Below, in pieces: positions 1 through 64,000 of a stretch of 64,000 nucleotides of DNA. The translations under genes and the position numbers were made by a program. The first letter of the stretch is position 1, and every line of letters starts with the position of its first letter. A model generated the notes under the pieces. The model was not told the DNA's origin, did not search any database, and saw only the letters and a list, made by a program, of their open reading frames with translations. Source of the DNA: Scilla litardierei (lineage: Eukaryota > Streptophyta > Magnoliopsida > Asparagales > Asparagaceae); assembly GCA_030789695.1 (NCBI GenBank), contig CM061141.1:172312807-172376806 (forward strand), in the 5' to 3' direction.

Positions 1-520
1 GGCTTTTCGAGTTAATTCTACGGGATTGGGATATGATGCGACGCATCATACTCCTTCCAGGGTGTCCGAGTCTATTGTGCCAGAGTTGGAATTCTGGTTG
101 GTTGTCGCACTTCTGGTGCTCAAGTGTGTTTGCTTCCATTGATCTTATCTTTGTATGGTAGAGACTCGACGGGAGTCCCTTAAAACGCTCGACGGTGGTT
201 TTAGCACCGTTTTTATGAGACGTTACATACAAGAATTCTCTGTTTTGTTTGTTCACCGTCTCAAGGTGGTATCCGTTTAAATAGATATCTTTAAAGCTTA
301 ACAGATTTCTATGAGAGCTAGGGGAGAAAAGCGCATCTTTTATTAGTAGTTGTGTTTTGTTGGGGAGCATAAAATTTTCTTACCCAGATCCTTCAATAGT
401 TCCTGATGGACGGGAGATTGTATTCACGGTTCCATCGTATTTATCTATGCTTTGAAAAAAGAAAATGTATTGGAGGATCGTGTGCGTAGAGGCATTGTCC
501 ACTAGGCATTTATTATCCAT
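1..520 (-). pseudogene. Ty1/copia pol fragment (protease and pre-integrase), partial
   Basis: Continues the element whose gag lies at 679-1403; read from right to left. Near 475-510 the minus strand encodes LVDNASTHTIL, which fits the aspartic protease active-site block usual in this copia group (DSA/DNA-S/T-THTIL). Downstream comes a stretch resembling the usual LLSFKDI...NGYHLET segment, and at about 10-75 LWHNRLGHPGRSMMRRI, the GAG_pre-integrase motif with its His residues. An in-frame stop lies near 378. The integrase and reverse transcriptase would lie left of the window. The products would act in a cytoplasmic virus-like particle. This is a dead fragment of a mobile element, not a host gene. 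Confidence 0.85.
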
Positions 521-678
521 CTAATTTTAAGAGAGAAAAAACATAGCAGTATAAGGCACAAAAAAATTTACTAATAATTATTCAATGTCTTAAAATTCAT
601 CCAACATGCTAGAAATCAAACAACTAGAGAGTAAATTGTTTTTCAAATTACAATGCATAGCAGGAAGTAGATAATGCT

Positions 679-1403
679 TCATTCGAGCAGGTCATCGTTT
701 GAGAAGTCCTCAGCGATGAACCTGATTGGTGCCAGGTCTTCATGTTCCACCAGGTTTGTCTCAGCTTGCTTCTGGCTAGCGTTATACAAGTCCTGTAGGT
801 GGCGTGGAGTCCGACAATTCTTGGACCAGTGTCCAGTCATGCCACACCTGTGGCACTTATCTTCTCAGTCTTTTCTGGGGGCAGATGTCTGGCCATCGTC
901 TTTTCTCTTCCACACATTTTTCTTCTTTCCCTCATTATTGGTTCTTGGAGGGGGTCCTCTAGCCTACTTCTTCATTGCCCTGCCCTTCTGGGGTTTGCCT
1001 TTAAAGTTGGTCCTCTTCTTCTGGGAGGAGCTGTGATGCGCTTCAGGCGCAGGAGCAGAGCCTGTAGGGCGTGAGTTATGGGTGGCCAGAATGAGGTCTC
1101 TATTCTGCTCTGCCATCAGAAGGCATGCGAGAAGCTCCGAGTATTTCGTGAACTTTCGTTCACGATACTGCTGCATTAGTATAACATCCTTCTCGTGGAA
1201 TGATGTATACATCTTCTCTAACATGCGTTCCTCCGTCACCTTCTCACCACACAACTTCAGGCGTGAGGTGATACTGAAAGTGCCGAGTAGTACTCGGCGA
1301 TAGACTTAAAGTCTTGGACACTGAGGTTCTCCCATTCATATCACGCTCGGGGAAGTATAACATCTCTTTGATGTTTATATCTATCCTCGAGGGTGGTCCA
1401 TAA
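679..1403 (-). pseudogene. Ty1/copia gag fragment with zinc knuckle
   Basis: The minus strand encodes a UBN2-type copia Gag, the structural protein of the virus-like particle. In order it shows WTTLEDRYKHQRDV (from 1396), a stop at the YEWENL block, FKSIAEYYSAL, RLKLCGEKVTEERMLEKMY, a long segment to KGRAMKK, and a CCHC zinc knuckle CHRCGMTGHWSKNC at 814-855. It ends EDFSNDDLLE then stop at 679-681. One frameshift near 1270 and at least three in-frame stops make it non-functional. The N-terminal ~100 residues usual for the family are missing at 1403, exactly where the Sirevirus LTR begins. The rest of this element is probably the leader and LTR at 37707-38630. Confidence 0.88.
1399..1403. repeat. 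Left copy of 5-bp direct repeat CATAA flanking the Sirevirus
   Basis: CATAA (CCATAA if extended one base) lies directly before the LTR start TGTTGAG. The same six bases occur at 37701-37706, where similarity to the Sirevirus gag ends. Five bases is the usual copia target-site duplication, but the right end is a truncated gag rather than an LTR, so the reading is inference. Confidence 0.5.
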
Positions 1404-2928
1404 TGTTGAGTATTGATTCCCCTGATTTGGTTTTGATGATGAACAAACATAAATATTGTGTACTAATTCTCTTTGAGCGCAGTTATGGAGATCGTCGCCA
1501 ATTTACTTTATAGATCTCAAGCGACGTCTCAAGACTTCTTTAGAGAACATGATCGTTGTGCCTGAAGCTTCGTTGAAGTTCAAGGAGTTGTTTATGAAGT
1601 CAAGGGATTCAGACTGCTCATGTTGAAGCTTTGAAGACGGTTTGTCGTGTATATTTATATTGTCTTCTAGCTTCGTTTCATAGAATGTTAAGCCTTGAGT
1701 CTTACTTGCCTAGTAACCCTCATATCTATCTTATTTTATCCCTAGGAATGCCTTAGAAGCCATTAGATAGTGTTCATTTACTTATCGTCTTTGATTTGGC
1801 TTCCTGTGCATCTTAGCTGGTTCAAGTAGAAGAGCTAATCGATTAGATGACAATCTAATCGGTTAGGAATTCTTCTTGAACCGACTAGTTATCTTTGAGA
1901 TTTTTGGCCCATTCACTGTTGACCAATTAGTCTGTCCAAGAAGGTTCCCCGACCGACTAGTTCTCAAACTAGTCGGTTAGTTTTTCTTCTTAGACGGACT
2001 AGTTTATCCTTCTTAATTTCACTCAATTTTCTGTTTGAAACTAGTCAGTCCAAGAAGGTTCACCGACCGAATAGTTCACCAACTAATCGGTCAGTGATCC
2101 TTCTTAGACCGATTAAGCTGCTTTAATTTTCCAGCCGTTGGAGATTTTATTTCCACGATTTTTCTTGATCTGTTTTGATTCTTTCCATATATGTTTGATA
2201 CGTTTCAAACATGGAAATTCCTCTTTTATGAGAGAGGATTCAGATCTAATTCAATATCTATCGATTATCAAATTTCGAAGGCTTTCTCTCTCTCGAAAAT
2301 CTCTCTCTCACTTTGTGACCTAATTCTTTCCAAGAGATTTTCAGCTTTTGTGCGATCATTCTCGTGAAGGATTGAATCATGATCAAGATCTTCATCCTAG
2401 CCGTCTCCAACTGCTCATCTCGTTGTTGCTAGGGTTGCAATCATCTTTCGTGATCGTTTCTCTCCATCTTCCTTCCTTGTCCCAATACCATAAGTATTTC
2501 TCAAGGCATAGGATTTTGTGGTGAGTTCTTTATATTTCATTTAACTCGTTATTATAAGTTTGCTCTCGGTTTCTGAGAGAAGTTCGTGATCCCGGTTTGT
2601 GGGAGTCACGATTCAATTGTTGTATTGATTTATCTTGTAGTAGTTTCTACAAGAAGTTTTTAGTGAAAGCTTGAGTTAGCGGATTCTAACTCAAGTAACC
2701 GGAAGGGATCCGGGTGTCTGGGACGTAGGATCACTAGGAACAAGTCGGGGAGACTTGGATGGATCCGAACCCATTATATCTATTGTTTGCGTTGCGTTAT
2801 TCGTGTTGTCTATCATTATTCCGCATAGTTGTTTGTGAATGCAAAATAATTAGGAATCATCCTCTTGATTATTTTAAAGTACTATTCACCCCCTCTAGTA
2901 CTTGTGCAGTAGCTTCCAGGGTATTACA
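1404..2928 (+). repeat. Sirevirus 5' LTR (1525 bp)
   Basis: Starts TGTTGAGTATTGATT and ends CCAGGGTATTACA, giving TG...CA ends. It is nearly identical to 35600-37122; in the first 150 bases I count about four differences. A cluster of palindrome-cored repeats (ACTAGT, CCGACTAG, CTAATCGGT) lies at about 1830-2120. A TATA-like tatatttatatt lies near 1650. It would promote transcription of the element. Confidence 0.93.
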
Positions 2929-2930
2929 TT

Positions 2931-2942
2931 TGGTATCAAAGC
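2931..2942 (+). other. Primer binding site, initiator-Met tRNA type
   Basis: TGGTATCAAAGC, two bases after the LTR. It differs by one base from the plant initiator-Met complement TGGTATCAGAGC. The same variant is present at the second copy (37125-37136), so it belongs to the family rather than being decay. Confidence 0.85.
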
Positions 2943-2955
2943 TTGGTTCATAGCT

Positions 2956-5250
2956 ATGACAAACAACGACAACAAGGTCGTTCGACCACCTCCCGACTAC
3001 AGCTCCTACAAGAATCGTGAAGGAGCCTCTTCAGTGATTGAAGGATACTCCTCAACCAGGCCTCCTTACTTCAACGGTACCAACTATGGGTCCTGGAAAT
3101 GCTAGATGGAAATTTTCCTCCGGAGTGCATCACTTTGGAGAGCCATGTTAACGGAGTACGTTGAGCCCACTGAAGAAGACTTCACAAAGTGGACTGCCGC
3201 GGAGGTTGCCGCGGAGGTGAGCAATGCCAAGGCAATGAATGCCTTACAATGTGCATTGGAGCCTGAAGATTTCAACAAGATATGCACATGTAAGAGTGCA
3301 TATCTGATTTGGAATCAACTCCTCATCTTGCACGAGGGAACGAGCGGGGTAAAACACTCTAAACTCACTGTCGCTAACAAAGAATTCGAGTTATTTCACA
3401 TGGAACATGGTGAAAGAATTAAGGAGAACTGTGCTCGCTTCGAGGATATAACCAACGAATTGGAAGCTCTTGGGAAGACCTATACCCAAGAAGAGAAAGT
3501 CGCAAAGATCATTGACGGGCTTTCTTTGAGTTGGGAAAAGCAAACCTACGATATCGAGGAACGTAATGATATGTCAAAATATACTGTTGTTCAACTAATG
3601 GGTACCTTAATGTCTTATGATGTATGAAAGGACAACAAGATCAAGATGCAGGACAAGATGAAGGCGTTCTTGAAGCAAGAAGAGCCGAAGAAAAAGGCGA
3701 TTGCTTTCAAGGCCGCCCCTACCACACCTACCGATAGTGAAGAGTCGGAAGCTGAGTTGGACATGCAATATTTGGCCCTCATGGCAAAGAAGTTCAACCG
3801 GTTCTTCCGAAAAGGTAATTTCAAGAACAAATCCAAATTTGGTTCTACTAATGCCTCTGCTCCTTTGTGTTTCAAATGCAATAAGCCAGGGCACATCAAG
3901 GTTGATTGTCCACTGAACAAACAAAAGGAGAAATGGAAGGCACCTAAGTACGACAAGTCAAGAAAGTACAAGAAGGAGTACAAGAAAGGGCTTGTTGGTA
4001 CATTCACCGACTCTGAAGAGGATTCTTCAAGTGGTGAGTCAGATGAAGAACAAGTGGAGAAAGCACACATGTGCTTCATGGCAAGAGAACAATCTAATCA
4101 AGAGACCGCTTCAGATGAAAGCGAGGATGAGGGTGAAGAGGTAACTATGGATGACCTTAGATTAGCTAATGAACAAATTTGGTCTAAGTATTCTAAGTTA
4201 GTAAATATATATACTAAAATCAAAGATGAGCTAACTACTCTTCAAACCACACCTAAACCTGTCATCACGAACAACGACACCGTTGTTGAAGCTTTGAGAA
4301 CTGAGATTGTAAATCTCAAATCTCAACTTGAGCTTGTCAACATTAAGGATCCGGATGAACATGAGATAGCGGATTTGATTTCTCGAAAATCGACTTTGAG
4401 TATTGAGAATGAGAATCTCAAGTCACGTGTTTGTGAACTCACCACACAAGTGTCCACTATGAATGCTAAAATACTTTCTCTCACTGAAAAATATAAGTTC
4501 ACATTAGGCCGTGTTGAGAAATTCAACAAAGGCAAGGACCATTTGGATAATATTCTGAATGACTTACTCCCAGCCAATCATCGCATTGGGTTGGGATATA
4601 ATAAGGAAAATTCATCCAAATCGTCCACCACCTTTGTACGGCCATCCTCCGATGCCTCAACTAGTGGAAGTAAACACCCCATGGGTAGTTCATCTTCCAA
4701 TGGTACTTCCACTAAGTTCACACCCCCTTTTGGAAAGAAACCCACTTTGGGTGGATCTCCAAAGAAGGATCATGCATTTATGTACACAAATACTATACCA
4801 CATAGGAACACACATCCTACTCCACATGTTCACATTTATGATGATTTTCATGCTCCACGTCCACGAGCACGTGCACACCAAGTGAGACACACTCACGCAC
4901 GTGTTTCCCCACATGCATATGCTCACCCTCATCACTATTACATGAATAATTACCATCATGCACCGTATCATATGTTGCCACCACCATTTCATCATGTGCC
5001 GCATGCTTATCTACGTCATGCATACACTAAGCCACTTCCTCGTAGAACACATGCACCACGTAGAAATCAACAAAATATGCATGTTCCCAATAGGAATAGG
5101 GATCCCAAGACATTCTCTATTTGGGGCCCAAAGGACACTAGCATCCATGAGAAACAAGCTTATGTAAACTCATATTTCATGAATGTTGAGCACAATGATG
5201 ACTATATTGGGAAGTCTAAGTCCAATTGGACTTGGCTTCCAAAGGTCTAA
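2956..5250 (+). pseudogene. Sirevirus gag, two in-frame stops, His-rich tail
   Basis: Gag packages the element RNA in cytoplasmic particles. The start MTNNDNK follows the primer site by 13 bases. A capsid-like domain (3100-3600; FTKWTAAEVAAEVSNAKAMNAL) is followed by a CCHC zinc knuckle CFKCNKPGHIKVDC at 3868-3909. Then come an acidic Ser/Glu stretch, a predicted coiled coil (about 4140-4560, repeated Leu/Glu/Lys heptad-like spacing), a Ser/Thr-rich linker, and an unusual His-rich segment at 4770-5070. Stops interrupt it at 3103-3105 (TAG) and 3625-3627 (TGA), both in the same frame. The second gag copy has CAG where the first TAG stands, so that stop is a C-to-T change. The last 534 codons (3646-5250) are open. 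Confidence 0.9.
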
Positions 5251-5264
5251 TCCTTTAGGACGCA

Positions 5265-7558
5265 ATGACCTTGGGTACCATGATACAATGTTTTTATCTT
5301 CAGGTACTCAAGAAAAAGAAAAGGAGCAACAAATCTAAATCTGGCTCCAAGAATGGTTGGATACTTGATAGCGGGTGTTCAAAACACATGACGGATAAAG
5401 CTCTGTTGCTTTCCGAAGTGGTACCCATTGAAAATGGAAACCGAGTGGTCTTTGGAGGCATCGAGAGTGGAACCATCATAGGTGTTGGGAAAGTTGGTAA
5501 CCCCTCTAAACCTCTTGTAAGTGATGTTTACCTTATTAAAGGCTTAAATCACAATCTAATCTTAATAAGTCAACTTTGTGTCAAGAGTTACAAAGTTAGC
5601 ATTGAGAAAGGAATGTGCCATATTTTAAGAACTGATAATAATAATGTGTTGTTCTCTGGCACACACCATAAGGACTTACGTATATATCTTAGATATTCCA
5701 AATTCCCATGAACAATGTCTTATTGCCAACACAAGTGAGCAACACTTATGGCATAGACGTTTTGGTCATGCGAATTTCGGAACACTTTTCAAACTATCCA
5801 AGCTAGATTCTATAAAAGGATTCCTTAAGCTTTCTTTCAATAAGAAAAGCTTTTGCGACTCGTGTAAACGAGGAAAACTTCCAAAATCGTCATTCAAACC
5901 TAAGAAAAGCATATCCTCTAAACGGCCCCTAGAGCTTTTACATCTAGATCTTTTTGGGCCAATTAGAGTTGCTTCATTAGGGAATGCCTGATATGGACTT
6001 GTCATCGTTGGCGACTTTTCTAGATTTACTTGTGTATTTACTTTAGTCAATAAAAATGATGCTTTTGAAAACTTCACAGTATTTGTTAAGGAAGTACAGA
6101 ATCTCATTGGAACCACCATTGTCACTATTCGTAGTGATCATGGAGAGGAATTTGAGAACGAGTATTTCTCAAACTTCTGTGATGAGGTTGGTATTACTCA
6201 CACCTTTTCTTTTCCTCGCGCACCCCCTCAAAATGGTGTCGTCGAGAGAAAGAATAGGACGCTAGCGGAATGTGCTCGTACTATGCTTGATGATAGCCAC
6301 CTTACCTTAGCCATCAATTTTGGGCAGAAGTGGTACATACCGCTTGCAATGTGTTTAATAGAATACTCTTGAGGCCTGGCACTAAACAAACTTGTTATGA
6401 ATTGTTGTTTGGTAGATTACCTCAAGTTAAACATTTTAGAGTTTTTGGTGCAAAATGTTTTATCAAGAACACGTATGGTAGTTTGGACAAATTTGATCCA
6501 AGATCCGATGAAGGGATATTTGTTGGATATTCCTCCCGTAGCAAAGACTACAAGATATACAACAAAAGACAACGATCGAGGAATAAATTCATGTATCATT
6601 TAATGAAGACTTTGTCCCTCCTAGAATTATCAATGACGACGATTCTATGGAGGTAGTTTGTGATTCAGTTGATAAGTCTAATGCTATTGATTCTGTTGAA
6701 ACTAACGCAACTAATGAATCTCTTGAGAATGTTCCTAGTGACCAGGGTGTTTCCAGAAAGCTTCCAACTGTTCGTGACCATCCTCATGAGCAAGTTATTG
6801 GTAACATGGAAGATGGTGTCAGAATAAGGTCTCAAGTCAACTTCTTCACGCAGTGTGCCTTTGTCTCCTCTGTGGAGCCAAAGAATATCAATGAGGCGTG
6901 CGAAGATAGTTCTTGGATCTTAGCCATGGAAGAGCAGCTCATTCAGTTTGAGAGGAATGAGGTTTAGGAGCTAGTTCTGTTGCCTTCGAAGAACCACAAC
7001 GTTATAGGAACGAAGTGCACTTTCAAGAACAAGACATACGAGAACCAAAATGTCATCCGAAACAAAGCTCGGTTAGTTGCTCAAGGCTACAGGCAAGAGG
7101 AAGGTATCGATTTCGAGGAATCTTTTGCACCTGTATCTAGATTAGAATCTATTAGACTATTATTGTCATTTGCATGCCATAAAGATTTCAAACTTTTTCA
7201 AATGGATGTAAAGAGTGCGTTTTTAAACGGAGATGTCGTTGAGGAAGTATATGTTTCTCAACCTCCGAGTTTTATAAATGAAAAATTTCCAAATCACGTT
7301 TTCAAACTTAAGAAAGCATTTTATGGGTTGAGACAAGCTCCTAGAGCTTGGTATGACCGATTAAAGAACTTTCTTTTGGATTTGGGTTTCAAAATGGGTG
7401 AGGTTGATTCAACGCTTTTTGTTAAGTATGCTAATCATGATATTACTCTAGTTCAAATTTACGTAGATGATATCATTTTCGGTGCTACTAACTTCACTCT
7501 TTGCAAAGAGTTTTCTAATGTTATGAAGGATCAGTTTGCGATAAGCCACATGGGTGAG
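5265..7558 (+). pseudogene. Sirevirus pol, first part: protease, integrase, start of reverse transcriptase
   Basis: The polyprotein would process Gag, copy RNA to DNA and insert the copy. Visible in order: protease WILDSGCSKHMT (about 5355-5392, catalytic DSG); pre-integrase HLWHRRFGHANFG (about 5750); integrase core with IRSDHGEEFEN (about 6127-6160) and NGVVERKNRTLAE; an FVGYSSRSKDYKIY segment near 6500; and reverse transcriptase from [18 protein letters not shown] (about 7060), with motif [12 protein letters not shown] and YVDD at 7460-7471, all catalytic Asp present. Frameshifts (near 5700, 6050, 6260-6330, 6600) and stops (5989 TGA, 6967) break it. The frame stops making sense at 7558 after SHMGE, where a gypsy element is inserted; it resumes at 18264. 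Confidence 0.92.
7554..7558. repeat. Target-site duplication GTGAG, left copy
   Basis: GTGAG directly precedes the LTR starting TGACGTCC and is repeated at 18259-18263 after the other LTR. It falls inside the Sirevirus reverse transcriptase codons for GE, and the frame continues across the insertion. Confidence 0.95.
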
Positions 7559-9148
7559 TGACGTCCCCCGCTTTGTGCGTGTTTGATGTGTTCAATAATA
7601 TGATCGGAGGCGTGAGATTTAAATATTTGTAACCGCAAGTGCACGGTGTTGTAGTGTGGCTTGGGGGTCGAACTCAGGGAGGCGTGGATGTGCTTGTGTC
7701 AAGATGGATCAAATTCACCCCATGGGCAAGCTAGCCCGAATCGGATGATGGGTTGTCACGAAAAATAGAATGCAAGGGATAAACAATATAAAGGAAAACC
7801 CCGGGACTTTGGTTTCTACCCTATCGTGCGATTCTTGTCGATACGGCCTACGGGTAGGATAGCGATCGGAATTAGGGTCTAATGGTGAGACGTTGCCTCT
7901 GAAAGTTAGACCAGCGGCCCATGGGCCCGATATTCCGGTCGGTGCCCAGGATGATACGCCGGACTTCCCGGGTTCGGTCAGTGGGCACTCCCGTGTCCAT
8001 TAACACTGACCGACTCCAGGAGCACTAAGCTCGCAACGATAACTCCCAACGTCTCATCCTGCCGCTACCGCGCGCTAGGATTCGACGTCTACGCTAAGGG
8101 CGTGAGCTATGGCTAGGGAGTCAACCGCCAAGTTTATTCCCCCTTGGCCCAACGCTCAAAGGTGGTCATTTTCCCGCCGATGACAATAAAACACCCCGCG
8201 TAACCGTTAGATTCCTAATCCCTATCGATTTCCTAGTCCTATAGACGCATCGGGGAGAGCCCACGAAGGGGTTTCCACCAAAATCCCAGATTTGGGAACT
8301 ACTCACACATATTTAGTAAAAAGCGATCTAAAGCAAAATCGACCGTAAAAATCATGATCAGGCGATTGAAAAGCAGTAAGAGAAATGCTAATAACACTAT
8401 ATTAAAGTTTGACAAAGATCGGAAAACGTACAAATATCTGAAAAATTACAGCCGTCAAAAGAGAGAAAAAACAGCAAAAAAACAACACCCGTTTCTGGAA
8501 AACCTAGGGGTCCTATATATAGAATACAATATCACCCGATCGGGTGAAAAGTCACCCGATCGGGCGACCTTCTTCGTTTCTTCGGTAGCTCAGAATAGGA
8601 CTTCACACGGTCACCACGGCACGGTCGGTTGAGGGTTAAAGCTGATCGGTTGGATCTTCGTGCCGTCGGGTGAACTGGTCGGTTGATCTCTCCGTGTCAT
8701 GGCTTCGGAGAATCGGCTACAGGTGAACCGATCGGGTGAAAGTCACCCGATCGGTTGGCATTCAGCATCAGAATTCCAGAGAGTTGGGGCGTTTGAACCG
8801 GTCTCTGAACCGACCGGGTGACTTCTTGGTCGCTCCAACTTGTGTCCGGGTGGTGCACGCCTGCATCACCCGGTCGGTTGGAAATGACCAACCGGTCGGG
8901 TGAGGGGCTGAAAGATGCAATCTTCGTCGTTTGACCCCTGGATCACGCGTGACTCCTCCCGTTGCTCCGGGGACTCATGATATCGTCGTTTTATGTCCCC
9001 TATGCCAGCAAACTCCTGCAAAATACGAAAAACACGGAAAAGTGAAAGAAAACAAGAAAACACGAGAAAACGAATATAAGACGACGGTAAATAATGGAAA
9101 AACACGGAAGAAAACGTGCATTAATATATGAAATATAAATGCACTTCA
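7559..9148 (-). repeat. Athila-like element LTR (3' LTR on minus strand, 1590 bp)
   Basis: Starts TGACGTCCCCCGC and ends GCACTTCA on the plus strand; matches 16668-18258 along its whole length. It contains a cluster of ACC(C/G)RTCGGKTG motifs at 8531-8902. The six-frame reading frames inside it are shadows of repeat sequence. Confidence 0.94.
8531..8902. repeat. Cluster of palindrome-cored 10-14-mers in LTR (ACCGATCGGT type)
   Basis: About ten units such as CACCCGATCGGGTG, ACCGATCGGGTG, ACCCGATCGGTTGG and ACCGGTCGGGTG, often paired in opposite halves (TGAACCGATCGGGTGAAAGTCACCCGATCGGTTGG spread over two adjacent units). The same cluster is in the other LTR (17641-18012), and related units fill 13078-13562. 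Confidence 0.85.
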
Positions 9149-10690
9149 AAATCCCCCAAGCTGAACTCTTCCTCGTCCTCGAGGAAGACGAGTGAGAGTA
9201 GGAGCTCTGAGAGAGAAAAATAGAGAGAAAGAGAGAAAAAGAAAACTCTATACCCTAGATCGCCCATCAGGGCCAACAAAATCAAAAACGACACACCAAG
9301 CAAGCAAACGCCAAATCACATCACTAAACCAAGGAATACGGGTCCAGACAAGTGCCGTGGGCCCACGCGACGAAGCGCGAGTGAGTGTGGTCGTGTGCTA
9401 GCAGATGGTGTCACTATCTACGATGTGCGATAAAGCTCGATATACACAAATCCAAGAAATGACCCAAATATCGATTCGATTCGAATTAAGCGGTGAATAT
9501 ATAGTTCAAGCATGCATGAGAATAGAGAGAGAATCGAAACATATCATGCGTCAGGGACTCCATAACTATGGTTAAGGAAATCACCACACTATAGCCTAGA
9601 TAATAGCTCAAAAGTTCCTAAGCCAAGTGTTTTCGAAAACGATGGGGGTTGAGATGATGTGGAGTACAACACTCGGTGCAAATTCTCGCCTTCCCTAAAT
9701 CTTTTCTTTTCTCTTTTTTTTTTGGATTTTTGGGTTTTTGGCTATACACATGTGTACTCTCCCAAGTGGGAGAACGGTACACGACGAGGGGATTTGCACC
9801 AAGTAAAACAAAAAAGAAATCAGGATCTAAACACTTGGGCAAAGGAAACTATTCTGGCTAATTAGAGTATGGGCCAAATGGGTTATCCTAGTCCTTAATT
9901 GTGGAATCCCGACACATGCAAAATGAAGTATACGATATATATATAGCATGCAGAAGCAGACAGGAGAAACAAATACCGCATATTCAAATCGAAGCATGAT
10001 AATCTAGGGGTCATTCCTGGACAGGTATATAAGGTAAAATCACAAAGTAGAAGCACACCAAACAGCTAGGCACGACGCACGACTCACAAAAAGCTAAGTG
10101 GACCCACGTTGCATGAAATGCAAGAGGACTCGATATCCTAGGGTTAGTGAATTTGATTATCGATGCCATGCTAGGTGTGTGCGATCTTATGGCAATTCAT
10201 CATAGGGTTCATCTCTAAGAGAAAGAGATAAAAAGAAGAAAAGAGAAAGAAAAAGAAAAAGGCGGAGAAAACGACTCAAATAACAAAGAAAAAGAGACAA
10301 ATAACGCACGAAGTGCGACTCCCCCAAGCTGAAACTTGCATTGCCCTCAATGCAATAGAATTAAATACGGGAGGGCAATGAATATGGGGGGATACGCACA
10401 GGCACAAAAAGACACGAAAAACAAGAAAATCACACAAACGAGACTGAAAATACGAATAAAAATAAACAGCACACCACACGACATATGAACAGAAAATAAA
10501 AATAAAAATAAATTAAAGAAAGAAAAATCACACGACACGACAAATAAACAACACACAAAGAAAAAACGAAACACGACAGCACACCCAAAAGATTTGACTT
10601 CCCCCAAGCTAAACGTGACAATGCTAGCAAGATGATATGATCGTGAATATGCAGAGTTATGCATGGGGATGGTCAAAAAACAAAATGAAA
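9149..10690 (-). other. Noncoding 3' region of the Athila-like element with three polypurine-tract-like sites
   Basis: No credible reading frame. On the minus strand the motif AGCTTGGGGGA(A/T) occurs three times: next to the LTR (9149-9165), at about 10319-10333 and at about 10600-10612. The LTR-adjacent copy is the likely primer for plus-strand DNA. The rest is A/G-rich low-complexity sequence (for example 10220-10270 and 10480-10560). Confidence 0.7.
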
Positions 10691-11653
10691 TCAAAAAGCA
10701 AGAGATAGGGAGTCCTCGCCCTCCTCGGAAGAGCGTGTGGATGGGTGGTCGGGGGAGGCGGGGGGTGTGCGGAGAAGTGGGGAAAGAGGTGGAGGAATAG
10801 GTGCAGTGGGGGTGTGAATGATGGGTAGAGTGTCGGTGGAGGTGGGTGGTGGTGGAAGTATGGCGATCAAGGCGGTGGTAGAAGGGATAGAAATAGGGAG
10901 AGAAGACGTGATGGTGACGGTAGTGGGTGGCGGTGGGGGAGATCTGGAGCGTACGTGCAATTTCTTGCGGCGCACATATGCAGTGACGGAGGAGGGAGGA
11001 GGTGGTGTGGGGGCGACAGAAGTGGTCGTGAGGGGAGAAGTGGATACGGGGATGGGAATAGAGGGAGGGGGAGAAGAACGTGATAGGGGAGGTGACGATC
11101 GTCGAGGTGGTGAAGGTGGTGGTGAGGGGTGTGGTGTGGGTGGTGGTGGTCCGTGGATGTGAGTGAGAAGGCGGAGGATGGCGGCCATGTTCCTCTCAAG
11201 TGCGAGGAAACGTGGGTGAGTGAGAAAGGAGGACGGTGATGGGTCCGAGGGGACAGAGGACGTGGCAAGCTCACGGAGAGCAGCGACCTCGGCCTCGAGA
11301 GCAAGACGAGCTGAGGCCTGGCGGCGACCAAAAGAAGTGGACTGACATGAAGCGGAAGTGGTGCCGGGAAGTGATGTGGAAGTAGTGCCGGCGGCAGTGG
11401 TCATGCCGGTACTGGACACAAGGCCGGAGATGGCCGCAGAAAGATCCTCAGCAGTGATAGGGACATGAGCACGGGTGGTGTGACTCGGGCCAGCCCCGAT
11501 ATCTCCCCGGGACGCATGAATATCCTGCTCGCCTAAGCGGGCGGCAGGGGAAGGTGGTCTGCGTGTGTCTGGGGGAAAGAAAGGAAGACGCAACCCCGCT
11601 AGAAACTCGGGATCAGGCGGGAAAGTCCAATCTCCCACTACAGCAATAGTCAT
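10691..11653 (-). pseudogene. Pro/Ser-rich C-terminal part of Athila-type ORF
   Basis: A 320-codon open frame overlapping the end of the frame at 11613-12746 in a different phase, so a single frameshift near 11613-11653 probably separates the two halves of one protein. The first ~50 residues are ordinary sequence; then comes a helix-like stretch ARLALEAEVAALRELA, a segment RFLALERNMAAILRLL, and a very Pro/Ser-rich tail with repeated PPP and PSPP tracts ending in SSEEGEDSLSLAF. The tail makes a long Gly-rich shadow frame on the plus strand, which is not real. The function of such Athila 3' ORFs is not established; an env-like role has been proposed. Confidence 0.65.
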
Positions 11654-12746
11654 GCGAGCGGGGTTGGGGAGAATGGTGTACGGGGCTGGGGTGGCCGTAG
11701 TTGAAATCGAAACGACGATTAGGGCGGGGCTTAATCATATGAATATGCCGCAGGACATCAAGATCTAGACGTGAGGGTCCTGCGGTAGTGGGAAGATTAC
11801 GTGGGATGTGGATATTAAATTGGGGATAAGAGGCAATGACAGTGATTATTCCCCCACAGCAAATCTTACCCTTGCCGGCCCGACTAATCTTGAGGAGCTT
11901 GTAAATAAGCCAGTCGCCGGCATGGACGGTGACAGTAGGGGCCCTAAAGCTAATCCCATCATCGTCTCGAACGAAAGGAAAAGTCATGGCCCATAGAATG
12001 AAAAGATCAGGGATGGTCACGGTGCCTGACTCATCCCTGGGGAAAAATGCGGAGGATATGATCCGATGGGCCAGACGGAATATAGGATGGATGATTGAGG
12101 AGGCCTTGGCCTTACCTCGGGGATAGCGATGGAGTACGGTGAGGCGGAACCAAAAGTTATCGACGTTGAATTCCGGTGGGTATCCGTAGTGTCGGATAGC
12201 GTCGTCCCCTAGAATAGGGAAACCAAATATATCATTGATTGTGTTCAGGTTGGTGCGGATGGTTTTGTTACGCACAGAGAAAATGACGGTCGACCCCGAC
12301 TCACAAACGAGTGTGGAAAGAAATTCAAGTGTGAGGGACGGGTAAGACACCGCGGTGGTGTTCAGGAAGGCTAACCAACATAAGTTCGCGAAAAGAGTCT
12401 CGACCTCAGTGAAGAAACCGAGATTGATAAGTGATTGGGTGTGGGCGAATTTGGTTGACAGATGCCCCCGAGCATCCAGCCTATGGTAGAAGTCCTTGTG
12501 CTCTTGGTTCAGAAATTGATACCCATGCGGGCCCATCATTGGGTCCGGAGGGGGGATAACAGGTGGGGGAGGGGCCAGTGATAGTGCACGTGGTGTATTG
12601 GGAGGAGGACGTGTTTGTTTGCGTCTCTTTCTAGACGGTTCCTCCTCCCGCATGATACCCTTCCCCTTATCACGATCCCGGGCCATAATGGGTGCGTGAG
12701 TGTGATGCAAATGAGTGTAGGACATGATAAAATCACGCACACACAA
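11613..12746 (-). CDS. Athila-type ORF (Athila ORF-1 family-like protein), probably frameshifted at 3' end
   Basis: A 377-codon frame. A basic N-terminus (PSRKRRKQTRPPP, a possible nuclear signal) and Pro-rich linker precede a domain resembling the Athila ORF family of plant gypsy elements. Recognisable parts are the FLSTLVCESGSTVIFSVRN segment, INDIFGFPILGDD, FWFRLTVLHRYPRGKAKAS, and HPIFRLAHRIISSAFFPRDESG, then LFILWAMTF. That family characteristically has a LNEVLGFP-like block, matched here by INDIFGFP. The first Met at 12746 may be upstream of the true start; MARDRDKGKG is an alternative. The frame is open for its full length, unlike gag and protease. Assignment to Athila is from memory of the family and would need a profile search. 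Confidence 0.7.
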   Translation of the reverse strand: MCVRDFIMSYTHLHHTHAPIMARDRDKGKGIMREEEPSRKRRKQTRPPPNTPRALSLAPPPPVIPPPDPMMGPHGYQFLNQEHKDFYHRLDARGHLSTKFAHTQSLINLGFFTEVETLFANLCWLAFLNTTAVSYPSLTLEFLSTLVCESGSTVIFSVRNKTIRTNLNTINDIFGFPILGDDAIRHYGYPPEFNVDNFWFRLTVLHRYPRGKAKASSIIHPIFRLAHRIISSAFFPRDESGTVTIPDLFILWAMTFPFVRDDDGISFRAPTVTVHAGDWLIYKLLKISRAGKGKICCGGIITVIASYPQFNIHIPRNLPTTAGPSRLDLDVLRHIHMIKPRPNRRFDFNYGHPSPVHHSPQPRSHDYCCSGRLDFPA

Positions 12747-13077
12747 ACAATCAAGCGAGTAGAAATTATAGGGTAAAAAGTAAACTTTAGCAGTGGAGCG
12801 AAGTTACCCAGCAGAGGTTGGAGCTCCTTGCTTGAAATTGACCCCAATACCGTGCAATCGGACGGAGTGTGGAGCCGCGGCACTTCTCTTCAGCGAAAAA
12901 TCCGAAAATGGGGGGATTAGGGAGAAAGCGAAATGGTAGAGAGGGAGAGAGGGAAAACGATGGAGAGATGGAAGGGGTAGGTGTATAGAGAGGCTAGAGG
13001 GGGAGTGGAAGTCGTGGGAGAGGTTTTTCAGCCGTTGGGAAGTCGGGGGAGATGAAACGACGGCGAAAATGGCGAGA
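12747..13077 (-). other. Spacer upstream of the Athila-type ORF
   Basis: G/A-rich on the plus strand between the palindrome array and the ORF start. The only reading frames are short and overlap the ORF antiparallel or out of frame. It could hold the leader of a spliced 3' transcript, but I see no firm signal. Confidence 0.4.
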
Positions 13078-13562
13078 TCGGTCGAGGAAATGACCGGTCG
13101 GGGCGGGGGTTTATTTATAGGGTTTGAGTCGAACCAATCGGGTGAGTTTTCACCCGATCGGTTGACTATTAGGTCGAGATTTTCAACTGAAGAGATGCTA
13201 CAGGCGAACCGGTCGGTTGATAACTCAACCGATCGGTTGGCCGCTCCACAAATTTTTTCGAGAGTTTGGTACAGCTCACCCGGTCTGTCAACCGGTCATG
13301 CTTCTCATCACCTGATCGGTTGACAAACTCTGAAAATTTCCTGAGACTTCAGCCCCAATTCACCCGGTCTGCTAACCGGTCTCGCATATCTTCACCCGAT
13401 CGGTTGACCAATTCCCCAAAATTCCTGAGACTTCTGTACAGATTACACGGTCTGTCACCCGGTCTCGGCCGGCTTCACCCGATCGGTTCGTTGAGTGACT
13501 GATATGGCTGTTAGCTGATACATCCCAACCGATCGGTTGAGTTATCAACCGATCGATTGGGG
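13078..13562. repeat. Internal array of ACCGATCGGTT palindrome-cored repeats
   Basis: At least twelve units of ACC(C/G)RTCGGTTGA or its complement in 485 bases, in both orientations (for example CACCCGATCGGTTGAC and AACCGATCGGTTGAG). The units match the core of those in this element's LTR but are set in different spacer sequence, so this is not a copied piece of LTR. Short frames across it are accidental. Confidence 0.8.
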
Positions 13563-14033
13563 CCTTGTTTTCTGCAAAAGTGCACAAACGGCCTAAGTCC
13601 CTCAACGGAAGTTCTTGCGGCTGGATTTATTTATTAAAAATAGATAAAATCAAGTTAAAAATAGTCCTAGAAAGTGAAAAAAAAGGTTTAGAGCATGGGT
13701 TGCCTCCCATGAAGCGCTTTTGTTTAACGTCATTAGCTCGACGCCCGTTGATGATGTTCAAGGTGGGCGATACGGGTGATGCCCAAAGTCTGGCATCGCT
13801 TCAGCTTCTCCCTTTGATATAGTCGGTGGCGACAAGAAACTTGTTCGACAACTCTCCCTTTGTTGACGGGGTCCGGGTGCTTCTCCTTCATATTGGCGTC
13901 CTCCGCCACTCGTTTAAGGACCCGGATCTCATCCCCGGTGAGCCCCATGGGCTCTTTGCCTTTTCTCCTCGTAGGAGGAGCTTTTGGGAATCCGGGAGGG
14001 ATCACATGTCGGGCGACCGCCTCATAAGCAACA
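13563..14033 (-). other. Degenerate region 3' of the protease
   Basis: The minus strand continues from the protease through several stops. A 90-codon frame at 13733-14005 (starting MIPPGFPKAPPTRRKGKEPM) is basic and has no domain I recognise. This is where reverse transcriptase would begin in a complete element, but none of its motifs is present. Confidence 0.5.
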
Positions 14034-14948
14034 TCATTCTTCTTCGGGCCGACTGGTTCTTCTGAGGTCCCCCAAGCTATCGGGGGGATTTCTCGAGAGA
14101 ATTTCCCAGGAGCTTGCCTCTACAGCTCTCTCTTCTTCTAGCTCCAGCACATTGATACTAGGATCATCCGGAGGATCGGGGTGCTTAATCGACAACCCCA
14201 AGTCAAATTCGACTTTTTCTTGGCCGACGTTGAGGGAAAGCTTCCCATTCTTCACGTCTATTAGTACATCTGCGGTTGCCATAAAGGGCCGTCCAAGGAT
14301 AATAGGGGTGTGCTTGTCTTCCGGCATGTCCATCACCATAAAATCCACCGGTACTTGTACTCCACTCACATCAACGGGGAGGTCGTCTACTACTCCCACC
14401 GGGTATTTCACCGAACGGTCAGCAAATTGTAATGTCATGCCGGTGGGCTCCAAGTCTCCCATCCCTATTCTCCTGTATAGCGATAGGGGCATTAAGCTGA
14501 CGCTCGCTCTTAGATCGATGAGCGCCCTCTGGATTCGCACTTCCCCAATAGAACAAGGGATGGAGAAACTTCCTGGGTCTTTGAGTTTGGGCGGATTTGC
14601 GCGCTGAATGAGGGCGCTGCACTCCGCCGTTAATACGACCTTCTCCTTTCTGGATCCTCTTGTCACCAAGTCCTTTAGAAATTTGGCGTAGGAGGGAATC
14701 GTCTCGATGGCTTCGAGGAAGGGGATTTGTAAGCTCAGATCTTTCACCATGGCAAAGAATTTGCCATACTTCTCATCTATCTTGGCTTGTGCAAGCCGTT
14801 GTGGAAAAGGCACAACTGGCTTGAACACTCTGAGGTTCCCTTCCTCATCCTTTTTCTTCTCCTCTCCATGGACTCCCTCCGGAGTAGTTGGCTTTGGCGA
14901 CGAAGCACCGTCGTCATTTAATTTTTCAATTGGTCGTTCCACGACCAA
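14034..14948 (-). pseudogene. Gypsy aspartic protease domain
   Basis: A 304-codon frame encoding the retropepsin of the Athila-like element. The N-terminal half contains FPQRLAQAKIDEKYGKFFAMVKDLSLQIPFLEAI and SIPCSIGEVRIQRALIDL. The active-site block reads LIDLRASVSLMPLSLY, where the family has D-L-G-A-S-V; the Gly after the catalytic Asp-Leu is Arg, which should disable the enzyme. The flap-side segment and VDFMVMDMPEDK...IILGRPFMATADVLIDV are conserved. Beyond it the frame runs to an acidic tail ending SRPEEE. It would cleave Gag in particles. It follows the Gln-rich linker of Gag in the usual order. Confidence 0.85.
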
Positions 14949-15511
14949 CGGTGCTTCCGGTCCTTTGGGGGGGGCACTCTTGTGGGGATTTGCATTCCGC
15001 TCCTCAAGACGATGGCGGACACGTTCTCATGCTCATGCATGAGCGCCAAGGTCCGATTTACCCCCCTCGGGTTCACTTCAGGCTGTGGCGGTAATATATT
15101 CTGCGGCCTCTGAAGGTTCGCCACTTGTAACCCCAGCTGGGTCACCTGATCAGTGAGAACTCTTTGTCCCATCTCCAGCTTCAGATTTATCTTCTCCTGG
15201 TTGGCGATGTATTGAGTCAAGAGGGACTCAACCGGAGAGATGGCCCTCTGCTGGCCATATTGTTGCTGGATGGGCTGTTGATTCCTTGGAGCATACTGCT
15301 GATATTATTGTGGATGTTGTTGCTGCTGAAATTGCTGCTGGGGCCAAGCCGGCTGATATATTTGTTGTTGTTGCTGCTGAGTCGGCTGTTGATATGGCGC
15401 CCGGTAGCTAAGGTTGGGATGATTCCGGTTGTTAGGAGAGTAGGCCGGGTTGGAGCTAGTCCGTGGCGGAAACGGCACATTTCCAGTAGGATTGTAGAAC
15501 AGTGCGATCGC
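14918..15511 (-). pseudogene. Gln-rich linker between Gag and protease
   Basis: On the minus strand, one frame gives a run of Gln-rich sequence (15270-15400, CAG/CAA codons), then LTQYIANQEKINLKLEMGQ and VTQLGLQVANLQRPQN, ending near 14918 where the protease frame overlaps. It resembles the linker of Athila/Tat-group gag-pol proteins. At least one stop and frameshifts interrupt it. The ORF read here in another phase (Asn/Ser-rich) is an artefact of the CAG-type repeats. Confidence 0.6.
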
Positions 15512-16485
15512 TTAGTCCAATGGTGGTGAGATGTCACCACCGTCGAATTCCCCCATGACTTCTGTTTCCACCGCGGCAATATGTTGCGCACCGGCACCAC
15601 CGGCTCCTACCATCAATGCGGAGATCTGGGTCGACAGCAAGTCAAACTTGCTGGATAATTTGTCGACATCCTCGACCCTGTGGATGCCCCCAGATCTAGA
15701 TGTGGCTCTCTCGTCACACCACCGCTCATTGTTGGATGCCATATTTTCAAGAATGTTCCCGGCATCTTCTTCACTTCTTGACATAAAGGACCCTTCAGCC
15801 GCGGCGTCCATGGAAGATTTCAAATCGTCCCTCAACCCATTATAGAACAGATTTATAATCTTCCATTGGGGAGCTCATGGTGGGGACATCTCTGCTGCAT
15901 CTCCTTGTATCTGGTCCAGGCTTCGTGCAGAGACTCGTGGCTGGCCTGGGAGAAGGAGGAGATCTCACTCCTCAGCTTCATGGTCTTCTCCGAAGGAAAG
16001 AACTTTGTCAGGAAAGCATTTGAGAGCTTCTCCCAGGTGTTGAATGTATTCGGGTCCTTCCCCCTAAGCCACAGCTTGGCCTTATCCCGCAGAGAGAAGG
16101 GGAATAGCTTCAGTCGGATCGCCTCAGTTGTGAAACAGTTTATCCGGAAGGTGTCACATTTCTCCAAGAAGGAGTCCAAATGTTCAATGGGGCTCTCCAT
16201 GGGTGCACCCGAAAATTGATCCTGCTAGATCCACGTCACCAAAGACGGCTTAAGCTCAAAGCTTTGCACTGTAATAGCTAGAGGATGGATGGCGGAGGTG
16301 GACTCGATGGAAGGCATCGAGTACTCCAGCAGGGACTTGTGAGGTGGGGTGTTCTCCCCCATGGTTTCAGGATCCTCTCTGCTTCGCTTCTCGACGGCCA
16401 AACGCCTTAGGGTGGCGTTTATCTCTGGATAAACGGGGATCAAGTCGTCGAGACTTTTTGAACTCCTGTGCATGAAAAACAACAA
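15512..16485 (-). pseudogene. Gypsy gag (Retrotrans_gag), interrupted
   Basis: The capsid protein of the Athila-like element. MESPIEHLDSFLEKCDTF (from 16200), IRLKLFPFSLRDKAKLWL, NTFNTWEKLSNAFLTKFFP and SQASHESLHEAWTRYKEM are the classic Retrotrans_gag blocks. Upstream codons to 16485 are in the same frame, broken by a TAG at 16225-16227 where relatives have a Gln-rich run before the GSPMESP-like block. After HHELPNGRL a stop falls at 15853, and the frame picks up at 15835 with the EDAGNILENMASNN segment. No zinc knuckle is visible. The start at 16485 (MLFFMHRSS) is the first Met, about 160 bases inside the primer site; the true start is uncertain. Confidence 0.85.
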
Positions 16486-16642
16486 ACACCCTGAAGCGAA
16501 AAGTGGGAAAGAAACAGATAAAATAAAAAATAAAAAAATAAGAAAATAAAAAGAAAAAAGAAGAATGCAAAAATTATCGCGAGGTATGGATGAGAGCTAG
16601 ACACAAGGGTTCATGAAATCCTAAAATAACAAGCATGTTGCC

Positions 16643-16660
16643 TCCCCGGCAACGGCGCCA
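16643..16660 (-). other. Primer binding site complementary to tRNA-Asp
   Basis: The plus strand reads TCCCCGGCAACGGCGCCA, which is the 3' end of plant tRNA-Asp(GUC) including CCA; its complement is the 18-nt primer site, seven bases from the LTR. Athila and related gypsy elements use this tRNA. Confidence 0.92.
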
Positions 16661-16667
16661 TAAAGCT

Positions 16668-18258
16668 TGACGTCCCCCGCTTTGTGCATGTTTGATGTGT
16701 TCAATAATATGATCAGAGGCGTGAGATTTAAATATTTGTAACCGCAAGCGCACGGTGTTGTAGTGTGGCTTGGGGGTCGAACTCAGGGAGGCGTGGATGT
16801 GCTTGTGTCAAGAAGGATCAAATTCACCCCATGGGCGAGCTAGCCCGAATCGGATGATGGGTTGTCACGAAAAATAGAATGCAAGGGATAAACAATATAA
16901 AGGAAAAACCCGGGACTTTGGTTTCCACCCTATCATGCGATTCTCGCCGATACGGCCTACGGGTAGGATAGCGATCGGAATTAGGGTCTAATGGTGAGGC
17001 GTTGCCTCTGAAAGTGGTACCAGCGTCCCATGGGCCCGATATTCCGGTCGGTGCCCAGGATGATACGCCGGACTTCCCGGGTTCGGTCAGTGGGCACTCC
17101 CGTGTCCATTAACACTGACCAACTCCGGGAGCACTAAGCTCGCAACGATAACTCCCAACGTCTCATCCTGCCGCTCCCGCGCGCTAGGATTCGATGTCTA
17201 CACTAAGGGCGTGAGCTATGGCTAGGGAGTCAACCGCCAAGTTTATTCCCCCTTGGCCCAACGGTCAAAGGCGGTTTTTTTCCTGCCGATGACAATAAAA
17301 CACCCCGCGTAACCGTTAGATTCCTAACCCCTATCGATTTCCTGTCCTATGGACGCATCGGGGAGAGCCCACGAAGGGGTTTCCACCAAAATCCCAGATT
17401 TGGGAACTACTCACACATATTTAGTAAAAAGCGATCTAAAGCAAAATCGACCGTAAAAATCATGATCAGGCGATTGAAAAGCAGTAAGAGAAATGCTAAT
17501 AACACTATATTAAAGTTTGACAAAGATCGGAAAACTTACAAATATCTAAAAAATTACAGCCGTCAAGAGAGAGAAAAAACAGCAAAAAATAACAACACCC
17601 GTTTCTGGAAAACCTATGGGTCATATATATAGAATACAATATCACCCGATTGGGTGAAAAGTCACCCGATCGGGTGACCTGCTTCGTTTCTTCGGCAGCT
17701 CAGAATAGGACTTCACCCGGTCACCACGGCATGGTCGGTTGAGGGTTGAAGCTGATCGGTTGGATCTTCTTGCCGTCGGGTGAACCGGTCGGTTGATCTC
17801 TCTGTGTCATGGCTTTGGAGAACCGGCTACAGGTGAACCGATCGGGTGAAAGTCACCCGATCGGTTGGCATTCAGCATCAGAATTCCAGAGAGTTGGGGC
17901 GTTTGAACCGGTCTCTGAACCGACCGGGTGACTTCTTGGTCGCTCCAACTTGTGTCTGGGTGGTGCACGCCTGCATCACCCGATCGGTTGGAAATGACCA
18001 ACCGGTCGGGTGAGGGGCTGAAAGATGCAATCTTCGTCGTTTGACCCTTGGATCACGCGTGACTCCTCCCGTTACTCCGGGGACTCATGATATCGTCGTT
18101 TTATGTCCCCTATGCCAGGAAACTCCTGCAAAATACGAAAAACACGTAAAAGTGTAAGAAAACAAGAAAACACGAGAAAACAAATATAAGACGGCAGTAA
18201 ATAACGGAAAAACACAGAAGAAAACATGCGTGAATATATGAAATATAAACGCACGTCA
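16668..18258 (-). repeat. Athila-like element LTR (5' LTR on minus strand, 1591 bp)
   Basis: Starts TGACGTCCCCCGC and ends AACGCACGTCA on the plus strand, matching 7559-9148. On the minus strand it is the promoter-bearing 5' LTR next to the tRNA-Asp primer site. The palindrome cluster is at 17641-18012. Confidence 0.94.
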
Positions 18259-18263
18259 GTGAG
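18259..18263. repeat. Target-site duplication GTGAG, right copy
   Basis: Second copy of the GTGAG at 7554-7558, directly after the LTR end CACGTCA; Sirevirus pol resumes in it. Confidence 0.95.
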
Positions 18264-19115
18264 CTCAAATATTTCTTAGGACTCCAAATTCGCCAAATGA
18301 ACGATGGGATCTTCATCCACCAAACCAAGTACACGATGGAGCTGCTAAAGCGATTTGGAATGGAGAATGCTTCTAGCAAGAAGACTCCGATGAGCATCAC
18401 AACACATCTTGATAAAGATACGGGCGGCAAAGATGTAGACATTCGTCTATATCGAGGTATGATAGGCAGTTTATTATATCTTACTGCTAGTAGGCCAGAT
18501 ATAATGTTTGTCGTATGTGTTTGTGCTAGGTATCAGTCACAACCTAAGGAATCACACTTAATAGCGGTTAAGCGTATTTTCCGTTATTTAAGTCACACTC
18601 TAGACTACAGATTATTCTATCCAAAGTCAAGCACATATGAGTTAATCTCATATAGTGATGCAGATTATGTTGGATGCAAATCCGATAGGAAGAGTACTAG
18701 TGGCACTTGCCATTTTATAGGAAATTCCCTTGTCTATTGGTTCTCCAAGAAGCAGAATTCCGTATCACTCTCAACCACCGAGGCGGAATATATCGCCACC
18801 GGTGCTGCATGTGCACAGGTTCTTTGGATGAGACACACACAGAAAGACTTTGGTATAAACTGTGATACTTGCCCTATCATGGTGGACAACCTAAGTGCAA
18901 TATGTCTCTCTAAGAATCCGGTACACCACTCCCGTACCAAACACATAGATGTCCGTCACAACTTTCTAGATGATCATGTAGCTAAAAAGAACATCATTTT
19001 AGTGTACGTTGAAACTCAGAAGCAAATCACCGATATTTTCACGAAACCACTTAAGGAAGATACCTTTATGCGGTTACGTCGAGAATTGGGGATTATGGGT
19101 GAATCCGAGATTTAG
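18264..19115 (+). pseudogene. Sirevirus pol, second part: end of reverse transcriptase and RNase H
   Basis: Resumes the frame split at 7558: LKYFLGLQIRQ then NDGIFIHQTKYTMELLKRFGM, followed by the connection domain (IGSLLYLTASRPDIMF) and RNase H with SDADYVGCKSDRKSTSG, LSTTEAEYIA and HSRTKHIDVR. It ends after FTKPLKEDTFMRLRRELGIM with a stop at 19113-19115. This part is open throughout. Motifs of the Ty1/copia RNase H active site (D, E, D) look preserved. It removes the RNA strand during replication. Confidence 0.92.
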
Positions 19116-19811
19116 GGTTCATATTTTTTAATATAATTTTGCATGATAATGATATTCATAAGCTCATGCTGAATTTGTTGTGATATTCTTTATTTATGCT
19201 GGATTTATGACTGGTTTTTTTCAATTTGCACGTCGTATTTAGGGTTTTATGGTTTTATGGGGTAGCATAAGTGTGTATGAGAGTGTTTAGATGTTTAGTC
19301 CAAGTGCTCTTGGGAAAGAACTCAAAATTTCTCACTCTCAAATTTTTGGACTCAGTTAGTCGGTTCCAGTTCATCTACAGACCGACTAGTTTTACTTCTA
19401 GTCGGTTATACATTGAACTTAGACCGACTAGTTCGTGCCCCATTTCTTGCCTCACTTGCGGTTTGCCATTTAGTCGGTCCAAGTTCATTTGTCGACCGAA
19501 TAGAATGTGTTTTATTCGATCAACTCTTGAATTGAGACTGAGTAGATGAGCAAGGGCAATCTCGTCCTTGGCCCTACTTAAATCGATTAAGTTGTGCCTG
19601 CACCGATTAGAAACCATTCTAATCGGTGCGCCCCCTTCTCAAGACCCTCAAATTGCCGACATCCTTGCGTCCCCCACCGTCCAGTCACCGTTTCCGGTCG
19701 CCTCCAGTCGCCTCCGGTCTTCTTCCTCCTTCCTAGGGTATCTCCTCCACCTTTCTTTCCTTATTTAGGGTTTGATTTCGTTCGTTTTTGCTGTTTTCTC
19801 GTCTCGATTTC
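19116..19811 (+). other. Sirevirus spacer between pol and the extra ORF, with ACTAGT repeats
   Basis: Noncoding. At 19355-19630 there are six or more copies of the LTR motif (TTAGTCGGTTCC, GACCGACTAGTT, CTAGTCGGTTAT, TTAGTCGGTCC, CTAATCGGTGC) in both orientations, mirroring the cluster in the LTRs. A C/T-rich run follows at 19670-19760. Confidence 0.7.
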
Positions 19812-21333
19812 ATGGCGAAAATGAGAATCCCTATCTGTCCTTCCGGTCCCCCTCCGATGACCGTCGATCCTCCATCCAACCCCAATCCACCCAAACAACG
19901 TTCCAAAATAGCTCGTCCGCCCCCTTCCTCGCCAGCTTCTCCATCGTCTTCCTCGCCTCCTCTCAAAAAGAAGAAGCCGGCCACTTCCAAACCAAAACCC
20001 TCCTCTAAACCCAAGCCCCAGCCTAAATTCTAGAAGATTTTGACCCCTGGCCTATCGTGCTTCCACACCACCCTCTAACTCCGACGAGGATTATATCCCG
20101 GAGTCTGAGGCTGCCGAGAAGGAAACCCCGCCTACTCGCACTGCCTCGCGACAGTCCAAGGGGAAGGGTCTGATGCCTTCTGGTTGGGTCGATATCTTTC
20201 TGTGTCGAAATGACCCTCTTTGTCTTGCCGCCTATATCCGAATTGAGCATTGCCCCTTGATCCTCGAGCATTATGTCAAGTTTGCTGATTTCCCACAGCT
20301 TGCCGATCTTTTATCCTATAGCAGACTTGTTGACTATCTTCGCCACGATCCCAAGGCGAATCCTCATCCTTACCCACGACTCGTCAAACTTTTCTATGCC
20401 AATCGAGTTAGGGGTGAATATGATGACAAGCATTGTATTGAGACCACTGTTTTGGGGACACCCATTGTCCTCACTGCAGAGATCTTAGGACAGATCCTTG
20501 GGATCTCATCTTCTGGGTTGCTCCCATCTGACATCTTTGTGGATAATATCCACGATCTCGATTAGTATCTCTTGGTTGACATGTTCCACGTCGTTCCTCC
20601 CACCATGATTGGCGTTCCCTCCAAGTCTTTCAAGCCGAATGCATGGGTTCTTAATCTGATTCTGAAGTCATGTCTTCTTCCGAAGTACGGTTCTTCTAGT
20701 CTGCCATCCCAGCCCTTCCTGAAGCTCATCTATGTCCTGTTTGATGGGAGCGAGATTAATTAGGCTCGCATCATTCTGGACAAGATGGAGTCGTTTGAGT
20801 GCAGCAGGAAGTCGTCCAAGGACGCGCATATTCCATATCCTTACCTCTTGACTTTGGTCTTCTGTCACTTTGGAGTTCCCCTTCCTTCTGACGATCAGCG
20901 TCCTGTGGGTCCTCCTTTGAAAGCAACCGCCGTCAAGAAATCTATTGCTGCCTTGAGACACGTTCAGCGGACTACCCCTTCTGTACCTCCTCCATCGTCT
21001 CGTACTACCTCTTCAGCTTCCCTGAGCCGTCAGGAAGCTCGTCTCTTGCGATGTGAGGAGATGCTCGTGCGCATCTGTGATCATTTGGGTGTTGAGGTCC
21101 CTCCGACAGTTTCTGATGAGGAAGCCATGGAGGCTGCTGAGGATGAGGAGCCTGCTGCTACCTCTCCCGCTCATGCCCCCGAGGGTACTTCTGCTGCTGC
21201 TTCATATGTTCTTGCTCCCGAGAGCACTCCTGCTGCCACTATCTCGTCGGTGGATACTACTTCTGTTGCTTCCGAGTCTGCCACTCCGTCTGCACAGCCT
21301 GATGCTGGTGCAGCTCCTGCCTCTGCCTCCTAA
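19812..21333 (+). pseudogene. Extra 3' ORF of the Sirevirus (env-like position)
   Basis: A gene after pol is a Sirevirus trait. The first part (19812-20033) encodes MAKMRIPICPSGPPP and a basic Pro/Ser/Lys-rich segment. After a frameshift in 20033-20173 the rest is in one frame: MPSGWVDIFLCRNDPL, then LEHYVKFADFPQLADLL, VKLFYANRVRGEYDD, LGTPIVLTAEILGQILGI, MFHVVPPTMIGVPSKSF, and an Ala/Pro/Thr-rich C-terminus. TAG stops at 20563 and 20761 interrupt it, both plausible C-to-T or G-to-A changes. The central part resembles the domain often labelled putative plant transposon protein. I see no signal peptide or clear membrane anchor, so envelope function is not supported. Confidence 0.72.
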
Positions 21334-21544
21334 GCCTGCCTTGGAGGACTCTCCGTTGAGCACTTTGGATGACACATCTAGTTGTGAGAGAGTGAGGCTA
21401 GGATAGTTGGGTGGTTGTTTTGTATGTTTTGGTTACATTTTGATGTATGCTGTGACATTTGTTGATATCTACTCGTGCACTGTGTGATATTCTCTGATGA
21501 TGATAGATATTTTTTGTGTTGGCTAGATGTATCTCCTTTGCTGG

Positions 21545-21548
<4 letters not shown>
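21334..21548 (+). other. Sirevirus 3' noncoding sequence before the TA tract
   Basis: No reading frame of interest; T/G-rich sequence leading into the TA repeat. It is continuous in origin with 34738-35599 beyond the Helitron. Confidence 0.5.

Positions 21549-21607
<59 letters not shown>
21547..21607. repeat. (TA)n microsatellite, Helitron target
   Basis: About 60 bases of pure TA repeat ending at the Helitron 3' terminus. The TA-rich sequence continues on the other side of the Helitron from 34738, so the element inserted inside a TA tract. Frames reading IYIYIY are artefacts. Confidence 0.95.
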
Positions 21608-21608
<1 letters not shown>

Positions 21609-21636
21609 TAGTCATAACCCGTGCCCGCGGGCACGG
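21608..21636 (-). other. Helitron 3' terminus: hairpin and CTAG
   Basis: On the minus strand: CCGTGCCCGCGGGCACGG (a perfect palindrome, 21619-21636), then GTTATGA, then CTAG at 21608-21611, then host T. The hairpin 7 nt before CTRR acts as the rolling-circle terminator in Helitrons. Confidence 0.93.
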
Positions 21637-23270
21637 TTCATTCTAGATTTTCCCCCGTGAAATCTTTATTCTCCAAAAAATTATTTCCACAACCAAATTC
21701 GGCGTTGAACAACAAATTTGGCACAGGCGCCTTCGACGCGGAATAACAAAGTAGCATAAAAAAATTTCGCGGGCATCTTCGGCGCGGGTGCAAATAACTT
21801 ATATATTACCCCTAGGGCACAGTTCATATAAGATATTACCCCATCAATAGCTTAGTTCCACCGTAAATTTTACTCATCCCAGAAAATCTAGTTCCTCCCA
21901 AATAACTTAGTTTCCACTAAAATTTAATACCTCAAAATTTAGTTATTCAACCCTTAAAATCGTGGATCCCCTAATTTTAAATAAACAACAATAATGAAAG
22001 CACAATATATGGACGTACCCATCGATTCTGCTCTACATATGCTAGAAGAGATCGCTACTAATGGCCTCAGATGATATGGCGGAGCCATGATTCTGGGTCA
22101 CTGATTGAAGTCGTACCTCACTGCAATCGAAAGAAGAGTTTTGTAGGACACAGACCGCCACAGACCGACCCATCTGTCTCGACGTAAGTACACGTAGTAG
22201 AACACGTACCCACATGACCCTTGTGTCTTGAATGTAACTGTTGAGCGACGCTCGAAAGTGTGTGACGATGGGTCATCTAGCCTAGGCACGTAGACCTATA
22301 GTCCATTATTAATAATCAATCATCCAATTAGTTTAGATACAGAGCCTACCTCCAAAAAATTTAATTCTAGACATGACATCGAAATAGACTTAGTTCATCC
22401 ATTTTGTTATCACACATATCAATCTATCCAGACAACTGAATGGTTGGTATTACCTATATCAATCTATCAAACCCCCCATTTCCCTCATTATGTTGAATTT
22501 ATTCACACTTGTATAAAGCAACAATCAGTTCGATCTCTTTTTAACATCATATAATGATCGCATATTGCTACTATTCATTAATCAATATTCGTGCTTTTAA
22601 ACTGTATAAATCTCTTTTTGTGGCTGTCTCAGGTGATAATGTTCTTATGTCTCGAGACAATGTCAAGGCTGCTTGGTTACCCTTGATTCTTTATAAACTT
22701 ATTCGGGTTTCTCCCCTAAAATAGCGACATCCTTATAAGGAACTAATTTTATAAAAATTTGCAAACCAGTTTGTGAATCAAAGTCCAGTTATTAGGAGAA
22801 TAATGAGTGATAAACATATGAGTTCATAATAGATAAAAAATTGAACTATGGGGGAAATTTTGTTCGCCTGAATAAAAACCCAATATAACAGAATGGCTCC
22901 AAATATTCATTACTTCTCATTAAAAGATTTTTTTCAATCATTACATCAAAAAAAAACCATACAATTAAATGCTAGCTGCTACCCTTCACATAAAAGAAAA
23001 TCAAAACAAAAGTTAAAAAGGAAAAAAAAGATTAAACCCCAACTCCAGCTGCTAATTGCAAGCCACATTCTAGCTTGCACCCTCTAATCCAAAAGAGAAG
23101 GATACATGGTGCTCGCCTTTCACCTAGTGAAAAAAGCACTGCATAAAAGGACACAACATACAGAAGGTGGATACATCTAATTAATTGTAATGAGGCAAAT
23201 AATGCTCCATCCCAACTTTCACATTCTCGCAAAAGTCTAAAATCAGCTGATTCTGTTTGAGTGCGGTGTT
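21637..23270 (-). other. Helitron 3' region without recognisable gene
   Basis: Mostly noncoding, with C/T-rich stretches. A 63-codon minus-strand frame at 22098-22289 (MPRLDDPSSHTFERRSTVTF...) is open but I do not recognise it. A plus-strand stretch at about 22615-22720 gives a short open run ending at a stop. Neither is convincing as a gene. Confidence 0.5.
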
Positions 23271-23370
23271 CTAGTTTTCATGGCCCAATGAAGATGGCAC
23301 TGATGAAAGGAGAGCAACCATGTAGAAAACATCCTCATCTGGAAGTACAACGAACGTTTTGTTATCCCAC
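23271..23370 (-). pseudogene. Captured terminal exon, gene unidentified
   Basis: Minus strand: a splice acceptor (TTAATGCAG, ending 23371) opens a frame WDNKTFVVLPDEDVFYMV, then ALLSSVPSSLGHEN and a TAG stop near 23271. It has the look of a last coding exon: acceptor, open frame with acidic and hydrophobic alternation, stop. I do not recognise the family. As the fragment nearest the Helitron 3' end it would supply the C-terminus of any chimeric product. Confidence 0.45.
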
Positions 23371-25061
23371 CTGCATTAAGAAACATAACTAAGAAACATA
23401 ACATTTAAATGTTCATAAATTTGGAGAGTACTATATCATGAATGCAATAATGATGCGGCATTGTCTCTGCTAAAATGAGAATATATTTTCCATAAGCTTT
23501 CTTGTCTTAGAATTTAAAGACATTATGAATCTGAGTTAATTAGAGTAACTATTTTCCACTACTTTCAACGAAGCAGAAGATGCAAGAAATCGAAAGGTAT
23601 CGTATATGCATATGCATATAATGTGACATATAACATAATAGCATACATATATGGCAGGTTGACTTGTTAAATATTGATCATAGAGATAAAATAATAGCAT
23701 ACATATAATTAAAATATGACATATAACATATAAAAGTGTCTAAGTTGAACTCTGAACTCATTTACAGAATAAAAAGGGTCAAGGAATAAACAGAAAAGGA
23801 CTCAAATATAAAAAGAGGATAGAAAGTATGAAAGGAAGGAAGGATCCAACTAAAGTAAAGAGCTTGATATATTTCAATATTTCTCTTCTATGTAAATTGT
23901 GTCTTAAAACAGAGTTTCATTTCAAAAAAAACCTAAAATAGGATGTAGTTTGTCATTCAGTAACAAAAGTCTATGGTAATAATTTACAAACAAACAAATA
24001 TGACCTGATCTAAGCAGTGTATTGCTACATGTTGGGAAACTAACTATGAAGTGTTTATGGAACCTTATCATGATGTAGAGTGCCATATTATTCCCACTAT
24101 AGTTGGCCCAAGAAACAGAAGATCATGAAATAGCATGTGAATGGTATAACTGAACAAAACAACCTGGACTCATGCTGATAAAGCCATAGATAAATTTCTC
24201 TATAATTTCTTTTGTTTTGCCTAGGGCAGAGATATTTAGTTCCATGGAAAGTTGCATCTAAGCATTGCAAGATTCTAACCCTTCATTTTCATTGCAAGTC
24301 ATCACCTTTCTGATGAACACCATGTGGCTTATGCACATATGCATATCTGACTCATGTATACACATTGGGACTACATTCATATATGAAAGAACTAATGTTT
24401 TTAGTAAAATGTTCTATAAAACAATAGTTTTTGTCAAGTGAGGGCAGAACATAGTTCATATGGTGCATATTTTTTACCTGAATAACAATGTGTATATTTG
24501 TTAAGTGTCAGACATGGTTGGACATGTGTGTCATCTCCGGATGTGTTGGACTCTGTAAATTTCGGTTGGAAGAAATGTCCTACATATCATAGTTGATGTT
24601 AATATGAGTTATTCTCCCTTTTGACAAATGCAAATAGTTGGATCATTTTATTTTTTCGGTACTGCTATAAAAAAAACCAATTGAATACACTTCTATGAAT
24701 CAAAAACATATCCATGTAGTAAAAACATGCATATATAACTGTCCTTTTGTCTAGGATTTGTTGCTGTGTGTATGATACCTCATGGTTGTGTCAGAATATG
24801 ACACTTGTTGATTATTGTTAAAGTCCTGGTTATATTAACTTAACTCATGATATCACCATTAAGAAAAGTGGTTATATGAAATTCAGGAACAAATATGTAT
24901 TGAGTGTTGTACATGCATATTGCTGCCGAACTTTATTTTGATATTATACTTACATTTATCCAAACTCAAATATAATCACACTCTTAAGACGATGTAATTA
25001 TAATCTACTACTGGACATTCTCAGAACTGGCGTAGGGCGAGAAAAACTTACAGTGCAATAC
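23371..25061 (-). other. AT-rich intron-like sequence in the Helitron
   Basis: About 1.7 kb with no frame or motif I recognise on either strand. Long runs of A/T and repeated catatat/gcatat words. Probably intron or intergenic DNA captured with the exons on either side. Confidence 0.55.
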
Positions 25062-25275
25062 CTGAATGATGTCACTTGCCTACCATCCATATTAACATGA
25101 TATCCTTCCATGCCCACACTCAATATCTTGTCTTCGACAAATGGATATGGCCCGTCAAAAGTAACCTTATTTGTTCTGCCAATTAACCGGTTCAACCACC
25201 AAGCCGTCTGAGATTCCTCCAAATGATCATCATCATCATCTCGGATCCACTTCTCACACTTCACTTGCCCATCAA
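25062..25275 (-). pseudogene. Captured exon of hydroxyproline O-galactosyltransferase (GALT, galectin domain)
   Basis: Minus strand, bounded by a good acceptor (TTGTCTTCACAG before 25275) and a donor (CAG/GTATTG at 25062). It encodes [46 protein letters not shown] and [16 protein letters not shown], the distinctive galectin-like part of plant Golgi GALT enzymes that add galactose to hydroxyproline of arabinogalactan proteins. Relatives have extra residues between the PYPF block and the GLEGYH block, so a few codons are deleted. The catalytic GT31 domain is absent. The frame itself is open. Same strand as the Helitron. Confidence 0.85.
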
Positions 25276-25934
25276 CTGTGAAGACAATTTGCCACGAAAA
25301 AATTTCAGCTTTGGCACTAAATTAAACTTAAAAAACTGGATGTAGCCTTGATTCATTATGAAACATTCAGATTTCAGATCACACTCATAAAAGGACAGGA
25401 ACTTAACGGTAAATTAGATTATTTCAATCTTGCCCATGACTGAAAATTAGATTATTATTTTTTTCTTTCCCCATCAAACAACTGAAATGGATAAACAGAA
25501 AAAGCCTCTAACATCAACTTAGGACTATCCTCCTACTAACCAAAATTTGATGTCTAATAAGAACCGTGATTAGATCAGTAGAAAAAAGAGTACTTTTATC
25601 ACTATGGATACATGACAGTTTTAATGCATTCATCTACACGGCAAAAAAACATGGATACATGACAGTTAAATGCATATAGATGAGCCACTGTCAAAAGCTA
25701 AAGAGAAAGTGTGATAATGTTCATCATGTTTCTTAAATTCTGTAACTTGTGTCCATGTTTTATGCGTCATGTTCATAACTGTCACAAACTACTCTTTATG
25801 TCAAAAGAAAACTGTCATCCAAATACAAAAAACTTTTTAGAGGGGAAGCGTCGACTTTCGACATTTTCATCTCAACATGCCAAAATAAATTAGGAATAAC
25901 CTTATTATAAGTTTGTATAACATTGTTGCTTTGC

Positions 25935-26010
25935 CAATCAGGCCCAGCTCAGGTGGTGAAGGTTTTAAGAGTGGATAGTGGGAAGTCCTCAGTTCAGGCC
26001 TTCGTACAAA
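25935..26010 (+). repeat. Possible tRNA-derived SINE head
   Basis: AGGCCCAGCTCAGGTGGTGAAGG resembles an A box (TRGCNNAGTGG class), and CAGTTCAGGCC about 45 bases on resembles a B box (GGTTCRANNC). The spacing fits a tRNA-like RNA polymerase III promoter. No flanking duplication was established. Confidence 0.35.
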
Positions 26011-26182
26011 AATTATAATATATTGCTTCTGACATATTGCTTTAAATTCATCAGCATTAGTGATGAGATCTTGGCACTGGGACTTCATATTTTACCCATG
26101 CACTGTTAACTGTTGGAAGTTTCCAAAAAAAATAAAGGAATAATATTTGAAGAGTAATGGAAAGAAAGGTAAACCATCAAAT

Positions 26183-26240
26183 GAGCTTGGCTAATGCGGT
26201 ACACCGCTTCATTTCAATGCAGGTGGATATGGTTCAATTC
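26183..26240 (+). repeat. Second possible tRNA-derived SINE head
   Basis: TGGCTAATGCGG (A box-like) and GGTTCAATTCT (nine of eleven matches to the B box GGTTCGANTCC) are about 35 bases apart, as in tRNA-like promoters. A T-run follows. Unrelated in sequence to the one at 25935. Confidence 0.4.
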
Positions 26241-27964
26241 TCCTTTTTTATAGTAGGCAATGCACAAAAATAGTTTGTTTATTTTTAAAATAATGAAACA
26301 GGATCCATTTTGCCATTCACAATACAGTAGGTGATATATCTTCATGCAGAATTTTCTGTCAAAAGAGTAACATGAGAAAAATCATAAAAAAGGTAAATAC
26401 ATGTAAATTAACCTGATATAGCTTCAGCAATTATCAGACATTAAGTCAATATGGAAAAAGAAATGATCCAACTAAGTATTTACTGCATAATCCATTTCCA
26501 ATTGATATCTCTTATATCCAAGCAGTATCCATTTCCAATTTTATTAAATATGGATGTGACTTTTTATTTCCAGACCATATCCATATCCATTATTGAAATG
26601 GGTACGTTAAATATCACTTTTGACCTAAATCAACCGTTAAACCTGAGGTGTTAACATATCTAAATCCAATCCTAAATCAGGTTCAAATGGAAGCCTACTT
26701 ATAAAATCTGTCATATCTGAATGCTTATGCCAGCACATTGTAGACATCTTTGAGAGAGATCATATTTGGAGAGAAAGGGAGAGAGATGAAAAGCAAGAGA
26801 GTTCCAGTTCCAGTGCCCTTGAGCTTTTATATATGCAGGGCTGCTTGAAGGGTAAGATGTGAGGGCAGTAGCAACAGAATGAACTAAATATCAAGTTGTG
26901 AGGAGTGTTTACCATTTTACTAAATATTACTGCAGTTTGTGTTTTATCACATAAATTACTGAAGTATGCAGAAGAAATAGAGTCACCGTTACCAATAAGA
27001 TTAAGGTATTAAGGTAGAGCAAAATGCATCACGATCAATTTTTAAAAATATAGATTTGGCAAAAGAGACGCCGGTAATAAAGCCAAATTCATCTTTCATG
27101 CAGAAGCCTAAAAGACTTGGGAAAAGTTTACTACATTGAGTAGTCAAATGGCAAATGATTGTATCAGGAGAAAGCTGAATATTTCTTTGCAAATTTCATA
27201 ATGTTGTAAGCTACAAAAGAAATATGTGAAAAAAAGATATGGTTGTTACTCAGTTTTATACAGGACATCGTATTAAAAGGTGTTGCCCTTCAAAGTCCAT
27301 AGAATGGTAGAAATATCAAATTTCAATTGTCAAAAAATCATAAAGTTCGATCAAAAAAATCAAAAAAGAAAGATTGTTTGTTTACTCAAAATTTCTCAAA
27401 ATTTCCTCAAATTTTCCTCAAAATTTTTTAGGGCTGGGACATATGAATCTTGGAACTCAAAATTAATTCTCGGATTTCAAATCCAGTACAACATGAGCTC
27501 TCAATTTATTATGATAATATCCAAGACTAAAAAGAAAATGTGTTCAGTTAGGGAAGGGACTGCATGCCTCGAAATATGTTTATCTTGAAACATCTCAGGG
27601 TTTAGGAAAATCATGAATATGAGAATATATGTAGATATCTTCTTAAACTTGCAGGTGACTCAAACCTGTCAGCTATATCAAATAAATAGTTGCAAATACT
27701 GAATATGAGAACATATGCATATATCAACTATATCAAATAAATAGCTAATTCTGGAAGAAGCTGTTCCCTATGATTGCTATATACTGAAAGAAGCAATCTA
27801 TAGATTGTAATCCTAAGTATATACTAACAGGTTGATATATGCAGATAGCAAGCTGTTACCTATGATTGCTACATATCATAATAAACATATGCATATATTA
27901 ACTATATCAAATAAACAGGTTGATATATGCAGTTATCTTCTTTTGTGTACCCCTCATCTTTACC

Positions 27965-28165
27965 TTCTATAGATTGCTTTCTTCACAACTTGGTGACTTC
28001 CCTATGCTTGCTTCCTTCACCTTCACGATTGATTGTTTCACCTTTGAAAATATATTGCCTTGGGAGTACTTGGTGGAAACCTTAGCTTTAGGAGCTTCGC
28101 CTACATCTTTTGCCTACTCAACCAGAGTTTTCTTTGAATTTGAGCCAAAAGAAGCATCAAAGAGT
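27965..28165 (-). pseudogene. Possible captured exon, unidentified, Lys/Ser-rich
   Basis: The minus strand gives an open stretch with KDVGEAPKAKVSTKYSQ, then IFSKVKQSIVKVKEAS and IGKSPSCEESNL before a stop. The Lys-rich, amphipathic composition looks protein-like and the strand agrees with the other captured exons, but I cannot name a family and the plus strand is also open here. Listed only as a candidate. Confidence 0.3.
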
Positions 28166-28524
28166 GTACATGAACAAAAGAAGCATCAAGTGAATTAGCA
28201 AAATAAGAGAAATGGTTGACCTGAGGTTTCCCTAAATTGACTTGAGCAATTGATTTGCCTGGTACAGTATTTTTGTGAAGTTATTCATCACTAAAAGTTT
28301 AAAACCAATGAACTGGAGTAGTATAATTCCAATTACCTGGTGCTTCAAGTAGCCTTTGATCTTGTTTGACTATCTCAAGAAGCTGGCACTTCTTCAGAGC
28401 CTGAATGTTACATTAAGTCAGTTGACATCCATAAGCACACCAATAGAAAACCAAAATTAATTTCAGGTTTACCTCCCAGATTTCGGAATCTGAATGTAGT
28501 TCTAGAGTATCCAAGTTTGTTAAA

Positions 28525-28692
28525 AAGCCATATGCTCTGAGGAGCGAGAACATGTAGACGACACCTATCCATTTGCTCACGCTGTTCACTGCATTGGCAT
28601 TGATCTGCTCAAGAACCCTCGTCAGGACCAACACCAGATTCACGTTGACCCCAAAGAATCCTAGCGTCGCCAAGCCTTGGTTCACTGGATTT
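28525..28692 (-). pseudogene. Captured exon of an NPF (NRT1/PTR family) transporter
   Basis: The minus strand encodes NQGLATLGFFGVNVNLVLVL, TRVLEQINANAVNSVSKW and IGVVYMFSLLRAYGF. This is the first-to-second transmembrane region of plant NPF nitrate/peptide transporters, which normally reads QGLATLAFFGVGVNLVLFLTRV then WTGTVYIFSLLGAF. One or two hydrophobic membrane segments are recognisable. The remaining ten or so segments are absent. The frame is open across the fragment and continues for some distance on both sides into intron-like sequence. Same strand as the Helitron. Confidence 0.85.
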
Positions 28693-29610
28693 TTGCAGGG
28701 CCACAACTCGTCAGAATGCAACACACCTATACATATGCAAATGTATACGCACACATATTCCTTGAAACTGACAGGATACATATCAAAATGACAAACTTTG
28801 CTGAGTTAGATATGGGATCACAATTCCAACTTTGCAGACAAAATTTCTATACTCACATATAAATATCAAAATCCTAAACTTCAAACAAATAAAAATGAAC
28901 AATCATAGCTCAAATCAAAATATGTAGAAGTTTGAAATTTAAGGATGCAAGTCATATTATCATCAAAAATTGCATAACTCACCGTTTTGAGTTTCTTTTC
29001 CTCCAGACCGATTGTACATGCATCTGGATGAACATCACACGTATCAGCTGGAAATTCCAAAACTTTTTGATCACATCCATTCCAAAAAGCTATCATGCGT
29101 ATATTCAAAACCTGAACATTCAATAATTCTCTATATCCTAAACTCATCCAGCTTGTTCTTTCGTAATAATAGAAAATAGGTGACTTGCTCATCACCAACA
29201 GCATTCCCATACATGAAACAAAAAGGCTATTGTTCTAATCCCGTATTTATTAAATATTTATTTCTCAAGCCTTACATATGATCCAGCCTTGCAAATAGCA
29301 TTAGATTTACAGAAAAGATCCGAAGAGCAAGCATGACATGATGTCGTTGCTCTGAGATTTGAGCACATAATCTATGTGCAGAAAAAAGCACACTGTTTAA
29401 GTTAGAAGAGCATTTGATATACAACTTGGGTTCTGTGTTCTAAACGGGGAAAGTGGTGGGTTAAATTTAAGTTAAAATGAATAGACCATAACAAATTTCA
29501 AGTCTGAACTAAAACGATAGTTAACTATTCCTCAAAAAAGATAAAAAAGAATAAAACATTACCCAATCAGAAAAACATCAAACTTGAGGAATGATTTCAA
29601 CTTCTTCGTT
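28693..29610 (-). other. Helitron interior between NPF and CPS fragments
   Basis: A 109-codon minus-strand frame at 28881-29210 reads through FWNGCDQKVLEFPADTCDV and TIGLEEKKLKTVSYAIF. It is open but I do not recognise it and do not claim it as a gene. The rest is AT-rich. Confidence 0.45.
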
Positions 29611-29926
29611 TCAAAGGTTGCAAACAGGATGGTTTCCTCCAAGATGCCCAAACTTCATTTTAAATGTCTTACAACCCAAAGCTTGCTTGAGCAACTGGTG
29701 ACCCATGCACATTCCAACATGGACCTTGCCAAATATAACATTACCGTATGGACGACATACGGGACGTGACAGTGTCTCTAGGGCCAGTGCTAAAAAGAAC
29801 ACCATCAGGTTTCATCTTCACTGTTTCTCCAACAGGCCATGTTGATGGCACAACTGTGATTTTACATCCATAAGATAACAAACGCCTTAAAATATTATGT
29901 TTGATCACAAAATCATATGCAACATC
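29611..29926 (-). pseudogene. Captured exon of carbamoyl-phosphate synthase small chain (glutaminase)
   Basis: Minus strand, opened by an acceptor (CTGTTGCAG ending at 29927). It encodes [51 protein letters not shown], then after two frameshifts [16 protein letters not shown] and [18 protein letters not shown], ending at a TGA (29611). This is the class I glutamine amidotransferase part of the plastid enzyme, which supplies ammonia for arginine and pyrimidine synthesis; the nucleophile Cys in CMGHQ is kept. The family reads GPGDP where this has GPRDT. The later catalytic His/Glu part is absent. Confidence 0.9.
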
Positions 29927-31175
29927 CTGCAACAGAAGGGGGAACACATACATAAATGGAATATTAATCTAGAAGCTTATCAAGTATAGAGATCCAAATT
30001 ACTGACTGAAATGTTCTGCCATGATTGTGACCATTGCTAAATTTACATTTTGAATCTGTTGCCACAGAGCATTCATTAGTTGATTCAAGGAATGGCAAAG
30101 ATCAACTATAGATCAACAGACAACATAACCTTGTCAATATTCAAGGAATGGCACAGAAATTGAACAGAATCCCTAGTTGATTCCTTTTGTCCCATATATA
30201 GATTGTTAGTCTATGATTGGAAAGGGTCGCAAAATCTGAGCAAATATCCCTTATGTCCCATATATAGATTTCTAAGAAGAATAGGATAACATACCTAATT
30301 CAGCGGTGAGGTGGAAGGATAGATAATCACCCACTCTACACATAGCTCCCAATGCTAAACTGTGATTGGATCAGCGATTGCAACTGATAGAACTGTCATG
30401 ATACTTCCCCCAGAATGGCACATACAAAGTTGAAGCCGAAATCTAAACCATATTTTGCCACCAACTGCACATGATAAAAGTATGTACTGCATAAGTAACC
30501 GGGGGGATTAGCATTGATAATCTAGAATATTACAATTCAATCAAGTATAGATCAGAAACGCAGAAGCCAAAATTAAACATGAATTACGGCGTCAACTATG
30601 CACCACTTAATCTCAGTATGAGAACAATATATTAGGCGCAAATCTAAAGCCGAAATGCAAAGTATAGGCTTTCACTTTGATGCCAAGACAGAATCAGATA
30701 ATTTAATACTATAATAAAGCATGTGACTATGGAAGTTGCACTTGTACTGGAGTTTTTCACTCAGTCGGAGGGATAACAAACAAATTAGTGCAAGACCCCA
30801 TTATATATAAACGTAAGTAAAGCAGTTTGAAAAAGTTGGACTAAAAAGAAAATGTCATATAAATAAACAAACAAAAGTGTAGAAATATAATTATGGAAAT
30901 TTTAGAAAAGAATAGGCATCAAATATGAAGGTAGAATAGCCCAGAACACCGACACATCTTCATCTTCATCTTCATTTTTACTTTTTCCTTTTCTGAATGC
31001 AAATTTTCTTTTGAATCATTCTTTTTCACTGCACCAACATAAAAAATCTTTTTCCCCTTCTACTCGCCTTTATTTTTATTACTACTATTATTTTTCAACA
31101 CCGTGATATTTCATATCCTCATCTTTTGCTATAATTCCTGTACAACTTCGCATATTTGTTTATCTTTCATCTTAC
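29927..31175 (-). other. AT-rich intron-like Helitron sequence
   Basis: No motif or family recognised over about 1.25 kb. The phrase CCCATATATAGATT is present twice (near 30190 and 30258), suggesting a small internal duplication. Confidence 0.5.
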
Positions 31176-31267
31176 CTTCCTAGGAAACATGATAGCATGG
31201 CAGGGTGGGAAGCTGCGACCACAGTCGGATCTTCATGTTCTGTACCTCCAAGATACACAATGTGCAC
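31176..31267 (-). pseudogene. Captured exon of a subtilisin-like protease (prodomain)
   Basis: A 92-bp minus-strand exon with both splice sites visible: acceptor AAGCAG before 31267 and donor AAG/GTAAGA at 31176. It encodes VHIVYLGGTEHEDPTVVAAS then HPAMLSCFLG, the start of the inhibitor I9 prodomain in plant subtilases, which typically reads VHIVYLGE..HDDPELVTASHHEMLSSLLGS. The exon border after LG(S) is also typical. The catalytic Asp/His/Ser parts are not present. The frame is open. Such proteases act in the apoplast; here only the prodomain piece survives. Confidence 0.85.
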
Positions 31268-32499
31268 CTGCTTGTGGGAAAAAAAATCCTGGTAAGAAAC
31301 AATCAGGCAGATGATAGAAAGGACAAATGCCGAGGGGACGACTCACATTACTGGCTTGTATAATAAGTTTGGAGCTGCAAATCAAAAGGCAGGCATAAAG
31401 AATGAGAGATATAACATGCATTCTCTTCAATTCACCCATAATGAAGGAACTAAGCAGTGGGACAGAGGAAATGATTCTTTGAAGATATGTAAAATGCCAG
31501 TGAAAATATAGCTTCTTCTTTCTAATCCCTGAAATTTTTTCAGTGACCCAGAAATAAATAAATTGTGTCCTCTTTAATTATGTTGCTTTATTGGTGAATG
31601 GATGGAAATAAAGTCTTGAAGCTCCATACTGCTAAAAACTTCTGTTATTGCAACACATTTAATTTCATTCTTTTTCTTCCCTCTCTTCATTCATTTAATT
31701 TCATTCAGTTTAAAAATTAACCTAGAGCTGCAAACTCAAAGCAACAAATGCTAAACGTGAATAAGATTCAGCTTCACAACATGTTCAATAAGTAGTTAAA
31801 CATATCCAAAGTTCAATACACATATTAACAAATACCAAAAGTTCAATCAAATCCTAATTCAATTCATGTGTAAGTTTCAATCAAATTCTCTCTACAGTTA
31901 ATGCATCCAATTTTCATTGCTACCTTTCCATCATGTATAAATATGGATGGCATTTTGTGATTAATAAGAATATATGAAAATGGATGTGTAACATAAATTA
32001 GAATGTTTGATGTGAAAAAGAAACATAAGAGTTAAGCAAGGTTGCTTGCATTATTACCCAAGATGCCGATAGTTTATACTTTAAATTGGAAGAGCCAAAG
32101 TCCAAATTGAAGATGCACACCAATTGATGTGATCTACTGTCCAAAATTTCCAAGGGTTTCACGGTGTATTATCCATGAATCAAGTGGCCACCAATGGAAT
32201 GCTTCAAAAGAATGTAAATTTGTTTAATTTGTGAGTGTCGGTGCATGATTAGAACACCAGAAAACCTTTGAAATTTTGTGCCTAATAGTAGAAAAATTGA
32301 ACAATGATGTTCCAATTCAAAGTAGAAACAGTTTGAAATTTTGTGAGTGTCGGTGCATGATCAGTACAAACAGTTTGAGTCTCCAAATTGAACAATGATG
32401 TTCCAATTCAAAGTAGAAAAATGCACATCATGGATACATCCAAATGTAGCCTACCTTAACGTTGAACATGTATGTTTCATAAATAGACATTTAAAATAC
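31268..32499 (-). other. AT-rich intron-like Helitron sequence
   Basis: About 1.2 kb with no gene recognised. A 25-base phrase (gttccaattcaaagtagaaa and neighbours) occurs twice near 32310 and 32400, with TTTTGTGAGTGTCGGTGCATGAT at 32230 and 32343, a local duplication of about 110 bp. Confidence 0.5.
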
Positions 32500-32699
32500 C
32501 TGAACGACAAAGTTCCGCCTTTCTCAATCCATAAACATGTCGGGTGCCCAGTTTGTCTTATCGCTTATTTTGTCCCTCACAGTGTTGTAACTCAGTTGAT
32601 CCCTGGAAGTAAAGCGATCAACTTCATTGAACCAGATACATGTGAAAAGGTTGGTAAGGGGAGTGAGCTCTTTGATGATCACAAAGCCTTCAGGCACAT
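32500..32699 (-). pseudogene. Captured exon of a DUF616 (MUCI70/TOD1-like) protein
   Basis: A 200-bp minus-strand exon with acceptor CTGTTCTGTAG (before 32699) and donor CAG/GTATTT (at 32500). It encodes VPEGFVIIKELTPLTNLF, TCIWFNEVDRFTSRDQLSY, NTVRDKISDKTNWAPDMFMD, a TGA stop, then ERRNFVVQ. This is highly like plant DUF616 proteins, which normally have a Cys codon (MFLDCERRN) where the TGA stands, so a single TGC/TGT-to-TGA change breaks it. The family is Golgi-associated and includes MUCI70 and TOD1. The plus-strand frame at 32395-32724 is a shadow of it. Confidence 0.85.
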
Positions 32700-33184
32700 C
32701 TACAGAACAGCAGAAAGAAGATGAATTAATTTAGGACATGAAATGCATGTAAAATCCAATATTAATTTAAATATTTTCAGACAGAAAAAATTGAGGAAAC
32801 TGAGAATTCCCTTTAAAAAGAAAGAAAAAAGTTGAGCAAAAAGACACATGTGTTTGAATTAGATTGAAGCAAGAAAACCAAAATAAATGTTTTTGAAAAC
32901 CTCAATATGAGTTCTAACTTCCGCTTCTTGTTTTCATTTTCAATTCTTCTTTTCTGTTCACCCAAAGAAGGATCGATTCCAATTCAAGAAAATCGGCATG
33001 ACAAATATAAAAGTGCAAATTTTAACATATGCCCGGCTATTCTAGCTAACATGAGTGGGATCCCCTGATGAAAAATCCAATGATATGTTATTAGGCATGC
33101 ATTTCTTTTATCAAAGCAAAAAAAATTCTCTAAGAAGAAGTCAATTGTTTCAATCATATGCAAACTCTCAAGAGTTAGGAATTC
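32700..33184 (-). other. AT-rich intron-like Helitron sequence
   Basis: Nothing recognised on either strand. A/G-rich near 32800-32900. Confidence 0.5.
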
Positions 33185-33480
33185 AGTTTTGAATCGGTTG
33201 TTGCTTCATCAATGACAAATATTCTGCTCATCATCAAGAATGCTCTTCCAAGGCAAAAAAGCTCTCTACCCAACACTCCAGTTTCCTCCATTTTCAACGA
33301 CTGTAAGAAATTCCACATCAATAAATGGACTAAATCCTTCTTCTAGTTCAAAGCCTTTATCAAGGTGAATACATATAGTGCTCTGACAAAGGGTGGTCAG
33401 CATGTCTTACCCATCGAATCTAGCTTATTATCACTTATGCGGCTCATTTCACCAAGTTGACATTTATCTAGAACCTGGAT
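33185..33480 (-). pseudogene. Captured two-exon fragment of an ABCC (MRP-type) transporter
   Basis: Minus strand. Exon A (33411-33480) encodes LDKCQLGEMSRISDNKLDSM; a 110-bp intron follows (33301-33410) with GTAAGA donor and TTCTTACAG acceptor; exon B (33185-33300) encodes VVENGGNWSVG then, one frame over, RELFCLGRAFLMMSRIFVIDEAT. Splicing places LDSM directly before VVENG, as in plant ABCC second nucleotide-binding domains. The signature region normally reads NWSVGQRQLFCLGR, so the Gln after Gly is lost (stop/frameshift at TAG). The Walker B-like FVIDEAT is recognisable. The intron shows that genomic DNA, not cDNA, was captured. Confidence 0.88.
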
Positions 33481-33959
33481 ATTGTAAAATGTTTGTAAAG
33501 CTTGTTATAATGAGATCCTAAAAATAAATTTGGTATAATGAGATAGTTGCCTAAAGTTGGATGTTAATGCATTTGCTAAGATAGAACTGATAAATATTTA
33601 AATACTGTCCAAATCGTTACGCTGAATATAGGTCTTAACTGTTTTGCAATTCAAGTGAACCTGTTATGCCTTTGATTTTTCCTTATAGGGCTTAACCAAA
33701 ACCCGAGCTCCACAGTAAATTGGATTCCTATTCTACAGAATCATATTAACAGTCTCCGCATACACAAAGCTCACAAACCCAAACATCCTCTTCTACTGCA
33801 AAGGGATCCTCTCATTGCGAACATGCCCATAAAAAGTAAGCTCAAGATGTGGGGGAAATGAGGGTACTCACTCTATGTGTTTGTTATTCCAGAGGATTGA
33901 GTAAGAGTGGAAATCTGCAGAGTGATAAAACCAAAACTGCAGAAAGTTGCTAGAATTGT
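33481..33959 (-). other. AT-rich Helitron sequence between ABCC and PWI fragments
   Basis: No motif or frame that I recognise. Confidence 0.5.
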
Positions 33960-34312
33960 ATCCAAAAATTGTTGAGGAACTCCTCCTCTTTGTTCTGTGC
34001 GCTGAGCAGTAGACCCCATAGCTCCTTCATGAACTTCCCAGTGTTCTTCTCCATGAATCCAGTAAGCTGGATCTGAATTTGTTTCACATCCAATTAAAAC
34101 ATGAATTTGATGAAATCAAGTATGACAATATTTAAAAAATAGTACCTTTCCATCCAAAAATTAGCACTTCATCCTCAAATCCGAGGAGCTCGGTCGCCCT
34201 ACGATCCACGGCCTGATCACGTCCATCTTCACCTTCTGCGACTTGAGGAGATGATCGAGCTCCGATGCGAACTTCTGCGGCTTGAGGAGCTTCGCGCATC
34301 TGCGAGAGGAGG
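33960..34312 (-). pseudogene. Captured PWI-domain fragment of an SRRM1-like splicing factor
   Basis: Minus strand, two exons. Exon A (34146-34312) encodes CAKLLKPQKFASELDHLL, VKMDVIRPWI and, after a frameshift, ATELLGFEDEVLIF, with donor AAG/GTACTA. Exon B (from 34072, acceptor ACAAATTCAG) encodes IQLTGFMEKNTGKFMKELWG and LLLSAQNKEEEFLNN. Together these are the PWI nucleic-acid-binding domain of SRRM1-type splicing coactivators (PWI itself is visible in RPWI). A few codons are missing after EDEVLI, where relatives read NFIYGLLE. It lies closest to the Helitron 5' end, so its source promoter or 5'UTR may have come with it. Nuclear mRNA-splicing role in the parent. Confidence 0.88.
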
Positions 34313-34487
34313 ACGTTGGCCAAAGGGGGTGGGGTTGCCAGCGTGCCCTAGTCGCGATCCACGGCCTGTTCTTTTTTATTTTCCCAAAATGAGGGTTTCC
34401 CCCTTAAATTTGGAAACATTTCGGTTTCTCTCATTGGGTTTCAAACTAAAATTCAAATTTTTCCCCCCAAATTTCAAAATTACAACT

Positions 34488-34722
34488 TAAACTCTTATCC
34501 AATTTCTCATATCCAATATCTCTTATCCAATAACTCATATAACATCCCTTATTTTTATACCCTAAATACAACTCAACCCTTTATCTAATTTCTCTTATCC
34601 AATTTCTCTTATCCATATCTCATTATAACATCCCTCATTTATATACCCCCAAATACAATTCAAACCCTTATCCAATTTCTCTTATCAAAAACTCTTATCC
34701 AAAAACCCATGATAACATCCCT
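34488..34722 (-). repeat. Subterminal tandem repeats near the Helitron 5' end
   Basis: Three imperfect copies, roughly 90-115 bp apart, of a block containing CTTATCCAATTTCTCTTATCC, then AACATCCCT..TTTATACCC and AAATACAA.TCAA.CCCTT. Short subterminal repeats are common in plant Helitrons. No coding content. Confidence 0.7.
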
Positions 34723-34737
34723 GTTTTATAGAATAGA
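34719..34737 (-). other. Helitron 5' terminus
   Basis: Minus strand TCTATTCTATAAAACAGGG, preceded by host A (34738) inside TATATA. Starting TC and AT-rich, with the TCTAT...ATAAAA word typical of plant Helitron 5' ends. Confidence 0.85.
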
Positions 34738-34796
34738 TATATATACACACATCTTGCTACAGTTCGTATCTTTGTGCATGTTGTGCTGTGTCTCTG

Positions 34797-34840
<44 letters not shown>

Positions 34841-34883
34841 TTGCTACAGTTCGTATCTTTGTGCATGTTGTGCTGTGTCTCTG

Positions 34884-34939
<56 letters not shown>

Positions 34940-34990
34940 TTGCTACAGTTCGTATCTTTGTGCATGTTGTGCTGTGTCTCTGTAATTACT
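34738..34990 (+). repeat. Threefold repeat of a ~55-bp word alternating with (TA)n tracts
   Basis: The word CATCTTGCTACAGTTCGTAT...GTGTCTCTGTAATTA occurs at about 34749, 34837 and 34936, with TA tracts of about 35 and 45 bases between copies. It belongs to the Sirevirus 3' region, right of the Helitron. The long IYIYIY frames in it are artefacts. Confidence 0.92.
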
Positions 34991-35599
34991 TTCGTCGCTC
35001 GTCGACTATGTTAGTTCTTTAGCTTTGTTTATATGAAAACAAGAATTTTTTTTTCATGCACTCAATTCGCTGAAATGTTGATATTGGAGAGATTGTTCCT
35101 TTAATCAATCATATGATTTGATGGTGTTTTGATGATTTCTCTTTTCGTTTTTCGACTATGGTCTAGTTGACACACCTTGTTTTCTTCGATATTTTCCTTG
35201 GTGTCATTTGGACTGTTGTCATATTCTTTGAATCTCTTGTTTAGATTTTTTGTTTAGCCAGGGTTGTTGTCGTTGACTTCCTCCACTCTTTTTGGATGAT
35301 GCCAAAGGGGAAGAGAATTAATAATGACTTAATGCTAAATGATAATTTAAACATTACCGTGAATCTAATTTCATATGCTAGATTCAGGGGGAGTGAAGAT
35401 ATAAAAATCTATGGATTTCGATCCTATATTTCGATAGTTGGATCATGTTTTATTCTTTTCTCTGCTGATTGATACTTTTGTTCATTATTTAATATGAAAC
35501 TAACGTGTCATCAATGCAGGGGGAGTAAGTAAATATCATTTATTTCATTATTATTGATTTATATTTATGTTGGTTTGTCATCACCAAAAAGGGGGAGAA
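34991..35599 (+). other. Sirevirus 3' region with repeated polypurine tracts
   Basis: Noncoding, T-rich. Four purine-rich tracts resemble polypurine tracts: GCCAAAGGGGAAGAG (35301), CAGGGGGAGTGAAG (35385), GCAGGGGGAGTAAG (35517) and, next to the LTR, CACCAAAAAGGGGGAGAA (35582-35599). Multiple such tracts upstream of the 3' LTR are a described feature of Sireviruses. The last one primes plus-strand synthesis. Confidence 0.8.
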
Positions 35600-37122
35600 T
35601 GTTGAGTATTGATTCCCCTGATTTGGTTTTGATGATGAACAAACATAAATATTGTGTACTAATTCTCTTTGAGCGCAGTTATGGAGATCGTCGCCAATTT
35701 ACTTTGAAGATCTCAAGCGACATCTCAAGACTTCTTTAGAGCACATGATCGTTGTGCCTGAAGCTTCGTTGAAGTTCAAGGAGTTGTTTATGAAGTCAAG
35801 GGATTCAGACTCATCATGTTGAAGCTTTGAAGACGGTTTGTCGTGTATATTTATATAGTCTTCTAGCTTCGTTTCATAGAATGTTAAGCCTTGAGGCTTA
35901 CTTGCCTAGTAACCCGCATATCTATCGTATCTTATCCCTAGGAATGCCTTAGAAGCCATTAGATAGGGTTCATTTACTTATCGTCTTTGATTTGGCTTCC
36001 TGTGCATCTTAGCTGGTTTAAGTAGAAGAGCTAATCGATTAAATGACAATCTAATCGGTTAGGAATTCTTCTTGAACCGACTAATTATCTTTGAGATTTT
36101 TGGCCCATTCACTGTTGACTAATTAGTCGGTCCAAGAAGGTTCACCGACCGACTAGTTCTCAAACTAGTCGGTTAGTTTTTCTTCTTAGACCGACTAGTT
36201 TACCCTTCTTAATTTCACTCAATTCTCTGTTTGAAACTAGTCGGTCCAAGAAGGTTCACCGACCGACTAATTCACCAACTAATCGGTCAGTGATCCTTCT
36301 TAGACCGATTAAGCTGCTTTAATTTTCCAGCCTTTGGATATTTTATTTCCGCGATTTTTCTTGATCTGTTTTGATTCTTTCCATATATGTTTGATACGTT
36401 TCAAAATGGAAATTCCTCTATTATGAGAGGATTCAGATCTAATTCTAGATCTATCGATTATCAAATTTCGAAGGCTCTCTCTCTCTCGAAAATCTCTCAC
36501 TCACTTTGTGACCTAATTCTTTCCAAGAGATTTTCAGCTTTTGTGCGATCATTCTCCTAAAGGATTGAATCATGATCAAGATCTTCATCCTAGCCGTCTC
36601 CAACTGCTCATCTCGTTATTGCTAGGGTTGCAATCATCTTTCGTGATCGTTTCTCTACATCTTCCTTCCTTGCCCCAATACCGTAAGTATTTCTCAATGC
36701 ATATGATTTTGTGGTGAGTTCTTTATATTTCATTTAACTCGTTATTATAAGTTTGCTCTCGATTTGTGAGAGAATTTCGTGATCCCGGTTTGTGGGAGTC
36801 ATGATTCAATTGTTGTATTGATTTATCTTGTAGTAGTTTCTACAATAAGTTTTTAGTGAAAACTTGAGTTAATGGATTCTAACTTAAGTAGCCGGAAGGG
36901 ATCCGGGTGTCCGGAACATAGGATCACCGGGAACAAGTCGGGGAGACTTGGGTGGATCCGAACCCATTATATCTATTGTTTGCGTTGTGTTATTCGTGTT
37001 GTCTATCATTATTCCGAATAGTTGTTTATGATTGCAAAATAATTAGGAATCATCCTCTTGATTATTTTAAAGTACTATTCACCCCCCTCTAATACTTGTG
37101 CAATAGCTTCCAGGGTATTACA
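35600..37122 (+). repeat. Sirevirus second LTR (1523 bp)
   Basis: TGTTGAG...GTATTACA, matching 1404-2928. It is preceded by a polypurine tract as a 3' LTR should be, and followed by a primer site and gag as a 5' LTR should be. Hence the element is LTR-interior-LTR-interior. The palindrome cluster is at 36025-36315. Confidence 0.93.
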
Positions 37123-37124
37123 TT

Positions 37125-37136
37125 TGGTATCAAAGC
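37125..37136 (+). other. Second Sirevirus primer binding site
   Basis: TGGTATCAAAGC, two bases after the second LTR, identical to the one at 2931-2942. Confidence 0.85.
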
Positions 37137-37149
37137 TTGGTTCATAGCT

Positions 37150-37701
37150 ATGACAAATAACGACAACAAGGCCGTTCGACCACCCCCGACTACATCTCCT
37201 ACAAGAATCGTGAAGGAGCCTCTTTAGTGATCGAAGGATACTCCTCAACCAGGCCTCCTCACTTCAACGGTACCAACTATGGGTCCTGGAAATGCCAGAT
37301 GGAAACTTTCCTCCGGAGTGCATCACTTTGGAGAGCCACGTTAACGGAGTACGTTGAGCCCACTGAAGAAGACTTCACAAAGTGGACTGCCGCGGAGGTC
37401 GCCGCGGAGGTGAGCAATGCCAAGGCAATGAATGCCTTACAATGCGCACTGGAGCCTGAAGATTTCAACAAGATATGCACATGTAAGAGTGCATATCAGA
37501 TTTGGAATCAATTCCTCATTTTGCACGAGGGAACGAGCAGGGTAAAACACTCTAAACTCACTGTTGCTAACAAAAATTCGAGTTATTGCACATGGAACAG
37601 GGTGAAAGAATTAAGGAGTCCTATGCTTGCTTCGTGGATATAACCAACGAATTGAAAGCTCTTGGGAAGACCTATACCCAAGAAGGGAAATTCGCATAGA
37701 C
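37150..37701 (+). pseudogene. Second Sirevirus gag, truncated
   Basis: Begins MTNND-like as the first copy, with a one-base deletion in the CCACCCCCGAC stretch, then an open frame from 37227 through VEPTEEDFTKWTAAEVAAEV. A lost base near 37575 (CAAAAATTCG against CAAAGAATTCG) shifts the frame. It keeps CAG at the place where the first copy has a TAG stop. Similarity to the first copy ends near 37701, about 740 bases before the point where the first gag reaches its zinc knuckle coding end. No coiled coil or zinc knuckle remains. Confidence 0.88.
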
Positions 37702-37706
37702 CATAA
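37702..37706. repeat. Right copy of 5-bp direct repeat CATAA
   Basis: Matches 1399-1403; see the left copy. Because the bases CAT also occur in the gag at this point, part of the match may be coincidence. Confidence 0.4.
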
Positions 37707-38507
37707 AAATGAAAATACAACTCGGGAACCCATGTGGGGCCCCTATTCTTCTGGTATAGATCTCCATCTTCGTGGGACGTCCGTCGGTCTTGGAATTTAT
37801 AAAATAATATCCTCACTACAATTTCTCTCAAAAAATAGAAAAGAATGTGAGGGAAATAATGGTGATAGCTAGCCGATCCAAAACCACAACAAATATACAC
37901 AAACGTCGCAGAAAAATGCAGCAGGCATTTTATTACATTGCAGACAATTAATTATCACAGGCAATTACATGCAATTAATCATCACAGGCATTTTATAATG
38001 GAAATGAAAATTTTCTCATTTAATAATTATTGAACCACTGGGCAACGTCATACACCGTTAGGTTAGTTGACTAACAGCAGAGCGGTCGCAGGATGTTCGT
38101 AATTATTAAACGTATGATAATCAAATAATCCAAAAAATGCGATGAATTAAAAACTTGTAATTAATCCAGATTTTTACGAAGAAAAATCGTAATTAAATCT
38201 GAAAAATAATTTGGAAATTTTTAGTCTTCAAAAGGGCATATTTATCGTAAAAAGTTGATTTTTAGCCATAAAAATGACGATTTTACATTAAACGGTTGAT
38301 TTAGCATGCAGATCTTAGAAAAAATCAGGTCTATACTAATCAAGACATCGATTCAAGTACTTGGATATATACATATACGCATACAAATTTAGATCTCGGG
38401 GTTAAAAATTACCTCTAGATCCTACCCGTCGGATCTAGCGACGTTCAGTGAAGGAAGCCCGTTCGCGTCGTATTCGTTCGTCGGCAGATGTTCGGCTCAG
38501 CCTCGAG
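37707..38507 (-). other. Probable leader of the left copia element (minus strand)
   Basis: Noncoding 800 bp between the copia primer site and the Sirevirus end. A short tandem (GCAATTA/CATCACAGGC words) is present at 37945-37995. The start of gag that should lie here is not recognisable, so a deletion is likely. Assigning this to the element at 1-1403 is inference from strand, order and the CATAA repeat. Confidence 0.45.
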
Positions 38508-38520
38508 CGTGCTGATAACG
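38508..38520 (-). other. Primer binding site resembling the anticodon half of tRNA-Ile
   Basis: Plus strand CGTGCTGATAACG abuts the LTR. It matches the anticodon loop and stem of plant tRNA-Ile(AAU), CGTGCTAATAACG, except at the wobble base 34, which is inosine in the tRNA and would read as G. The primer would end near tRNA position 40. The tRNA sequence is from memory. Confidence 0.5.
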
Positions 38521-38630
38521 TGTTGTAAACTTAGTAGCTACGAAACCTGTAGCCCAGTATTTATAGTAAGGGTTACATAATGGGATGATACCCACTACAC
38601 CATTGGGCCTCCAAAAGCCCATTTATAACA
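38521..38630 (-). repeat. Short LTR (110 bp) of the left copia element, with TATA box
   Basis: Plus strand TGTTGTAAAC...TTTATAACA; the ends are inverted repeats (TGTTGTAAA against TGTTATAAA). The minus strand carries TATAAATA at 38558-38565, upstream of the primer site, as a promoter should be. The LTR meets satellite sequence at 38631. Only this LTR is in the window. Confidence 0.65.
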
Positions 38631-41600
38631 ATGACAAGATTTTTATAGCCTAATTTTTGTCTTCTCTTATTTTTCAGTTGAAGATGGCGATCTCTATGTT
38701 CCAACGGACATTTTTACGGATTTTACTTAGCTTTGGGCTTTTTTCTACATAGAAATGATATGAATCTTTTTATGAAATGATATGTTTTTTGGCCTAATTT
38801 TGTCTTCTCTTTTTTCAGTTGAATATTGCGATCTCCCAGTTCCAACGGACATTTATGCAGATTTTTCTGAGCTCAGTGCTATTTTCTACATTTTTGGTCG
38901 ATATGTATCTTTTCATTAAATGGTATGTTTTTGTCCTAATTTTGTCTTCTTTTATTTTTCAGCTGCAGATGGCGATCTCTCGGTTCCAACGGACATTTTT
39001 CGGATTTTTCTGAGCTCCGAGCTATTTTCTACATTTTTTGTATGATACGAATCCTTATATTAAATGATATAATTTTTATAACCTAATTTTTTCTTCTCTT
39101 ATTATTCAGTTGAAGATGGAGATCCCATAGTTCCAACAAACATTTTTGCGGATTTTTCTGAGCTCAGGGCTACTTTCTACATTTTTGAAAAGTTTTGTAT
39201 CTTAATATTAAATGATATGATTTTATAGCATAAGTTTGTATTCTCTTATTTTTTTAGTTGAAGATGGCAATCTCCCGATTCCAAAAGGACATTTTGCGTA
39301 TTTTTTGAGCTCAGTGCTATTTTCTACATTTTATGAAAGATATAGAACTTTTAATTAAATAATATGATTTATGTAGCTTACGTTTGTCTTCTCTTATTTT
39401 TTTTTCAATTAAAGATGGCGATCACCCAGTTCCAACAGACATTTTTGCAGATTTGTTTTAGCTTGAGACTAATTTTCTATATTTTCTGGAAGATACGTAT
39501 CTTTTTAAGCAATGATATGATTTTTTGGCCTAATTTTGTCTTCTCTTTTTTCCTTTGAAGATGGCGATCTCCCGGATCCAATGGACATTTGTGCGGATTT
39601 ATTTTGAACTAGGGATATTTTCTATATTTTTTGTATAATATGATTCTTTTTATTAAATGATATGATTTTTATAACCTAATTTTATCATATCTTATTTTTC
39701 AGTTGAAGATGTCGATCTCCATGTTCCAAGGGACATTTTGCGGGTTTTTCTGAGCTCGGGGCTATTTTTCTACATTTTCGAGAAGTTATGGATGTTTTTA
39801 TTAAATGATATGACTTTTTGGCCTCATTTTGTTTTCTTCTATTTTTTAGTTGAAGGTAGCGATCTCCTGTTTCTACCGGACATTTTACCTATTATTCTGA
39901 CATCGGGATTATTTTCTAAATTTTCTGGAAGATATGGATCTTTTATTAAATGATAAGATTTTTGGCCCAATTTCGTCTTCTCTTATTTTTTAGTTGAAGA
40001 TGGTGATCTTCCTGTTCCAACAGACATTTTTGCAGATTTTTATAAGCTCGGTGCTATTTAATACTTTTTATAAATGATAGGATTTTTATAGACTACGTTT
40101 GTCTTCTCTTATTTTCTTCAGTTGAAGATGGCGATCTCTCGGTTCCAATGGATATTTTTGCAGATTTTTCTTAACTTGAGGCTATTTTTGTACATTCTCT
40201 TGAAGATATGGATCTTTTTATGAAATGATGTGATTTTTAGCCTAATTTTTGTCTGCTCTAGACGAAGATGATGATCTCTCGGTTCTAACGAACATTTTTT
40301 ACGGATTTTTTGAGCTCCATGATATTTTCTACATTTTCTATAAGATATGAATCTTTATATTAAATGATACGATTTTTATTGCCTGATTTTGTCTTCTCTT
40401 ATTTTTTCAGTTGAAGGTGGCGACCATGGTTCCAATGAACATTTTTGCGGATTCTTTTGAGCTCGGTGATTTTTTCTAAAATTTATGGAAGATAAAGAAC
40501 TTTTTATTAAATGGTATTATTTTTATAGCCTATATTTGTCTTCTCTTATTTTTTTTAGTTGAAGATGGAGATCTCTCGGTTCCAACGAAAATTTGGATTT
40601 TTCTGAGCTCCAAACTATTTTCTACTTATTTTGGAAGATATAGATCTTTATATTAAATGATATGATTTTTATGGTCTAATTTTTTATTCTCTTATTTTTC
40701 AGTTGAATATGGCGTTCTATCGGTTCCAACAGACATTTTTTGCGTTTTATTCTGATCTCGGGGCTATTTTCTAAATTTTCTGGAATATAAGTATCATTTT
40801 ATTAAAGATATAATTTTTGGCCTAATTTTATCTTTTCTTATTTTTCAGTTGAAAATGACGATCTCCCTGTTCCAACAGACTTTTTTGTGGATTTTTATGA
40901 GCTCGGTGGTATTTTCTATATTTTATGAAAGATAAGGATCTTTTTAGTAAATGATTGATTTTCTATTTTCTATATTTTCTATATTTTTACGATCTCCCGG
41001 TTCCAACAGATTTTTTTGTGGATTGCTATATTCTAATTTTTCAGTTGAAAATGGCGATCTACCTGTTTCTACAGAAATTTTTACGGATTTTTCTTTGTTT
41101 GGGATTATTTTTCTTCCTCTCCTGGAAGATATGGATATTTTTATTAAATGATATGATTTTTGGCCCAATTTTGTCTTCTCTTTTTTCCAGTTGAAGATGG
41201 CGATCTCCCGGTTCCAATTTACATTTATGCGGATTTTTTTGAGCTCCGGCCTATTTTTTACATTTTCTATAAGATATGGATCTTTATATTAAAGGAAATG
41301 ATTTTTATAAACTAATTTTTTCTTCTCTTATTTTTTTCAGTAGAAGATGGCGTTCTCCCGGTTTCATTGGACATTTTGGCGGATTTTTCTGAGCTCGAGT
41401 CTATTTTTCTACATTTTGGGAAGTTATGGATCTTTTTATTAAATGATATAATTTTTTTGCCATAGTTTGTCTTCTCTTATTTTTAAGTTGAAGATGGCAA
41501 TCTCCCGATTCCATCAAACATGCGGATTATTCTTACCTCGGGCTATTTTCTAAATTTTCTGGAAGATATGGATCTTTTATTAAATGATTTAATATTTTTT

Positions 41601-44050
41601 CGAAGTTTGCATTCTCTTATTTTTCAGTTGAATTGGCGATCTCCCGGTTCTAATTAATATTTTTGCGGATTTTTCTTAGCTCGGTGCTATTTTATACATT
41701 TTATGGAAGATTTTTATAGCCAACATTTTTCTTCTCTTATTTTTTAAGGTGAAGGAGGCGATGTACCGGTTTCAACAGACATTTTTGCGGACTTTTCATA
41801 GCTTGGGACTATTTTTCTACATTTCTATAAGATATGTATTTTTTAGGAAATGATATGATTTTTTGGCCAAATTTTGTCTTTTTTTTTGTTAAAGATGGCC
41901 ATCTCCCAGTTCCAACGGGAATTTTTGTAGTTATTCTGACCTCGGGGCTATTTTCTAATTTTTTTGGAAGAGATGAATCTTTTTATTAAATTTTAGGATT
42001 TTTGCCTAAATTTGTCTTTTCTTATTTTTTTAAGTTGAAAATGACGATCTGTCGGTTCCAACGGACATTTTTGCAGATTTTTTGCAGCTTGGAACTAGGA
42101 AATCGCCATCTTCATCTATAAAAATGTCTGTAAATCACCATCTTCAACTGATAAGATTTTTATATATCGTTTTCTGAGCTTGGTACTATTTTCTACATTT
42201 TATGAAAGATATGGATCTTTTTATTAATTGATATGATTTTTATAGCCTAAAATTGACTTCTCTTATTTTCTAGTTGAAGATAGCGATCTTTTTATTTAAT
42301 GAAATGATATTTTGGCCTAATTTTGTCTTCTCATACATTTCGGTTGAAGATGTCGATCTCTCGGTTCCAACGAACATTTTTGTGGATTTCTCTGAGCTCC
42401 GATTTATTTTCCACTTTTTTGGAAGATATGTAACATTTTCTTAAATGATATGATATTTTGGCTTAATTTTGTCTTCTCTTATATTTCGGTTAAAGATGAC
42501 GATCTCTCGATTCCAAGGGACATTTTTGCGGATTTTTTGAGCTCGAGGCTATTTTGTGCACTTTCTGAAAGATAAGAATCTTTATATTAATTGATATGAT
42601 CTTTATTTCCAAATTTATTCTTCAATTGAAGATGTCGATCTCCCAGTTCCAACGGATATTTTTGCGGATTTTTCTGAGCTCCAGGCTATTTTCTATATTT
42701 TATTAAATATATGAATCTCTTTGTTAAATGACAAGATTTTTATAGCCTAATTTTGTCTTCTCCTATTTTTTTAGTTGAAGATAGCGATTTCCCGGTTCCA
42801 ACGGACATTTTTGCAAATTTTTTCTTAGTTTTGGCTTTTTTCTACGTTTTCTTGAAGATACGAATCTTTTTATTAAATGATATGATTTTTTGTCCAAATT
42901 TTGTTTTCAATTTTTTCAGTTTAATATTGCAATCTCCTGGTTCCAACAGTCATTTGTGTGGATTTTTCTTAGCTCGGTGCTATTTACTACATATTATGGC
43001 ATATATGTATTTTTTATTAAATGATACGATTTTTGGCTTAAGTTTGTCTTCTTTTATTTTTCAGTTGAAGATGGCGATCTCCTGGTTTCAACAGACATTT
43101 TTTCGGATTTTTCTGAACTCTGAGCTATTTTCTACGTTTTATGTATGATATGAATTTTTATATTACTTGATATGATTTTTATAACCTAATTTTTTCATCT
43201 CTTCTGGTTCCAACGGATATTTTTGTCAATTTGAGCCTTTTTATTAAATGATATGATTTTTTGGCCTAGTTTTGTCTTTTCTCTTTTTAGTTGAATATTG
43301 CGATCTCCCCGTTCCAACGGACATTTGTGCGGATTTTTCTAAGTTCGGTGCAATTTTCTACATTTTATGGCAGATATGTATCTTTTTATTAAATGATATG
43401 ATTCTCGACCTAATTTTCTCTTCTTTTATTTTTAAGTTGAAGATGGCAATCTCCCGGTTCCAACGGACATTTTTTCGGATTTTTCTAAGCTACGATCTAT
43501 TTTCTACATTTTCTATATGATTTGAATCTTTATATTTTTTTTGGTGACCTGGACTCTCGCACCGCCTCACAAGTGGGGTGGTCAGGCACCAAACCGTGGT
43601 GTATGGAAGGCTGACCCACGCCCTGCATACTGGGTTAGTTGAGAGAATTAAGCAAGGTAGCCATCGGTTCTGAATCTTTATATTAAATGATATGATATTT
43701 ATAACCTAATTTTGTCTTTTCTAAGTATTTAGTGGAAGTTGGTGATCCCGCCGGGGTTAACGGACATTTTTGTCCATTTTTCTGAACTTGGGGCTATTTT
43801 TCTACATTTTCAGGAAGTTATGGATATTTTATTAAAGAAATGATTTTTTGACATAATTGTTTCTTCTCATATTTTTCAGATGAAGATGGTGATCTACCGG
43901 TTTCAACGAATATTTTTGCGTCTTTTTTCGAGCTCCGGGCAATTTTCTACATCTTCGGAAGTTATGTATCTTTTTATTAAATGATGTGATTTTATACCCT
44001 AATGTTGTCTTCTCTTATTTTAGTTGTAGATGGCAATCTTCCGGCTCTTA
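38631..44050 (+). repeat. Satellite 1, plus-orientation block (~146-bp monomer)
   Basis: About 37 diverged monomers. Landmark words recur at spacings of 126-153, mostly 144-149 bases: TTGTCTTCTCTTATTTTTCAG, TTGAAGATGGCGATCTCCC, GGTTCCAACGGACATTTTTG, GGATTTTTCTGAGCTC, and TTAAATGATATGATTTTT. Unit starts visible at 38681, 38821, 38965, 39113, 39260, 39413, 39557, 39706, 39854 and 39998. A small inverted piece lies at about 42100-42140. Short frames here are shadows of the repeat. Confidence 0.95.
43537..43670 (-). mobile_element. SINE-like retroposon (134 bp) in satellite 1
   Basis: Unrelated to the satellite and flanked by a perfect 14-bp duplication TGAATCTTTATATT (43523-43536 and 43671-43684). 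On the minus strand it ends in GGTCACC followed by six or more A residues. Near that end GTGCGAGAGTCC is weakly B-box-like. The duplication length and A-tail point to LINE-dependent retroposition. No coding frame. Confidence 0.75.
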
Positions 44051-45955
44051 AAAATCCGTAAAAATGTCTGTTTGCACCGGGAGATCTTTATCTTCAACTT
44101 AAAAAAGGGAAGTAAAAATTAGGGCAAAAATCGTATTATTTAATAAAAAATAAATATCTTAAAGAAAATGTAGAAAAATAGTCCGAAGAAAAGAAAAGTC
44201 CACAAGAATATCCGTTGGAATCGGTAGATCACCATCTTCACCTAAAAAATAAGAGAAGAAAAATGTAGTCTATAAAAATCATCTTATTTAATAAAAGGTA
44301 CATATCTTCCATAAAATGTAGAAAATAGCACCAAGCTCAAAAAACCCGTAAAAATATTAGTTAGAACCGGAAGATTGCCATCTTCAACTGAAAAATAAGA
44401 AAAGGCAAAATTAGGCCAAGAATCAAATCATTTCATAAAAAAGATCCATATCTTCAAGGAAATTTAGAAAATAGCCCCGAGATCAGAATAATCTGCAAAA
44501 ATATCCGTTGGAACCAGGAGATCGCCATCTTCAGCCGGAAAAAATAGAAGACAAAATTTAGTGAAAAATCATATCATTTAATAAAAAGATCGATAACTAC
44601 CCGAAAATGTAGAAACATTGCCCAGAGATAAGAAACATCCGCAAAAATGTCCGTTGGAAGCTGAAAAATAGGCGCAGACAAAATTATGATACACAAATCA
44701 TATCATGCAATATAAAGATCCATATCTTATAGATAATGTAGAAAATAGCTCGGAGCTCAAGAAAATCCGCACAAATGTAAATTGGAACCGAGAGATCGCC
44801 ATCTTCAGCTGAAAAAAGAGAAGACCAAATTGGGGACAAAAATCATATCATTTAATTAAAATATCTACATCTTCCAGAAAAGATAGAAAAATAGTTCCAA
44901 GCTAAGAAAAATCCGCAAAAATGACTGTTGGAACAGGTAGATCGCCATCTTCAATTGAAAAAAATATGAGAAGACAATGTTACAAATCATATCATTTAAT
45001 AAAATGATCCTTATCTTTCATAAAATATAGAAAATAGCACCGAGCTTATAAAAATCCGCAAAAATGTCCACTGGAACCGGGAGATCGCCATCTTCAACTG
45101 AAAAATAAGAGAAGACAAAATTAAGTCAAAAATCATATCCTTTAATAAAAAGATTCAAATCTTTCATAAAATATAGAAAATAGCCCATAACTTTGAAAAA
45201 TCCGTAAAAATGTCTGTCGGAACCGGGAGATCTCCATCTTCAACTGAAAAAGCAGAAGACAAAATTAGGGCAAAAAATCATATTATTTAATAAAAAATAC
45301 ATATATTCTAGAATATTAGAAAATAGCATGGAGCTCAAATATCCGCAAAAATTTCCGTTGGAACAGGAGATCACCATCTTCAACTAAAAAAATAAGAGAA
45401 TATAAACATAGGCGATAAAATCTTATCATTTAAAAAGTTCTAATAAAGATTCATGTTATACAAAAAATATAGAAAATAACCCGTAGCTCAAAATAAATCT
45501 GCACAAATGTCCATTGGAACGGTAGATTGCCATCTTCAAAGTAAAAAAGAGAAGACAAAATGAGGCCAAAAAATCATATCATTTCATAAAAAGATACATA
45601 TCTTCCAGAAAATGTAGAAAATAGGCTCAAGCTAAGAAAAAAAATTTAAAAATGACCGTTGGAACCGGGAGATCGCCATCTTCAACTGAAAAATAAGATA
45701 AGACAAACGTAGGCTATGAATATCATATTATTTAATCAAAAGTACTATATCTTCCATAAAATGTAGTTGAGTTAAAAAAATACGCTAAAATGTCCGTTGA
45801 AACCTGAAGATCACCATCTTCAACTTAAAAATAATGGAAGACAAAATTAGGCAATAAAAATCATATCATTCAATAAAAAGATACATAACTTTTCTAAAAT
45901 GTAGAAAATATCCCGAAGCTCGGAAAAATCCGCAAAAATGTTCATTGGAACCGAG
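44051..45955 (-). repeat. Satellite 1, minus-orientation block, left of copia element
   Basis: About 13 monomers in the opposite orientation (words such as GATCGCCATCTTCAACTG and GAGCTCAGAAAAATCCGCAAAAATGTCC). The switch occurs near 44050 inside GGCTCTTA/AAAATCCG. The block ends at the target repeat of the copia element. Confidence 0.94.
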
Positions 45956-45960
45956 AGATC
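45956..45960. repeat. Target-site duplication AGATC, left copy
   Basis: AGATC of the satellite precedes the LTR and is repeated at 52089-52093. Confidence 0.93.
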
Positions 45961-46930
45961 TGTTGCTTTTTGTGATTCAAATCCCGTGGAGTGTTTTTCC
46001 CAGGTGACTCGGTCGAGTAGGATGCTGCTCGGTCGAGCAGCAAGCTCCTCGATCGAGCAGCAAGCTCCTCGATCGAGCAGCTTGAAGTCTCTGACAGACC
46101 AATCAGGTAGAGAGCTTGGAGAAGTTTTCCCTCCGACTCGGGTTACTCCTACTCTGTCGAGTAGGATGCTACTCGGTCGAGCAGGGAGCTACTTGACCGA
46201 GTAGCATGAAGGCTTTGTTTGCCCGAGCAGCCCGAGGGCATTCCGTTTGAAGAGGGCTACTGACACTCGGGCCAAGTAGCTAGGCTACTCGACTGAGTCG
46301 ACTCGACTCCACCTAGGGCATGTCTTCTCAACTGAGCTGACAGCCGACTCGGGCCGAGTCGGTGCAGGCCCATGCACAAAAAGCACGGGTTGGATGCATT
46401 TTTTTCCCATTGTTTTTGGTTTGTATTTAAACCTATCTATTGTTTTAGATTAGGTTAAGCCTCCTTTCAGATTGAGAGAGTTTTGGAGAGTCTCTTGCTA
46501 CCCCATTGGAGATTGGAGAGAGTTTTAGGGTTTGTGTTCTTGAGAGAAAGGTTTGGTTTTTCCTTCTCTTCTTCTTCTATTGATTTCTTCCTCTTGACTG
46601 GATTCGTGAGGGCTTGTTCCGTTGACAAGTTATTACTCACGCATGAGGGAGCGTTTTGTAACCCAAATTGTTTGGATCTCTCTACTAGTGGAATCGTCTT
46701 AGATTGGATTGCTGGACGTAGGTTGTTTACAACCGAACAAGGGTAAATTCTCTTGTGTATATGATTGATTTATTTGTTACTGTGATTCGTTTGTTGTTTT
46801 CTATTGCAAGGTCATTTAAAAATTTTGTTGGGTCGTTGGGATTAGATTTTTGCTAGCTCTATATTCATGATCAGTTTATTAGGGTTGGTTTCTGCATTGA
46901 TCCCAAGGCGATTTGGTTTCTAGCCCAACA
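45961..46930 (+). repeat. Copia element 5' LTR (970 bp)
   Basis: TGTTGCTTTTTGTGATTC...TTTCTAGCCCAACA. A cluster of CTCGGTCGAGTAG / CTCGATCGAGCAG palindrome-cored repeats lies at 45995-46360, giving the LTR a distinctive start. Ends match 51126-52088. Confidence 0.94.
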
Positions 46931-46932
46931 AG

Positions 46933-46944
46933 TGGTATCGGAGC
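46933..46944 (+). other. Copia element primer binding site
   Basis: TGGTATCGGAGC, two bases after the LTR; one mismatch to the plant initiator-Met complement TGGTATCAGAGC. Confidence 0.85.
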
Positions 46945-46984
46945 CTGTGGTTTTATTACAAAGGAAGTTAGTGGCGAAGGAAAA

Positions 46985-47923
46985 ATGGTGTCTTTGGCAA
47001 CGTTGAACATTGAGAAGTTCACCGACCGGAATGATTTTCAGATTTGGCAGACGAAGGTGAAGAATGTTTTTATGCAGATGGGGTGTTACCAGATCGTATT
47101 TAATGTCTCGAATATCGATAAGGAGGTGACTGCATCCGCTAGAGCGGAAATGAAGAGGAAGGCGTACAACGCGATTCAGTTGTCGTTATCAGATAATGTT
47201 CTGAGGGAAGTCCTAGATGAGGCGACGACATCTGATATGTGGAAGAAGCTTGAGGGACTACACATGAAGAAATCATTCATGAGTCGCCTATATTTGTTTC
47301 AGCAGCTGTATACTCTTAAGATGAAGTCTGGTTCAGCGGTGAAGGATCACAGGGATGAATTGAACAGGATTGTGCTAGAGTTGCATGGTATAGATGTGAA
47401 GATTGAAGATGAGCAACAAGCAGTTACCTTATTGTGCTCTTTGCCTGAAGAGTATAATCAGTTTGTTCGGTCGATGATTTACAACCGGACTACTCTCAAC
47501 GTGGAAGAGGTGAAGGCGACGCTTCACACAGAGCAACTATGTGGCAAGGTTCAAGGTAGAGATCATGTGAGTAACCGCGAGGAGGCATTGCATGTGAGGG
47601 GTCGACATGAAAGGAGAGGAGGCTTCAGAAAGAATAATGACCTCTCCAAGTCGAGACACTCGCAGGATAGGTTTGCGAACATCACATGCTACAATTGCCA
47701 TAAGAAGGGTCATTATTCGAATCTTTGTCCTATCAAGAATAAGAAGAAAGGAAAGGAAACCGAGAAGGATTCCGGTTCGGCATCTTTAGGGATTGATGGT
47801 GAGCATGTTCATGAAGAAGGTAGAGATACCGAGATTTTTGCTGCGAAGATTGCAGGTGATGCCAATATGGCATGGCTCATGGACAGTGGATGCTCGTATC
47901 ATATGACTCCTCATATGAGTTAG
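46985..47923 (+). pseudogene. Copia gag and protease start, stop at active-site region
   Basis: Start MVSLATLNIEKFTDR, chosen because it follows the leader and matches the Gag start of this lineage; the upstream Met at 46913 lies in the LTR. Gag blocks: NDFQIWQTKVKNVFMQMG, LREVLDEATTSDMWKKLEGL, SRLYLFQQLYTLKMKSG, LLCSLPEEYNQFV, then a CCHC zinc knuckle CYNCHKKGHYSNLC (about 47688-47728) and protease LMDSGCSYHMT (DSG catalytic). A TAG stop at 47921-47923 follows HMS, where relatives have Trp, a G-to-A change. It would form the particle and process itself. Confidence 0.92.
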
Positions 47924-47926
47924 TTC

Positions 47927-49040
47927 GTGACATACCATTCCAAGCAAGATGGAGGCTCAATCCTTATGGGGAACAATGCAATGTGTAGAACTGCAGGTAT
48001 TGGAACCATTCGGATAAAGATGCATGACTGCATAGTGCGTACACTTGCCAATGTGAGGCATGTCCCAAATTTGCGGAAGAGCCTAATCTCCATATGCGTA
48101 TTGGACAATGCCGGATGTAAATTGGTCTTTGAAAAAGACCAACTTCGAGTTTCGAAAGGAGCCATGGTTGTGATGAAGGGAAAGAAGGTTGGAAACTTAT
48201 ATGCCCTTCAAGGTACCACAATTGAAGGTGAAGCAGACGTAAGCACTACGAGCACAGTCTCCGAAGATTCGGCCAAGTTATGTGATTATCGTTTGGGTCA
48301 TCCATGTGACAAAACTCTTGATGTACTCCGAAGAAGAAAACTAATTGAAGCCTCGAATGAGAGTGTAAAATTCTATGAATCCGATGTGTACTAAAGGAAG
48401 ACAAAGCTGCAGTTTAAAACGGGGAAGCATACTTGCAAATGACCACTTGACTATGTACACACCGATGTGTGGGGACCGTACCCAGCGCCGTCAAGAGGGG
48501 GGAACTAAGTATTTTGTCTTGTTTATTGATGACTACTCTCGCAAAGTTTGGATGTACTTGATGAAGTCAAAGGACCAGACTTTTGATATGTTTCGAGAGT
48601 GGAAGACCATGGTGGAGAAGCAAACCGGAAGGCACGTGAAGGTGCTTAGATCTGACAATGGAGGTGAGTTTACCTCGAGGGAGTTTAGAAATTTCTGCAA
48701 ACTCCATGGGATCCACAGACACTTTAGCACACTCGGTGATCCGCATTCGAATGGTGTGGTGGAGCGGATGAATCGAACATTGTTGGAGAGAGTGCGGTGT
48801 TTGAGGCACTCAGCCGGTTTGGGGAAGGAATTCTGGGGAGAGATACTCTCGACTGGTTTGTACATTGTGAACAGAGTTCCTTCAGTAGCGCTTGGCTGCA
48901 AGATCACTGAGGAGATGTGGAATGGTGAAGCTGGATATTACTCGTACTTGCGCATTGTGGGTTGCCCGGCATACGTGCACCAGAGGGGCGACAAGTTGGA
49001 TCCAAGAGCAAAGAAGGAAGTGTGTCTTTCTTGGATATAG
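47927..49040 (+). pseudogene. Copia protease remainder and integrase
   Basis: After the stop the same frame continues (47927-48394): GIGTIRIKMHDCIVRTLANV, a GAG_pre-integrase segment CDYRLGHPCDKTLDVLRR. A frameshift near 48375-48400 leads into integrase (48375-49040): TKYFVLFIDDYSRKVWMY, KVLRSDNGGEFTSREFRN, HSNGVVERMNRTLLERVR, with two catalytic Asp and the Glu visible. Another frameshift follows near 49030. Integrase would insert the DNA copy. Confidence 0.9.
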
Positions 49041-49062
49041 CCATGGCGTCAAGTGATATCGT

Positions 49063-50187
49063 TTGTGGGATCTAGAGGGTCAGAAAGCGATATTGAGCCG
49101 ACTTGTCACTTTTTATGAGGATGCAATGCTCAGGGCGGAGCATTCTCACTCAAAAGATGACACGTCCGCAGAGGAGATTTCACCAGAGAGGGTTAGTCTT
49201 CCGATCCAGCCCACTCAACGACCAGGCAAAGAGTTGATGGTCAATGCTCCTGTTGAGGGAGATGATGAGGTCTATGCTGAGGACCATGTGCAGATGCCCG
49301 ATACATCTCAGGTACGGATTGACACTTATGCATGTGATGATGGAACGCGGAGATCGAAGAGGGTGAAGAAAGCGCCAGAAAGATTAGGAGCATGGGATTA
49401 TGCAGGTTATTCTTTCGATGACATGGCGTCTTATGCACTCAACCTAGAGCACGAGGAGCCAGCGACATATGGTGGAGCCATAGTCTTGGGAGATGCCGCT
49501 CAGTGGCAAGGAGCTATGGAGGAGGAGATGGAGTCTCTTCACCGGAACGACACTTGGGATTTGGTGTCGTTACCTAGCGAGAAGTGTGCCATTGGTTGTC
49601 GGTGGATATACAAAGTCAAAGAAGGTTCAACTCAAGATGGGAACAATATCAGGTACAATGCAAGGTTGGTTGCCAAGGGATTTGCACAACGGAAGGGTGA
49701 AGACTACAACAAGATATTCTCACCGGTTGTGCATCACACGTCCATTCGTGGGTTATTGGCGCTAGTTGCTAGCATGGACATGGAGTTGGAACAACTCGGT
49801 GTGAAGACTGCCTTTCTTCATGGAGATCTTGATGAGGAAATCTATATGCAGCAGCCTGAAGGGTTCAGAGTTGACGGAAAACAGACTATAGTGTGCAGGT
49901 TGAAAAAATCGTTGTACGGGTTGAAGCAGTCACCCATGCAGTGGCACAAATGATTCGATAGCTTCATGATGGGAGTAGGCTTCGAGACGAGCATCAAGGA
50001 TCAATGTGTGTATGTTCACACACTTGAGAATGGCTTGAAGATTTATTTGTTGCTCTATGTGGATGACATGCTAATTGCTTCTAATAGCATGTCAAAGGTG
50101 AAGAAGCTGAAGGAGAAGCTAGGGCAAGAATTCGACATGAAGGATTTGGGGCCCGCAAAGAAGATTCTTAGAATGGAGATTGTTTGA
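49063..50187 (+). pseudogene. Copia reverse transcriptase with mutated catalytic Asp
   Basis: Contains CRWIYKVKEGS, ARLVAKGFAQRKGEDYNKIF, then motif A as LEQLGVKTAFLHGDLDEE; the family reads QLDVKTAFLHGD, so the first catalytic Asp is Gly. Then GFRVDGKQTIVCRLKKSLYG and, after an in-frame TGA at 49951, LLLYVDDMLIASNSM with the YVDD box intact. A TGA at 50185 ends this part. Both TGA stops are in sites where CGA (Arg) or TGG would be expected. The enzyme would be inactive. Confidence 0.9.
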
Positions 50188-51013
50188 GATCGAAAGAAGC
50201 ATGAGCTTGGATTGTCACAAAAGGGTTATATTCAGAAGGTACTAGCTCGGTTTGGGATGGATAGTGCGAAGCCCGTGACAACACCTTTGGGAGCTCATTT
50301 TCAGTTGTCGGCGAGTCAGTCGCAAAGCACCGATGAGGAGAAGACTTACATGTCTCAGGTGCCATATGTGAGTGCAGTAAGAAGCTTGATGTATACGATG
50401 GTTTGCACGGGTCCAGATATTGCACAGGCCGTGGGAGTGGTTAGCAGATACATGGAAAATCCTGGCAAGGAGCATTGGCAGGCCGTCAAGTGGATCCTGA
50501 TATATCTGCGAGGCACAGCGATTGTCAGGATCCTCTATGGGAGAGGAGACGAAAAGGTGCTGACAGGTTACTGTGATAACAACTACGCAGGTGATAGAGA
50601 TAGGCGGCGATCTACCATGGGGTATGTGTTTAGTTTCGGTACTGTCGCGGTATCGTGGAGGTCGGTCTTACACTGTAGTTGCGCTATCGACCACAGAGGC
50701 CGAGTTGATTGCAGCGGTGGAAGCTGTGAAGGAGACCAAGTATTTGAGGAGTCTGCAGAGAGATTTGGGGGTGCCGTAGAGTTCGTCACATGTGCATTGT
50801 GACAGCCAGAGTGCCATTCATCTGGCGAAGCACCAAGCATACAGTTCGAGGACGAAGCATATTGAGGTGCGCGATTCTTTCCTTGAGTTGGAGAAGAAAG
50901 AGATAGAGCTTCAGAAGATCCTAACTGATTTGAACCTCGCAAACATGTTTACCAAGCCAGTTTCCGTCGTCAAGCTCCAGGTTTGCATGGAGCTGATTTC
51001 CTTATTGGCTTAG
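50188..51013 (+). pseudogene. Copia RNase H and C-terminus, frameshifted
   Basis: Encodes GYIQKVLARFGMDSAKPV, SLMYTMVCTGPDIAQAVGVV, YCDNNYAGDRDRRRSTMGYV, then with frameshifts ALSTTEAELIAAVEAVKE and HCDSQSAIHLAKHQAYSS, RTKHIEVRDSFLE. These are the connection and RNase H motifs of copia pol. It ends at 51013 before the polypurine region and 3' LTR. Confidence 0.88.
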
Positions 51014-51125
51014 GTGGCATCGGAGGGCACGTTTTTCGAGACGATGATGATTCTAGAGAGAGGATCATGGCGTGCAGTGTGGATGTACTGGGGTCATTTG
51101 TGATGAGATTTGAACCAAGGTAGAG

Positions 51126-52088
51126 TGTTGTTTTTTGTGATTCAAATCCCGTGGAGCGTTTTTCCCAGGTGACTCGATCGAGTAGGAGGCTGCTCGGCCG
51201 AGCAGCAAGCTACTCGACTAAGCAGCATGAAGTCTCTGACAGACCGAGCAGGCAGAGAGCTTGGGGAAGTTTTCCCTCTGACTCAGGTGACTCCTATTCG
51301 GTCGAGTAGGAGGCTACTCGGTCGAGCACGAGGCTACTCGGTCGAGCACGAGGCTACTCGACCTAGCAGCATGAAGGCTTTGTTTGCCTGAGCAGCCCGA
51401 GGGCATTCCGTTTGAAGAGGGCTACTGACACTCGGGCCAAGTAGCTAGGCTACTCGACCGAGTCGACTCGACTCCACCTAGGGCATGTCCGCTCGACCGA
51501 GCTCAATCGAGCTAACAGCCGACTCGGGCCCATGCGCGAAAACCATGGTTTGGATGCGTTTTTTCCATTGTTTTGGGTTTGTATTAAAACCTATCTATTG
51601 TTTTAGATTAGGTTAAGCCTACTTTCAGATTGAGAGAGTTTTGGAGAGCCTCTTGCTACCCCATTGGAGATTGGAGAGATTTTTAGGGTTTGTGTTCTTG
51701 AGAGAAAGGGTGGTTTTTTCCTTCTCTTCTTCTTTTATTGATTTCTTCCTCTTGAGTGGATTCGTGATGGCTTGTTCCGTTGACAAGTTATTACTCACGC
51801 GTGAGGGAGCGTTTTGTAACCCTAATTGTTTGGATCTCTCTACTAGTGGAATCGTCTCAGATTGGATTGTTGGACGTATGTTGTTTACAACCGAACTAGG
51901 ATAAATTCTCTTGTGTCTGCGATTGATTTATTTGTTGCTGTGATTCGTTTGCTGCTTTCTATTACAAGGCCATTTGGGAATTTCGTTGGGTCGTTGGGAT
52001 TAGATTTTTGTTAGCTCTATATTCCTGATCAGTTTATTAGGGTTGGTTTCAGCAATGATCCCAAGGCGATTTGGTTTCCACCCCAACA
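51126..52088 (+). repeat. Copia element 3' LTR (963 bp)
   Basis: TGTTGTTTTTTGTGATTC...CCACCCCAACA, matching the 5' LTR. The palindrome cluster at 51160-51540 has diverged in unit content from the 5' copy. The frame at 51641-51904 is LTR sequence, not a gene. AGATC follows. Confidence 0.94.
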
Positions 52089-52093
52089 AGATC
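52089..52093. repeat. Target-site duplication AGATC, right copy
   Basis: Second copy of 45956-45960, at the LTR end. Confidence 0.93.
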
Positions 52094-55000
52094 GCCATCT
52101 TCAACTGAAAAAATAATAAAATAAAAAATTAGGTCAAAAAATCATATCATTTAATAAAAAGATCCATAACTTCCAAAAATGTAGAAAAATAAACATGAGC
52201 TCAGAAAAATTGACAAAAATGTCCGTTGGAACTAGGGGATCGCCAACTTCAATTGAATAATAAGAGATACAAAATTCAGTTATAAAAATCATATCATTTA
52301 ACATAAAGATTCATATCATACAAAAATATAGAAAATAGCTCGAAGCTAAAAAACCGAAAAAATATCTGTTGGATTCAACTGAAAAATAAAAGAAGAAAAG
52401 AATAGGCCTAAAAATCGTATCATTTAATAAAAAGATACATATCTGCCATAAAATGAAGAAAATAGCACTGAGTCAGAAAAATCCACCAATATGTCCGTTG
52501 GACCCTAAAGATCGCCATGATCAGCTGAAAAATATGAGAAGACAAAATCAGGCTATAAAAATCTTGGCATTTACTAAAGAGATTCATATCTTTAATAAAA
52601 TGAAGAAAATTGCATGGAGCTCAGAAAAATCCGCAAAAATATCCATTGGAACCGGGAGATCGTCATCTTCAACTGAAAAATAAGAGAAGAAAAATTAGGA
52701 TATAAAAATCATATCATTTAATATAAAGATTCTTATCTTTCAAAAAGTGTAGAAAGTAACACCGAGCTCAGAAAATCCGCAAAAATGTTCGTTGGAACCG
52801 GAATATCGCCATCTTCAATTACAAATAAGAGAAGGCAAAATTAGGCTAAAAATCATATCATGTAATAAAAAATCGCCATCTTCAACTGGAAAAAAAGAGA
52901 AGACAAATTTAGGCTATAAAATTCATATCAATTAATAAAAATATCAATATCTTTCAAAAAATGTAGAAAATAGCACCCAGCTCAGAAAATGATATATAAA
53001 AATCTTATCAGTTGAAGATGGCGATATCCGGTTACAACTGACATTTTTTAGATGAAGATGGAAATTTCGTGGTTCTGATTTTGTCTTGTCTTAAATTTCT
53101 GTTGAAGATGGCGATTTCCCGGTTTCAACGAACATTTTTGGCCTAATTTTTTCTTCTCTGATATCATTTAATTAAACGATCCATATTCTCTAGAAAATGT
53201 GAAAAATAGCTAGGAGTCCAGAAAAATCCGTAAAATTGTCCATTGGAACCAGGATATCACCATCTTTAAACGAAAATAAGAGAAGACAAAATAAGGCCAA
53301 AAAATCATATCATTTAATAAAAAGATCGCCATCAACTGGAAAATAAGAGAAGACAAAATTAGGCAACAAAAATCATATAAATTAATATAAAGATCCTTAT
53401 CTTTTAGAAAAAAATAGAAAATAGCCACGAGCTCAGAAAAATACACAAAAATTTCTGTTGGAACCAGGAGATCGTCATCTTCAACTGAAAATAAGTGAGA
53501 TAAACATAGGCTATAAAAATCTTTTCATTTAATATAAAGATCCTTATCTTAAAGAAAATGTAGAAAATTGAGTGGAGCTCAGAAAAATCTGCAAAAATGT
53601 CCGTTAGAATTGGGAGACCACCATCTTTAACGAAAAAAAAAGAGAAGACAAAATTAATGCAAAAAGTCCTATCATTTAATAAAAAGATATGTATCTTCCA
53701 AAAATGTAGAAAAATAGTCTTGAGCTCAGAAAAATCTGCAAAAATTCCCGTTATCAGGAAATTGCCATTTTCAACTAATAAATAAGAGATGACAAACTTA
53801 GTCTATTAAAATTAAATCATTTAATTAAAAGGTCACTTTCTTTAATAATGAATAGAAAATAGCCTCGAGCTGAGAAAATTCCGCAAAAATTCCCGTTATC
53901 GGGAAATTGCCATTTTCAACTAATAAATACGAGATGACAAACTTAGTCTATTAAAATTAAATCATTTAATTAAAAGGTCACTATCTTCAATAATGAATAG
54001 AAAATAGCCTCGAGCTGAGAAAAATCCGCAAAAATATTCGTTGGAACTGAGAGATTGCCCCAACTGAAAAATAAGAGAAAACAAGAGTAGGCCATAAAAA
54101 TCACATCATTTAATATAAATATCCATATCTTACAGAAAATGTAGAAAATAGCATGGAGCTCAGAAAATTCCGTAAAAATTTCCGTTAGAACTGGGAGATC
54201 GCCATATTCAACTAAAAAATAAGAGTATACAAACTTAGTCTATAAAAATCATATCATTTAATAAAAATATTCATTTCTTTAGTAAACTGTAGAAAATGGT
54301 TCCGAGTTTAAAAAATATCTGCAAAAATTGCCGTTGGAACTGGAAAAGCGACATCTTCAACTGAAAAATCAGAGAAGATAAAATTAGGCTATAAAAACCA
54401 TTTCATTTAATATAAAGAATGATATCTTACAGAAAACTAAGAAAATATCCCCGAGGTCAGAATAATAAGCAAAATGTCCGTTAGAAACGAGAGATCAATA
54501 TCTTCAACTGAAAAATAAAAGAAGACAAAATTTGGCCTAAAAATCATGTCATTTAATAAAAAGATTCATTACTTATCGAAAATGTAAAAATAATAGCCTC
54601 AAGCTCAGAAAAATATGCAATAATGTCCCTTGGAACCATATGAATTAATATAAAAATCATATTATTTAATATAAAGATTCGTATGATACAAAAATATAGA
54701 AAACAGTGTGAAGCTCAAAAAATCAACGCAAATGTCCATTAGAACCAGGAGATTGCCATCTTCAAATTAAAAAAAGCGAAGACAAAATTGTGCCACAAAA
54801 TCATATCATTTCATAAAAAATACATATCTTCCAGAAAATGAAGAAAAATAGTCTTAAGCAAAGAAAATTCTGCGAAAATGTCCGTAGAAACCGGGAGATC
54901 GCCACTTTCAACTAAAAATAAGAGAAGACAACATTAGGATCGTCATCTTCAACTGGAAAAATAAGAGAATACAAACGTAGGCTATAAAAATCATATTATT

Positions 55001-57574
55001 TAATAAAACAGTCTATATCTTCCATAAAATGTAAAAAATATCACCGAGCTCAAAAAATACGTAAAAAAATCCGTTGGAACCGGAAGATCAATTGCAAAAT
55101 AAGAGAAGACATCATTAGGCTATAAAAATCATATCATTAATAAAAAGATCCAAAAATTTTCGAAAATGTAGAAACTAGACAGGAGTTCAGAAAAATCTGC
55201 AAAAATGTGCGTTGAAACCGGGAGATTGCCATCTTTAACTAAAAAATAAGTGAAGAAAAAATTAGGTCAAAATATATATCATTTAGTAAAAAGATCCATA
55301 ATTTTTCGAAAATGTTGAAAAAATATCTCCAAGCTCAGAAAAATCAACAAAAATGTTTGTTGGAACCGGGAGATCGCATCTTCAGCTAAATAATAAGAGT
55401 AGACAAAATTAGGTTATAAAATTCATATCATTTAATATAAAGATTCATATCATACAGAAATATAAAAAATAGCTGGGAGCTCAGAAAAATCCGAAAAATG
55501 TCCGTTGGAACCGAGAGATCGCCATCTTCAACTGGAAAATTTAAGAAGACAAAATTAGGCCAAAAATCATATTATTTAATACAAAGATACATATCTGCCA
55601 TAAAATGTATAAAAGGGCATCATGCTCAGAAAAATCCGCATAAATGTCCGTTGGAACCGGGTGATCGCAATATTCAACAGAAAAAAGAGAAGACAAAATT
55701 AGGCCAAAAAATCATATCATTTAATAAAATAATTCATATCTTCCAAAAATGTAGAAAAAAGCCCAAATCTAAGAAAAAATTGCAGAAAATGTCTATTGGA
55801 ACCGGAAGAGCGCCATATTCAACTGAGAAATATGAGAAGATTAAATTAGGCTGCAAAAATCTTGTCATTTATTAAAGAGATCCATTTCTTTAATAAAATG
55901 TAGAACATAGCCTGGAGCTCAGAAAAATCTGCAAAAATGTCCGTTGGAACTGTGAGATCACCATCTTCAACTAAAAAATAAGAGAAAAAAATATGATATA
56001 AAAATCATTTCATTAACATAAATATTTTTATCATCTAGAAAGTGTAAAAAATAGCCGCGAGCTCCGAAAAATCCTTAAAACGTCCGTTGGTACAGGGAGA
56101 TCAGCATCTTCATTTGAAAAATAAGAGAAAACAAAATTAGACCAAAATATCATATAATTTAATAAAATGGTACATATCTTCCAAAGTGTGGAAAATAGCC
56201 CGGAGCTCAGAAAAATCCGCAAAAATGTTCGTTTGAACCGGGAGATCGCCCTCTTCAAATGGAATATAAGATAAGAAAAAATTAGGCAAAAACATATCAT
56301 TTAATAAAAGATCACTATCTTCAACTGGAAAATAAGAGAAGATAAATTTAGGCTATAAAATTGATATCAATTGATAGAAAGATCCATATCATTCATAAAA
56401 TGTAGAAAATAGCACCAAGTTTCGAAAATGATATATGAAAATCATATCAGTTGAAGATGGCGATATCCCGGTTACAACAGACATTTTTATAGATGAATAT
56501 GGCGATTTCCCGGTTCCGATCTTGTCTTCCGGTTTCGATCTTGTCTTCTCTTGTATTTCAGTTGAAGATGGCGATTTCCCTGTTTCAACGAACATTTTTG
56601 CGTAATTTTTTCTTCTCAGATATCATTTAATTAAACGTTCCATATCTTCCAGAAAATGTGAAAAATATCCCAGAGCTTAGAAAAATCGGGATAAATGTCC
56701 TTGGAACCGGGAGATTGCCATCTTTAACCGAAATATAAGAGAAGACAAAATAAGGCCAAAAAATCATATCATTCATTAAAAATATCGACATCATCACCTG
56801 GAAAATAAGACAAGATAAAATTAGGCAACAAAAATCATATCAATTAATATAAAGATTCTTATCTTCCAGAAAACATAGAAAATAGCCCCAAGCTCAAAAA
56901 AATTTGAAAAATGTTCCGTTGGAAAAGGGAAATCACCCTCTTCAACTGAAAAATAAGAGAAGGCAAATTTAGGCTTTAAAAATCATATCATTTATAATAA
57001 AGGTCCATATCTTACAGAAAATATTGAAAATAGCTCCGACCTCAGAAAAATTTGCAAAAATGTCTGTTGGAACCGAGAGATCGTCATCTACATCTGAAAA
57101 ATAATAGGAGACAAAATTAGGCCAAAAAAATCATATTATTTAATATAAAGATCGCCATCATCAATTGAAAAATAAGAGAAGACAAAATTAGGCAAAAAAT
57201 CATAAAAATTAATATAAAAATTCTTATTTTACAGAAAATATAGAAAATAGCCCTACCCTCAGAAACATACACAAAAATTTCCATTGGAAATGTGAGATCA
57301 CCCACTTCAACTGAAAAATAAGAGAAGACAAAATTAGGCCATAAATCATATCATTTAATAAAAAGATCCATATCTTACGGAAAATGTAGAAAATAGCGCA
57401 GAGCTCAGAAAATTCCGCAAAAATGTCCATTGGAACCGGGAGACTGCCATCTTCATCTGAAAAATAAGAGAAGACAAAATTAGGCTATAAAAATCATATC
57501 ATTTAATGTAAAGATTCATATCTTATAGAAAATTTTGAAAATATCCCGGACCTCAGAATAATACGCAAAAATGT
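52094..57574 (-). repeat. Satellite 1, minus-orientation block, right of copia element
   Basis: About 37 more ~146-bp monomers in minus orientation, ending abruptly at a gypsy gag. It includes an adjacent pair that is nearly identical (starting about 53750 and 53895) and two copies of a larger block containing an inverted piece (about 52880-53420 and 56320-56860). Frames here are repeat shadows. Confidence 0.94.
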
Positions 57575-57983
57575 TACCTTCAGAGTAGTCATGGCATAAG
57601 AAAATTTGCTCAACACGCATTTTCCACTCCAAATACGCATCAGGATCATTTTTGCCGTGAAAAGAAGGTACTTTGATTTTAATTCCACCAATGTTGTCTC
57701 CTTGGTTTCTAGGTCTCCTTTGTTCATCACGATGAAATCTCCTTCTTCTTGGTTGATGATATTCAAATTCATCCCCATCAACTTGGCTCCCCGTATCTCC
57801 ATGAGGTTGTTCTTGATTGTTTGGATGATTTTTTTGTGTAGAATCTTGATTCTCCATTTGATCTAATCGTTCATGGATTCGTTCTAGCTTTTTGTCAAAC
57901 AATCTCTCAAGATGGCTCACTAATGCTTGCATTTGAAAAGATGATTCTCCATGTTGTGTAGTATCTTCTGGATTTCCTGCCAT
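57575..57983 (-). pseudogene. Ty3/gypsy gag, N-terminal part, truncated by satellite
   Basis: The minus strand starts MAGNPEDTTQHGESSF, then a coiled-coil-like LERLFDKKLERIHERLDQ, a basic stretch PRRRRFHRDEQRRPRNQ and the Retrotrans_gag start IKIKVPSFHGKNDPDAYLEW ... FLCHDYSE. Relatives go on with the rest of capsid; here satellite 1 begins right after CHDYSEG. The start follows its primer site by about 610 bases of leader. It would be the capsid protein of a gypsy element. Confidence 0.87.
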
Positions 57984-58596
57984 GTTAGTGACAAAAAGTA
58001 TATACTCTTGATAATCTCACCAACTCACAATTCCCTCAGAATCTGTCCTTGGCTCGTATGCAACCCAAATCCTTGTTGGGTAATCCAATAATGCCAATTA
58101 CTCACTTCAACTAAGTATGTAGTGGTGGTTGGTAAAATTGTGAAAAATGGATGGGTTTAGGCCTGAAGTAGGATTAGCTCTAGAGTAGGAATTCGATGAA
58201 AAGAAGGGAATTTCTTAGTAGTGCAAGACAAAAATGCAACAATAAGAGCTATTAAATTTGTAAGATAAGAGAGTGTAAGAACTGAATTGGGCACCACTGT
58301 TTGTTTTTCTTTCTCGTTTTTTGCCAAGCTTTACTCTTTTTTTCCTTTTTTCGGATTTTTTTCTTTTGCTTTTTTTGGGTGCTTTACTTGTACAAACTAA
58401 ATAAACAGCAAACAAACAAAGTCTCTCAAAAGTTGAAAGATAAAACAAAATTCTTGCTCGCTAAGAATATAAGCTAAGTGAAAGGTTTTTGGAAAGTTTC
58501 TTGTTTTGGCAGAAACAAAGGAAAGGAAAGGATTTGAAAGAGAATTTTTTTTGAAGCAATAAAATGATTGAAAGAAACCTACCGTGTTAACCTGGG
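57984..58596 (-). other. Leader of the truncated gypsy element
   Basis: Noncoding minus-strand sequence from primer site to gag start; T-rich and A-rich low-complexity tracts (58300-58400). The frames at 58215-58448 and 58397-58759 span leader or LTR and show no family. Confidence 0.6.
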
Positions 58597-58608
58597 GCTC
58601 TGATACCA
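58597..58608 (-). other. Gypsy primer binding site, initiator-Met tRNA
   Basis: Plus strand GCTCTGATACCA is exactly the 3' end of plant initiator-Met tRNA with CCA; minus strand TGGTATCAGAGC, two bases from the LTR. Confidence 0.93.
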
Positions 58609-58610
58609 AA

Positions 58611-59550
58611 TGATGTGAAACTCGAGAGGTGGCACGATCTTCACGGCATAGGATGTTTAAGAAACTCGAAAACAAACTTAAAAGAAGGATATGATCATCA
58701 CACTCCAAAATAAGTGAAAGGAAATATGGAGTTATAAGCTCTAGATAAGGATGGTTCACTGACCTGACAAATGCAAATAGCCAACCAACGTGGTAAAGAA
58801 CATGACCTGCTACTTAGACCACTTGCCCAACCACGAACACAAGTTTAACCAATCCACACAGCAACACACTTGGGTTGAAGTACGAATTGGGGGCTTTTAC
58901 AGATTTGGATCACCAATCTCATAAGGAAGATTGACTATGCAAGGTTCCACAAGAGCTAAAGAAGATAGATACTCACACAATATGATAGAACAGTTAAATT
59001 CTGAATTGATAATCTGATTGATCCTGTTACAAAGGATTACATGCCCTATATATAGATAGAGCTTTGGAAACTAAAAAGACTCTTTAAAAGACACAATTAA
59101 AGACCACTAATGGCTCTTGATCTCCCCATGAATTCAGATTTTAATGGTATGCCTCTTCATCTCCCATTAATTCAGAATTAATGGTATGACTCTCCATCTC
59201 CTCATGAATTCAGAATTAATGGTTGCACACGACTCATAATATTCCCATGAATTCAGAATTAATGGTTACACATGACTCTTGATATTCCCCCATGAATTCT
59301 GAAGTTTGATTGCAAATGACTCTTCTTATTCTCCAAATTATTCAGCATTATCCAATCTTGGGCCTTAATTTTCTTGGGCTTGGATTAGCAAGATTAAGGC
59401 CTGATTTGCTTCTTTTTAGCACAAGTTTCTTGGGCCAGCAATGCTTCTACTTGGGCCCCAATTGCATCTTGCGTTCTTTTTAGCTTTCCTCTTGTCATTG
59501 GGCCTTCACTTAGAATTAGGTCTTCAGTTTGTAATTTGATGGACACATCA
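58611..59550 (-). repeat. Gypsy element LTR (940 bp)
   Basis: Plus strand TGATGTGAAACTC...GGACACATCA; the ends form a perfect 7-bp inverted repeat TGATGTG/CACATCA. Adjacent to the primer site, so it is the 5' LTR of the minus-strand element. A tandem at 59115-59290 repeats (CCC)ATGAATTCAGAATTAATGGT four or five times. The partner LTR is not in the window. Confidence 0.88.
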
Positions 59551-61223
59551 CTAATGGATGAAGGAGGGCATGATAGACCTCAAACGATCGAAATCCTCGT
59601 TCCTGAGCTTCCGATAGTGCGCCACCATCACTTTCTATCGAAAAACTACAAGAATTTTATCTTGGATTCAAAACACAAGCAATGGCATCCGTCTCTGATT
59701 TCTGGGACCCACACGAAATTTATGGAAGTTTTGGAGGAATATGATGTCAAATAGAGAGTAAACGTTGTTTATATGCGGAGAGGAGGTTGTTTCCTCTATT
59801 CCTACGAAATTTCAATTTGAATTGCCCAACGGTTGCATAAAATTGAAGGTTTGAAGAATTTTTCGGTTTCTGGCAGCCATAGCTCACTCTAATGGATGTA
59901 GGAGGGCATTCTAGGCCTCAAACGATCGAAATATTCGTTCCAGAGCTACCGATAGTGCGTCACCATCGTTTTCTATCGAAAAACAGCATGAATTTATTCT
60001 TGGATTCAAAACAAAAGAAATTATACCCGTTTCTGACTTCTGAGACTTGCACGGATTTCGTGGGAGTTTTGGAAGAATAGGTGGACAAATGTAGAGTAAA
60101 TGTTGTTTCTATACGGAGAGTAGGTTGTTTCCTCTATTCCCACTTAATTTCAATTGGAATTGCCCAACAGTTGTCCAAAATAACAGCTTTGAAGCATTTT
60201 TCGGTTTCTGGCTACCCTAGCTCACTCTAATGGATGAAGCGTGTCATTCTAGGTCTCAAATGATCGAAATCTTCATTCCTGAGCTTTCGATAGTGCGCTA
60301 CCATCGTTTTTATCGAAAAACTGCAAGAATTTACTCTTGGATTCAAAACACAAGCAATTGCACTCGTCTCTGATTTCTGGGACTCGTCCGGATTTCATGG
60401 GAGTTTTGTAGGAATATGAGGACAAATGGAGAATAAACGTTTTTTCTATGTGGAGAGGAGGTAGTTTTGTCGTCTATTCCCACGAAATTTCAATTGGAAT
60501 TGCCCATCTATTGCCCAAAATTGCAGGTTTGAAGCATTTTTCGATTTTTGGCTGCCCTAGCTCACTCTAATGGATTAAGGAGGGCATTATAGTCCTCAAA
60601 CGATCAAAATATTCGTTTCTGAGCTTCTGATGGTGCGTCACCATCGTTTTCTACCGAAAAACTACATGAATTTTCTCTTGGGTTCAAAACACAAGTACTT
60701 GCACCCGTCTCTGATTTCTGGGACTCGTTCGGATTTTGTTGGAGTTTTGGAGTGATATGATGACAACTGGAGAGTAAACATTGTTTCTATATGGAGAGGA
60801 GGTTGTTTCCTCTATTCCCACGAAATTTCAATTAGAATTGCCCAACAGTTGCCCAAAATAGCAGGTTTGAAGCATTTTTCGATTTCTGGCTGCCCTAGCT
60901 CATCTAATGGATGAAGGAGGTCATTCTAGACCTCAAACGATTGAAATATTCGTTCCTGAGCTTACTATAGTGCGTCACAATCATTTTCTACCAAACAACT
61001 ACAAGAATTTACTCTTGGATTCAACACACAAGCAATTGCACCCGTCTCTGATTTCTGGGACTCGCACAAATTTCGTGGGAGTTTTGGAGGAAAATGAGGA
61101 CAAATGGAGAGTAAACGTTGTTTCTAGGCAGAGAGGAGGTTGATTACCCTATTCCCACGAAATTTCAATTGGAATTGCCCAACGGTTGCCCAAAATAGCA
61201 GGTTTGAAGCATTTTTCGGTTTC
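59551..61223. repeat. Satellite 2 (~338-bp monomer, five copies)
   Basis: Units begin at 59551, 59889, 60227, 60567 and 60904 (spacing 338, 338, 340, 337) with CTAATGGATGAAGGAGGGCAT; the first abuts the gypsy LTR and the last is cut by the LINE. Each unit contains the words CCTCAAACGATCGAAAT, TTTCTATCGAAAAAC and TGGGAGTTTTGGAGGAATATGA. Three units keep a related ~60-codon frame (59551, 59892, 60907) but others break it, so I treat it as satellite, not genes. Confidence 0.92.
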
Positions 61224-64000
61224 TTTTTTTGGATAAGGTAAGTATTATAACCAAAAAACAATATACACAAGCACAAGGGCATACCCATGAACATAAAGTT
61301 AGGGACAGACCTCTAACTATAATATAAACATAGACATCTGGTACAAATATTACTAGTGCCTTACATTAAAACACAACTGAAAACCCAAAAACTACTCAAA
61401 AACACTATCTGAAACTCCCTAAGAGCATTGTAGCCCTTTATTCTCCATGGATGCAGCCACCCCCTTGTAAGGAATCAACATGAGTTCTTACTAAGAATTT
61501 GACATACTCAACCAGCTGGGACATTCATCTAGGTGGCTCATCATGCAAGCGAGAATTACGCTCCCTTAAAATAGCATAAACTGCTACTGCTAGCATAAGG
61601 CGCACAATCATACCACGAAGAGATGTGTGACTAAATCCTCCTATCCCAGAAATAGTCTCCGACCATAAACGTGGTTCTCAAGGGAGGTCACATTTGACAT
61701 GCAAGGAAGGCCATATGTACCTGGTGGAGGAACAATTAAAGAATAGAAGCTCCACATCTTCATACCCCACACCACACAAAACACAACGAGCCTCAGAAAT
61801 GCATCCATACCTAATTAGCGTATCCCAAGTAGTAAAAGCATCTCGAATTGCTAACCAGAGAATAAAAGCATACCTATGAATCCTCCACTTATGCCAAACC
61901 ACCTACCACCAGTCAAAAAAAGGAAAATCGAGGCCTCAAAAGTTTATAAGCACTGCGAATAGAAAACATTCCTACCGAATCTAGCCACTCCAATTCATCA
62001 GTACGGCTCGAATCAAGTTTAAAATGACTTGGTGTATCCGAACGCAACTGTATCAAATTCAGAGATTGTGCAGAAGGCAAACACCATTCCTTACCATTCA
62101 TAAGGGCAACCACAGTAGCGTTATGACCCAATCCAGAATCATAAATAATACGATATCCAAAAGTTTCCACAAGAGGGCCAAGAGGATGCCAATTATCAAA
62201 CCATAATGAAATACTACGGCCATCACCTAAACGAAACCTCATATGTGTGCGAACAAATGGACGAAGACTCAGAATCTTTCTCCAACTCCAAGAGCAATCA
62301 CCAGGGTATGTCACCTCCCACATACTTCGTCCCCTCAGAAGATAGGAATAAACCCAAGAACACCCCACAGAGTCAGGAGGACGAGAACACAAAAACCAAA
62401 GATGCTTCATAATAGCGGCCTTCTTCCAATGCTACATACTCTTAATTCCCAAACCACCTTCCTCGAAAGGCAAGCAAATAGAATCCCAAGAAACCTTAGC
62501 CACTTCAGACGACAAATCAGTACCCTTCCAAAGGAAAGATCGAAGAGTAGCAATAACTTGCCGAATGATTGCCTTTGGAAGGATAAACATGGAAGCCTAA
62601 TATACATGAATGGGGAACAACACCGACTTAATAAGTTGGAGTCTACCTGTAAATGACAAAGCACGATAAACCCAATTCTGAGCTCTAGCTACAATACGCT
62701 CTACTAACACACAGCAATCCACGGCCTTTAGCTTAGTAGAAATTAAAGGAACCCCAAGATAACGCATATGCAAAGTACCCTCTTTATACTTAAGAATTCC
62801 AAGCAAATGCTCTACACTTTGAGAAGACACCCCCCATATAAACATATGGCTCTTTGAAGGATTTGGAATAAGACCAGATAATTCTTGAAACTGTTGAATG
62901 CAATCTCCAATCATAACAACAAAATCTGATTCTGCTCTACAAAAAATCATAAGATCGTCCGCAAAACACAAATGAGAAATCTTCTCCTTTTCACATCTCC
63001 AATGATATTGAAAAGGCCTCTCCTCAACCATACGACATATCAAGCTTGAGAAAACCTCCATAGCCAGAACAAACAAATAAGGGGACATAGGATCCCACTG
63101 CCTTAACCCACGACCTCCTGAAAAAAAACCCTGCAACTCTCCATTAATGCAAACAGAATATCTAGGGCTGTAGAAATACACTCATGAATCCAACCAAAAA
63201 TCCTAGTAGTGAATCATATCACACAAAGCACGGATATCATGAAATCACAACGAATAGAGTCATAAACTTTCATAAGATCAACCTTTAGAGCACAACGAGG
63301 AGGCCCACTCCTTTGATGATAATTATGTAATAATTCTTGAGAAAGTAAGATATTGTCACTAATCCTCCTACCCTTAATAAAAGCAGTCTGATAAGGGCCA
63401 ACAAAAGATGATAACACACCTTTAAGTCTATTAGCAATAAGCTTTTCAATACACTTATAAACTGCATTGCAATAGGAAATAGGCCTAAAATCTTTGACTT
63501 GAGAAGGACTAGGAATTTTAGGAACAAAAGCAATAGCGGTTGCATTTACCTGTTTCAATTGCTTTCCAGAATAAAAGGAATTTATAGCATAAAGCACATT
63601 ATCACCAACAATGCTCCATGCCTTCTTAAAGAAACCAGAATTAAAACCATCTGGCCAGGTACTTTGTTGTCCTTTAAAGAGAAAAGAACATCCATAATCT
63701 CATCATCTAACACCTCCTTAGCTAGCTTACAGCTTTGCAACTCAGAAACCCGCTTAGGCAACATTTTACTAAGGAATTCCTCTTCAACCTCCTCACACCC
63801 TTGTTGTGGCCCAAGAAGAGACTCATAATAAGATAGTATAACATCCTTAACAGCATCAGGATCATCCACTCTAGTGTTGTCCTCCTTTGAATTAGCTCGA
63901 ATCATGCTTCTACTATGATGTTGCTTCAGAGCACGAAAAAAGAAGTTTGATCACCTAAATTCAGCCACTGCACACAGGAATTTTGCCTAAGAATGCTCTC
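61224..64000 (-). mobile_element. L1-type LINE, 3' part, running off the window
   Basis: The minus-strand element ends in a short A-run (T-run at 61224-61231 on the plus strand) inside satellite 2. It contains the reverse transcriptase palm and thumb and the zf-RVT domain of plant LINEs. The endonuclease and 5' end lie beyond 64000. About 450 bases between the tail and the zf-RVT frame are 3' untranslated. Confidence 0.9.
61678..63905 (-). pseudogene. LINE ORF2 (reverse transcriptase, zf-RVT), broken and partial
   Basis: Read right to left in several frames. 63582-63905: pre-RT segment with DAVKDVILSYYESLLG. 63214-63597: RT fingers AFVPKIPSPSQVKDFRPIS, CIEKLIANRLKGVLS, FIKGRRISDNILLSQE and motif A KVDLMKVYDS. 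62597-63181: GRGLRQWDPMSPYLFVLAME and FADDLMIFC (catalytic FADD), then LSGLIPNPSKSHMF and RYLGVPLIS. 61913-62410: CRFRLGDGRSISLWFDNWHP-like connector. 61678-61902: zf-RVT RHAFILWLAIRDAFTTWDTL with Cys CVLCG. At least four frameshifts separate them. It would perform target-primed reverse transcription. The endonuclease is out of view. Confidence 0.92.

What the first reader, a model, noticed from the sequence alone, without database searches (positions are those of the whole stretch)
21608..34737. Helitron carrying exons of at least seven unrelated plant genes, all in sense orientation
Seen: minus-strand coding matches to PWI/SRRM1 (33960-34312), ABCC transporter (33185-33480), DUF616 (32500-32699), subtilase prodomain (31176-31267), CPS small chain (29611-29926), NPF transporter (28525-28692) and GALT galectin domain (25062-25275), plus an unidentified terminal exon (23271-23370). 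All share the Helitron's own strand. Known: plant Helitrons capture gene pieces, with sense bias. Inference: one element accumulated at least eight captures, which is a lot for a single element and unreported for this locus as far as I can tell.
Basis: partly seen in the sequence, partly recalled or inferred. Interest (0 to 1): 0.88.

Follow-up and report, generated by a model that had tools for sequence, protein, structure and literature searches.

The report
Young mosaic Helitron carrying many exons
A 13-kilobase plant rolling-circle transposon, present as four almost identical copies in its genome, carries exon pieces of at least eight unrelated genes on one strand and was likely put together from multi-gene blocks traded among related transposons, which makes it a clear example of a known way in which plants shuffle genes.

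Summary
Window 21608-34737 (minus strand) is a canonical Helitron of 13,130 bp: 5' TC, 3' hairpin plus CTAG, inserted between A and T. Four full-length copies lie on four chromosome-sized contigs with unrelated flanks and differ by 2-5 bases, so both ends belong to one recently mobile element. Exon pieces of eight unrelated genes are supported at E<0.001, all on the Helitron strand; two more (NPF weak, subtilase by reading only) make ten.
The element is a mosaic: at four internal junctions clearly, and a fifth less clearly, each side occurs elsewhere without the other. One related Helitron shares only the first 4.6 kb, another element only the last 5.8 kb. It was probably assembled by fusing multi-gene blocks, not by eight separate captures in one lineage. 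In 4 of 14 related loci another Helitron's 3' end, broken at the apex of its terminator hairpin, is fused on. The count lies inside the published maize range (0-12). Parent genes and an autonomous helper were not located.

The parts
21608..34737 (-). whole Helitron, 13,130 bp, 5' end at 34737
   Evidence: four copies of identical length, pairwise 2-5 differences, flanked by different DNA
34708..34737 (-). 5' terminus beginning TC
   Evidence: shared by all four copies, each preceded by an A of the target
34481..34730 (-). 86-bp subterminal minisatellite, 2.9 copies
   Evidence: Tandem Repeats Finder
21608..21636 (-). 3' terminus: perfect 9-bp hairpin (21619-21636), 7 bases, CTAG (21608-21611)
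   Evidence: only structure found by the scan of the 64-kb window; shared by all four copies
33986..34096 (-). PWI domain exon (SRRM1-like); the reading extends to about 34312
   Evidence: Pfam PF01480 E 2.9e-11; PDB 1mp1 E 0.0017; reading
33655..33825 (-).
   Evidence: 259 proteins at E<=1 among 260 candidates; 75% identity to Musa/Ensete proteins, E 4.5e-15
33185..33480 (-). ABCC transporter nucleotide-binding domain, two exons, frameshifted
   Evidence: PDB ABCC13 E 4.7e-4, two colinear pieces
32497..32778 (-). TOD1/MUCI70 (DUF616) glycosyltransferase exon, one in-frame stop
   Evidence: Pfam PF04765 E 2.7e-25; reading
31176..31267 (-). probable subtilase prodomain exon
   Evidence: reading of the translation only; no database support
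29599..29920 (-). carbamoyl-phosphate synthase small chain exon(s), frameshifted
   Evidence: Pfam GATase in two frames; PDB E 7.8e-9 and 4.4e-8
28524..28664 (-). NPF transporter exon (weak statistical support)
   Evidence: PDB NRT1.1 E 0.011
25062..25275 (-). GALT6 galectin-domain exon, open, with AG before and GT after
   Evidence: 456 proteins at E<=0.001 among 464 candidates, best 9.1e-31; splice sites read
   Evidence: Pfam PF09265 E 8.2e-14; PDB cytokinin oxidase 2 E 8.7e-16
22104..22301 (-).
   Evidence: Pfam PF06232 E 3.8e-6 and 1.9e-8
32727..32729 (-). block junction E2009/2011
   Evidence: 4 other loci end at E2009 (a fifth in two pieces), 6 others start at E2011
30079..30110 (-). 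block junction E4628-4659 with about 30 bp of filler
   Evidence: C8 element and others stop at E4626-4628; other loci start at E4659; filler repeats 15 bp from E4585
28250..28252 (-). block junction E6486/6488
   Evidence: 6 other loci end at E6488, 6 others start at E6486
27369..27373 (-). block junction E7365-7369
   Evidence: 4 other loci start at E7365 (one read); 3 others end at E7369
26959..26961 (-). less certain block junction E7777/7779
   Evidence: 2 loci end at E7779, 1 starts at E7777; one of the two (C4) also has a 44-bp match further right, E8277-8320
21608..23610 (-). widespread 3' block (E11128-13130) with cytokinin dehydrogenase and ATS3 pieces
   Evidence: left edge at E11128/11129 in 11 of 26 relatives L013-L038

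Best explanation
This is a 13,130-bp Helitron in which no transposase gene was found, present as four near-identical copies on four chromosome-sized contigs, carrying exon pieces of at least eight unrelated genes in sense orientation, and it was likely assembled by fusing multi-gene blocks from other Helitrons rather than by one capture at a time. Shown: the ends, the copies, the A|T insertion points, the gene pieces, and four clear internal junctions (a fifth less clear) whose two sides occur apart elsewhere. Shown by reading two relatives: an element on C8 shares E3-4627 and then continues with other cargo (a snurportin-1 piece) to a different 3' end (its own 5' end reads TA where this one reads TC), and an element on C5 shares E7365-13130 with the same 3' end. 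Inferred: the gene pieces were first captured long ago from host genes; blocks were later joined when one Helitron lost its 3' terminator, or was broken and repaired with filler DNA, next to or within another, so that rolling-circle replication ran on to the next intact terminator; the final composite was then copied by a transposase supplied in trans, within roughly the last ten thousand years if a grass-like mutation rate (recalled, 1.3e-8 per site per year) applies. Several exons carry stops and frameshifts, so the composite is not predicted to make an ordinary protein.
For: Four copies, 13,130 bp each, pairwise 2-5 differences, different flanks, each between A and T. The 3' end matches over the full 710-bp query at 21 places, the four copies included (40 of 4570 candidates scored); the 5' end gave 78 matches (40 of 2703 scored). 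Internal block structure with two-sided junctions. C8 and C5 relatives read directly. Ten loci share E798-1719 at 98-99%, 9 of them also listed with the 5' end. A Helitron 3' end cut at its hairpin apex lies directly at the junction in 4 of 14 loci examined, 2 junction types. Read-through after hairpin loss is shown by experiment for Helraiser (PMC4778049, passages). Cargo matches on the minus strand only.
Against: No hairpin remnant was found inside this element, so the read-through route is seen only in relatives, and 10 of the 14 loci examined there show none. The filler at E4628-4659 is only mildly unusual (4% of random places in the element do as well). Most donor loci were seen as match coordinates, not as sequence, so that they are Helitrons is inferred for all but the few that were read. 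Only 40 candidates per large search were scored, so a missing partner block may be unscored or lie beyond the query; the C4 locus at E7777/7779 shows such a further piece. Some one-sided matches could be deletion derivatives of a once longer element. No 5' end was found for the C5 element in 9.4 kb upstream (one pattern and BLAST).
Confidence: 0.72

Rival explanations
1. Stepwise capture in one lineage: one Helitron picked up the host gene pieces one after another during successive transpositions, as proposed for maize.
For: Relatives share nested portions from the 5' end (to E782, E896, E1719, E4627) and from the 3' end (from E11128, from E7365). Dong et al. 2011 (passages) describe this for maize.
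Against: At four junctions clearly the right-hand block was found elsewhere without the left-hand one, and the reverse, and several blocks already hold two or more gene pieces.
Confidence: 0.2
2. Deletion products: a longer ancestor held everything, and the partial relatives lost pieces.
For: Many relatives share only one side of a junction; Dong et al. 2011 report internal loss.
Against: The C8 element has different cargo and a different 3' end after E4627, and the C5 element has 9.4 kb of sequence without a match to this element before E7365.
Confidence: 0.1
3. Segmental duplication, or two Helitrons whose ends were paired by mistake.
For: None found.
Against: Four copies with identical ends and unrelated flanks.
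Confidence: 0.01

Closest known systems
Gene-fragment-carrying Helitrons of maize (helA type; Dong et al. 2011, PMC3288121, passages)
   Same: CTAG 3' ends, several host gene fragments per element, relatives sharing parts of the cargo, elements with extra 3' termini
   Different: Here four near-identical 13-kb copies date the composite as very young, and the cargo resolves into blocks whose two sides are found apart; 9-10 pieces lie inside the published 0-12 range
Helraiser/Helibat (PMC4778049, passages)
   Same: 3' hairpin acts as terminator; loss of it gives read-through into flanking DNA; TC/CTAG ends and AT targets
   Different: Helraiser is an autonomous bat element; here, in relatives, the terminator is cut at the hairpin apex and joined to the interior of another Helitron
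Xuan-Feng Helitrons of wheat (PMC13286980, abstract and section list only)
   Same: plant Helitron family with recent movement and a separate autonomous driver
   Different: activity there is experimental; here it is inferred from copy identity and no driver was found
Pack-MULEs and Pack-CACTAs (recalled)
   Same: DNA transposons that carry gene pieces
   Different: terminal inverted repeats and target duplications, which were not found here

Membership tests
Helitron | 5' TC and 3' CTRR ends | tested here: met
   TC...CTAG in 4 of 4 copies
Helitron | GC-rich hairpin a few bases before the 3' end | tested here: met
   perfect 9-bp stem, 7 bases before CTAG
Helitron | insertion between A and T without target duplication | tested here: met
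   4 of 4 copies: A before TC, T after CTAG; TA-rich sites make a short duplication hard to exclude, and no empty site was compared
Helitron | no terminal inverted repeats | tested here: met
   the inverted pairs shown across the ends are the flanking TA runs (25 longest of 103 pairs shown)
Helitron (autonomous) | Rep/helicase protein | tested here: not met
   no such Pfam match in six frames of this copy, so non-autonomous; the genome-wide search for PF14214 did not complete
Pack-MULE / CACTA | terminal inverted repeats and target site duplication | tested here: not met
Segmental duplication | copies share flanking DNA | tested here: not met
   the 120-bp flanks of the four copies differ apart from TA runs

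The most novel reading that the evidence does not exclude
In this plant the cargo of Helitrons is a common pool of multi-gene blocks that are exchanged between elements like cassettes, and the exchange runs through destruction of the 3' terminator: replication or repair breaks the hairpin at its apex and joins it inside a neighbouring Helitron, disabling one terminator and adopting the next. The window element is the newest, still mobile product.
Probability: 0.3. Interest if true: 0.68.

Novelty: new member of a known kind. Interest (0 to 1): 0.45.

Why it matters
How a single Helitron comes to hold pieces of many unlinked genes is an old question. This genome offers a young composite with four near-identical copies plus relatives holding its separate blocks, so the order of fusion could be read rather than guessed, and junctions at the apex of the terminator hairpin give a concrete, testable route. 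A family that moved this recently may also have a working autonomous partner.

Tried and rejected
Rejected: two unrelated termini and segmental duplication. Looked for and not found: hairpin remnants inside the window element. Not upheld: a hairpin-apex junction at E11128; the left sequences of L016 and L033 gave no match to a Helitron 3' end. Subtilase: no support from PDB, Pfam or the protein search. Host species: I considered Victoria because one of its proteins ranked second, but the exon is only 75% identical and other hits are scattered; host left unnamed. Parent genes: CPS-like DNA has 34 matches, the four copies included, and GALT-like DNA several at 71-81%; C12:9917162-9917444 (81%, about the exon) is a candidate parent, untested. 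Two exon-like stretches (28354-28420 and 27933-28142) gave no family above cut-off. Papers opened but not leaned on: PMC13317346 and PMC2773423 (passages).
Full report
Check of the observation. The element runs from 34737 (5' end, TC) to 21608 (3' end, CTAG) on the minus strand. A search of the window's own genome (3.68 Gb, 7,266 contigs, unnamed) with the first 738 bp and the last 710 bp found three further places where both ends match at 100% as rounded by the tool. Read in full, all four copies are 13,130 bp and differ pairwise by 2, 4, 5, 2, 3 and 5 bases. Their flanks are unrelated except for TA runs; each insertion is between A and T. The C2 copy sits inside a tandem array of Helitron 5'-end-like units. 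With a recalled rate of 1.3e-8 per site per year, the mean of 3.5 differences per 13,130 bp gives about ten thousand years; the host is unknown, so this is only an order of magnitude.

Cargo. Minus-strand frames, read with stops as X, match Pfam PWI, TOD1/MUCI70, GATase (CPS small chain, two frames), Cytokin-bind and ATS3; the plus strand gives one row at E 0.51. PDB sequence searches add ABCC (E 4.7e-4) and, weakly, NPF (E 0.011) and agree for CPS and cytokinin dehydrogenase. A protein search identifies GALT6 (456 proteins at E<=0.001 among 464 candidates), and another shows an extra exon of a CCCH zinc-finger/RRM protein. The subtilase piece rests on reading alone. So eight genes are supported at E<0.001, one is weak and one unconfirmed. 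Stops or frameshifts occur in the ABCC, MUCI70, CPS, cytokinin dehydrogenase and CCCH pieces; the GALT6 and NPF pieces read open. All ten lie on the Helitron strand.

Mosaic structure. In element coordinates (E = 34738 minus window position), an element on C8 shares E3-4627 at 96% and then differs, carrying a snurportin-1 piece and a different 3' end. An element on C5 shares E7365-13130 (94% and 97% pieces), interrupted by a CACTA-like element with an AGG duplication; a second C5 locus shares E7365-11178 without that interruption, plus the same 3' end. DNA searches with three internal stretches gave sharp breakpoints (40 candidates scored in each, of 237, 135 and 650). At E2009/2011, E4628/4659, E6486/6488 and E7365-7369 the left and the right side each occur at other places where the partner was not seen. 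At E7777/7779 the case is weaker: two loci end there and one starts there, but one of the two also has a 44-bp match further right. Ten loci share E798-1719 at 98-99% and stop there; nine of them are also listed with the 5' end. At the 3' side the left edge E11128/11129 is the commonest (11 of 26 relatives), with others at E11187, E11350, E11669, E11689 and E11911.

How the joins may form. At two of the 3'-side junction types the sequence directly to the left is the 3' end of another Helitron, cut at the apex of its terminator hairpin: L024, L026 and L028 (join at E11187) and L027 (join at E11689), 4 of 14 loci examined (best matches E 7e-11 and 4e-34). The first hairpin arm is kept; the second arm and CTAG are gone. 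The other 10 loci showed no such remnant. An element with such a join has lost one terminator and would end at the next. For Helraiser, loss of the hairpin leads to read-through (PMC4778049, passages). The window element itself shows no internal hairpin remnant; its junction at E4628-4659 has about 30 bp of filler, 15 bp of which repeat sequence 56 bp upstream (4% of random positions do as well). I therefore hold block fusion as likely, and the exact joining reaction as open: terminator break with read-through, or end joining with filler.

Known or new. Maize helA elements carry 0-12 gene fragments, mean 3, with stepwise gain and multiple termini (PMC3288121, passages). An active Helitron family in wheat is in print (PMC13286980, abstract and section list). 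In the listings of my searches for mosaic or chimeric Helitrons and for truncated hairpins (titles and abstract openings only) no paper announced hairpin-apex junctions, but that library lacks most subscription journals. The finding is a new member of a known kind with an unusually readable history.

Limits. The sense bias of captured pieces in plant Helitrons is recalled, not checked here.

Noticed in passing
window 38641-43536 and 44050-57574: Satellite arrays with a period of about 146 bp; the unit is in one orientation in the first block and reverse-complemented in the second, with copia-type gag, integrase and reverse transcriptase ORFs at 46913-49953 between parts of the second.
   Followed up: no
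window 59551-61224: Separate tandem array of a 338-bp unit, 4.9 copies.
   Followed up: no
window 1402-37704: The Helitron lies between two 2.1-kb LTRs (95.4% alike); the same stretch also holds an ATHILA-type element at 7559-18258 (LTRs 96% alike, GTGAG duplication). No clear target duplication was seen for the outer LTR pair.
   Followed up: partly
G000:C13:529792858-529825149 (L045-L048): Two related Helitron-ended stretches about 16 kb long, 99.5% identical, lie in inverted orientation with their 3' ends facing each other and contain several internal Helitron-end matches.
   Followed up: partly
L043 1-2037 (C2): The C2 copy is inserted in an array with 18 matches to a Helitron 5'-end motif just upstream, mostly 77 bp or multiples apart.
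   Followed up: no
L055 2123 to L056 1682 (C5): CACTA-like element of about 7.6 kb inserted in the related C5 element with an AGG target duplication.
   Followed up: partly
L049 6561-7093 (C8): Snurportin-1 m3G-cap-binding exon pieces (two frames, one at E 7.9e-18, one just under cut-off) carried by the related C8 element.
   Followed up: no
window 27933-28142 and 28354-28420: Two exon-like stretches on the Helitron strand between the NPF piece and the next block, unidentified; the first has one in-frame stop.
   Followed up: partly
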